Assembly: GCA_018816335.1 (NCBI GenBank)
Contig: JAHIVP010000018.1
Coordinates: 1 to 39,208, forward strand
Origin: Nanobdellota archaeon
Lineage (GTDB): Archaea > Nanobdellota > Nanobdellia > Pacearchaeales > GW2011-AR1
Reading direction: 5' to 3'
DNA: 39,208 nucleotides
Below, piece by piece: positions 1 to 39,208 of this stretch. Position 1 is the stretch's first letter, and every line of letters begins with the position of its first letter. The notes below the pieces were generated by a model that saw only the letters and a list, made by a program, of their open reading frames with translations, was not told the origin of the DNA and ran no database searches. The translations under genes and the position numbers were made by a program.

Positions 1-163
1 CCATCGCATCTTGAAATTGAAAATTTCAATCTCATTCAAAATCCATAAAAGATTTTGAAGATAATGGTATTGCATCTGGCTTGATTCAATCAAAAACTTT
101 AAAACCAAACTCTATCTATAATTATTAGGCCACCATCGCATAATGGTATTGCATCTGGCTTGA
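1..163. repeat. Direct repeat, one copy split by a 53-bp hairpin insert
   Basis: A 31-bp unit starting CCATCGCAT and continuing AATGGTATTGCATCTGGC occurs uninterrupted at 133-163. At 1-84 the same unit is cut after CCATCGCAT by 53 extra bases (10-62) and then resumes exactly. The insert contains two hairpins: TTGAAATT/AATTTCAA with a GAA loop (11-29) and TTCAAAATC/GATTTTGAA with a 7-nt loop (35-59). AT flanks both junctions, and the insert ends carry ATCTT/AAGAT. This reads as a filled and an empty insertion site side by side. No coding capacity was recognised. Confidence 0.75.
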
Positions 164-545
164 GATGAACCTTTTAGAAAAAGGTTCCCAAAAAATCTAC
201 AAGGAACCAGAGCCCTTCGGGGCATCCCCGTTCGATTCGGGGTGGTGGCGTTTTCTAAAGGATGTAATCCTTTACGACATCCTCGATGTCGAAATGACTT
301 CCGAATTCTGATTCTCGTTCGGGGAGCGTTTACACGAATTACAAATAATTAAAAATCAATGAGTGTGGGTGCAAGGAGGGGTGGTGGAGTTATAAATGAT
401 AAAAAACTCCAAATCCGCATTCTGCAGGATTTTCCGTAGAAAAATTTTATTAATTGAAAAATATTCTAGAAGTGTTAAGTTGGATATTAGAAAGGGAGAT
501 TAATAGATGAATAAAAAGGGGGGTGTTCTGATTTAGAGATTAATT
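164..545. repeat. Gene-free region with an array of five short hairpins
   Basis: No plausible gene is seen here. Perfect short stem-loops follow each other: 167-187 (9-bp stem GAACCTTTT, loop AGA), 212-223 (GCCC TTCG GGGC), 226-242 (CCCCG/CGGGG), 257-273 (AAAGGAT GTA ATCCTTT) and 275-291 (CGACAT/ATGTCG). GGGGTGGTGGC at 239-249 and GGGGTGGTGG at 378-387 are reverse complements of GCCACCACCCC at 22438-22448, so this is shared repeat material. From about 300 to 545 I see only AT-rich DNA and the 378-387 motif. Confidence 0.6.
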
Positions 546-2258
546 CTAACTATGATTTTTTTCAACAGAAGGATGTTCATGACCAATCTGTTTTCTTTTT
601 CTAAGAGTTTGAATTTGTTTTTCTCTTTCTTGTTTGTAATTTTCCCTATCAGTGTTTAGGGTTTCAATTAATTTTGCTGTATATTCTCCACCTAAAAAGT
701 GAGGCATAATAACATAGTCAGCTCCTTGTTTATAGAATTCAAAAGTATCATCAATATTATGAGATGTTAAAATTACAGTAGTTTTTTTACTTCTCTTTCT
801 TACTTTATCTAATAATAAAAGTCCTCCTTCAAGTTCAGGAATTGTGGAAATAATTAATTCTGCTGATGAGATGTTTAGATCTCTTAAAAATTCTGTGTCT
901 TCTGCATCTCCGTAAATGCAAGGAATTCCTTCTGATTTTAGATATTTAACAGTCTCAGGATTAAAATCAACTACTAGATATTTTTTTCTTAACTTTTTAA
1001 AAGATTTCAAAATAGAAAAACCAATTCTATTATATCCTAAAAGTAAAAGGTCAAATTCTTTTTTTGGAATTTTATCTTCTTTAGCATTTTTTCTTTCAAA
1101 GAATTTTAGAGGTTTTGATAAAATATTATATATCTGAGGAAGATAATCCATTAAATAAGTTGAAGATGCAATTGTTATTAATCCTGTTAAAACAATAATT
1201 GAAGATATTTCTGGAAGAATGTGTCCTAGTGTAACTCCTAAAGCCACAATAATAAATGAAAACTCAGAAATCTGTCCAAGAGAGATTGCTGAGAAAAAAC
1301 TTGTTCTTCTTTTATGACCTGCAATTCCCATAGAGATTAAAACAATAAATAACTTGAATAAGATTACAAAAATAGATAATATAATTGCAATTTGTAATAT
1401 ATTAGAGAGATTTGATAAATCTATTTGTAAACCTAATAAAATAAAGAATATAATTAAAAAGAAGTCTCTTAGAGGTTTTACTTTAGCTGATATCTCAGTA
1501 TGATAAGGAGATATTGCAAGAGACATTCCTGCTAATAGTGCCCCAATCTCCATACTAAATCCTAATTGGAAAAATAAAGATGCAAGTAAAAAACACCAAC
1601 CAATTGCAAATAAAAATAATAGTTCTTGGTTTTTAGCTATGAATTTTGTTATACTTGGTAGAACAAAAATACTTGCTAAGAATAATCCTAATATTGAAGC
1701 TCCTGCATAAATAATATTATTTGTGGGAATAGCTCCTCCTGTTCCTTGAGAAAAGTAAGAAAGTAAAATTAAAAGTGCAATAACTACTAAATCTTGAAGG
1801 ATTAAAATTCCTACTGTTATCTTTCCATAAAGAGAGTCTAGGTCTCTTTTATCTGAAAGGATTTTAGTGATAATAATTGTTGAAGAGAATGTTAAAGCAA
1901 AGCAGATATAAAGTGAAGGAAGTAATGCAAAGTTAAGAAGATAAAATGATAATGCAAATGAAGCAGCTGCTGTAAAAATTATTTGAATTGAACCAATAAT
2001 AAGAGAAGTAAATCCTACTTCTTTAATAACTCTGGGATTTAAGTGAAGTCCAACAATAAATAAAAGAAATGCAACCCCAAAATGAGAGAAGTTTAAAATG
2101 GTCTCAGATTCTCCTATTGCGCTTAGAAAAAAAGGACTTATTACAATTCCTGTTAAAATATACGCTATGATTAAGGGTTGTTTTAGGGCTCTCATAATAA
2201 AAGATATACCAAGAGCTATAACAATTATTAAACTTAAATAAATAAATGTATCTAACAT
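546..2258 (-). CDS. Kef-type monovalent cation/proton antiporter with TrkA-N domain
   Basis: An inner-membrane CPA2 antiporter, predicted to exchange K+ or Na+ for H+. The first ~390 residues are about a dozen hydrophobic helices typical of the Na+/H+ exchanger domain (GALLAGMSLAISPY and the nearby 'LLGLQIDL' segment are family-like). The C-terminal part begins FDLLLLGYNRIG, a Rossmann nucleotide-binding start of a TrkA-N/RCK domain with an acidic strand end (VVDFNPE). The tail is charged. The ORF track opens 33 nt upstream, but ATG at 2258 (MLDTFIYLSL) gives a normal N-terminus and is preceded on the minus strand by GAGAGGTG, a good Shine-Dalgarno. That site lies in a hairpin (2259-2282). 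Family is secure; the ion is not. Confidence 0.9.
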   Translation of the reverse strand: MLDTFIYLSLIIVIALGISFIMRALKQPLIIAYILTGIVISPFFLSAIGESETILNFSHFGVAFLLFIVGLHLNPRVIKEVGFTSLIIGSIQIIFTAAASFALSFYLLNFALLPSLYICFALTFSSTIIITKILSDKRDLDSLYGKITVGILILQDLVVIALLILLSYFSQGTGGAIPTNNIIYAGASILGLFLASIFVLPSITKFIAKNQELLFLFAIGWCFLLASLFFQLGFSMEIGALLAGMSLAISPYHTEISAKVKPLRDFFLIIFFILLGLQIDLSNLSNILQIAIILSIFVILFKLFIVLISMGIAGHKRRTSFFSAISLGQISEFSFIIVALGVTLGHILPEISSIIVLTGLITIASSTYLMDYLPQIYNILSKPLKFFERKNAKEDKIPKKEFDLLLLGYNRIGFSILKSFKKLRKKYLVVDFNPETVKYLKSEGIPCIYGDAEDTEFLRDLNISSAELIISTIPELEGGLLLLDKVRKRSKKTTVILTSHNIDDTFEFYKQGADYVIMPHFLGGEYTAKLIETLNTDRENYKQEREKQIQTLRKRKQIGHEHPSVEKNHS

Positions 2259-2282
2259 GCTAGACACCTCTCGGTTTCTAGC
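2259..2282 (-). promoter_or_regulatory. Hairpin at the antiporter start codon, enclosing its ribosome-binding site
   Basis: GCTAGA and TCTAGC pair, with an inner ACC/GGT step, directly abutting the ATG at 2258. On the antiporter mRNA the Shine-Dalgarno GAGAGGTG falls in the loop and inner stem. A sister hairpin with the same outer arms but a longer AACC/GGTT inner stem lies at 2497-2521. It may simply be a mobile hairpin module that landed in a leader, or may tune translation. Confidence 0.5.
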
Positions 2283-2557
2283 TGCTCCCAACCTCGCTCG
2301 TCAGTCATTTGTATCTCCTCGTGAGATTGCTCGTCGTGAAATCACTCGCCTCCAACGGTTCATCAGAAACTTTAGTTTCTGAGTGCCATCAAAATCTAAA
2401 AGATTTTGAGGTCTAGCTAACTTCCCTCTATGATTTGGAAAATCTTCGATTTTCATTTCTCTTTTATTATATATCATTTATCTAATTTTTATAGGTGCTA
2501 GACAACCTAAGGTTTTCTAGCGAACTTTCCTCTTTATTTAGTTAAATAGATTTTTAT
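2283..2557. repeat. Intergenic hairpin cluster
   Basis: This spacer carries perfect hairpins at 2313-2327 (ATCTC/GAGAT), 2363-2382 (TCAGAAAC/GTTTCTGA), 2389-2409 (TCAAAATCT AAA AGATTTTGA), 2438-2454 (GAAAATC TTC GATTTTC) and 2497-2521 (GCTAGA...TCTAGC with inner AACC/GGTT). The phrase TCTAGCTAACTTCCCTCT (2412-2429) recurs with three changes at 2516-2533 after a different hairpin. CTCGTGA and CTCGTCG phrases also recur, inverted, near 8461-8481. No gene is visible. Confidence 0.65.
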
Positions 2558-4021
2558 CTATTTAATTCTTATGGGACGCGTTTTATGATATTGTTTTATA
2601 GCGTCTTTAAGTTCTACTTTACTTTCTGAATAGATTGTTAATAGAGGTTGGTGTTTTTTCACTCTATCATCTAAAGTTTTATACAAATACATTCCTGCGT
2701 TTTTATCTCCTGGACATCCTGCAATTCTTGCTATGTTGTTAAGTTCTTTGATTTTTAGTTCATATATTTTTCCAGTAGAATTAGAGTTTATTGTTTTTTG
2801 GAATTTTGTTTTTTGGAATTTTTTATTTACATCTCCATTTTGAGCTTCTACAATTTGTTTAAATTTTTTAAAAGCTTTCCCAGAATCTAAGATAGTTTTT
2901 GCTAGTTCTTCACCTTTTCCTTTTTTAGCTTTTTTTGTTAGTTCTAATAAAAGTCCTGAAAGTTCTAATGCTCTTTTTTCTAATAAAGGAGGAGCGTCTT
3001 TTTCTCTTTTTAACACACTTAATACTTCTTGAATTTCTAAAGATGGGCCAATTGAATTTCCTAGAGGTTTTTCTGTTTTTTTAAGAAATGTTTCTAAATT
3101 AACTTTAAAATATTTAGCAATTTGTTTAAATTCTTTTGATAATCTTTCTGCTTGAGTTTTTGTTACTTTAGCGTTTTTTCCATAAGGAATATCAATTACA
3201 ATGTATTTTGAATTTACAGATAATTTTTTTGCTAAGATACTTGCTAATAATTGTGTTTCTGGATCTAAGTTTAGTAAACGTTCTACACGAATTAATTTGT
3301 CGTCGGCAGGAGCTAAGTTTAGTGAACCTCCCCAAACTAAGCAAGCATTGGTTTTTTTAATTATTTTTAACATTTCAGGAATAGAAAAATTGACTTGGCA
3401 AATTACTTCCATAGCATCTGCTGTTCCTGCTGCTGAGGTTATTGCTCGACTTGAAGTTTTTGGAATTATTAATCCTGCTGATGCACATATTGAAACTAAA
3501 ATGGGGGTTACTCTTCCTGGAACTCCTCCGATTGAATGTTTGTCTGCAATTATCCCTGAATGAAGAGGAAGAGTTTTTCCTGTAGATAAAATTGCTTTTA
3601 TCATTTTTATTGCTTCTTTTATAGATGTTTTTGATTTGTAAACTGCAGAAATAAAATATGCAATTTCAGATTCTGTTAAAGCATTATCAGAAATATCTTT
3701 CATTATTGTTTTTAGTTCAGTTTGGGAAAGAGTTTTTCCTTGCATTTTTTTTCTGATTAAAGAAATTGATTCTGGTTTTGGAGCTAGTTCAATATCAACA
3801 TATTTTGGGAATTTTTTATGAAGAACTTCTTTTGAAACTGCTATTTCATTCATCTTTGTTAAATTGCATGCTGTATCAACAACAGAAATTATTTGATTTT
3901 TTCCTCCTGTGATTTTTATTCTATCATCTACTTGGATTGATAATTTATCAGCAAGTTTTTCATCAATGATTGCTACTGGACGTCCTGCTGACCATTTCAA
4001 TGATTTGATTTTAAGTCTAAT
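2558..4021 (-). CDS. deoA: AMP phosphorylase (thymidine phosphorylase family), probable AUU start
   Basis: Archaeal AMP phosphorylase cleaves nucleoside 5'-monophosphates with phosphate to the free base and ribose-1,5-bisphosphate; it is cytosolic. Family signatures are DKHSIGGVPG, IPKTSSRAITSAAGTADAME and GGSLNLAPADD, with the archaeal N-terminal extension and the C-terminal IARIAGCPGDKNAGMYL segment. The ORF track starts at TTG 4000. Translating upstream in frame gives IRLKIKSLKWSAGRPV, a typical family N-terminus, beginning with ATT at 4021. A GAGG Shine-Dalgarno (4031-4034) sits 9 nt before that ATT. There is no in-frame ATG, GTG or TTG between the upstream stop and 4000. The usual partners (ribose-1,5-bisphosphate isomerase, form III RuBisCO) are not in the window. 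Confidence 0.88.
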   Translation of the reverse strand: MRLKIKSLKWSAGRPVAIIDEKLADKLSIQVDDRIKITGGKNQIISVVDTACNLTKMNEIAVSKEVLHKKFPKYVDIELAPKPESISLIRKKMQGKTLSQTELKTIMKDISDNALTESEIAYFISAVYKSKTSIKEAIKMIKAILSTGKTLPLHSGIIADKHSIGGVPGRVTPILVSICASAGLIIPKTSSRAITSAAGTADAMEVICQVNFSIPEMLKIIKKTNACLVWGGSLNLAPADDKLIRVERLLNLDPETQLLASILAKKLSVNSKYIVIDIPYGKNAKVTKTQAERLSKEFKQIAKYFKVNLETFLKKTEKPLGNSIGPSLEIQEVLSVLKREKDAPPLLEKRALELSGLLLELTKKAKKGKGEELAKTILDSGKAFKKFKQIVEAQNGDVNKKFQKTKFQKTINSNSTGKIYELKIKELNNIARIAGCPGDKNAGMYLYKTLDDRVKKHQPLLTIYSESKVELKDAIKQYHKTRPIRIK

Positions 4022-4074
4022 TTTTGTAAACCTCTTTTGTGATAATAGAATGAATAGTGTGTTTTTATATATTT

Positions 4075-5115
4075 TTATTTATACTTCTCTTTTTTTGTAA
4101 AACTGAATAAGGATACTTTTGATTGATATGACTCAATTACAATTATTAAATAAGATATTATCAAAGGCCCTATTATTAATCCTAAAATTCCAAAAGCCAT
4201 TAGTCCTCCAATCATTCCAACTAAAGTTATAGGAGTGTTTAGATTTGATCTATCTGCAACAAATTTTGGACGAATTATGTTGTCAATCCAGCTTATTATA
4301 ATTGAACCATATAGTATTAAACCAATACCAGCGAAGGTGTCACCTTGTATTAAAAAATAGATTGAAATTGGGACCCATATTAACCAAGCTCCGATAATTG
4401 GAATTATACCTGTTAGTATAGCTAAGAAAGTAAATAGTAAAGCGTTGGGAGCTCCAAATATAAACAAACCAACACCTGTCAAAACACCTTGAATAATTCC
4501 TACAATAATTTGTCCGTAAATAACTGCGTTTGTTATTCCTTTAAATTGGTCTGATAATTTTTTTTCTGCAGATACACTAAACGGAGAGATATTTTTAATA
4601 TAGTCAAATAGTTTAACTGAATCTCTCATTACAAAAAATAAAACAAACAAGAAAACACCAAGTTGAAAAGAAAAATTTGGGATGTCTATAATAAAATCTG
4701 AAAATCCTTTTGAAAAAGCTCCAACTATATTGGCTATAAAAGTATTAGTTACTGTAGATACTGTGCTTATAACTTCAGCAGAAGGATTGGGAAACATTGA
4801 TAGTATAAGACTTGAAATATCTGCACCTTGGAGAAATACATATGCATTGAATAATTGTTTTATTATAATTGGCAATAAAAACCATAAAGGAAGAATAACA
4901 ATCAGTAAGAACATTAAAACTACTAATAATGCAGAAAAATTTGGAGATTTAATTCTTCGTAGGAAAAAATTATATACTGGAAGAAATGAAAATCCTAAAA
5001 CCAATGCAAAAAAGATTGTTAGTAAAATAGGTCTAAGAATTAAAAAAGTTAGGATAATCAAGATTGCAATGAACCCATACATAGATACTTTTTTAAATGA
5101 TTCTTCAGTTATCAT
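4075..5115 (-). CDS. AI-2E family transporter (PerM/UPF0118 type permease)
   Basis: A polytopic membrane protein of 346 residues, normal for the family, with about eight hydrophobic helices. Family signatures are GIIPIIGAWLIWVPISIY near residue 240 and GGLMAFGILGLIIGPLII near the C-terminus. Members export small solutes or cations; the substrate cannot be read from sequence and the AI-2 label is historical. It lies 53 nt upstream of the AMP phosphorylase start on the same strand and may be co-transcribed. Its start faces the divergent gene at 5162. Confidence 0.85.
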   Translation of the reverse strand: MITEESFKKVSMYGFIAILIILTFLILRPILLTIFFALVLGFSFLPVYNFFLRRIKSPNFSALLVVLMFLLIVILPLWFLLPIIIKQLFNAYVFLQGADISSLILSMFPNPSAEVISTVSTVTNTFIANIVGAFSKGFSDFIIDIPNFSFQLGVFLFVLFFVMRDSVKLFDYIKNISPFSVSAEKKLSDQFKGITNAVIYGQIIVGIIQGVLTGVGLFIFGAPNALLFTFLAILTGIIPIIGAWLIWVPISIYFLIQGDTFAGIGLILYGSIIISWIDNIIRPKFVADRSNLNTPITLVGMIGGLMAFGILGLIIGPLIISYLIIVIESYQSKVSLFSFTKKEKYK

Positions 5116-5136
5116 ATTTTAATAGGGAGATGTATG

Positions 5137-5145
5137 TTTATAAAA
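5137..5145 (+). promoter_or_regulatory. TATA box for the 5162 gene
   Basis: TTTATAAAA lies 25 nt before the ATG at 5162, the spacing expected for a leaderless archaeal transcript. Confidence 0.5.
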
Positions 5146-5161
5146 TTTTGTTAAGATTCAA

Positions 5162-5872
5162 ATGAGTACTATAAAAAAAATATTTGATAAAGAAATAGAT
5201 GAAGAGGTTCACTCTGATTTTTTGAAGTTTGGTAGAGGAGAATATCCAGATAAGTATTTAGTGGAATGTAAAAAGCAAGCTTCGAAATGGGCAATAAAAA
5301 CTTCAGCAGAGTTTGCTAATTTTTTTGTTAGGAAGTGTCTTGAAAAAGTTTCAGAGAGTGTTATGATTAAAGGAATAATTGTTTCAACATTAGATATTGA
5401 GAAAGATTGTGATTTTGAATTTGAAGTTAAGAAAGCTATGGGTATTAGAAAGATTGTTGTTAATTCAGAGATTGGAAAAGATAAAATTTTGAATTTAATG
5501 GAAAAATATCCAAAAGTATTTTTTGCTTTGACATTTTCAACAGGGAATTGTGATTTGAAAATTAAGGCTAAAGCTCCTAAAAGTTCTAAACCTGGAAGTA
5601 AGACTAAAGATGGAGAGGGACCTAAGGCAGATTTTTGTAGTTTAAAGACAACAGATGTTAATCTTGTTAGAGAATTATTATTTGGAGTTGATTTTAATTC
5701 AGCTAAAGAAGTTAAAATTAATCATACTATTGTTATTGAGGATGTTATTTATCCTAAAGATGAATCCAATCCTGAAAAGGTAAGAGAGATGTCAAAGAGG
5801 AAGGGAAAAATTATTAGAAAGATTAATGTTGATGGAAGAGAGGAAATTAAGGAAGCAGAGTTTGAGGGTTAA
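5162..5872 (+). CDS. Conserved-looking hypothetical protein, function unknown
   Basis: 236 residues, soluble, without signal peptide or membrane helix. I do not recognise the family. The N-terminal 80 residues are charged and probably helical (SDFLKFGRGEYPDKYLVECKK). A middle alpha/beta section contains MGIRKIVVNSEIGKDKIL. A glycine/lysine-rich loop (PKSSKPGSKTKDGEGPKADF) precedes a strand-rich segment (KEVKINHTIVIEDVIYP), and the C-terminus is highly charged. A TATA box 25 nt upstream and codon use like its neighbours support a real gene. Its end overlaps leuA (convergent) by four bases. Confidence 0.75.
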   Translation: MSTIKKIFDKEIDEEVHSDFLKFGRGEYPDKYLVECKKQASKWAIKTSAEFANFFVRKCLEKVSESVMIKGIIVSTLDIEKDCDFEFEVKKAMGIRKIVVNSEIGKDKILNLMEKYPKVFFALTFSTGNCDLKIKAKAPKSSKPGSKTKDGEGPKADFCSLKTTDVNLVRELLFGVDFNSAKEVKINHTIVIEDVIYPKDESNPEKVREMSKRKGKIIRKINVDGREEIKEAEFEG

Positions 5873-7404
5873 TTTTTAAAATAATTTTCTATAAAATTTA
5901 TTCTATTTATTGCATCTATAAAGGCTTTGAAAGAAGAAGTTACAACATCATTATCTTGGGATTTTCCTACAACTTTCCAAGAGTTTTTTGAAATGGTTAT
6001 TTTTGTTATTCCTTTTGAATCTGAGCCTGGAGATTCTGAAGATACTTTGAAATCTTGTAATTCAATATTTTTTTGAATTAATTTTTTTATTGCTTTTATT
6101 CCTGCATCAACTTGACCGTTTCCAGAGGATGTTTCTGATTTTTCTCCATCTTGAGTTTTTATTTTTACTTCAACTTCATAATTTCCATTATTGTGGATTG
6201 GATGATAAGAAATAAATTCATGATGAATAGGAATTTCTGAATTATTTATTGAACTAATTATATCTGCGTCATCTACTTCTTTTAATTTATCTGATTTGTT
6301 AATAAAGTTTGTAGATGCTGTTTGAAATTGGTCTTCTGTTAAATTAATGTTTAAGGATTCGAATTTTGATTTCAATGCGTTTCTTCCTGAACGTGGACCA
6401 AAAGTGATGATTGATTTTACTCCATAATCTTCAGGGTTCATTGTTTCGTAGGTTTTCTTTTCTTGTTGAACTCCGTGTTGATGTATTCCTGCTTCGTGAG
6501 CAAAAGCATTTTTTCCTACTATTGCTTTGTTAGGTTGAGGATAAATTTTTGTTATCTTACTTAATAACTTACTTGACTCTCCGATAAGTTGAGTATTAAT
6601 ATTTGTTTTTCCAATATTTCTTTCTTTTAATATTGCTACAATTTCTTCCATCGAAGTGTTTCCTGCTCTTTCTCCAATTCCATTAATTGTGCATTCAATT
6701 TGTCGAGCTCCTGCTTTAAATGCTTCAATTGAAGTTGCTGTTCCCATTCCAAAATCATTATGATTGTGAACTGAGAATATTGCATCTAATCCTTTTTCTC
6801 TTATTTTTTCAATTACATATTTTACTTTTTCATAACACTCAGATGGAGTAAGCCAGCCTACTGTGTCTGGGAGATTAATTGTTGTTGCTCCTGCATTAAT
6901 TGCCTCGGTAACTACTTCTACAGTATAATCTTTATCTGTTCTTCCAAAATCTTCGCAAGAAAATTGAACATCGTCAACATATGTTTTTGCTTTTTTTATT
7001 GCTTTGACTGCTTGTTCAATTACCCATTCTTTTGTTTTTTTGAATTTTCCTTCAATATGAATTTGAGATGTTGCAATAAAAGTATGGATTCTTTTTTTAT
7101 GTGCTGGTTCAATTGCTTTTGCTGCTGCTTCTACATCTTCTTCAACTGCTCTTGCTAAAGAACAAATTATTGGGCCATCTGGAGTTCCTACTTCTTTTGC
7201 AATTTGATTGATTGATTCAAAATCTCCTGGTGAAGAAATTGCAAATCCTGCTTCAATTATGTCAACTCCTAATTTTGAAAGTTGTTTTGCTATTTGTAAT
7301 TTTTCTTCTGGTAACATATGAAAACCTGAAGATTGTTCTCCATCTCTTAAAGTTGTATCAAAGATTATTGCTCTTGGTATTTCATTATTTTCTTCTTGTT
7401 TCAT
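5869..7404 (-). CDS. leuA: 2-isopropylmalate synthase
   Basis: Predicted to condense acetyl-CoA with 2-oxoisovalerate, the first committed step of leucine synthesis, in the cytosol. The DRE-TIM metallolyase domain starts with DTTLRDGEQ, has HNHNDFGMGTA with the metal-binding histidines, and the NGIGERAGN signature. A C-terminal LeuA regulatory domain (about residues 375-511) contains SSGNGQVDAG. The ORF track opens at 7452, but that first ATG lies inside a TATA-like TATATAAATTT. ATG 7404 (MKQEENNE) is preferred because it leaves a normal N-terminus after the promoter. Citramalate or homocitrate synthase are close alternatives. No other leucine gene lies in the window. Confidence 0.85.
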   Translation of the reverse strand: MKQEENNEIPRAIIFDTTLRDGEQSSGFHMLPEEKLQIAKQLSKLGVDIIEAGFAISSPGDFESINQIAKEVGTPDGPIICSLARAVEEDVEAAAKAIEPAHKKRIHTFIATSQIHIEGKFKKTKEWVIEQAVKAIKKAKTYVDDVQFSCEDFGRTDKDYTVEVVTEAINAGATTINLPDTVGWLTPSECYEKVKYVIEKIREKGLDAIFSVHNHNDFGMGTATSIEAFKAGARQIECTINGIGERAGNTSMEEIVAILKERNIGKTNINTQLIGESSKLLSKITKIYPQPNKAIVGKNAFAHEAGIHQHGVQQEKKTYETMNPEDYGVKSIITFGPRSGRNALKSKFESLNINLTEDQFQTASTNFINKSDKLKEVDDADIISSINNSEIPIHHEFISYHPIHNNGNYEVEVKIKTQDGEKSETSSGNGQVDAGIKAIKKLIQKNIELQDFKVSSESPGSDSKGITKITISKNSWKVVGKSQDNDVVTSSFKAFIDAINRINFIENYFKN

Positions 7405-7491
7405 TTGTAGTATCTCTTTATTTGGGTTGGTAGTTTTTAAATTTATATACAATGCAGAAAACTATTTATACCACAAATCATTTATTATATA

Positions 7492-8277
7492 ATGGGAGAG
7501 ATTCAAGACAAAAAAAAATCTTCTGAGATTTGTGGAGCAATAATCGGAGATGGTTGGATACAATCTAATGAAAGAGGTTTCTTTCTTGCCGGGGATCCCT
7601 TAGAAGACAAAGATTATTATGATAATCATATCTCTAAAATTTTTAAAGATATTATCTCTCCTGTTAAACCTAAAGAATTTCCATATTGGAAAGTTTATGG
7701 GATTTCATTATATAAAAAAGAATTAATAAAAAAATTAATAAGTCTTGGTCTCCCAAAAGGTAAAAAAGTTAACTCTGCTTTTATTCCTAGATGGATAATG
7801 AAATCTAATAAAACTATTGTTAAGGCGTTTATTAGAGGTTTATTTGATACTGATGGATGTATATTTTTTCAAAAAGATTATACTAAATATGCAAAAGATT
7901 TTAATAAGAAATATCATACAAAAGCGAGAATAAGAATATCAAGCATATCTTTTAATTTAATAGATCAGATTTTTGAATTATTTAATAGATTAAACTATAG
8001 GGTTACTAAAAGAAAGATAAAAAGAGGATTTTCAAATAACCGTAATAATAATGATGTCTATATTTTAGAGATGAATGAGATAAAAGGTATTGACAGATTT
8101 TTTGTGGAATTACAACCTGGCAATCAAAAACATTTAACAAAGTATCGTGTCTGGAAGAAGTTTGGTTTTTGTCCACCCAATACTACTCTCAAACAAAGAA
8201 AGGAAATACTTAAAAATAAGATTAATCCTTATAGATTATATGCGGGGATGCCGGAGCGGTCAAACGGGACAGTTTGA
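7492..8277 (+). CDS. LAGLIDADG homing endonuclease-like protein, 3' end inside a tRNA gene
   Basis: A 261-residue protein with two LAGLIDADG-type motifs, ICGAIIGDGWI near residue 14 and FIRGLFDTDGCI near residue 113, each with the catalytic acidic residue. This is the architecture of a monomeric homing endonuclease or an RNA-splicing maturase relative. The ORF does not stop before the downstream tRNA: its last codons (AGMPERSNGTV) are the tRNA 5' exon, and the TGA stop at 8275-8277 lies at the predicted 5' splice region of the tRNA intron. A TATA-like TATTTATA about 29 nt upstream suggests its own promoter. It is free-standing, not inside a host protein. Whether it acts on the tRNA intron is inference. 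Confidence 0.82.
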   Translation: MGEIQDKKKSSEICGAIIGDGWIQSNERGFFLAGDPLEDKDYYDNHISKIFKDIISPVKPKEFPYWKVYGISLYKKELIKKLISLGLPKGKKVNSAFIPRWIMKSNKTIVKAFIRGLFDTDGCIFFQKDYTKYAKDFNKKYHTKARIRISSISFNLIDQIFELFNRLNYRVTKRKIKRGFSNNRNNNDVYILEMNEIKGIDRFFVELQPGNQKHLTKYRVWKKFGFCPPNTTLKQRKEILKNKINPYRLYAGMPERSNGTV

Positions 8278-8409
8278 TGGAATTTTCATCAAGTCCATAC
8301 TCAAAACCATTTCGGAGGAATCTTTAGAAAAGATTCCCAAAGAACAACATAATGTTGTGAGAGATCTGTTGGCTTAGTGCCTTCGAGAGTTCGAATCTTT
8401 CTCCCCGCA
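8242..8409 (+). tRNA. tRNA-Leu with ~86-nt intron in the anticodon loop
   Basis: The acceptor GCGGGGA/TCCCCGC pairs perfectly; the T-arm is GAGAG-TTCGAAT-CTTTC; a long variable arm (GGC-TTAGT-GCC) marks a class II tRNA; discriminator A73 favours Leu over Ser. The anticodon stem is GACAG (8268-8272) with CTGTT (8366-8370). The loop is interrupted by about 86 nt. Splicing after T8274 gives loop TTGAGAT, anticodon GAG; splicing one base later gives TAG. Both are Leu. Reading the 5' side straight through would give UGA (Ser) but with a pyrimidine at 37, so it is disfavoured. I could not fold a clean bulge-helix-bulge motif. Confidence 0.75.
8275..8360 (+). other. Intron of tRNA-Leu, carrying three hairpins
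   Basis: Boundaries are uncertain by a base or two. It contains TTGATG/CATCAA (8274-8292, the first base in the exon), GGAATCTTT-AGA-AAAGATTCC (8317-8337) and ACAACAT/ATGTTGT. The second has the same 9-bp stem plus AGA loop plan as the intergenic hairpin at 167-187, with different stem bases, and both continue with a CAAA-type tail. The intron may therefore have been enlarged by one of the hairpin elements. Confidence 0.5.
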
Positions 8410-8640
8410 TTTTATCCTATCGCAGATAGAATTTTATATTTGGATGAGAACTCTAGAGTTCGACGAGTATATTCACGAGTGGAATCTTGGAGGGTTTCAA
8501 AATAAAAAGGCGAGTGGGTATAGGAGCTTTCTTTTTCCCCGCATTCACAGCCTGTCGGGGCATATAGTGGTAATTTCATAGACTGTAAATGTGGGTCCCC
8601 GCAGGGAGATATTTAAATAGTGAAAAAAATTAGATAAAAT
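8410..8640. repeat. Intergenic hairpin region with tRNA-like remnants
   Basis: Contains hairpin CTATC-GCA-GATAG (8417-8429), the 14-bp palindrome GAACTCTAGAGTTC (8448-8461), and GACGAG...CACGAGTGG phrases that resemble, inverted, the spacer near 2318-2335. The string CCCCGCA, which ends the tRNA-Leu, recurs at 8537-8543 and 8597-8603. Bases 8556-8601 can fold CGGGG/CCCCG around TAGTGGTAA and ACTGTAAA, resembling tRNA D- and anticodon-arms without a T-arm. I do not call a tRNA. A TATA-like ATATTTAAATAG lies before the next gene. Confidence 0.4.
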
Positions 8641-9204
8641 ATGAAAGGAAAATTTAAAAATTTCAGAAGAAGAAAAAATCATGATAATGGTAATGGTAAT
8701 GATAAGACTAGTCAGGAGATTAAAGAAGTGGCTAGGAAGTCTTTGACAAATAGAGTTTCAACTAAAAGAGCGAATTATGTTGTGGATACATCTGCTGTTA
8801 TTCATAAATTTATTCCAGAGGTTATAAGAAGAGGAATAAGAGGAAAAATTATTATTCCAAATGCTGTTATGGCTGAGCTTGAAAATCAGGCAAATAAAGG
8901 ATTAGAGTATGGGTTTATTGGTTTGGAAGAGATTTCTAATTTACATAATTTATCTAAAAAATATCCTGTGAAGGTTGAGTTTGAAGGAATTAGGCCGCAG
9001 GATATGCATATTAGATATGCTAAGTCAGGAGAGATTGATGCTTTGATTAGAAGTATTGCTGTTAAGTATAAGGCTACTTTGATTACAGCTGATTTGGTTC
9101 AGGCTAAGTCTGCTCAAGCATATAAATTAAATGTTATATATTTGAAACCTAGTAAACCTGAGAAGAAGAGGGGTTGGTTGAGTAGGATTTTTAGGAAGTC
9201 GTAA
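8641..9204 (+). CDS. PIN-domain protein (probable ribonuclease)
   Basis: 187 residues. A PIN fold from about residue 45 starts VVDTSAVIHKF (first catalytic Asp), followed by PNAVMAELENQA (Glu), a SGEIDALIRSIAVKY segment (Asp) and LITADLVQ (last Asp), so the acidic nuclease site looks complete. It resembles the PIN part of the archaeal PINc-KH ATPase family but lacks the ATPase and KH parts, being about one third of that length. The N-terminal 40 residues (RRRKN...GNGND) and the C-terminus (KKRGWLSRIFRKS) are strongly basic, fitting RNA binding. No antitoxin gene is adjacent, so a VapBC role is not supported. Confidence 0.8.
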   Translation: MKGKFKNFRRRKNHDNGNGNDKTSQEIKEVARKSLTNRVSTKRANYVVDTSAVIHKFIPEVIRRGIRGKIIIPNAVMAELENQANKGLEYGFIGLEEISNLHNLSKKYPVKVEFEGIRPQDMHIRYAKSGEIDALIRSIAVKYKATLITADLVQAKSAQAYKLNVIYLKPSKPEKKRGWLSRIFRKS

Positions 9205-9237
9205 AGTTTAAGAGTTCTTTTTTTATTATTAATTTAT

Positions 9238-9313
9238 GTCTCCGTAGCTCAGTCTGGATTAGAGCACTTCCCTCCTAAGGAAGGGGTCGTAGGTTCAAGT
9301 CCTACCGGAGACG
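9238..9313 (+). tRNA. tRNA-Arg (anticodon CCU)
   Basis: Acceptor GTCTCCG/CGGAGAC, D-arm with AGCTCAGTCTGGATTAGAGC, anticodon stem CTTCC/GGAAG around loop CTCCTAA, and T-arm GTAGG-TTCAAGT-CCTAC. The anticodon CCT reads AGG. All stems are intact, without an intron. Confidence 0.95.
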
Positions 9314-9354
9314 TTCGTAACTTTTATAAGGGATATTTTGATGATGATATTAGT

Positions 9355-9433
9355 GTTGGAATGAAAATTCCTTCCACATCAGAAAGTCTAAGACTGTGCC
9401 TACGCACAGATTAGATTGAGTGACTTTCCGATG
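9355..9433. repeat. Two-hairpin element between tRNA genes
   Basis: Hairpin GGAAT-GAAA-ATTCC is followed by a nested hairpin: outer CATC/GATG and GAAAGTC/GACTTTC, inner CTGTGC-CTAC-GCACAG, with single-stranded TAAGA before and ATTAGATTGAGT after the inner stem. A second copy of this plan at 22077-22153 has inner CTGCGC-CTTC-GCGCAG and different outer arms, so pairing is kept while bases change. The last base of this element is the first base of tRNA-Gly. Confidence 0.65.
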
Positions 9434-9503
9434 CGCTGGTAGTCTAGTGGTAGGATCACAGCCTTCCAAGCTGTTGACCCGGGTTCAAATCCCGGCCGGC
9501 GCA
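9433..9503 (+). tRNA. tRNA-Gly (anticodon UCC)
   Basis: Acceptor GCGCTGG/CCGGCGC, D-loop TCTAGTGGTAGGA, anticodon loop CTTCCAA on a CACAG-type stem, T-arm CCGGG-TTCAAAT-CCCGG, discriminator A. The anticodon TCC reads GGA/GGG. No intron. Confidence 0.95.
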
Positions 9504-9532
9504 TTTTTAAACTATAAATTAATGAAATAAAG

Positions 9533-10420
9533 ATGGAAGAAGAGACAGAGAGAAAGAACTGGCATGATAAGTATTATAAGCTGATGCTGCTAATCCCGTT
9601 AGTGTTGCTGTTGTTTTCTTTTTATTCAATTTATAGTTTTTATAATGAGACAGGAGATTTTTTTAAGAAAGATGTAAGTTTGACAGGAGGAACTTCAATA
9701 ACTGTTAATAGTGAAGTTGATCATTCTGATTTACAAAGTTTTTTAGAGGGGAAGATTGGAGATTTTTCAATTCGAGGGATTAGTGATTTGAGAACAGGAG
9801 AAGAACTTGCTTTTATTGTTGAGACTATTTCTGAACCAGAAGTTATTCAGCCTGTATTAGAAGAGTATTTGGGTTATGAATTGACTCAAGAGAATTCTTC
9901 AATTGAATTTACAGGGCAGAGTTTGAGTGTTGGGTTTTACAAACAATTACAAATTGCTATTTTGATTGCTTTGATTTTAATGTCTATTGTTGTGTTTATT
10001 ATATTTAGAAATTTTATTCCTAGTTTAGCTGTAATTGTTTCTGTTATTGCTGATATTGCTATGACTTTAGTTGTTGTAAATATGTTAGGAATGAAAATTT
10101 CTAATGCTGGAATTGTTGCTTTATTGATGTTGATTGGTTATAGTGTTGACTCAGATATTTTATTGACAACAAGATCTTTGAAGAGTAATGTTGGGACTGT
10201 TAATTCAAGATTGTTTGGGGCTTTTAAAACTGGGATTACAATGACTTTAACTTCTATGGCTGCAGTTGGAGTTGCTCTATATATTACATCCTCATTTTCA
10301 TCTTCACTAAATCAGATTTTTACAATTATCTTGATTGGATTAGGTTTTGATTTATTCAACACTTGGATTACTAATATTGGAATATTAAAATGGTATATGG
10401 AGAAGAAAAAAATTGATTGA
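9533..10420 (+). CDS. secF: Protein translocase subunit SecF
   Basis: Membrane component that, with SecD, helps drive proteins through SecYEG. 295 residues, typical of archaeal SecF: TM1 near residues 16-36, an external P1 region with VSLTGGTSITV, then five TM helices. The conserved helix reads GIVALLMLIGYSVDSDILLTTR near residue 200. The order secF then secD, the reverse of most bacteria, is the archaeal arrangement. It follows tRNA-Gly closely, and secD starts two bases after its stop. Confidence 0.95.
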   Translation: MEEETERKNWHDKYYKLMLLIPLVLLLFSFYSIYSFYNETGDFFKKDVSLTGGTSITVNSEVDHSDLQSFLEGKIGDFSIRGISDLRTGEELAFIVETISEPEVIQPVLEEYLGYELTQENSSIEFTGQSLSVGFYKQLQIAILIALILMSIVVFIIFRNFIPSLAVIVSVIADIAMTLVVVNMLGMKISNAGIVALLMLIGYSVDSDILLTTRSLKSNVGTVNSRLFGAFKTGITMTLTSMAAVGVALYITSSFSSSLNQIFTIILIGLGFDLFNTWITNIGILKWYMEKKKID

Positions 10421-10422
10421 AC

Positions 10423-11988
10423 ATGGGAAAATTAACATTTAGATTATGGTTATTAATTATTGTATTGATTTTATCACTTATAGCAATAAGTCCGAGTTTG
10501 GAAAGTGGAGTTGTGATTAGAAGTGTTGATGTTAATTCAAGTGCTTATGATGCAGGGATAAGGGGTGGGGAAGTTATTCAAGGAATTAATGGGCAAGAAG
10601 TTAGTGATATAGATGATTATGGAAGAATTATAAATGAAATCCTTAGCACTGGAGAGACTGTTGGGAAAGTAGAAGTTGTTGGAGATGGTGAGATTGATAC
10701 AACAGATATTGAAAAAATTAAAATTACAATATCAACTAAAGATACTGATTATATATTATTTACAAATGAAGCTCCGAAAATAACTGTTAAGGATATTCCA
10801 AGTTCGAGAATAAAAACTGGGTTGGATTTGCAAGGAGGAGCTAGAGCATTAGTTAAACCTGAAGTTGAAATTAGTATGGCACAAATGAATGATTTGATTG
10901 AAATAACTAGAAACAGGTTGAATGTTTTTGGATTAAGTGATTTAAGTGTTAGGTCTGTTAGTGATTTAGAAGGAAATAATTTTATGGTTGTTGAAATTGC
11001 TGGAGCAACTCCAAATGATTTGAAAGATTTAATTGGAAAGCAAGGAAAGTTTGAGGCTAAGGTTGGGAATGAAAGTGTTTTTACTGGAGGAAAAGATGAT
11101 ATTAGTGATGTTTGTAGAAATGATGCTACATGTGCAGGGATAAGAAATTGTGGGCAAACAGGAGAAGGAAGTTGGTCTTGTCAATTTGCTTTTGTTCTTT
11201 ATTTAACAGAGGAAGCTGCTCAGAAACATGCTGATGTTACTAGAAATATTTCAATTGATGAAGCAGGAGAATATTTAACTGAAAAATTATATTTATTTAT
11301 AGATGATGTTGAGGTTGATTCTTTGTTTGTAGGAGCAGATTTAAAGGGGAAAGTTACAACTCAGATTTCTATACAAGGACCTGGAAGTGGAAGTAATGAA
11401 GAAGAGGCTTTTAATAATGCTAAGAGAAATATGAATAAGTTGCAGACAATTTTGCTGACAGGTAGTTTACCCTATAAGTTGGAAATTGTTAAGCTTGATA
11501 CTATATCTCCTTCATTAGGAGAAAAATTTGTTAATAATTTATTGTTGGCTGGAGCAGCTGCTATTCTTGTTGTAAGTTTAATTGTATTTTTAAGATATAG
11601 AAATTTTAAGATTTCTTTGGCTGTTTTGTTTACTGCTTTTTCAGAGATATTTATTATTCTTGGTTTTGCTTCTCTAATGAATTGGAATTTAGATTTGCCT
11701 TCGATTGCAGGAATACTTATTGCAATAGGAACAGGAGTTGATCAGCAAATTATAATTGTGGATGAGTCTAAGAGAAAGGAAGAGATGAGTTTGGTTCAGA
11801 AATTAAAGAGAGCTTTGTTTATTATTACAGGAGCTTATTTTACTTCTGTTGTGTCTTTGATACCTTTATGGTGGGTTGGAGCTGGGTTGTTAAGAGGTTT
11901 TGTGTTTACAACAATTGCTGGAATTACAATTGGAGTTTTGATTACTAGGCCTGCTTTTGCTGATATAATTAAGAAAATTGAGAAGTAA
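10423..11988 (+). CDS. secD: Protein translocase subunit SecD, with a PDZ-like segment
   Basis: Partner of SecF. After TM1 comes a PDZ-like stretch, SSAYDAGIRGGEVIQGINGQ, around residues 35-60, before the canonical IKTGLDLQGGARALV P1 start near residue 135. The C-terminal half has six TM helices with PSIAGILIAIGTGVDQQIIIVDE, in which the usual conserved Asp of TM4 is present. The ORF track begins at a TTG overlapping the secF stop; ATG 10423 (MGKLTFRLW) is the better start. Length fits archaeal SecD. The PDZ-like insert is the notable feature. Confidence 0.93.
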   Translation: MGKLTFRLWLLIIVLILSLIAISPSLESGVVIRSVDVNSSAYDAGIRGGEVIQGINGQEVSDIDDYGRIINEILSTGETVGKVEVVGDGEIDTTDIEKIKITISTKDTDYILFTNEAPKITVKDIPSSRIKTGLDLQGGARALVKPEVEISMAQMNDLIEITRNRLNVFGLSDLSVRSVSDLEGNNFMVVEIAGATPNDLKDLIGKQGKFEAKVGNESVFTGGKDDISDVCRNDATCAGIRNCGQTGEGSWSCQFAFVLYLTEEAAQKHADVTRNISIDEAGEYLTEKLYLFIDDVEVDSLFVGADLKGKVTTQISIQGPGSGSNEEEAFNNAKRNMNKLQTILLTGSLPYKLEIVKLDTISPSLGEKFVNNLLLAGAAAILVVSLIVFLRYRNFKISLAVLFTAFSEIFIILGFASLMNWNLDLPSIAGILIAIGTGVDQQIIIVDESKRKEEMSLVQKLKRALFIITGAYFTSVVSLIPLWWVGAGLLRGFVFTTIAGITIGVLITRPAFADIIKKIEK

Positions 11989-11997
11989 AGAAATTGA

Positions 11998-12264
11998 TTA
12001 TTTGTATATATTGTCATGATGGCCAAAATATTCAAAAGAAACAAAATCTTTCTTTTTATCATAAGAAAAAACTAAGACAAAATGTCCTATATGAACTCTT
12101 TTTGATTCTTTCATGTCATACCTTAAATTTTTATAATGTTGTATATCAAAGCAGTTTATGACTTCATCAATTTTTTTAAAAATTTGTTCATAAAGTTTTT
12201 TATCTTTTTTTGAAAGTTTTTTGAGAATTTTGATTAATTCTGGTTTAACTTCATATTCACGCAT
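11998..12264 (-). CDS. RelE/ParE-family toxin
   Basis: 88 residues, the usual size for this fold. The N-terminal helices are lysine-rich (IKILKKLSKKDKKLYEQIFKKI). The C-terminal sheet KRVHIGHFVLVFSYD...VSFEYFGHHDNIYK matches the pattern of RelE-type mRNA interferases that cut mRNA on the ribosome. It overlaps the upstream antitoxin gene by eight bases, the standard antitoxin-first layout, and converges on secD with a nine-base gap. Which activity it has (RelE nuclease or ParE gyrase inhibitor) is not decided by sequence. Confidence 0.82.
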   Translation of the reverse strand: MREYEVKPELIKILKKLSKKDKKLYEQIFKKIDEVINCFDIQHYKNLRYDMKESKRVHIGHFVLVFSYDKKKDFVSFEYFGHHDNIYK

Positions 12265-12499
12265 TTTCTATATGCTGTCTAAGTTCATCAACATCACTGA
12301 ATCTTATTCCAGTTTGTTGTTTTATTTTATGAATTTTTTCTAAAAATTCTGGACGCAATTCAGGTTCGAGAAAACTATCTGCATATATTTTTGCGACTAA
12401 AGATATTGCTTGACTTTTGTTTTTTAAACCGAATTTGGCTTTCACTATGTTTAATATTCTATCTTCTTCATCATCTAATTGAATTATGCTTTGTATCAT
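12257..12499 (-). CDS. Antitoxin, DUF2683-like
   Basis: 80 residues. The N-terminal strand MIQSIIQLDDEEDRILNIVKAKFGLKNKSQAI is a ribbon-helix-helix-like DNA-binding element, and LEPELRPEFLEKIHKIKQ is a charged helix likely to wrap the toxin. This matches my memory of archaeal DUF2683 antitoxins paired with RelE-like toxins. Three TTATAAT repeats upstream (12504-12527) would suit autorepression. Confidence 0.78.
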   Translation of the reverse strand: MIQSIIQLDDEEDRILNIVKAKFGLKNKSQAISLVAKIYADSFLEPELRPEFLEKIHKIKQQTGIRFSDVDELRQHIENA

Positions 12500-12503
12500 T
12501 TTG

Positions 12504-12540
12504 TTATAATTTATAATGAATTATAATGTTTATATATCTT
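12504..12540 (-). promoter_or_regulatory. Promoter/operator of the toxin-antitoxin operon
   Basis: On the minus strand a GATATATAAAC TATA region is followed by three ATTATAA repeats (mapped 12504-12510, 12511-12517, 12521-12527) before the antitoxin ATG. Repeats between TATA box and start are a plausible site for repression by the antitoxin-toxin complex. Confidence 0.45.
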
Positions 12541-12590
12541 TTGGTTTTGAGGGATGATAATTTTAAAAAGTCGTTTAATTAAGATATTTT

Positions 12591-12869
12591 ATGATAGTAA
12601 AAATATTAGGAGTTTTTGATTTAATTGCAGGATTGATATTTTGGTTGTGGATGTTTATAGGTATTCCTACGAATGTTATGATGGTTATTGTGATGTATCT
12701 TATAATTAAGGGATTGATATTTGTGATTGGTTTGGATATTGCTTCTGTATTTGACATTATTGCTGGAGTGTTGATATATATTGCGATTAATTTTGGAATG
12801 CCTAAATTTCTTTCTATTATAGTTTTGTTGATTTTAGTTCAGAAAGGGATAATTAGTATTTTGGCTTAG
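12591..12869 (+). CDS. Small four-helix membrane protein with internal duplication
   Basis: 92 residues, almost wholly hydrophobic, four predicted helices. The two halves align: VFDLIAG...FIGIP...IIKGLIF and VFDIIAG...NFGMP...VQKGIIS, so the protein arose by duplication of a two-helix hairpin. Function unknown; I do not recognise a named family. The ATG lies downstream of a TTAATTAAGATATTT TATA-like region. Confidence 0.7.
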   Translation: MIVKILGVFDLIAGLIFWLWMFIGIPTNVMMVIVMYLIIKGLIFVIGLDIASVFDIIAGVLIYIAINFGMPKFLSIIVLLILVQKGIISILA

Positions 12870-12876
12870 AGTAATG

Positions 12877-12890
12877 TTTATATAATATAA
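12877..12890 (+). promoter_or_regulatory. TATA promoter of the small surface-protein set
   Basis: TTTATATAATATAA begins 29 nt before the ATG at 12906. The same string recurs 27 nt before the ATG at 13195 (13168-13181), and related TTTATATATAAT (13863) and TTTATAAATTA (16330) precede the ATGs at 13892 and 16359 by 29 nt. All fit leaderless mRNAs and suggest common expression. Confidence 0.6.
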
Positions 12891-12905
12891 TCTATATTCT
12901 ATCAT

Positions 12906-13148
12906 ATGAAAGTACTAAATATGGTGATTATTGTGTTAGCTATTGTTGGTAGTGTATTTATAATTTATTCTGTTTATGGAGGGGAGGATAAGGAGGTTCA
13001 GTTTAGTCCTGGTGAAGATGAAGGGGGGATGGTGTGGTTAAATAATCAGGCTTTACTTACTTTTGGGTTGATTATATTAGGGATTGATTTTATTCTTTTT
13101 TTTGTTTTGAGAGGTACTAGGAAAGTTTATGATAGTGTTGAGGAATAG
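12906..13148 (+). CDS. Small two-helix membrane protein, FSPG family
   Basis: 80 residues: an N-terminal helix, a short acidic outside loop with VQFSPGEDEGG, a second helix (FGLIILGIDFILFFVL) and a charged tail. It is a paralogue of the protein at 16359 (VMFSPGADSG, AIDVVFFIII), and the same FSP motif follows the first helix in the broken gene at 13892. Function unknown. It has its own TATA box. Confidence 0.75.
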   Translation: MKVLNMVIIVLAIVGSVFIIYSVYGGEDKEVQFSPGEDEGGMVWLNNQALLTFGLIILGIDFILFFVLRGTRKVYDSVEE

Positions 13149-13194
13149 GAATTAATTTTAATCATATTTATATAATATAATTCTATATATAATC

Positions 13195-13851
13195 ATGAAA
13201 AAAGAGGGGATGATTAGTGTTTTAATTCTGTGGTTAGCATTGTTTTCTATAGTGTTTCAGTTGAGTTATGTGAGAGAGAATGTTTTGTTGAGTCCGAGTG
13301 ATAGATTTGGAATTACTTATCCTCTTGGATATTCTCAGTTAGAAAATGGAGTTACAAGAAATATGGGAATTAATGATAGGGTAAGGTTTGTTAGACAAGA
13401 GCCAGGAATTGAAATTACTTATTATGTAAAGTTAATTGATTTGAGTTCAAGTAAAGCAGATCTTCAGATTAGTGGCCAAGCAGAAAATAAAAGTTTAAAT
13501 GTTGGGGATGAAGAAAGATATGATCTTGATTATAATACTTTAAATGATATTTCTATAAAGTTTGAAAGTTTCTCAAGTAATAAGGGAAGATTGAGATTTA
13601 AGTATGTAAATGAAACATTTAATGTTGACATTCAACGAGATTATTATCCTTATAATAATGATACTCTTCCAATTATAAATGAAAGTATTCCTGACCCTGA
13701 TGATGATGTTGAAGTAATTCCTGAGAAAAAAGTTCCAAAAGTTATTGCTATAGCTGTTATTGTGATTGTTGTTTTGTTTTTGGTTGCTATTGTTTTGATT
13801 GCTGTTTTAATGGAAGATGGGAAACATAGGAGGAGGATTTTTAGACATTGA
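13195..13851 (+). CDS. Membrane-anchored extracellular protein, shares a domain with the S-layer-like gene
   Basis: 218 residues with an N-terminal signal-anchor (MISVLILWLALFSIVFQL) followed by VLLSPSD, an extracellular beta-rich domain (about 40-145), an acidic linker (PDPDDDVEVIPEKK) and a C-terminal TM helix with a basic end. The domain (NDRVRFVRQEPG, YYVKLIDLSSS, SLNVGDEERYDLD, ISIKFESFSSNK) matches residues ~570-660 of the 14120 protein almost motif for motif. Both ends lie in the membrane with the domain outside. Likely a cell-surface component; role unknown. Confidence 0.75.
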   Translation: MKKEGMISVLILWLALFSIVFQLSYVRENVLLSPSDRFGITYPLGYSQLENGVTRNMGINDRVRFVRQEPGIEITYYVKLIDLSSSKADLQISGQAENKSLNVGDEERYDLDYNTLNDISIKFESFSSNKGRLRFKYVNETFNVDIQRDYYPYNNDTLPIINESIPDPDDDVEVIPEKKVPKVIAIAVIVIVVLFLVAIVLIAVLMEDGKHRRRIFRH

Positions 13852-13891
13852 ATTTAGTAATGTTTATATATAATCATTTAATATAAATAAT

Positions 13892-14008
13892 ATGAAAAAA
13901 GAGGTTGTGATTGGAGTTGTTGTTTTAGTTTTAGGTTTGTTGTCACTTGTTGTTATGTTTTCTGGTGGGGAGGAGGGGGTTTTGTTTTCTCCTGAAACTC
14001 CTGCATAA
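13892..14008 (+). pseudogene. Leader fragment of the S-layer-like gene, ended by in-frame TAA
   Basis: ATG 13892, 29 nt after a TATA box, encodes 38 residues: a signal-peptide-like helix (EVVIGVVVLVLGLLSLVVMF) then VLFSPETPA and TAA at 14006-14008. Past the stop the same frame runs on to 16324 without another break, and its first residues (ADGDISGVGYSQL) look like a mature S-layer N-terminus. One nonsense codon therefore separates leader from body. It could also be a genuine tiny protein, since its FSP motif matches the neighbours. Confidence 0.6.
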
Positions 14009-14119
14009 TTTAATATTAATGTTAATGAAAGACTGAGTGATGGAAAAACTTCTATAACAAGTAGTGATTTTCCAACGATATTAGCTGATGGAGATATATC
14101 TGGAGTTGGTTATAGTCAG

Positions 14120-16324
14120 TTGATAGGGATTGGGAATGCAAAGTTGATATTTAATAAACAACCTACTTCATCTTATGATCCTGAATTTGTTTTAGATTAT
14201 TCAAATAGTGAAACTCTATATACTTCTATTGTAAGTTTTGATGAAGCAATAGATTTTGATAGTGAGATTGGACAAGAAATAACTTTATTTGGAAATGATT
14301 ATGTTGTTGGAGATAATACAAATTCTGTAGAATTAATTTTAGAAAAAGCCGGAGATAAGTTCAATATTACAACAAACGGAGAGGTTTATAAAAATGAAGA
14401 TAAGTTAGAAGGAGTTAGTGTTAGTTGGGATGGTCCTCGGTCAACTAATTATATTAGGTTTAATGTTGGAGCTCCTAATAGTAGTTCAGATGGTTTAAGA
14501 CTAAATTATTGGAATCGAAACAAAAAAATAGATCCTGTTTTTGAAACTTTTGAATTAGTATTTGATTCATTAAGTATTCCTGAAGATAGAACTGATAGAG
14601 AATGGATAGAAATTGAAACTGTTGGAGATGATAAGATGACTGTTGAATTTACAGATTGGAATGATGATGAAACAACAATACAGTGGGTTATTAATAATAC
14701 TCAAGGAGATTCTGCTGTTTATCTTCAAGTAGATTCAGATGGACATAATCTAAGTGTATTTGAAGGAGAGTTTTTGAAAAGAAATGATTATGTTGTTGTG
14801 GGTAATGAAGATTATGGAAGGTTATTGAAAGTTTCATCAATTGTTAATCAAACATCTGGATATAGTAATGATAAAGTAAAGTTTAGAGATGTGTTTTCTG
14901 GAACTACATATGAAGCAACTCTAACTAATGATGGAGTCGGAACTGTTACTGTTGGAGGAAGAGTTTATGGAGTTAGATATAAAGGATTATCATCACAATC
15001 TGAGGATGCTAGGGTTGTGTGGTTAGATTATCCTGATAGTTCAGCTGCAGATTCTAGAATTGTTTATCCAACTATTGAGACTTCAAAAGGTGCTTTGATA
15101 ATGTTTTATGAACCTGTGAGGTTTGATTCTGCAGGAGATTGGCTAAATACTTTAATGATCCCTGATGGTGATGGATATACTGATTTAACTGGGTTGCCTA
15201 GTATCCCTCCTGTTAGTGGAGGAGTAGCAAAATCATATGATGTTGGAAAATTATCTTACAATGTTGTTAGGACTTTAGACTCTACTGGAATTCAAGATTT
15301 TACAACTATTTATCTACAAGATAATAGGAATGGAATAGTTCCAATAGATATAATTAATCCTGCAATAGTTTTGATTGAAGAGGGAGATAGTGAGGCCGTG
15401 ATAATCACAGTAGAAGGTGGAGGTAATGCTGATGATGGAATTGGAGTTATGGAAGCTATTAGAACCTGGGAAGATGATAGCCAAGATTGGGAAAAGACTT
15501 TAGCTAGTGATAGTAAGAAGCAAAAAGAAGCTGATAAATATGGAACTATTATAACTATTGATTCAACTGATTCTGATCAGAAAGAAGCTGTGATAAGTTA
15601 TCCTGATGAATCTGTTTATGGGACATTTAAGTTTGTAGATACTAGTTTTTCATCTGTTGCTGTTTGTGGGAATAATGATTGTGAGAGTGATTTAGGAGAA
15701 ACATGTTCAAATTGTCCAGGAGATTGTGGATCTTGTTCTAGTAGTTCTGGTTCACCAGGTTCGAGTGGAGGAAGTACTACTTCATACACTTATACAATAA
15801 GTTCATCTCAAATACAATTAGGATATACAAAACAATTAAGAGAAAATGATAGATTAAGATTTACTAGACAAGAAGGAGGAAGTTCTGTTACTCATTATGT
15901 TAAGATTATAGATTTACAATCCAGTGGAAATAGAGTAGATATAAGAATTACTAGTAATGAGATAAATTCAAGTTTAAATGTTGGGCAGACAAAAAAATAT
16001 GATATAGATAGTGATGGATATTATGATTTGTCAATTAAATTTGAGAGAATAGTAAGTAATAAAGCTGAATTAACTTTAAAGGAAATAAATGAACAAGTAT
16101 CAAGTAGTAGTACAAGTTCAACTAGCTCTTCTGGTTCTGGAAATGATGGAAGTACAGATGGAGATAATCTTTTAGGAATTACTGAAGAAGATGAAAAGAA
16201 CATAGTAATACCTATTTTAATTGGGTTTTTAGTTATTGTAGTAATAGTTATAATTATATTATTGATTTTATTTCTAAGAAAAGGAGTAAAGAAATCTCCT
16301 TTTGTTGTTGAAAATAAAGTTTAA
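14120..16324 (+). CDS. S-layer-like surface protein, cut off from its signal peptide
   Basis: 734 residues from a TTG in the ORF track, but the frame is open back to the TAA at 14006 and there is no good start, so the gene probably begins at 13892. The body is Asp/Asn/Ser/Thr-rich beta-type sequence of the S-layer style seen in DPANN archaea, with many N-glycosylation sequons. Then follow a Cys-rich motif (CGNNDCESDLGETCSNC), a Ser/Gly linker, the domain shared with 13195 (NDRLRFTRQEGG, KIIDLQSSG, SIKFERIVSNK), a second Ser-rich linker and a C-terminal TM anchor (PILIGFLVIVVIVIIILL). Either a pseudogene, a strain variant, or a sequence error. Confidence 0.68.
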   Translation: MIGIGNAKLIFNKQPTSSYDPEFVLDYSNSETLYTSIVSFDEAIDFDSEIGQEITLFGNDYVVGDNTNSVELILEKAGDKFNITTNGEVYKNEDKLEGVSVSWDGPRSTNYIRFNVGAPNSSSDGLRLNYWNRNKKIDPVFETFELVFDSLSIPEDRTDREWIEIETVGDDKMTVEFTDWNDDETTIQWVINNTQGDSAVYLQVDSDGHNLSVFEGEFLKRNDYVVVGNEDYGRLLKVSSIVNQTSGYSNDKVKFRDVFSGTTYEATLTNDGVGTVTVGGRVYGVRYKGLSSQSEDARVVWLDYPDSSAADSRIVYPTIETSKGALIMFYEPVRFDSAGDWLNTLMIPDGDGYTDLTGLPSIPPVSGGVAKSYDVGKLSYNVVRTLDSTGIQDFTTIYLQDNRNGIVPIDIINPAIVLIEEGDSEAVIITVEGGGNADDGIGVMEAIRTWEDDSQDWEKTLASDSKKQKEADKYGTIITIDSTDSDQKEAVISYPDESVYGTFKFVDTSFSSVAVCGNNDCESDLGETCSNCPGDCGSCSSSSGSPGSSGGSTTSYTYTISSSQIQLGYTKQLRENDRLRFTRQEGGSSVTHYVKIIDLQSSGNRVDIRITSNEINSSLNVGQTKKYDIDSDGYYDLSIKFERIVSNKAELTLKEINEQVSSSSTSSTSSSGSGNDGSTDGDNLLGITEEDEKNIVIPILIGFLVIVVIVIIILLILFLRKGVKKSPFVVENKV

Positions 16325-16358
16325 ATAAATTTATAAATTATAAATCTCTATATAAAAT

Positions 16359-16628
16359 ATGAATAAATATTATTTGGTTATGGTGATGATAGGGATAATG
16401 GGAGTTGGTTTGATTGCGTATCCTTTTTTATCTGAAAAAGAAGGAGTTATGTTTAGTCCTGGTGCAGATTCAGGAAGTAATTATAATCTATATATTATGT
16501 TTGGGGTTATGTTTTTAGCGATTGATGTTGTTTTTTTTATTATTATAAGAAGTGCAAAAAAAGTTTTTGAAAAAAATGTTGAACAAGAGCTAAAGGAAAA
16601 GGAAGAGATTAAAAACCCTAATTCTTAA
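16359..16628 (+). CDS. Small two-helix membrane protein, FSPG family
   Basis: 89 residues: N-terminal helix, VMFSPGADSGS loop, second helix (MFGVMFLAIDVVFFIII) and a lysine/glutamate-rich tail. Same plan and motif as the protein at 12906. It starts 34 nt after the S-layer-like gene with its own TATA-like TTTATAAATTA. Function unknown; position suggests a role at the cell envelope. Confidence 0.72.
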   Translation: MNKYYLVMVMIGIMGVGLIAYPFLSEKEGVMFSPGADSGSNYNLYIMFGVMFLAIDVVFFIIIRSAKKVFEKNVEQELKEKEEIKNPNS

Positions 16629-16638
16629 TTTACTTTAT

Positions 16639-17076
16639 ATGATGCCTAAAACCCATATTTATTTTGGAATATTATTTGCTGGTTTGATATATTTAGTTTT
16701 TCCTGTAATTGGAATTGTTGGATTTTTAGTTTTGTTATCAGCTAGTATTTTAATTGATATTGATCATTATTCAATTTATGTTTGGAGAAAAAAAGATTTT
16801 AGTTATAAACGGTCTGTAGAGTGGTTTTTAGATTTGCAAAAAAAAGAGACATTTGAGAAAAGAGTTTCACCTATTTCTCTTTTGCACACAGTTGAAGTTT
16901 TAGCTGTTATTGGTGTTTTGGCGTTTTTTAATCAGATTTTTCTTTTTATTTTTGTGGCGTTTATGTTTCATTCTATTTGTGATACAGGTTTAATGGTTTA
17001 TGAAGGAAAGTTTTTTGCTAGAGAGTATTCTTTAATTAGATATTTGAAAGATTATCATCATCCGAGGTATATATGA
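16639..17076 (+). CDS. Membrane-bound metal-dependent hydrolase-like protein (YdjM/DUF457-like)
   Basis: 145 residues with four hydrophobic segments. It begins MPKTHIYFGILFAG and has DIDHYS after TM2, LLHTVE before TM3 and HSICD after TM4, the His/Asp pattern of the YdjM-type integral membrane hydrolase family. Length is at the short end. Two adjacent ATGs are possible starts. It follows the FSPG gene by ten bases and is probably co-transcribed. Assignment rests on motif pattern only. Confidence 0.6.
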   Translation: MMPKTHIYFGILFAGLIYLVFPVIGIVGFLVLLSASILIDIDHYSIYVWRKKDFSYKRSVEWFLDLQKKETFEKRVSPISLLHTVEVLAVIGVLAFFNQIFLFIFVAFMFHSICDTGLMVYEGKFFAREYSLIRYLKDYHHPRYI

Positions 17077-17130
17077 AAATATATGTTTTTTTGTACATAT
17101 TAATATAAATGATTTGTTTCTAGAAAGATT

Positions 17131-17742
17131 ATGAATTATTTGAAGTATGTAGGGTTAGTTGGTTTATTGAGCTCTATTGTTGGTTGTAGTGTTGAGAAAG
17201 TTGAGATTCCTAGATCTAAAGATGTTGTTCAAACTATGCCTTCAACAAGGAGCTCTGAAACTCAACCATCTAGTACTCAACCAATTGAAAAAAGTGATTT
17301 AAATTGGTTCAATGGAAAAGGAAGAGATAATAGTGATTATGAAATAGTTCTTAGAGTTCCTAAAGGAAAGATGAGAGAAAAAGCTGTTGAATGTTATGTT
17401 AATACAATAAAAGAAGTTCAGAGGAATATAATAGCTTCAGGAAGTTTTAGTTATAGATTTATTGAAGGATTAGATCAAGAAGAATTAGTAATAAGAAGTA
17501 AGGGGAATGAAGATAAATTTACATTTAATATATTTAGAAGAAGTGAAAAACGAGTTTTGGCAGATCCTACAATAAGATATTATGGATGGAGGATATCAAG
17601 AGTATTAGAAAAATGGGAAAGTGTTGAAGACGGATATCCAATACCTAAATTTGATGGATTAAATATGGAGAGGTATGGAAATATAAAAGGAATTTGGGAA
17701 AAAATTAGGAAAAAAAGAATGGAAAAACTAAGAGTTGATTAA
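17131..17742 (+). CDS. Predicted lipoprotein, function unknown
   Basis: 203 residues. A short signal peptide ends in a lipobox, SSIVGC, with Cys19 as the expected lipidation site. A Ser/Thr/Gln/Pro-rich tether (PSTRSSETQPSSTQPIEKS) follows, then a compact, charged domain of about 140 residues (YEIVLRVPKGKMREKAV...WRISRVLEKWESVEDG) that I do not recognise. Likely anchored on the outer face of the membrane. Own upstream AT-rich promoter region. Confidence 0.7.
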   Translation: MNYLKYVGLVGLLSSIVGCSVEKVEIPRSKDVVQTMPSTRSSETQPSSTQPIEKSDLNWFNGKGRDNSDYEIVLRVPKGKMREKAVECYVNTIKEVQRNIIASGSFSYRFIEGLDQEELVIRSKGNEDKFTFNIFRRSEKRVLADPTIRYYGWRISRVLEKWESVEDGYPIPKFDGLNMERYGNIKGIWEKIRKKRMEKLRVD

Positions 17743-17781
17743 GATAGAAAGTATTAAAAGTTTGAAATACAAGTAATTTTT

Positions 17782-19551
17782 ATGGAAGAGGAAGAGAAAA
17801 AGAGCAATGGAATTTTAGATAAAACAATTGATTTTATGTTTTCTAATGATAAAAGAAAGTGGTTAGTTTTAATTTTTATTTTAGGAATTGTTTTGAGATT
17901 TATATTTGTTAGGAATATTTCTGCTTTAGGTGATGAGATGGTTCACGGACCTCATGCGATTGGATTTTTACATTCTGGATTAATAAGTACAATTGCTCAT
18001 TCACCATTATGGTTTTATTTAACAGATTTAGCTCATTTGATTTTTGGAGTTACAATGTTTTCATCTAGATTTTTGTCTTTTTTTTATGGGTCAATTACAA
18101 TTATATTAATTTACCTTATATCTTCAAAAGTTTTTAGTAGAAGAGTTGGTATTTTGTCTGCGTTTGTGATGGCGATTTCATATTATCATATTAGGTTTAC
18201 TTTAATGGAAATGGATGTTGCTTTGATTTTTTTTATGTTGCTTGCGGCTTATTCATTTATTTTGTCAATGGAAAAAGGAAAATTTCCATACTTGGCTGCT
18301 ATTGCAATTGGAGTTGCTGCTTTAATCAAAACACTTTCTTTGTTTTTTGTTCCTGCTTTTATTATAGGATTTTTTATTTTTAATAATAAAGCAAAAATTA
18401 GTGAGAATATCAAAAAGATAATCTGGTTTGGTTTGATTATAATGTTGATTTTTTCTCCAATATTGATTCATAATTATTTGTGGTATAAAGATAAAGGGAT
18501 GGTTGATATTTATTTTGCGCAGTATTTTGTTCCGGAAGTTAGGCCGAATTATGCAGATCAAGCTGGATATGATTCTGGGTTTTTGTATTTGAGATTTTTT
18601 GAAGGTGTGAAAACAATGTCTGTTTCGATTTTTAAACAAGATCCTTTAATTGTTCCTTTGGGAGTTTTAGGTTTTATATTTGCATTTGGATTAAGAAATA
18701 AACGGAAGTATTGGTGGTTTTTGGTTGCGTTTCAATTGTCAGGATTTATATTTTTGATTTTATCAAACTGGTTAACTACACATTATAGTACAATGTCTCC
18801 TTTGTTAGCATTATTTGCAGGATTTTTTATAGATAGAGTTTCAAGAAGTTTTAAGGAGATTGATTATAAAAAAGTTATAACTGTGATTATAATAATTTTG
18901 TTAGGATTTCAGTTATATATGTTGTGGCCTCATCTTAGTTCAAGGGCTGGGATTTCACAGATGAGAGATTATGCAATTAATAGTATGGATACAAATTCTA
19001 TTGTAGTTGTTGATTCGAGAATTTATCGAGGGAGAATTGTTTTTATGTTTCATGATTTTCATTATATTGAGTCTAGTTTTTTTCCTCAAGTTTATGCTAT
19101 GAGTCAGAATATATCTGGAGAGGATATTCCAATGAAAGTTTATTTTATTGAATGTGTACCTGATGATTGTGGATGGGGAACAGTAGGAAATGGTCCTTTA
19201 AATGATAGCTCTGAACAAATAGTAGAATCTTTTAAATCAATTGCAAATCCTGAAAAAATTATATATGGAGGTGGAGGTTATGGTGATTTTACAGGAGAAG
19301 AACATTTGAAAGTTTATTCAACAACTATTGGATTAAAGCGAGAAGTAATTCCTACTATTGATTCAACACATAGTTGGTTTTATTATCCTGTGAACTATGA
19401 ACCTAAAGAACAAATATATGATATATATGATGTGAATGGAAGTTTAGATAATTTGATATATAAGTTTGCTTGGTTAATTACAATATTATCAATTATAATT
19501 GCTATTTTACTTGCTTTTTATCCATTCTATAAAATATATAAAGAATCTTAA
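17782..19551 (+). CDS. GT-C glycosyltransferase (ArnT/PMT-like, lipid-linked sugar donor)
   Basis: 589 residues. After a cytosolic N-terminus and TM1, the first outside loop has NISALGDEMVHGPHAIGF near residue 50, whose Asp-Glu pair fits the catalytic acid of the PMT/ArnT/AglS-like GT-C superfamily. About a dozen TM helices extend to residue ~375, then an external soluble domain (SIVVVDSRIYRGRIVF, ECVPDDCGWG), and a last TM helix near the end. Such enzymes move sugars from dolichyl phosphate to proteins or glycans outside the membrane. It opens the surface-glycan block; acceptor unknown. Confidence 0.82.
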   Translation: MEEEEKKSNGILDKTIDFMFSNDKRKWLVLIFILGIVLRFIFVRNISALGDEMVHGPHAIGFLHSGLISTIAHSPLWFYLTDLAHLIFGVTMFSSRFLSFFYGSITIILIYLISSKVFSRRVGILSAFVMAISYYHIRFTLMEMDVALIFFMLLAAYSFILSMEKGKFPYLAAIAIGVAALIKTLSLFFVPAFIIGFFIFNNKAKISENIKKIIWFGLIIMLIFSPILIHNYLWYKDKGMVDIYFAQYFVPEVRPNYADQAGYDSGFLYLRFFEGVKTMSVSIFKQDPLIVPLGVLGFIFAFGLRNKRKYWWFLVAFQLSGFIFLILSNWLTTHYSTMSPLLALFAGFFIDRVSRSFKEIDYKKVITVIIIILLGFQLYMLWPHLSSRAGISQMRDYAINSMDTNSIVVVDSRIYRGRIVFMFHDFHYIESSFFPQVYAMSQNISGEDIPMKVYFIECVPDDCGWGTVGNGPLNDSSEQIVESFKSIANPEKIIYGGGGYGDFTGEEHLKVYSTTIGLKREVIPTIDSTHSWFYYPVNYEPKEQIYDIYDVNGSLDNLIYKFAWLITILSIIIAILLAFYPFYKIYKES

Positions 19552-19606
19552 TAAATGAAAAGTTGAGCACAAGAATCTTTTTAAATTGAGTTAATTATAC
19601 AAATAA

Positions 19607-21010
19607 ATGAAATTAATGTTGATTGTTCCTCCAAATACTTTAGAAGAGAGGTATGGGAGTTTATCTGGAATTGGAACTTTGTATCCTCCACTTGGTTTGG
19701 CTTATTTAGCTGCTTATGCTGAAGAAAAAGGACATGAAGTAAAAGTTATAGATTCTGAAGCAGAAGGGTATGGTTATGAAGATATAAATAAAATAGCTAA
19801 GAAATTTGAACCTGATTTAGTTGGGATGTCAACTTATTGTACAACTTTGAATAAAGCTTATAGAGTTGCTGAAAATCTGAAGAAAATTATTGATGTGAAA
19901 GTTGTTTTGGGAGGTGCTCAAGCTACTCTTGAACCTGAGAAAACATTAAGTAATAAAAATATTGATTTTGTTATTTATGGGGAAGGAGAAAAAAGTTTAG
20001 GTGAGTTAATGGAAGTTTTAAATGGGGATGTAAAGGAATTTTCTAAAGTTAAAGGTTTAGTATATAAAAATTCTAAAGGTGAGATAAAAGTAAATAAAAA
20101 AAGAGAGTTGATAAAAGATTTAGATGAGATTCCTTTACCTGCAAGGCATCACTTTCCTATGAATTTGTATCATTCATCTGCTAATTTAAGAGGTAAGAGG
20201 ACTTTGAATATTATGACTTCTAGGGGTTGTCCTTATCAGTGTACATATTGTGCTGGGTCTTTAATTTTTGGAACAAATTTTAGGTTTGTTTCAACAGATA
20301 AAGTAATTGAAGAAATTAAACAAATGAGAGATGAGTATAAAATAGATAGTATTCAATTTTATGATGAAACATTTACTGTTAATAGAAAAAGAGTGATAGA
20401 GCTTTGTGATAAGATGATAAAGGATAAATTGAATTTGACATGGAGTTGTTTTACTCGTGTTAATTTAGTTGATAAAGAATTGTTGAAGAAGATGAAGGAT
20501 GCTGGGTGTTATTTAATTTTTTATGGTTTTGAATCTGGAGTTCAGAGATTGTTGAATATGATAAATAAAGGGATAACCTTAGAGCAATCATTGAAGGCTG
20601 TTAAGATGACTCATGAAGTTGGGATTGAAACATGGGGAAGTTTTATTTTAGGTTTGCCTTCTGAAACAAAAGAGGAAACAAAAGAGACAATTGAGTTTGC
20701 TTTGAAACTTAATCCAACTTTTATTCAGTTTCCGATTGCTATTCCTTTTCCTGGAACAAAAATGCATGAGCAAGCTTTGCAACACGGAAAGTTGAAAGAA
20801 GATTGGGATAATTTTACTGCCTGGGATGAAGTTGTTTATGTTACAAAAGGAAGAAGTGAAAAAGAGTTAAAAGAGGCTGTGAAAAATGCATATAAGAAGT
20901 TTTATTTACGGCCGAGTTATATAATTAATAGAATGAAGAGTATATACAAACTACCAATTAAAAATTCTTTTGCACTTGCAAAGGCTGCGTTTTTGACGTT
21001 TATTAAATGA
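19607..21010 (+). CDS. B12-binding-type radical SAM enzyme
   Basis: 467 residues. An N-terminal cobalamin-binding-like Rossmann domain (PPLGLAYLAAYAEEKGHEVKVID, VVLGGAQATLEPE, IYGEGE) is followed by a radical SAM barrel with CPYQCTYC near residues 207-214 and a GFESG motif. The cluster of three Cys holds the 4Fe-4S that cleaves SAM. Members include methyltransferases and ring-forming or oxidative enzymes; the substrate is unknown. Its stop overlaps the next glycosyltransferase start by four bases, so it probably acts on a glycan or lipid-linked intermediate. Confidence 0.87.
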   Translation: MKLMLIVPPNTLEERYGSLSGIGTLYPPLGLAYLAAYAEEKGHEVKVIDSEAEGYGYEDINKIAKKFEPDLVGMSTYCTTLNKAYRVAENLKKIIDVKVVLGGAQATLEPEKTLSNKNIDFVIYGEGEKSLGELMEVLNGDVKEFSKVKGLVYKNSKGEIKVNKKRELIKDLDEIPLPARHHFPMNLYHSSANLRGKRTLNIMTSRGCPYQCTYCAGSLIFGTNFRFVSTDKVIEEIKQMRDEYKIDSIQFYDETFTVNRKRVIELCDKMIKDKLNLTWSCFTRVNLVDKELLKKMKDAGCYLIFYGFESGVQRLLNMINKGITLEQSLKAVKMTHEVGIETWGSFILGLPSETKEETKETIEFALKLNPTFIQFPIAIPFPGTKMHEQALQHGKLKEDWDNFTAWDEVVYVTKGRSEKELKEAVKNAYKKFYLRPSYIINRMKSIYKLPIKNSFALAKAAFLTFIK

Positions 21011-21696
21011 AACTAAGTGTAATAATGCCAGCATATAATGAAGAGGCTTCTATTAGAGAGATAATTAAAAAAGTTCAGGCTGTTAAAATTGATAAAGAGA
21101 TAATTATAGTTGATGATGGAAGTACTGATAAGACTAGAGAGATATTAACAGAGTTAAGTAAGAAGAATAAGGAGATGAAAGTTGTTTTTCATAAGAAGAA
21201 TGGTGGGAAGAGTACTGCTGTTAGGACAGGAATTGAACATGCTACTGGAGATATTATAATTATACAAGATGCTGATTTAGAATATGATCCTGAAGATTAT
21301 TATAAGTTGGTTGAACCGATTGTAAGTGGAAAAGCTAAGGTTGTTTATGGTTCGAGATTTTATACAAAAGATAAAAGGCCTTCTTTGAGAAATAAGTATT
21401 TTTGGGGAACAAGAACATTGACAATAATGGCTAATGTTCTTTATGGAGCAGGTATAACTGATGAACCAACTTGTTACAAAGTTTTTGATGCTAAGGTTTT
21501 GAAATCTATTCCTTTGAAATCTAAGAGGTTTGAGTTTTGTCCAGAGGTTACTGCTAAGGTTAGGAAGAGAGGTTATAAAATTCATGAGCTTCCTATTAAT
21601 TATTATCCAAGAACTGTTGAAGAGGGGAAGAAGATAAATTGGAAGGATGGGGTGGAGGCTGTGTGGACTTTGATTAAGTATAGGTTTGTTGATTGA
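21007..21696 (+). CDS. GT2 family glycosyltransferase (DPM synthase-like)
   Basis: 229 residues, a single GT-A domain without TM helices. It starts LSVIMPAYNEEASIREII, has VDDGSTD near residue 38 and QDADLEYDPEDY near 91 (the DxD metal site), and ends after ELPINYYPR...KINWKDGVEAVW, all like dolichyl-phosphate mannose/glucose synthases. It would charge dolichyl phosphate with a sugar that the GT-C enzyme at 17782 could use. Translationally coupled to the radical SAM gene by ATGA overlap. Confidence 0.88.
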   Translation: MKLSVIMPAYNEEASIREIIKKVQAVKIDKEIIIVDDGSTDKTREILTELSKKNKEMKVVFHKKNGGKSTAVRTGIEHATGDIIIIQDADLEYDPEDYYKLVEPIVSGKAKVVYGSRFYTKDKRPSLRNKYFWGTRTLTIMANVLYGAGITDEPTCYKVFDAKVLKSIPLKSKRFEFCPEVTAKVRKRGYKIHELPINYYPRTVEEGKKINWKDGVEAVWTLIKYRFVD

Positions 21697-21833
21697 AATA
21701 CCCTCCTGCGAAATCCGCTCCTTTGTCGCTTTCCCATTTCGCACCCAAAAAATTATTAATATCTAAAACACAAGTATTTATTTTTAATATCTTAAACTTT
21801 ATAAGGAGAGTTATAATTTAATATTTAATAAAT
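21697..21833. repeat. Intergenic inverted repeat
   Basis: TGCGAAAT (21707-21714) and ATTTCGCA (21736-21743) flank a 21-nt pyrimidine-rich loop just after the glycosyltransferase stop. It may act as a terminator or be another hairpin element. The rest is an AT-rich promoter stretch for the methyltransferase. Confidence 0.5.
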
Positions 21834-22427
21834 ATGGGGACAATAGACAGATATATACAAGATAATTGGCTGAGACCGATTCGGTTAAAAGCTATATTGA
21901 AAATTCTGAATAAACTTCCTGGAGGAAGTGTGTTAGATGTGGGTTGTATGGATGATTATTTGTTAAAGAGAATTGATAGAAAGAAGTTTGATTATTCTGG
22001 AATTGATATTGAACCTCTTGTTGAACATGATAAGATTATGAAGAAGAGTGTTGAGGAATTAATTAAAGGGAAGAACCCTCAGAAATCAAAGATTTCTGGG
22101 GCCACAAAATCCAAGACTGCGCCTTCGCGCAGAAATAGTGAGGATTTTGATGGTTATGATATTGTAATTGCGACAGAAGTTTTGGAGCATGTTGATGATC
22201 CTGTAGATGCTATGAAGAAGATAAAAGGTTTGTCGAAGAGGTTTGTGTTAGTTTCTGTTCCTAATGAACCATGGTTTATGTTAGCAAGGGGTTTTGCGCC
22301 TGATAGAGAACATCTTTGGACAATTAGGCCTTGGACACTTGATAAGAACTTTGGTAAGCCTGTATTGACTCAAAAAGCTTGTTTTAGAAGGAGCCATATT
22401 GCTTTGTATGATTTGAGTAAGAATTAA
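21834..22427 (+). CDS. SAM-dependent methyltransferase (class I) with an in-frame hairpin insertion
   Basis: 197 residues. Motif I is SVLDVGCMDDYLLKRI near residue 35, an acidic IDIE follows, and YDIVIATEVLEHVDDP is motif II/post-II, typical of UbiE/Methyltransf_11-like enzymes. Between them lies an extra basic, low-complexity stretch (PQKSKISGATKSKTAPSRRN) encoded exactly by the hairpin element at 22077-22153. Without it the protein would have a normal core length. Position in the glycan block suggests a sugar or lipid acceptor. Whether the enzyme still works with the insert is open. Confidence 0.8.
   Translation: MGTIDRYIQDNWLRPIRLKAILKILNKLPGGSVLDVGCMDDYLLKRIDRKKFDYSGIDIEPLVEHDKIMKKSVEELIKGKNPQKSKISGATKSKTAPSRRNSEDFDGYDIVIATEVLEHVDDPVDAMKKIKGLSKRFVLVSVPNEPWFMLARGFAPDREHLWTIRPWTLDKNFGKPVLTQKACFRRSHIALYDLSKN
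22077..22153. repeat. Two-hairpin element inserted in the methyltransferase gene
   Basis: Hairpin 1 is an 11-bp stem, CCTCAGAAATC/GATTTCTGGGG, with loop AAA (22077-22101). Hairpin 2 (22102-22153) has outer CCA/TGG and AAAATCC/GGATTTT, and inner CTGCGC-CTTC-GCGCAG flanked by AAGA and AAATAGTGA. It is the same plan as 9355-9433 with compensating base changes, and shares CAAAATC arms with hairpins at 37-57 and 2390-2408. The reading frame stays open through it. Confidence 0.75.
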
Positions 22428-22601
22428 GAGTTTTAAAGCCACCACCCCAACTCGATAACCTCGGAGCTCGGTTATCTTGTTTTAAGGAATTATTAATGTA
22501 AGAAATTTCAAAATAGATTAAATAGTATTAAAAAATTATGTTAATTAACACTTTATCTAGAGTAAATAAATCTTTAAATAATCAAAAATTTATGGTGAGG
22601 T
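22428..22601. repeat. Intergenic hairpin with GCCACCACCCC motif
   Basis: GCCACCACCCC (22438-22448) is the reverse complement of 239-249 in the left-edge array. It is followed by GATAACC/GGTTATC (22454-22476) closing a TCGGAGCTC loop. The remainder is AT-rich with a probable TATA (TCTTTAAATAATC) before the next gene. Confidence 0.5.
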
Positions 22602-24011
22602 ATGGTTGGATACAAAAGAGTAGTATTAATGAATATGCCTTCAACAATAAGGGTTTATGGTAAGTCTGCTTTGAAAGGAATTATAGCTCCTCGTCCTTTT
22701 GTTTCTATGGCGGAATTAGGTGGAAGTGTACTTAATGCTGGAGCTGATTGTAAAATTTTAGAGTTGCAAGTTTCTAATAAACCATTTGAAGAAATTGAAA
22801 ATATGATTAAAACTTATAAGCCAGATTTAATAGGATTAACATTTACAACATTATTGTTTGAAGAAGCTAAAGAAGTTGCTAAATTTATTAAGGAGAAAGA
22901 TAAAAGTGTAACTGTGGTTGCTGGAGGAGTTCATTCTTCTATTTTTCCAGAAGAAGTTGCTAAATCTGAAAATATTGATATTACTGTTTATGGTGAAGGA
23001 GATATAACAATTCAAGATATTGTTAAGGGAAAACCTTTGAAAAGCATTAAAGGAATTGCTTATAAAAATTCTAAAGGGGATGTTGTGAAAAATCCTGCTC
23101 AACCTCAAGTTGAGAATTTGGATGAACTTCCGATGCCTGCTTGGCATTTGTTTGATCCTAAAATTTATATGAATCCAATGGCAATTGCTAGAAAGTCTCC
23201 TGTAGGAACTATTGGAACATCAAGAGGGTGTGTTTTTGGATGCACGTATTGTAATAAATCTGTTTTTGGAAGAAAGTTTAGAGGGAAGGGTGTTAAGAGA
23301 GTTGTTGATGAGTTTGAGATTTTGATTAAGAATGGTTTTAAGGAAATTCATGTTTGGGATGATATGTTTGCAACAGATTTGAAGAGGGCTAAGGCTATTT
23401 GTGATGAGATATATAATCGAGGATTAAAGTTTACGTGGCAGTTAGAGTGTGGGGTGAGAGTTAATGCTGTTGATGCTGAATTTTTTAAAAAGTGTGCTAA
23501 GGTTGGATGTTATAAGGTTGCATTTGGGTTTGAGTCTGGAGATGATGAGATATTAAAATCAATAAATAAAGGAACAACAATTGAGCATGCTAAAAGTGCT
23601 GTAAAGTGGGCTAAACAAGCTGGAATGGAAGTTTCTGGTTTTTTTATGTTGGGACTTCCTGAAGATACAGAAAAGACAATGAGAAAAACAATTGAATTTG
23701 CTAAGAGCTTGGATATTGATTATGCTAAAGCTACGATTTTGGTTCCTTTGCCTTCTACTCCTGTTTTTGATGAGTTTGAGAAAAAAGGTTTGCTGAAAAC
23801 TAAAGACTGGACAAGATATAATTTTCATACTGCTTCAAAAGTTTATGATCATCCTAAATTAAGTTGGGAAGTTTTAGAAAAATATTATGATACATTTCAT
23901 AAAGAATTTTATTTTCGTCCATCTTATATGGTTAAGAGATTGTTTTTGAGTATTAAGAATGGGCAGTTGATTGATAATGTTAAGACTGCTTTTAATACGT
24001 TTGTTAAGTAG
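22602..24011 (+). CDS. B12-binding-type radical SAM enzyme
   Basis: 469 residues. The cobalamin-binding-like domain (FVSMAELGGSVLNAGADCKILEL, VVAGGVHSSIFPEE, VYGEGD) precedes a radical SAM barrel with CVFGCTYC near residues 210-217 and GFESGDDE. The C-terminal 70 residues (DWTRYNFHTASKVYDHPKLS) are family-specific. The start is supported by GGTGAGGT just before ATG. Substrate unknown; a methyl transfer or C-C/C-H modification of a glycan or lipid is the natural guess from the neighbours. Confidence 0.87.
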   Translation: MVGYKRVVLMNMPSTIRVYGKSALKGIIAPRPFVSMAELGGSVLNAGADCKILELQVSNKPFEEIENMIKTYKPDLIGLTFTTLLFEEAKEVAKFIKEKDKSVTVVAGGVHSSIFPEEVAKSENIDITVYGEGDITIQDIVKGKPLKSIKGIAYKNSKGDVVKNPAQPQVENLDELPMPAWHLFDPKIYMNPMAIARKSPVGTIGTSRGCVFGCTYCNKSVFGRKFRGKGVKRVVDEFEILIKNGFKEIHVWDDMFATDLKRAKAICDEIYNRGLKFTWQLECGVRVNAVDAEFFKKCAKVGCYKVAFGFESGDDEILKSINKGTTIEHAKSAVKWAKQAGMEVSGFFMLGLPEDTEKTMRKTIEFAKSLDIDYAKATILVPLPSTPVFDEFEKKGLLKTKDWTRYNFHTASKVYDHPKLSWEVLEKYYDTFHKEFYFRPSYMVKRLFLSIKNGQLIDNVKTAFNTFVK

Positions 24012-24098
24012 ACTTTCACAAGTAAAAGTCTACAACCTGAACTTTTATTCCCTTTATCCCTATACTTAAGGCCCCTTAAAAGTAAAAAAGTTCAGGTT
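24008..24098. terminator. Stop-codon hairpin and large inverted repeat after the radical SAM gene
   Basis: GTAGACTTT/AAAGTCTAC (24008-24033) includes the TAG stop of the gene above. Directly after it AACCTGAACTTTT (24034-24046) pairs perfectly with AAAAGTTCAGGTT (24086-24098) around a pyrimidine-rich interior. This would form a cruciform or a strong RNA hairpin. It may end transcription or be another inserted element. Confidence 0.5.
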
Positions 24099-24152
24099 AA
24101 AAAGTAACTCAACCACATAAATCCTTAAATATTGATAAAATATTTGGAGTTT

Positions 24153-25493
24153 ATGAAGAAAAAAGTTGTAATACTTGGAGCTGGTATAACTGGATTGGTT
24201 TCTGCATATTACTTGAGTGAGGATTATGATGTTGTTGTGATTGAAAAGGGTAAAAGTGTAGGAGGTAGTGCTGCTGGTTTTAAGTATAAAGATTTTATTA
24301 TGGATTATGGTCCACATAAGATTTATTCTGAATTACCTGGAATTATGGATGAAATTGAGAAAGTTGTTGAGTTGAATAAAATAAAGAAAAAAAATAGTAT
24401 TTATTTAGAAGGGAATTATTTTGAGTTTCCATTAAAGATTCAGCAGATTATGAAAAAGATGCCATCTAAAGCATTTAAGGCAGGATGGGATATGTTTGCA
24501 AAGTCAATTAGTAAAAAACCAGATGATTCTTATGAAAATTATTTGATAAATAGGTTTGGAAAAACAATGTATAATTTATCATTTAGAGATTATGCTGAAA
24601 AAGTTTGGGGAAGTAATCCTAAGGAGCTTGATAAAGAGTTGGCAAAGAGAAGAGTTGCTATAACTGGAATGTTGGATTTAATTAAAGGGATTTTATTTAA
24701 AGATACAAAAAACATTAGTGCTGATTATTTTTACTATCCTCCTAAAGGAATTAAGCAATTAATTGATAATATCGTCGATAAAATAAAGAAAAATGGAGGA
24801 AGGATATTAACAAATGAAAATATTTCTGAGATAAAAATTGAGAATAATATGGTTAAAGATATAAAAATAAAAAATGGAATTATAAAAATGGATTATATGA
24901 TTTCTACTATTCCTCTTGATGAGTTTGTTAAATATATCAATGCTGATGAAGAAGTTTTAGATGCTGCTTCAAAACTTAGATATCAAAAACTAAATATTTT
25001 GTATTTTATTTTAAATAAACCAAGAGCAATGGAAGATAGTTGGAGATTTTATCCTGAAAAGAAGTTGATATTTCAGAGAGTGAGTGAAATGAAAAGTTTT
25101 TCACAAGATGTTGGGCCTGAAGATAAAACTGTTTTAATGGTAGAGACAATTAAAGATGTTAATAAAGAGTTAGTTAAAAAAATAATTGAACAGCTTGAAG
25201 AGGTTGGTTTGATTAAGGAAAATGAAATTGAAGAGTATTTTTTAAAGAGTTATGATAAGTCTTATCCTGTTTATACTAAAGGATTTAAAGAACATTTAAG
25301 TAAGATTTTAGAATATATTGAGAAATATGAGAATTTTTATTCTACAGGAAGGCCTGGTTTGTTTAATTATAATAATATGGATCAGTGTTGGGATATGGCT
25401 ATGAAAACTGCTGAACATATTAAAGAAGATAAGTCTAGAGAAGATTGGCAGGAAACTAAAACTTATTTTGATAAGTATAGGATAGTTGATTAG
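24153..25493 (+). CDS. FAD-dependent oxidoreductase, protoporphyrinogen oxidase/amine oxidase-like
   Basis: 446 residues from ATG 24153; the ORF track uses a TTG 21 nt earlier. The N-terminus KKVVILGAGITGLVSAYYL...VVVIEKGKSVGGSAAGF is a classic dinucleotide-binding fold with the GG motif of the amine oxidase/UDP-galactopyranose mutase group. The middle (YFYYPPKGIKQLIDNIVDKIKKNGG) is shared with protoporphyrinogen-oxidase-like proteins, and GRPGLFNYNNMDQCWDMA near the end is the FAD C-terminal motif. Homologues often sit in polysaccharide clusters; a redox step on a sugar nucleotide or lipid-linked sugar is plausible. Substrate not known. Confidence 0.8.
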   Translation: MKKKVVILGAGITGLVSAYYLSEDYDVVVIEKGKSVGGSAAGFKYKDFIMDYGPHKIYSELPGIMDEIEKVVELNKIKKKNSIYLEGNYFEFPLKIQQIMKKMPSKAFKAGWDMFAKSISKKPDDSYENYLINRFGKTMYNLSFRDYAEKVWGSNPKELDKELAKRRVAITGMLDLIKGILFKDTKNISADYFYYPPKGIKQLIDNIVDKIKKNGGRILTNENISEIKIENNMVKDIKIKNGIIKMDYMISTIPLDEFVKYINADEEVLDAASKLRYQKLNILYFILNKPRAMEDSWRFYPEKKLIFQRVSEMKSFSQDVGPEDKTVLMVETIKDVNKELVKKIIEQLEEVGLIKENEIEEYFLKSYDKSYPVYTKGFKEHLSKILEYIEKYENFYSTGRPGLFNYNNMDQCWDMAMKTAEHIKEDKSREDWQETKTYFDKYRIVD

Positions 25494-25533
25494 CATTTCA
25501 TATATTTTATAAACAATATTTCTATAGATATTT

Positions 25534-27057
25534 ATGGAAGATAATAAGAAACTTGCAAAGTCGCTTGTTAGAAGTTCAGTTTATGATTTTCTGAATATAA
25601 CAGTTAACAGAGTTGCTTCTTTAATTTTAGTTATTATTCTTGCTAGAATGTTGCTTCCTGAAGGTTTTGGGATATATAGTTTAGCTATGTCAATTGCTAT
25701 GATTTTTGTTTCTATTTTTGATTTGGGTATGACACAAAGTGTTTCAAGATATGTTGCTTATGAAATTGGAAAGAAAAATAAAAAAGGCGCAACTGCTTAT
25801 TTTAATTATTTATTGAAGAGGAAAATCTTTTTGGTTTTATTAACAGGGCTTGCGTTAGCAGCTTTGTCTTATCCTTTAGCATTTTTAGTTTTTAAGCAGC
25901 CAGCTCTTTTTGGAGCTTTACTTGCTGCATCTGCTTATGTTATCTTTTATTCAATAAATCCTTTTTTTAGTGAGATGTTTTATGTTTTTAAGAATGTAAA
26001 AATTCTTGCAATTAAGGAGTTTGTTTTGCAATCATTGAAGTTAATTTTTGTTTTGATTATTTTCTTTGTTATAAATTCAGTTAATAAAACTCCTTTAATT
26101 TTTCTTTTTTATGGATTAGCTAATTTGATTGTTTTTATTCCATTGGTTTATTTAACAAAGAAAAATCAAAAGTTCTTGTTTGAAAAAGGAAAAGTAGATT
26201 TTGATAAGATTAAATTGTGGAAGTATATGGGATATCTTGCTATTGGAGGATTTTCATTTATTATTTTTGGATATATAGATGTTGTAATGATAGGTATTTT
26301 AATTCCAGATGTTGCATATGTTGGATTTTATAGAGCTTCTTTAGGTCTTATATACAGTATCGCTGCTTTGTTAAGTTTTACTCATGTTTTATTTCCAACA
26401 TTTGCTCAAACAAAAAAAGAACAATTGAAAAAAGTTTTTAATAAAGCTTTTAAGTATTCCCTAATAATTTCTGTTCCTATTGCTTTAGGTTTGATCTTAT
26501 TTAGTAATTATGTAATTAAAGTTATTTTTGGTAATGCTTACTTAGAATCCTCATATGTTTTGGCTGCACTATCTATTATAATTGTATTTAGTGTTAATTC
26601 AGCTATTTTATCTACATTGTTCTCAGCAAAAGAAAAACCTGCTTTTTTTGTTAGGATATTGATTCTGACTTCGATAATTAATATTATTTTGAATTATGTT
26701 TTTATTTCTATTTTGATTAATATATCCTATTTATCTGCGATTGTAGGTGCTGCAATTGCAACTGTTATAAGCAGAGGAATTTATTTTTCTGCTTTATGGA
26801 TAAAATCTAAAAAAGTTTTTGGATTGAGTATTCCAAAATCAGAAATTATAAAACCTATATTCGCAGGTATAATCATGTTTGGGGTATTGTTTTTGATTAA
26901 TTTTTATTTTGTTAGTGATATGAATTTGATTATAGGAATTGTAGAAGTTATATTTGGAGCTTTGATTTATTTTGTTACCTTGATTTTAATTAAAGGTGTT
27001 TCTAAATGGGATTTGGAATTGTTGAAGAATTCTGTGAGAGGAATGATTAAAAATTAA
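25534..27057 (+). CDS. Wzx-like polysaccharide flippase (MOP superfamily)
   Basis: 507 residues with about 14 TM helices. The start (SLVRSSVYDFLNITVNRVASLILVIILARMLLPEGFGIYSLA) is the standard N-terminus of RfbX/Wzx O-antigen flippases. It would move lipid-linked oligosaccharides across the membrane. It follows the FAD enzyme by 40 nt and completes the glycan block with the GT2 and GT-C enzymes. Confidence 0.88.
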   Translation: MEDNKKLAKSLVRSSVYDFLNITVNRVASLILVIILARMLLPEGFGIYSLAMSIAMIFVSIFDLGMTQSVSRYVAYEIGKKNKKGATAYFNYLLKRKIFLVLLTGLALAALSYPLAFLVFKQPALFGALLAASAYVIFYSINPFFSEMFYVFKNVKILAIKEFVLQSLKLIFVLIIFFVINSVNKTPLIFLFYGLANLIVFIPLVYLTKKNQKFLFEKGKVDFDKIKLWKYMGYLAIGGFSFIIFGYIDVVMIGILIPDVAYVGFYRASLGLIYSIAALLSFTHVLFPTFAQTKKEQLKKVFNKAFKYSLIISVPIALGLILFSNYVIKVIFGNAYLESSYVLAALSIIIVFSVNSAILSTLFSAKEKPAFFVRILILTSIINIILNYVFISILINISYLSAIVGAAIATVISRGIYFSALWIKSKKVFGLSIPKSEIIKPIFAGIIMFGVLFLINFYFVSDMNLIIGIVEVIFGALIYFVTLILIKGVSKWDLELLKNSVRGMIKN

Positions 27058-27132
27058 TCTTTGAGTTTCCAATTTAATTATGAGTGTTTATGAAATTTCA
27101 TATAAAGCTCATGACAAAGGAGGGTTATTTAA

Positions 27133-28008
27133 TTAGAAAACACTAACTAATATTAGTCCTATTAATATTATAATCGATGAAATTATTCTTATTGTACCAT
27201 ATTTTTCTTTTAATAAATAGATTCCAAGTATAACTGTAAATAATATACTCACTTGTCTAAATGCAAAAACATAGCTTAATGTACTGATAGATAATGCAAT
27301 AATTACTAAATTGAAAGAAAAGAAATTTAATAGAGCTATGGCAATTATTTGAGTTTTGAATTTTTTAAATTGGGAGAGAAGGTTGTTTTTTTTAATTGAT
27401 AAAAAAGGAGTATAAAATATCACAAAAAAGAAATATGTTAAATATACTAACATAAAAAAATTAATTTTTGTAGATCCTAGCTTAAAACTTAATCCGTATA
27501 GTGCACTCATTATTGCTGCTAGGACAGCTAAGAAAGAGGCTTGATGTTTAAGAGATACTAGAGGTTTAAATAAATTATTTATAGTGAATTTTTTGGAATT
27601 GATAGCGTATGCTCCTAAAACAATTAAAAAAATTCCTGATATTTGTAAAGGACTAATATCCTCATTTAATAAAAATATTCCAATTATTAGAGTAAATATA
27701 GGGGTTATTTTTGTTAATGGAAATACAAGAGATAAATCTCCGTGCTGATAGGATTTGCTTAAAAATATAACATAAAAAGACATGAAGAATCCAGAAAGAG
27801 CTGCAAAGAAGAGTCCAGATAAATTTATTTTGAAAAAAAGAAAAAAAGAAAAAAAAGGAATAAGGAATAAAATTAAATTAATTATTGAAGAGCTCCAATA
27901 TAATGTAACAGAATCTCCTCCCTGATTAATCACTTTTTTTAGAATATAATTCCATGAAGTAGCAAGAACTGCTGAGATTAATATTAAAATTACAACAATT
28001 ATTGTCAT
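27133..28008 (-). CDS. EamA/DMT-family transporter
   Basis: 291 residues, ten TM helices in two repeats of five, as in EamA drug/metabolite transporters (SWNYILKKVI... in the first half, a second repeat from SFLAVLAAIMSALYGLSFKLG). The first repeat has LVFPLTKITPIFTLIIGIFLLNE and the second FAFRQVSILFTVILGIYLLKE, matching the family. It diverges from the phosphonate operon with 155 nt between starts; it might move a precursor or product, but this is only proximity. Confidence 0.85.
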   Translation of the reverse strand: MTIIVVILILISAVLATSWNYILKKVINQGGDSVTLYWSSSIINLILFLIPFFSFFLFFKINLSGLFFAALSGFFMSFYVIFLSKSYQHGDLSLVFPLTKITPIFTLIIGIFLLNEDISPLQISGIFLIVLGAYAINSKKFTINNLFKPLVSLKHQASFLAVLAAIMSALYGLSFKLGSTKINFFMLVYLTYFFFVIFYTPFLSIKKNNLLSQFKKFKTQIIAIALLNFFSFNLVIIALSISTLSYVFAFRQVSILFTVILGIYLLKEKYGTIRIISSIIILIGLILVSVF

Positions 28009-28131
28009 TTTTTTGGATAGTTAGTGAGGTATTTAAATATAAGTAGGATAAAAAGTTGTTATCTAAAATATCTTACACATAATTAATATAAATTTCATAT
28101 TATTGTTAAATACTATATTTTGGTATAATAA

Positions 28132-28159
28132 TCTTTAAATACTACTAGTATTACTAGTA
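28132..28159 (+). promoter_or_regulatory. Promoter and palindromic operator of the phosphonate operon
   Basis: A TATA box, TTTAAATA (28134-28141), is followed by TACTAGTA-T-TACTAGTA (28143-28159), two copies of a self-complementary octamer around one base, ending four bases before ATG 28164. With a leaderless start at the ATG, the palindrome sits between TATA box and transcription start, where a bound protein would block initiation. The first gene of the operon has an AbrB-like DNA-binding domain, so autorepression is a natural hypothesis. Confidence 0.6.
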
Positions 28160-28163
28160 CAGT

Positions 28164-28718
28164 ATGAAAAAGATGGTATGGCTTAACAAATCGAATGGCC
28201 AGTTATGTGTTACAATTCCTAAAAATTCTGGAATAAAAGGTGGAGAAATTGTTAATATAGAAAAAGAAAAGATTAAAAGAATAGTTTATTCTCCAATGAC
28301 AGCTGACTTATTCCATTATGGGTATCTTAGAGCACTAGAGAATGCTAATTCATTAGGAGACTTTCATATTTGTGGTGTATTAACTGATGAAGCAATAAAA
28401 TCTTATAAAGAAGAACCTATAGCAGATTTTAAAGAAAGATTTGCAATAATCTCAGCATTAAGGTGTGTTGATATGGTGGTTACTCAACACCAAATTGATC
28501 CTTCTGAAAATTTAAAAGAAATTTATAAACAATTCAAAAATTCAAAAATAATTCTTATATCTTCTCCAAAATGGAAAAAAGTTCCTGGACAAGAATATAT
28601 TAAAAAAATTAAAGGAGAGGTTGTGCAGTTTCCTTTTTATAACAAATTATCAAAAGAAAACATTGTTAAAAAAATTCTAAAAATTAATGAAAAGGAGGGA
28701 GTAAAAAATTATGGATAA
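28164..28718 (+). CDS. AbrB-domain fused to a degenerate cytidylyltransferase-like domain
   Basis: 184 residues. Residues 1-32 (MVWLNKSNGQLCVTIPKNSGIKGGEIVNI) look like a SpoVT/AbrB swapped-hairpin DNA-binding domain. From residue ~38 a nucleotidyltransferase fold follows, IVYSPMTADLFHYGYLRAL, related to the cytidylyltransferase domain of the 30077 protein ([13 protein letters not shown]). The catalytic HxGH motif reads HYGY, losing the second His, and the C-terminal ISxTxL-type motif is absent (KLSKENIVKKIL). It may therefore sense a CMP-phosphonate or CTP rather than catalyse transfer. It heads the operon and overlaps the next gene by eight bases. Confidence 0.72.
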   Translation: MKKMVWLNKSNGQLCVTIPKNSGIKGGEIVNIEKEKIKRIVYSPMTADLFHYGYLRALENANSLGDFHICGVLTDEAIKSYKEEPIADFKERFAIISALRCVDMVVTQHQIDPSENLKEIYKQFKNSKIILISSPKWKKVPGQEYIKKIKGEVVQFPFYNKLSKENIVKKILKINEKEGVKNYG

Positions 28719-30117
28719 AAAAATAAAAAAAATAATGTTGATGACTCCAAGATATACTTTATTTAAAAAAGATGTTAGGAGATGTGTGACTCCTCTAGGT
28801 TTGGCTTATTTAGGGGCATTTTTAGAAAGAAATGATTATGAAGTGAAAATCGTAGATATTGCTAATGAAGGACATGATAATATTAATGAACATGGAGATT
28901 TAGTTACTTATGGGCTATCTGATGAAGAAGTTAAAAAAATAATTAAAGAATTTAATCCTGATATTGTAGGAGTTTCTTGTATCTTTTCAACACAAGCAAA
29001 GAATGTAGAACATACATTAAATCTTGTTAAAGAGGTAGATAAAAATATTATAACTGTGGTAGGGGGTTCTCATCCAACATATGCTCCAGATAAGATGTTA
29101 GATTTACATAGTCTTGATTATATAATTATGGGAGAAGGAGAGTTACCTACATTACAATTATTAAATACTTTAAATAATGATGGAGATATTTCAGAAATTG
29201 GAGGATTGGCATTTCAAAAAGGAGAAGAAAAAATTATTAATTCAAATTCACAATTTGTTAAAGATTTAGATACTTTACCTTTTCCTGCAATGCATTTATT
29301 GAATATGGAACAATATTTTAAAATAAACTTGCCTCAAAATCCTTATCCAAAAGGTAAAAGAGTAGCTCAAATAATGACTTCAAGAGGATGTCCTGCTAAA
29401 TGTATATTTTGTACAACAACAAATTTTTGGGGTAATCGTTTCAGAGGAAGAAGTGCAGAAAGTGTTGTTGAGGAAGTGCAAAAATTAAAAGAAAAATATG
29501 GTATCGATGAGATTCAATTTACAGATGATAATTTTACATTACAAAAAGACAGAGCGATGCAGATACTTGATGGAATAAAAGATTTGAATTTAAAATGGTG
29601 TTCTCCTCAGGGAGTTGCTGCTTGGGCACTTGATGATGAGTTACTTGAAAAAATGAAAGAGTCTGGATGTTATCAATTGACTTTTGGTCTTGAAAGTGGT
29701 AATCAACATGTTTTAAATAATATTGTCAAAAAACCATTGAATCTTCAGAAGGTTAAACCATTAGTGAAAAAAGCTCAAGAACTTGGAATAAAAGTTCATG
29801 CTTTTTGTGTTTGTGGATTGCCTGGAGAGACGATTGAACAAATGAAAGAAACTTATGATTTTTGTGAAGATTGTGGATTTAATAGTGCTTCTTTTTTTGT
29901 TGCTAATCCACTAATAGGGTCAGAATTATTACAAATATGTGGGGAAAATGGATATTTTAAAGAAGAGATAGATTATGCAACAACGAGTTTTAAAGTAGGA
30001 AATATTACAACCCCTGAATTTAAGGCTGAGCAGGTTCAAGAACTTGTAGCACAATTTAATAGAGAATATAATCAAAATGACATCAGAAGAAAAAATTTTG
30101 AATCAGATAAATATTGA
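28711..30117 (+). CDS. B12-binding-type radical SAM enzyme in the phosphonate operon
   Basis: 468 residues. The cobalamin-binding-like domain ([43 protein letters not shown]) precedes a radical SAM barrel with CPAKCIFC near residues 227-234 and FGLESGNQH. It is overlapped by the gene before (8 nt) and the gene after (41 nt), so it is locked into the operon. In fosfomycin synthesis the B12 radical SAM enzyme Fom3 methylates CMP-activated 2-hydroxyethylphosphonate; this protein could play a similar part. That is inference from context, since many B12-type radical SAM enzymes look alike at this level. Confidence 0.85.
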
Positions 30118-31438
30118 CGAAGAAAAACCTGGAATATCAAAACCCAAACAAGTTTATATGGGATTATGTGCAGATTTGATTCATCCAGGTCATTTGAATA
30201 TTTTGAATGAAGCAAAAAAACATGGAGAAGTAACAATAGGCCTTTTAACAGATAAAGCCATGGCAAGTTATAAAAGACTTCCTTATTTAACATATGAACA
30301 AAGAAAAATAGTAGTAGAAAATCTTAAGGAGGTAAAACAAATAGTTCCGCAAGATACAGTAGATTATGTTCCAAATTTAAAAAAATACAAACCAGACTAT
30401 GTGATTCATGGTGATGATTGGAAAACCGGTTTTCAAAGAGCTGTGAGAGCTCGAGTAATTGAAACTCTTAAAGAATGGGGAGGATCTCTTATAGAGATCC
30501 CATATACAAAAGATATATCTTCAACAAAATTAAATCAAGAAGTTAGAAAACTAGGGATTACCCCTGAAATGAGGATGGGAAAATTAAGAAGACTTTTACA
30601 AGCAAAACCCATAAGTAGATTTTTAGAAGCACATAATGGTTTAACTGGTTTAATTGTAGAAACTACTAGAATAATAAAAGATGAAATTCCAGAAGAATTT
30701 GATGGTATTTGGATAAGTAGTTTAACAGACTCTGTTGCAAAAGGAAAACCAGATATGGAATTTGTTGATTTAACTTCAAGACTTAGCACAATACATCAAA
30801 TATTAGAGATAACAACTAAACCAATAATAGTTGATGGAGATACTGGAGGGTTGCTTGAACATTTTCCTTATACTGTAAAAACTCTTGAGAGGTTGGGGGT
30901 TTCTGCAATTATAATTGAAGATAAAATTGGATTGAAAAAAAATTCTTTGTTTGGAACAGATGTACCACAAACACAAGATTCAATAGAAAATTTCTCAAAG
31001 AAAATTTTTATAGGCAAGAATTCTCAAGTTACAGATAATTTTATGATTATAGCGAGAATTGAAAGTTTGATATTGAAAAAAGGTTTAGATGATGCACTAA
31101 AAAGAGCAAAGGCCTATATTGAAGCTGGTGCTGATGCAATAATGATTCATAGTAAAGAGAAAGAACCAAATGAAGTTTTAGAATTTTGTGAAGAATATTC
31201 TAAGTTTGAAAATAAAGTTCCTTTAGTTGCAGTCCCAAGTACTTATAGCCATATTACAGGAGGCCAATTAGAAAAAGCAGGGGTTAATATGGTTATATAT
31301 GCAAATCATTTACTGAGGAGTTCTTATTTAGCTATGAAAAGAACTGCAGAGTTAATCTTAGCTTGTAATAGAGGTCTTGAGGCAGAGGGGAATTGTATGA
31401 ATATTAAAGATATTTTAAATTTGATTCCAGAAGAATAA
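30077..31438 (+). CDS. pepM: Bifunctional cytidylyltransferase / phosphoenolpyruvate phosphomutase (Fom1-like)
   Basis: 453 residues, two enzymes in one. Residues ~27-165 are a cytidylyltransferase ([15 protein letters not shown] with intact HxGH at 36-39, and [10 protein letters not shown] near 155). Residues ~185-453 are PEP mutase: DGIWISS, VDGDTGG and the diagnostic [10 protein letters not shown] near 281-290. PEP mutase turns PEP into phosphonopyruvate, the entry to nearly all biological phosphonates. The same fusion is known in Streptomyces Fom1, where the first domain makes CMP-hydroxyethylphosphonate. Isocitrate lyase-family relatives lack EDKxxxxxNS, so the mutase call is firm. The start overlaps the preceding gene by 41 nt. 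Confidence 0.92.
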
Positions 31439-31470
31439 TAAATTCTAAACAATTATTAATATTAAACAAA

Positions 31471-32598
31471 ATGTTAAAATGTGAAGATTTGAAAAAGATA
31501 TTTGATGAGAATGATTTAACTTTTTTTAGTGGAGTTCCTGATTCTACATTTAAAGGGTGGATGAATTATTTGGCTGAAGGGAATGGGATGAAGAATATAA
31601 TTGCTTGTAATGAATGTGAAGCTGTTGCAAATTGCTCAGGATATCATCTTGCTACTGGAAAAGTAGGAGTTGTTTATATGCAAAATTCTGGATTGGGGAA
31701 AACAGTGAATCCTATAACCTCTTTAGTTGATAAGGAAATTTATTCTATACCTATGGTGTTGATGATAGGATGGAGAGGTAATCCTAATGATGAAAAAGAA
31801 GATGAACCTCAACATAAAATGATGGGGAAAATAATGTTTCCTTTATTAAATATTTTAGACATTCCTTATAAGATTATTCCTGAAGATAAAGTTGAGGCTG
31901 CAATTGTTATTGAAAAGATGAAGAAGATTGCTGAAGAAACAAAACATCCTGTTGCTATTATAATACAGAAAGGAATTATTGATAATTATAATTGGGGGGA
32001 AAATAAAGAGGAAAAATATGAGATGTTGAGAGAAGATGCTATTAAAACTATTATTGATAATTTAGATGGTGATGAAGTTATTGTTTCTACAACAGGTCAT
32101 GCTTCAAGAGAGTTATTTGAATATCGGGTTGCAAAAGAAGAGAAGCATAGAGATTTTTATACTGTTGGAAGTATGGGATGTTCTGCTTCGATAGGAAATA
32201 TAATTGCATTGGAAAAACCGGATAAGAAAATTTTTGTTTTTGATGGTGATGGAGCAGTTTTGATGCAAAAGGGAGCTTTAGCTAGTATTGGGAATTATGG
32301 GGCTAATAATTTTTATCATATTATATTTGATAATCATTCTTATGATTCAACTGGTGGACAACCAAGTGTTTCAGAGAGTATAAATTTTGAAAAAATAGCT
32401 GAAGGTTGTGGATATAATTTTATTAAAAAAGCAAAAACTAAATTAGAATTATTAGATAGTATTAAAGAGCTAAAAGAAAAACAAGGGCCTTGTATGTTAA
32501 TTGTGAATATTAATAAAGGTTCAAGAAAAAATTTAGGAAGACCTACTACAACTCCTATTGAGAATAAAGAAGCGTTTATGGAATTCTTAAATAAATAA
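31471..32598 (+). CDS. Phosphonopyruvate decarboxylase
   Basis: 375 residues, normal length. A TPP-dependent enzyme that decarboxylates phosphonopyruvate to phosphonoacetaldehyde and so pulls the unfavourable mutase reaction forward. It starts FFSGVPDSTFKGWMNYL, has the catalytic Glu in CNECEAVANCSGYHLATG near residue 51, and the TPP motif FDGDGAVLMQKGALASIGNYGANNFYHIIFDN near 264-295, with STGGQPS typical of the family (Fom2/AepY). It follows pepM by 32 nt. Sulfopyruvate decarboxylase is the nearest alternative, made unlikely by the neighbouring mutase. Confidence 0.93.
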   Translation: MLKCEDLKKIFDENDLTFFSGVPDSTFKGWMNYLAEGNGMKNIIACNECEAVANCSGYHLATGKVGVVYMQNSGLGKTVNPITSLVDKEIYSIPMVLMIGWRGNPNDEKEDEPQHKMMGKIMFPLLNILDIPYKIIPEDKVEAAIVIEKMKKIAEETKHPVAIIIQKGIIDNYNWGENKEEKYEMLREDAIKTIIDNLDGDEVIVSTTGHASRELFEYRVAKEEKHRDFYTVGSMGCSASIGNIIALEKPDKKIFVFDGDGAVLMQKGALASIGNYGANNFYHIIFDNHSYDSTGGQPSVSESINFEKIAEGCGYNFIKKAKTKLELLDSIKELKEKQGPCMLIVNINKGSRKNLGRPTTTPIENKEAFMEFLNK

Positions 32599-32604
32599 TT
32601 TAAA

Positions 32605-33708
32605 ATGAATCAAGCAGAATATATCGGAGATGGAAGTGTTGATAATCTTAGAGAGATAGTTAGGGGAGAGGGAGTAGAAAGGGTTTTTGTTGTGAGTGGG
32701 AGAGATTCTTATGAAAAGAGTGGGGCGAGGGAGGCAATAGATAGAAATCTTAGAGCAGTGAAGTTTGATAGGTTTTGTGAGTTTTCTGTGAATCCAAAAA
32801 TAGAGGAGATTGAATTAGGATTAAGAAAGTTTGAGAGAGGAGATTATGAGATGATTGTTGGTATTGGAGGAGGTAGTGCGATTGATGTTGCTAAATCTAT
32901 AAAGATGTTTCATGTTGAAAGATATAGTGGGAGGGCAGTTCCTTTGGTTGCAATACCTACTACTGCAGGTAGTGGGAGTGAAGCAACTTATTTTGTTGTT
33001 TATTATGAAGGGAAAGAAAAACAATCTGCAGGAAAACCTGAATTAACTTACCCTGATTATGCTATTGTGGATCCGAGACTGACATTGTCAATGCCTTCTT
33101 CTGTTGCTGCTTCTACTGGAATGGATGTATTAGGGCAAGCAATTGAATCTTATTGGAATGTAAATGCAACAGATGAATCAAAAGAGCTTGCTAACAAAGC
33201 AATTAGACTCTTAGTTGGGAATTTAGAAAAATCAGTTGCTGAAGGAAATATATCAAATAGAACCCCTGTTATGTTGGGGGCTAATTTAGCTGGAAAGGCA
33301 ATTAATTTAACAAAAACAACTGCTTGTCATTCTGTGGCTTATCCTATAACTTCTTATTTTGGGGTTGCTCATGGGCATGCTGTTGGACTTACATTAGGAG
33401 AGATGTTGGTTTTTAATTCACAAGTTGATGAAAGAAGTTGCACAGATGAAAGAGGAGTAAGATATGTAAAAGATACAATTGGAGAGATTACAAAACTATT
33501 AGATGCTGAGAGTGCTCTAGAGTCTAGAAGAAAGATAAAAACACTTATGACTAAAATTGGATTAGAAACTAGGTTATTAAAATTAGGTATAAAAAAACAG
33601 GATATTCAAATGATTATTGAAAATGGTTTTACACCTGAAAGAGTTAAGAATAATCCAAGAGTTTTAGAAGAGCAGGATTTAAGAAATATGTTAGATAATA
33701 TAACATAA
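32605..33708 (+). CDS. Iron-type alcohol dehydrogenase, probable phosphonoacetaldehyde reductase
   Basis: 367 residues. NAD(P)-binding IGGGSAIDVAKS near 92 and IPTTAGSGSEAT near 120; metal ligands in GMDVLGQAIESYW, ACHSVAYP and FGVAHGHAVGLTLG. GQAIESYWN and the ending ERVKNNPRVLEEQDL are features I associate with phosphonoacetaldehyde reductases (PhpC, FomC) rather than generic alcohol dehydrogenases. The product would be 2-hydroxyethylphosphonate. It starts six bases after the decarboxylase gene. No 2-aminoethylphosphonate transaminase is in the window, which supports the hydroxyethyl route. Confidence 0.88.
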   Translation: MNQAEYIGDGSVDNLREIVRGEGVERVFVVSGRDSYEKSGAREAIDRNLRAVKFDRFCEFSVNPKIEEIELGLRKFERGDYEMIVGIGGGSAIDVAKSIKMFHVERYSGRAVPLVAIPTTAGSGSEATYFVVYYEGKEKQSAGKPELTYPDYAIVDPRLTLSMPSSVAASTGMDVLGQAIESYWNVNATDESKELANKAIRLLVGNLEKSVAEGNISNRTPVMLGANLAGKAINLTKTTACHSVAYPITSYFGVAHGHAVGLTLGEMLVFNSQVDERSCTDERGVRYVKDTIGEITKLLDAESALESRRKIKTLMTKIGLETRLLKLGIKKQDIQMIIENGFTPERVKNNPRVLEEQDLRNMLDNIT

Positions 33709-33749
33709 CAATCTTTAAATATTAAAATTAGTTAAGAGTATAAATTAAG

Positions 33750-35342
33750 ATGAAAGTGATGCTTGTTTACGCAAATGAAAGAATGGATAGCTTAATTGGA
33801 ATAGGTCTGCCTTTGCTTTCAGCTCATCTTAAAAAAGCAGGACATGACGTGAAACTTTATGATACTACTCTTTTTGATACTGGAAAAGAAACTGGAGATT
33901 CTTTTAGAGAAAGTTTAGGACAGGTCACTCCGGTAGATATTGAAAAATATGGAGTTGTAAGAAAAAAAGTTTCAATGGATGAACTTAAAGCAGATTTTAG
34001 AAAAGCTGTTTTAGATTATAATCCTGGATTAATTGGTTTTTCTTCACTAGAAATGAATTATGATCAAGCTTTAGAACTTGCAAAGGGAATACAAGATATT
34101 CCTATTCCAAAAATTTTTGGAGGAGTATATCCAACATTTGCTCCAAAGGTTGTACTAAAAGAACCTTCAATAGATATGATTGGTGAAGGAGAGTGTGAAG
34201 AAATGCTTCCAGAATTAGCAACTGCTTTAGAAAAAGGAGAAGATATAACAAAAATATTAAATCTTACTGTAAAAAAAGATGGAAAAATTTATAGGTCTGG
34301 TGAAGTTATAAATTTAGAAGACTTGCCTGCAGGAGAAAGTATTTATGGAGAAAAAACAGGATTAAGAAGGCCTCTAACAGATCTTGGAAAAACTCTTTTA
34401 GCTCCAGATTATTCTATTTTTGATGACAGAAGATTTTGGAAAAAGATGGGTGGAAAGGCAGTAAGAACTGTTGCTTTTGAACTTAGTAGAGGATGTCCTT
34501 TTCAATGTACTTTTTGTTGTATTCCTATATTTCAATATCAACATGAAAAATCTTTAGAGAGTTATAGTAAATCATCTGGTTTGGATTTGAAAGAATTAAA
34601 AAAGGAGCATAAATTTCGTAGACATAAACCAATAGATAAATTTATTTCAGAAGTTGAGTTTATGGTGAAAAAATATAAATTAGATTATATTTATTTTACT
34701 GATGAATGTTTCTTATCAATGGATTTTGATAGATTTAATGATTTTATAAAACAGTACAGAGAGAAAATAAATTTACCATTTTTTATAGAAACTAGAGTAG
34801 AAACAATAAAACTAGGATATGCAGAAGCTTTAGAATCAGCTGGATGTGAAGGGGTGGCTATGGGTATTGAAAGTGGAAATTCTGAATTAAGGAAAAATTT
34901 ATTAAAACGTTTTATGACAAATGAACAAATAATTGCTGCTTTTAGAGAATTTGAAAAGACAAAGATAAGAGTTTCTGCGAATAATATTATTGGTTTTCCT
35001 GGAGAGACCAGAGAAAATATAATGGAAACAATAGAATTGAATAGACAAATTCATCCAGGTAACACAATTGTTAATGCTTTTAGGCCGTATTCTGGAACAG
35101 AGTTAAGACGATTATGTATTGAAAAAGGATTGATTCCTGCAGGAGAAAGAGCAGAAGATAATAGAGTTTATGGGGCTTTTGATAATGGTGCTTTAACAGC
35201 TAAAGAACTTGAAGGTATAAGAAGAGTTTTTAATTTATATGTGAAATTTCCAAAAGACAGATGGGATGATGTTAGAAAAGCTGAAACAGATGATGATGTG
35301 CTTGAATCTCTTAAACAAGAATATAGAGAAGGAAAAATTTAA
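33750..35342 (+). CDS. B12-binding-type radical SAM enzyme, long form
   Basis: 530 residues, some 60 longer than the other three in the window because of an extended region between the B12-like domain (SAHLKKAGHDVKLYDTTLF, IFGGVYPTFAPK, MIGEGECEE) and the barrel. The cluster motif is CPFQCTFCC near residues 249-257, then GIESGNSELR. It has its own TATA (TTTAAATATTAAA) about 30 nt before the start, so it may be a separate transcript from the phosphonate genes 41 nt upstream. It is a second candidate for a phosphonate- or lipid-modifying methylase; substrate unknown. Confidence 0.85.
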   Translation: MKVMLVYANERMDSLIGIGLPLLSAHLKKAGHDVKLYDTTLFDTGKETGDSFRESLGQVTPVDIEKYGVVRKKVSMDELKADFRKAVLDYNPGLIGFSSLEMNYDQALELAKGIQDIPIPKIFGGVYPTFAPKVVLKEPSIDMIGEGECEEMLPELATALEKGEDITKILNLTVKKDGKIYRSGEVINLEDLPAGESIYGEKTGLRRPLTDLGKTLLAPDYSIFDDRRFWKKMGGKAVRTVAFELSRGCPFQCTFCCIPIFQYQHEKSLESYSKSSGLDLKELKKEHKFRRHKPIDKFISEVEFMVKKYKLDYIYFTDECFLSMDFDRFNDFIKQYREKINLPFFIETRVETIKLGYAEALESAGCEGVAMGIESGNSELRKNLLKRFMTNEQIIAAFREFEKTKIRVSANNIIGFPGETRENIMETIELNRQIHPGNTIVNAFRPYSGTELRRLCIEKGLIPAGERAEDNRVYGAFDNGALTAKELEGIRRVFNLYVKFPKDRWDDVRKAETDDDVLESLKQEYREGKI

Positions 35343-35387
35343 TAATATTTCTAGATAATTTTATAAATTAAAAAACAATATAGATAT

Positions 35388-36239
35388 ATGGCAGAAAAAA
35401 AAGTAGGAAAGAAAATGGATAATCCTTTGGTTTCTATAGTTCTTCCGGCGTATAATGAAGGGAATCATATTGGGGAGTGTATTGAGTCTTTGTTGAATCA
35501 GAGTTATAAGAATATTGAGATATTTATTGTTGATGATGAGAGCAAGGATAATACTGTTGAAGTTGTTGAGAAATATGTTCCAAAAGTTACGTTGTTGAAG
35601 CAGAAGCATTTGGGACCTGGGGCTGCGTGGAATTTGGGATTCAAGCATGCTAAGGGGGATATATTTATGTTCTGGGCTTCAGATCATGTTTATGGAAAAG
35701 ATTATATTAAAGATTTAGTTAAGCCGATTGCTGATGGGGAAGCCTTGAGAACAATTCATGCTAGAGAAGATGTTGCAAATTTTGGAAATTTGTGGGCACG
35801 GGCGTGGGGGCATAGAGATTGGAGAATATTAGAGAAAGGGGGAAGCAAAAATGCTTCATTGACAGCTAAGGAAGTTTATATTAAATCAAATGGTTTTGAT
35901 CCTAATGATGGTTATGCAGATGATCAGTCTTTATATGGGAAGACAAAAGTTTTTGCTAAGATTTTAGATACAAAAGTTTCTCATTATAATCCTGAATCTT
36001 TATCAGAAAGTTTTGCTCAGAATGTGTGGGTTGGAGCTTCATATAAAAAACCTTATTTAATATTTTTATCTTTACCTTTGTTTCTGTTCTATGTTATTGC
36101 TAGATCTGCCCAGCATTTTATTAGAGAACCTTATTTACCTTTTTTGTTTTTTCTTCCTGTGTTTTATACTGTGAAATATTTTGGGTATTTTTTTGGGGCG
36201 TTGAGACGGGTTTTTTTGAAGAAGAATACGAGGATTTAA
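35388..36239 (+). CDS. GT2 family glycosyltransferase with C-terminal membrane helices
   Basis: 283 residues. The GT-A fold starts VSIVLPAYNEGNHIGECIESLLNQSYKNIEIFIVDDESKDNT. The usual DxD position reads FWASDHVYG, an atypical metal site. Residues ~222-270 are two hydrophobic segments (YLIFLSLPLFLFYVIA, LPFLFFLPVFYTVKYFGYFFG), so it is membrane-bound. ATG 35388 or ATG 35415 (MDNPLVS) could be used. The last 119 nt overlap the convergent gene at 36121-36861. Confidence 0.85.
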   Translation: MAEKKVGKKMDNPLVSIVLPAYNEGNHIGECIESLLNQSYKNIEIFIVDDESKDNTVEVVEKYVPKVTLLKQKHLGPGAAWNLGFKHAKGDIFMFWASDHVYGKDYIKDLVKPIADGEALRTIHAREDVANFGNLWARAWGHRDWRILEKGGSKNASLTAKEVYIKSNGFDPNDGYADDQSLYGKTKVFAKILDTKVSHYNPESLSESFAQNVWVGASYKKPYLIFLSLPLFLFYVIARSAQHFIREPYLPFLFFLPVFYTVKYFGYFFGALRRVFLKKNTRI

Positions 36240-36861
36240 TTTTATATATTAATAATTTAATTTTATCTCTGATTTTTTTTACTGGAGAAAAATTTCTTAT
36301 AATCTTTCTTCCTAGAATATAAAAAGGATTTTTACTGTCAATATAATATTTTTTTATTTCTCCGCCCCATCTTTCTTTAAATCGATTGATTTCATATAAT
36401 TTATCTCCTTTTTTTGTATTGAGTTGATATCCCCCTAAATTAAAAATATTATAGTTGTTTTTTTTGCCCCACTCAATTATTTTCCAGTAAAGAAGATTAT
36501 TTGGTTGGAATGTTAGATGCTCTCTTAGAGAAGCGTTTAGAAAAAGTTCAATTTTATCTTGTTTAATTAAAATAGCAGCTCCTGCAATAATAGTATTCTC
36601 TTTTAAACATAAAAATAATCTTCCTGTTTGTTGTTGAAGTTCTTGTATATTTTTAGGAGTTATTCCACCTCTTATAATTGTTTCTTTGTATATTTCATAA
36701 AACTTGTCCCAGGCAAGGGCATTGTTTTTATCAGATTCGACTTTTAATCCTGATTTTATGGCTTTTTTAACACCCCAACGAGCATCCTTATCAAGATTGT
36801 TCCAGAGTTCCTCATTACTTTTATTTAAGTCAATTTCAATAGTTGCTTGAATATCTTTCAT
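36121..36861 (-). CDS. FemAB/FemX-like aminoacyltransferase (GNAT fold)
   Basis: 246 residues. EELWNNLDKDARWGVKKAIKSGLKVE, the central AGAAILIKQDKIELFLNAS, then NLLYWKIIEWGKKNNYNIFNLGG and INRFKERWGGEIKKYYI are the signature of FemAB/lipid II:glycine glycyltransferase-like proteins, which transfer amino acids from aminoacyl-tRNA to cell-wall or glycan precursors. At 246 residues it holds roughly one GNAT unit, fewer than full FemABX. The final ~60 residues are basic and Ser/Gln-rich and are read antisense through the end of the GT2 gene. Archaea lack murein, so the target is probably another surface polymer. Confidence 0.8.
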   Translation of the reverse strand: MKDIQATIEIDLNKSNEELWNNLDKDARWGVKKAIKSGLKVESDKNNALAWDKFYEIYKETIIRGGITPKNIQELQQQTGRLFLCLKENTIIAGAAILIKQDKIELFLNASLREHLTFQPNNLLYWKIIEWGKKNNYNIFNLGGYQLNTKKGDKLYEINRFKERWGGEIKKYYIDSKNPFYILGRKIIRNFSPVKKIRDKIKLLIYKIKSSYSSSKKPVSTPQKNTQNISQYKTQEEKTKKVNKVL

Positions 36862-36942
36862 TTGTTTAAAATATAGCTGATTTATTTAAATCTATTGTTA
36901 GTGTTACATAAGATTTATAAATATCTTACATGTTTTCATTTA

Positions 36943-37710
36943 ATGAGTGAGAAAAAAAATAATGTACTTAGGGAAAATGTAAGTTTTAAAGAGCTAAAAA
37001 AAGCAAGAGACCTTAAATGTAAAAATTTGCCTATTGAATATAAACCTCTAAGCAAAATCTCTCCTTATGTTTCATATTTTTTATTGAAATTCACTTCTTT
37101 TACACCAAACCAGGTTAGTTTTATTTGGGGGGTTATTGGTTTAATCAGTGTTTTGATTATGTCTTTAGGAGGTTATTGGAATTTATTAATTGGAATACTG
37201 CTTTATCATTTTGCTGTTTTACTTGATTATGTTGATGGAGATATGTCAAGGGCAATTAAAAAAACTACTTTAGGAGGAACTTATCTGGATTTTGTTTTTT
37301 CGTGGATGTTAAGGGCTCTTTTGATGTTAGGGTTGGGTATTGGTCTTTATAATACTAATGGAAATGTTATTTATTTTTATCTAGGAATCTGGACTTCTAC
37401 TCTTTTACTTTTAGATAATATTAATAAATTAAAGGTTCATGAGACCCTAGCATCTAAAGGAAAATTTGATTTATTGAAAAAAATGGTTATGAAAACTAAC
37501 AAGATGAAAATGCCAAAAACTATTTTGGAAAAAATAAAATTTTATGGTCCAAGGTTTTTAACACCTAATGGGATGTTCTCTTTATTATTTTTTTCTATAG
37601 TTTTTAATGTTTCACAATATTATTTAATTTTAATGTCAGTGATTATTCCATTATTCTTATTAAGAAATTTTAGGGAAATTTATAAAAGTATAGGCAATGT
37701 TGCAGGGTAA
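36943..37710 (+). CDS. CDP-alcohol phosphatidyltransferase family protein
   Basis: 255 residues from ATG 36943 (MSEKKNN); the ORF track begins 48 nt earlier in the promoter. Six TM helices. The CDP-alcohol signature reads DYVDGDMSRAIKKTTLGGTYLDFVFSW near residues 94-120: the first three Asp are kept, but Ser stands where the fourth Asp, the proposed catalytic base, is usual, and SR replaces AR. Members join a CMP-activated group to an alcohol to make phospholipids. With a CMP-phosphonate maker nearby, a phosphonolipid-forming role is an attractive inference; an ordinary archaeal phospholipid synthase is the alternative. Confidence 0.82.
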   Translation: MSEKKNNVLRENVSFKELKKARDLKCKNLPIEYKPLSKISPYVSYFLLKFTSFTPNQVSFIWGVIGLISVLIMSLGGYWNLLIGILLYHFAVLLDYVDGDMSRAIKKTTLGGTYLDFVFSWMLRALLMLGLGIGLYNTNGNVIYFYLGIWTSTLLLLDNINKLKVHETLASKGKFDLLKKMVMKTNKMKMPKTILEKIKFYGPRFLTPNGMFSLLFFSIVFNVSQYYLILMSVIIPLFLLRNFREIYKSIGNVAG

Positions 37711-37717
37711 AATAGAA

Positions 37718-38485
37718 ATGAAATCTATAAATATTTCAATTGATGTTGAACCAGATTTATATGGCGGAAAATTTGAAGGAATTACAAAGGGTTTAGACAA
37801 ATTTATTGGAATTTTAAATAAATATAATATCAAGGCTACTCTTTTTGTGACTGCTGAGATTTTGGATAAGTATCCAAAAATATTTCAAAATTTAAAAAAA
37901 CAAGGGTATGAAATTGGTTTGCATGGATATAAACATGAAAGATTTGATGAACTTGACTTAAAAGAAAAAAAAGAGTTATTGAAGAAATCTGTTAAGATTT
38001 ATAAAAATGTTTTAAAAGAAAATCCAAAAGGTTTTAGAGCTCCACAACATTCTATTGATAATGAAACACTAACCCTTTTGGAAGATTATAATTTCAAATA
38101 TGATTCTTCAACAATCCCATGGAATTTTCACCATATTTTTCTTCCACAAATTAAAATAAAATTTGATTATAATTTTAAAAAAATGAAAATTCACAAAATG
38201 AATAATCTTTATGAAATACCTATAACTTCTTTTATACTTCCTTTTTCTGCTCTTACAATAAGATTTCTTCCTTTTTTTATTTTTAAAATATATATAAGAT
38301 TTGTAAACTTATTTAAAAATAAGATTTTTTTTATGCATTCTTGGGATTTTATTAAACTAAAAAAATCAAGGTTATATAACAGATGTCCTTTGAAGGAGTT
38401 TTTAAAACGATTTGATTATATGTTAAATTATTTTAATAAAAATAATGAATTTAAGACTATTGAATCGATGTGTCTTTATGATTAA
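37718..38485 (+). CDS. Polysaccharide deacetylase (NodB-like)
   Basis: 255 residues from ATG 37718; an ATG 21 nt upstream, overlapping the previous gene, is also possible. Motifs: SIDVEPD (catalytic Asp), GLHGYKHERF (HxxxH metal pair), GFRAPQHSID and late FFMHSWDF (His). This is the carbohydrate esterase 4 pattern; it would remove N-acetyl groups from a surface sugar. No signal peptide is seen, so it may act on cytosolic lipid-linked intermediates. It converges on the HD gene with a 29-nt overlap. Confidence 0.86.
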   Translation: MKSINISIDVEPDLYGGKFEGITKGLDKFIGILNKYNIKATLFVTAEILDKYPKIFQNLKKQGYEIGLHGYKHERFDELDLKEKKELLKKSVKIYKNVLKENPKGFRAPQHSIDNETLTLLEDYNFKYDSSTIPWNFHHIFLPQIKIKFDYNFKKMKIHKMNNLYEIPITSFILPFSALTIRFLPFFIFKIYIRFVNLFKNKIFFMHSWDFIKLKKSRLYNRCPLKEFLKRFDYMLNYFNKNNEFKTIESMCLYD

Positions 38486-38996
38486 AAATTTTTAAAATTT
38501 GGGGATTAATATTTATTTTATTACAAATTTGTTTTTCTAGTTCATAAGCTAATTGAACTTTTTCTTCTGTAACTGTTCCAGGATATCTTTTTCTTCCGTA
38601 TTCAAATCTTTCTGACAGAGATACAATATTGTTGTCTTGGGCCCTGAAATCAGCATAAACTAAAACTTTATCTTCCCATGTTTTTATTTTTTTTATATTA
38701 ATAATTCCGTGAGTGTTAATTGATTTTCCAATTTCAGGATAACCTTCTTTTGTTAATATTTGTTCTGCGATTTCTCCATGAGATTCAGGTTTATCTAAAG
38801 TCATTAATTTATCAATATCGTGTAATAGAGAAGAAGCATTTACAAACTCAATGTTGATGGTGATTCCTGATTGTTTTATTTTTTTTGCTAAAAAAAGAGC
38901 TAGTTTGTTTACAGTTAGAATATGATTAATTATTCTCTCTGGGGTTTTATATTTTTTTAATAATTCTTGACATTGGTTTGTATTTGGGATTTTCAT
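38457..38996 (-). CDS. HD-domain phosphohydrolase
   Basis: 179 residues. The metal-binding HD pattern is INHILTVNKLALFLA (His), SSLLHDIDK (His-Asp) and VLVYADFRAQ (Asp), with HGEIAEQIL and INTHGI supplying further His as in HDIG-like phosphohydrolases. Members hydrolyse nucleotides or cyclic nucleotides; the substrate cannot be told. The start ATG is unambiguous. Confidence 0.82.
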   Translation of the reverse strand: MKIPNTNQCQELLKKYKTPERIINHILTVNKLALFLAKKIKQSGITINIEFVNASSLLHDIDKLMTLDKPESHGEIAEQILTKEGYPEIGKSINTHGIINIKKIKTWEDKVLVYADFRAQDNNIVSLSERFEYGRKRYPGTVTEEKVQLAYELEKQICNKININPQILKIFNHKDTSIQ

Positions 38997-39024
38997 TTTC
39001 CATATAGTTAGAATGACTAGAGAT

Positions 39025-39208
39025 TTAAGGTTTTTGAATATGGTTAGTATTATGATGGTTATCGTCTTTATGAAGATCTCCTAAACGTGTACACCATACT
39101 TTGTTTCCTTTGAAATCTTTTCTCATTGTTTTTACATCTGGATAAACTTTGTGCCATCTATCACAAGGTGTTAGTTCTCCTTTTGCTGTAATATATATTT
39201 TTTCACGG
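39025..39208 (-). CDS. Partial hypothetical protein, runs off the right edge
   Basis: Not in the ORF track. The minus strand stays open from the window edge to TAA at 39025-39027, giving the last 60 residues of a protein (ITAKGELTPCDRWHKVYPDV...VWCTRLGDLHKDDNHHNTNHIQKP). It has two Cys and several His, and no family was recognised. Codon use is like the neighbours, supporting a real gene. Confidence 0.5.
   Translation of the reverse strand, partial: REKIYITAKGELTPCDRWHKVYPDVKTMRKDFKGNKVWCTRLGDLHKDDNHHNTNHIQKP

Follow-up and report, generated by a model that had tools for sequence, protein, structure and literature searches.

Two-hairpin palindromic elements inserted in frame in protein genes of Nanobdellota archaea: a probable counterpart of the Rickettsia palindromic elements

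Two copies of the element in one contig

The window, a 39,208-nt stretch of the Nanobdellota archaeon contig JAHIVP010000018.1, contains two copies of a short palindromic element. One ends at the base immediately preceding a tRNA-Gly gene, and the other lies within a gene for a class I methyltransferase (Table 1). The initial annotation had pointed out both copies, and both are found in the sequence where it placed them: the core AAGACTGYGCCTNCGCRCAG occurs twice in the window and not once in 100 shuffles, the outer arms GAAAGTC/GACTTTC (9382-9388/9422-9428) of the first copy and AAAATCC/GGATTTT of the second each pair, and the inner stems of the two copies differ by the T-A/C-G swap that had been described. 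Absent from that description were the hairpin directly upstream in each case (HP1), which belongs to the same unit, and the location of the second copy within a protein gene. Both copies fold better than shuffled sequence (z of -4.1 beside the tRNA gene and -5.35 in the methyltransferase gene). Elsewhere in the window, neither a covariance model nor an HP1 descriptor finds anything above chance. The initial annotation also knew of no named archaeal family for its plan; in agreement with this, a search of the whole window against Rfam at the gathering threshold returns only tRNAs, and a relaxed search with both copies gives only chance-level matches.

Table 1. Features of the two element copies and of the adjoining genes (window coordinates)
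Feature	Position	Strand	Evidence
HP1 of tRNA-Gly copy (GGAAT GAAA ATTCC)	9358-9371	+	sequence, folding
HP2 of tRNA-Gly copy	9378-9432	+	covariance model, 54.8 bits
Inner hairpin module CTGTGC-CTAC-GCACAG, inside HP2 loop of tRNA-Gly copy	9394-9409	+	
tRNA-Gly(TCC), adjoins 3' end of element	9433-9503	+	
Host gene, class I methyltransferase, 197 aa	21834-22427	+	PF13489, E 8e-14
Complete element, 78 nt, in frame	22076-22153	+	
HP1 of methyltransferase copy, CCCTCAGAAATC AAA GATTTCTGGGG	22076-22101	+	
HP2 of methyltransferase copy, CCACAAAATCC ... GGATTTTGATGG	22102-22153	+	covariance model, 56.9 bits
Inner hairpin module CTGCGC-CTTC-GCGCAG of methyltransferase copy	22117-22132	+	

In the copy beside tRNA-Gly, HP1 pairs more weakly than in other copies. 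The outer stem of HP2 is continued by 9378-9380/9430-9432, with one A/C mismatch; in the minimum-energy fold, a competing stem, GUCUAA/UUAGAU, replaces the outer stem of the initial annotation. This part of the window holds other tRNA features as well. A tRNA gene with an anticodon-loop intron (8241-8410) is missed by a default scan and is read as tRNA-Ile(GAT) by ARAGORN with introns allowed; its long variable arm is more Leu- or Ser-like. The end of a LAGLIDADG endonuclease gene (7492-8277, PF14528) lies in the 5' half of this tRNA gene, and a tRNA-like stretch at 8540-8607 (GGGGCATATAGTGG ... GACTGTAAAT ... GGTCCCCGC) has no recognisable T arm.

The reading frame of the methyltransferase gene is uninterrupted across the second copy. 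In conceptual translation, the element is an insert between KGKN and YDIVIATEVLEHV, with the peptide PQKSKISGATKSKTAPSRRNSEDFDG. The surrounding region (19607-35342) encodes several radical-SAM/B12-binding proteins, one of which was checked, near glycosyltransferase-like and cytidylyltransferase-like genes, and may be a gene cluster for a surface polymer or for lipid.

Architecture, distribution and pairing of the unit

The full unit, usually 78-81 nt, consists of two hairpins, HP1 and HP2, joined by GGNGCCAC. Comparison of the in-gene copies places its 5' end between A and CNCT and its 3' end directly after GNNGG; following (A/G)A or a similar dinucleotide, the layout is C N C T ... HP1 ... 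GG N GCCAC ... HP2 ... GNNGG. HP1 has 11 pairs and one bulge. HP2 has a 10-pair stem and an asymmetric loop, which contains the CTGYGC/GCRCAG hairpin. The initial annotation had made this hairpin the inner stem of its plan; the motif is present, but it is an optional loop insert of the wider two-hairpin unit. A 63-nt copy in the same genome (contig C23) lacks it, as do units in other genomes of the order (G117, G124, G128 and G077), the one in G124 within a 129-codon open frame. Thus, the family is wider than the model search implies.

The genome from which the window comes (G000; a 0.9 Mb draft, 82% complete) carries about 20 copies. A search of the whole draft with the 20-base core, up to three mismatches being allowed, yields 16 matches versus none for the reversed control, and the covariance model, trained on 32 copies, finds 18-20. 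The model also detects the element in two further genera of the same archaeal family, represented by G008 (up to 14 copies) and G022 (12 copies). No other genome among 200 of the order is matched, and samples of the class (378) and the phylum (371), which overlap with that of the order, reveal no new hosts. An exact pattern run against GTDB genome contigs gave five single matches in unrelated bacteria, approximately our chance expectation, and IMG/VR holds one match to the element pattern. In a nine-taxon LeuRS tree of modest support, the three hosts fall apart from one another. Together with the empty orthologous sites described below, this indicates that the host genera carry separate insertions.

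Covariation of the stems is extensive. In 46 core copies, pairing is seen in 87.6% of cells, and 59 changes are two-sided versus 17.5 in shuffles; the signal lies above all 500 shuffles and above all slid registers. Among 17 full units, 94.1% pair, two-sided changes number 40 versus a single one-sided change, and all slid registers fall far short. A separate count of 199 Watson-Crick pairs, 2 G-T pairs and 7 mismatches is indicative, its procedure being biased to Watson-Crick pairs. RNA helices under selection usually pass through G-U intermediates. The near absence of G-U pairs in the stems therefore leans toward a DNA palindrome or arm-to-arm copying, and a DNA-level palindrome or copying mechanism is favoured over RNA selection as the source of the covariation. 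A role primarily as a conserved structured RNA is unlikely. Of the earlier proposal that selection on structure, or a mechanism copying it, is at work, the covariation itself stands; the evidence favours a dispersed in-frame repeat rather than a dedicated structured RNA family.

Copies in protein genes and in leaders

Protein genes contain at least 16 copies, every one of them sense and in frame. In G000, the hosts are LeuRS, IleRS, MetRS, RtcB, Cbf5, AlkD, a CYTH protein, an ADP-forming acyl-CoA synthetase, an aIF2B-like protein, the window methyltransferase and a small protein; in G022, they are Trm5, GatD, a second methyltransferase, a chorismate-mutase-like protein and a glycosyltransferase. 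The names derive from Pfam for the window methyltransferase, Cbf5 and AlkD, from PDB matches for RtcB and Cbf5, and from our reading of the sequences for the rest.

The insert is absent from same-family homologues of LeuRS, RtcB, Trm5, the CYTH protein, the ADP-forming acyl-CoA synthetase and the second methyltransferase; MetRS and GatD, whose alignments are poor near the site, were left out of this evidence. Most of the RtcB insert is missing from the P. horikoshii protein (1uc2), and Cbf5 aligns with a solved structure (2apo) before and after its insert, the match breaking at the insert itself. In AlkD, excising 78 bases restores GDKHDLIHKG. None of the comparable orthologous gene sites is occupied in a second host genus, and no target duplication is visible at the in-gene copies.

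The insert lengths (63, 78, 81, 84 and 132 nt) are divisible by three wherever the ends are clear; L159 measures 79 nt only because the search string starts two bases inside the element, the string for L012 is likewise off the true ends, and the ends of L003 and L058 are less certain. The 132-nt, in-frame insert is that of IleRS (L165; G000, contig C17, near 3491-3559), which has a second palindrome nested in the inner hairpin. Frame 0 is open in all 12 coding copies and in 13 of the 33 others (P = 3e-4), a statistic that bears indirectly on whether the mature protein would contain the translated insert. Differences among five coding copies fall at codon positions 1, 2 and 3 in the ratio 63/46/60, and in AlkD the element is read in another open frame. 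This lack of third-position bias and the different frame in AlkD indicate that the peptide is not preferentially conserved; at the sequence level, selection on it is not evident. The inserted peptides match no family in NCBIfam or Pfam.

Many intergenic copies are also sense and lie shortly 5' of start codons, the neighbouring genes being simple open-frame calls. At three such leader loci in G000 and G008 (L001, L034 and L076), direct repeats of 14-18 nt (X) flank the element. They include the ribosome-binding or start region, or overlap with it, and the element terminates in an inverted copy of part of the flanking repeat. The resulting order, X-HP2-HP1-X(reverse complement)-X-ATG, is complete at 3 of about 28 non-coding loci examined. 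Either an uncommon insertion reaction or a switch for ribosome access may account for it.

Probable mobility and relation to known repeats

Taken together, the observations make it likely that the element is a short, non-autonomous mobile palindrome, probably moved in trans, and an archaeal counterpart of the Rickettsia palindromic elements (RPEs). A mobilising enzyme would recognise the folded palindrome in DNA, either single-stranded or as a cruciform, and then insert the element. Insertions in coding DNA would persist only when sense and in an open frame, and each would lengthen the protein by about 26 hydrophilic residues, probably at loops on its surface; other insertions would be kept in leader regions or next to tRNA genes. 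Pairing of the stems would be maintained by a requirement of mobility for the fold, by re-copying of one arm from the other, or by both. Counting against a DNA element is the sense orientation of most intergenic copies as well, which such an element would not obviously require. Among candidate mobilisers, a Y1 transposase (PF01797) was not found in G000 or G008 (drafts 82-84% complete), a reverse transcriptase was not found in G008 (an incomplete draft), and TnpB was not found in any of the three hosts (incomplete drafts); none of these is common to all three.

An elaboration of the mobile-palindrome reading, which we regard as doubtful, starts from palindromes that are protein-coding and adds a novel insertion reaction that leaves an inverted copy of the target in leaders. 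The arms would then be kept identical by templated copying, not by selection, and each leader copy would switch the ribosome-binding site of its own gene.

A further reading dispenses with a transposition enzyme and lets the palindromes spread solely through replication slippage and template switching. It would explain the two-sided changes that lack one-sided intermediates, the inverted target copies adjoining leader copies, and the absence of a mobiliser common to the hosts. It is nevertheless improbable, since the same whole unit recurs with the same ends on many contigs, at sites that are not linked, and across genera, a pattern for which local template switching does not account. Equally hard to credit is a cis-acting structured RNA, similar to a leader or riboswitch, with the coding copies as stray duplicates. 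Such an RNA would switch by pairing of its 3' stem with either the upstream copy of the Shine-Dalgarno region or the real one, and both the many sense copies just before start codons and the X arrangement at the three leader loci are in its favour. Against it stand the copies in coding regions and those beside tRNA genes; in addition, G-U pairs are nearly absent, the genes share no evident regulatory theme, and so few of the non-coding loci show the full arrangement. Finally, archaeal introns cut by the tRNA splicing endonuclease, with in-gene copies that are never translated, would fit structured inserts in conserved genes whose removal restores the consensus protein, but this is very improbable given that the lengths stay divisible by three and the frame open over 63 to 132 nt, neither of which an intron needs, that copies are present in intergenic DNA too, and that no bulge-helix-bulge was recognised at the ends, short of a dedicated test.

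For the mobile palindrome, the closest parallel is found in the RPEs (Ogata 2000, 2002; reviewed in PMC2229807, PMC10969869). In-frame palindromic inserts in conserved genes have been described for Rickettsia and Wolbachia (PMC2229807, PMC10969869). Like these, the archaeal element is a short, foldable palindromic repeat, both intergenic and in frame in several unrelated conserved protein genes whose homologues are empty; the host protein presumably tolerates the insert, the genomes are reduced, and no mobiliser has been assigned. RPEs also occur in RNA genes, and one archaeal copy in the window directly abuts a tRNA gene. The differences are that RPEs form one long stem-loop of 105-146 nt, whereas the archaeal element has two small hairpins, and that the latter resides in another domain of life and, unlike the RPE and Wolbachia palindromes, has an optional inner hairpin in its second loop. 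Its peptide is without a match in NCBIfam and Pfam, libraries that may or may not hold RPE families. By behaviour, the element is best seen as a counterpart of RPEs; it is probably of independent origin and may be unrelated to them in sequence. In the literature searched, which covered few subscription journals, no earlier archaeal report of such palindromes was found. The RPE way of life in a separate archaeal element suggests that reduced genomes repeatedly host DNA that persists because its translation does no harm. Related organisms have versions of several of these proteins with the insert and versions lacking it, which are natural experiments on tolerance, and the stems provide a test of why palindromes covary, by selection or by copying.

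Two other classes of repeat are comparable in part. REP/BIME sequences mobilised by RAYT (TnpA-REP) are likewise small hairpins that insert without obvious target duplication, but REPs are extragenic, whereas the archaeal element is also found in genes, and the Y1 domain of RAYT was not found in two of the three archaeal hosts, within the completeness of the drafts. Archaeal MITEs, listed for example for Sulfolobus and Halobacterium (PMC10969869), are also small non-autonomous repeats in archaea. They differ in that the in-gene copies of the present element have neither terminal inverted repeats nor target site duplications, and no parent transposon was found; classical MITE-type terminal inverted repeats were not seen, and flanking repeats occur at the three leader loci. 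In G008, dense further hairpins surround the element copies at several loci (L018, L025 and L087-L090), which suggests that more than one palindromic repeat family is present there.
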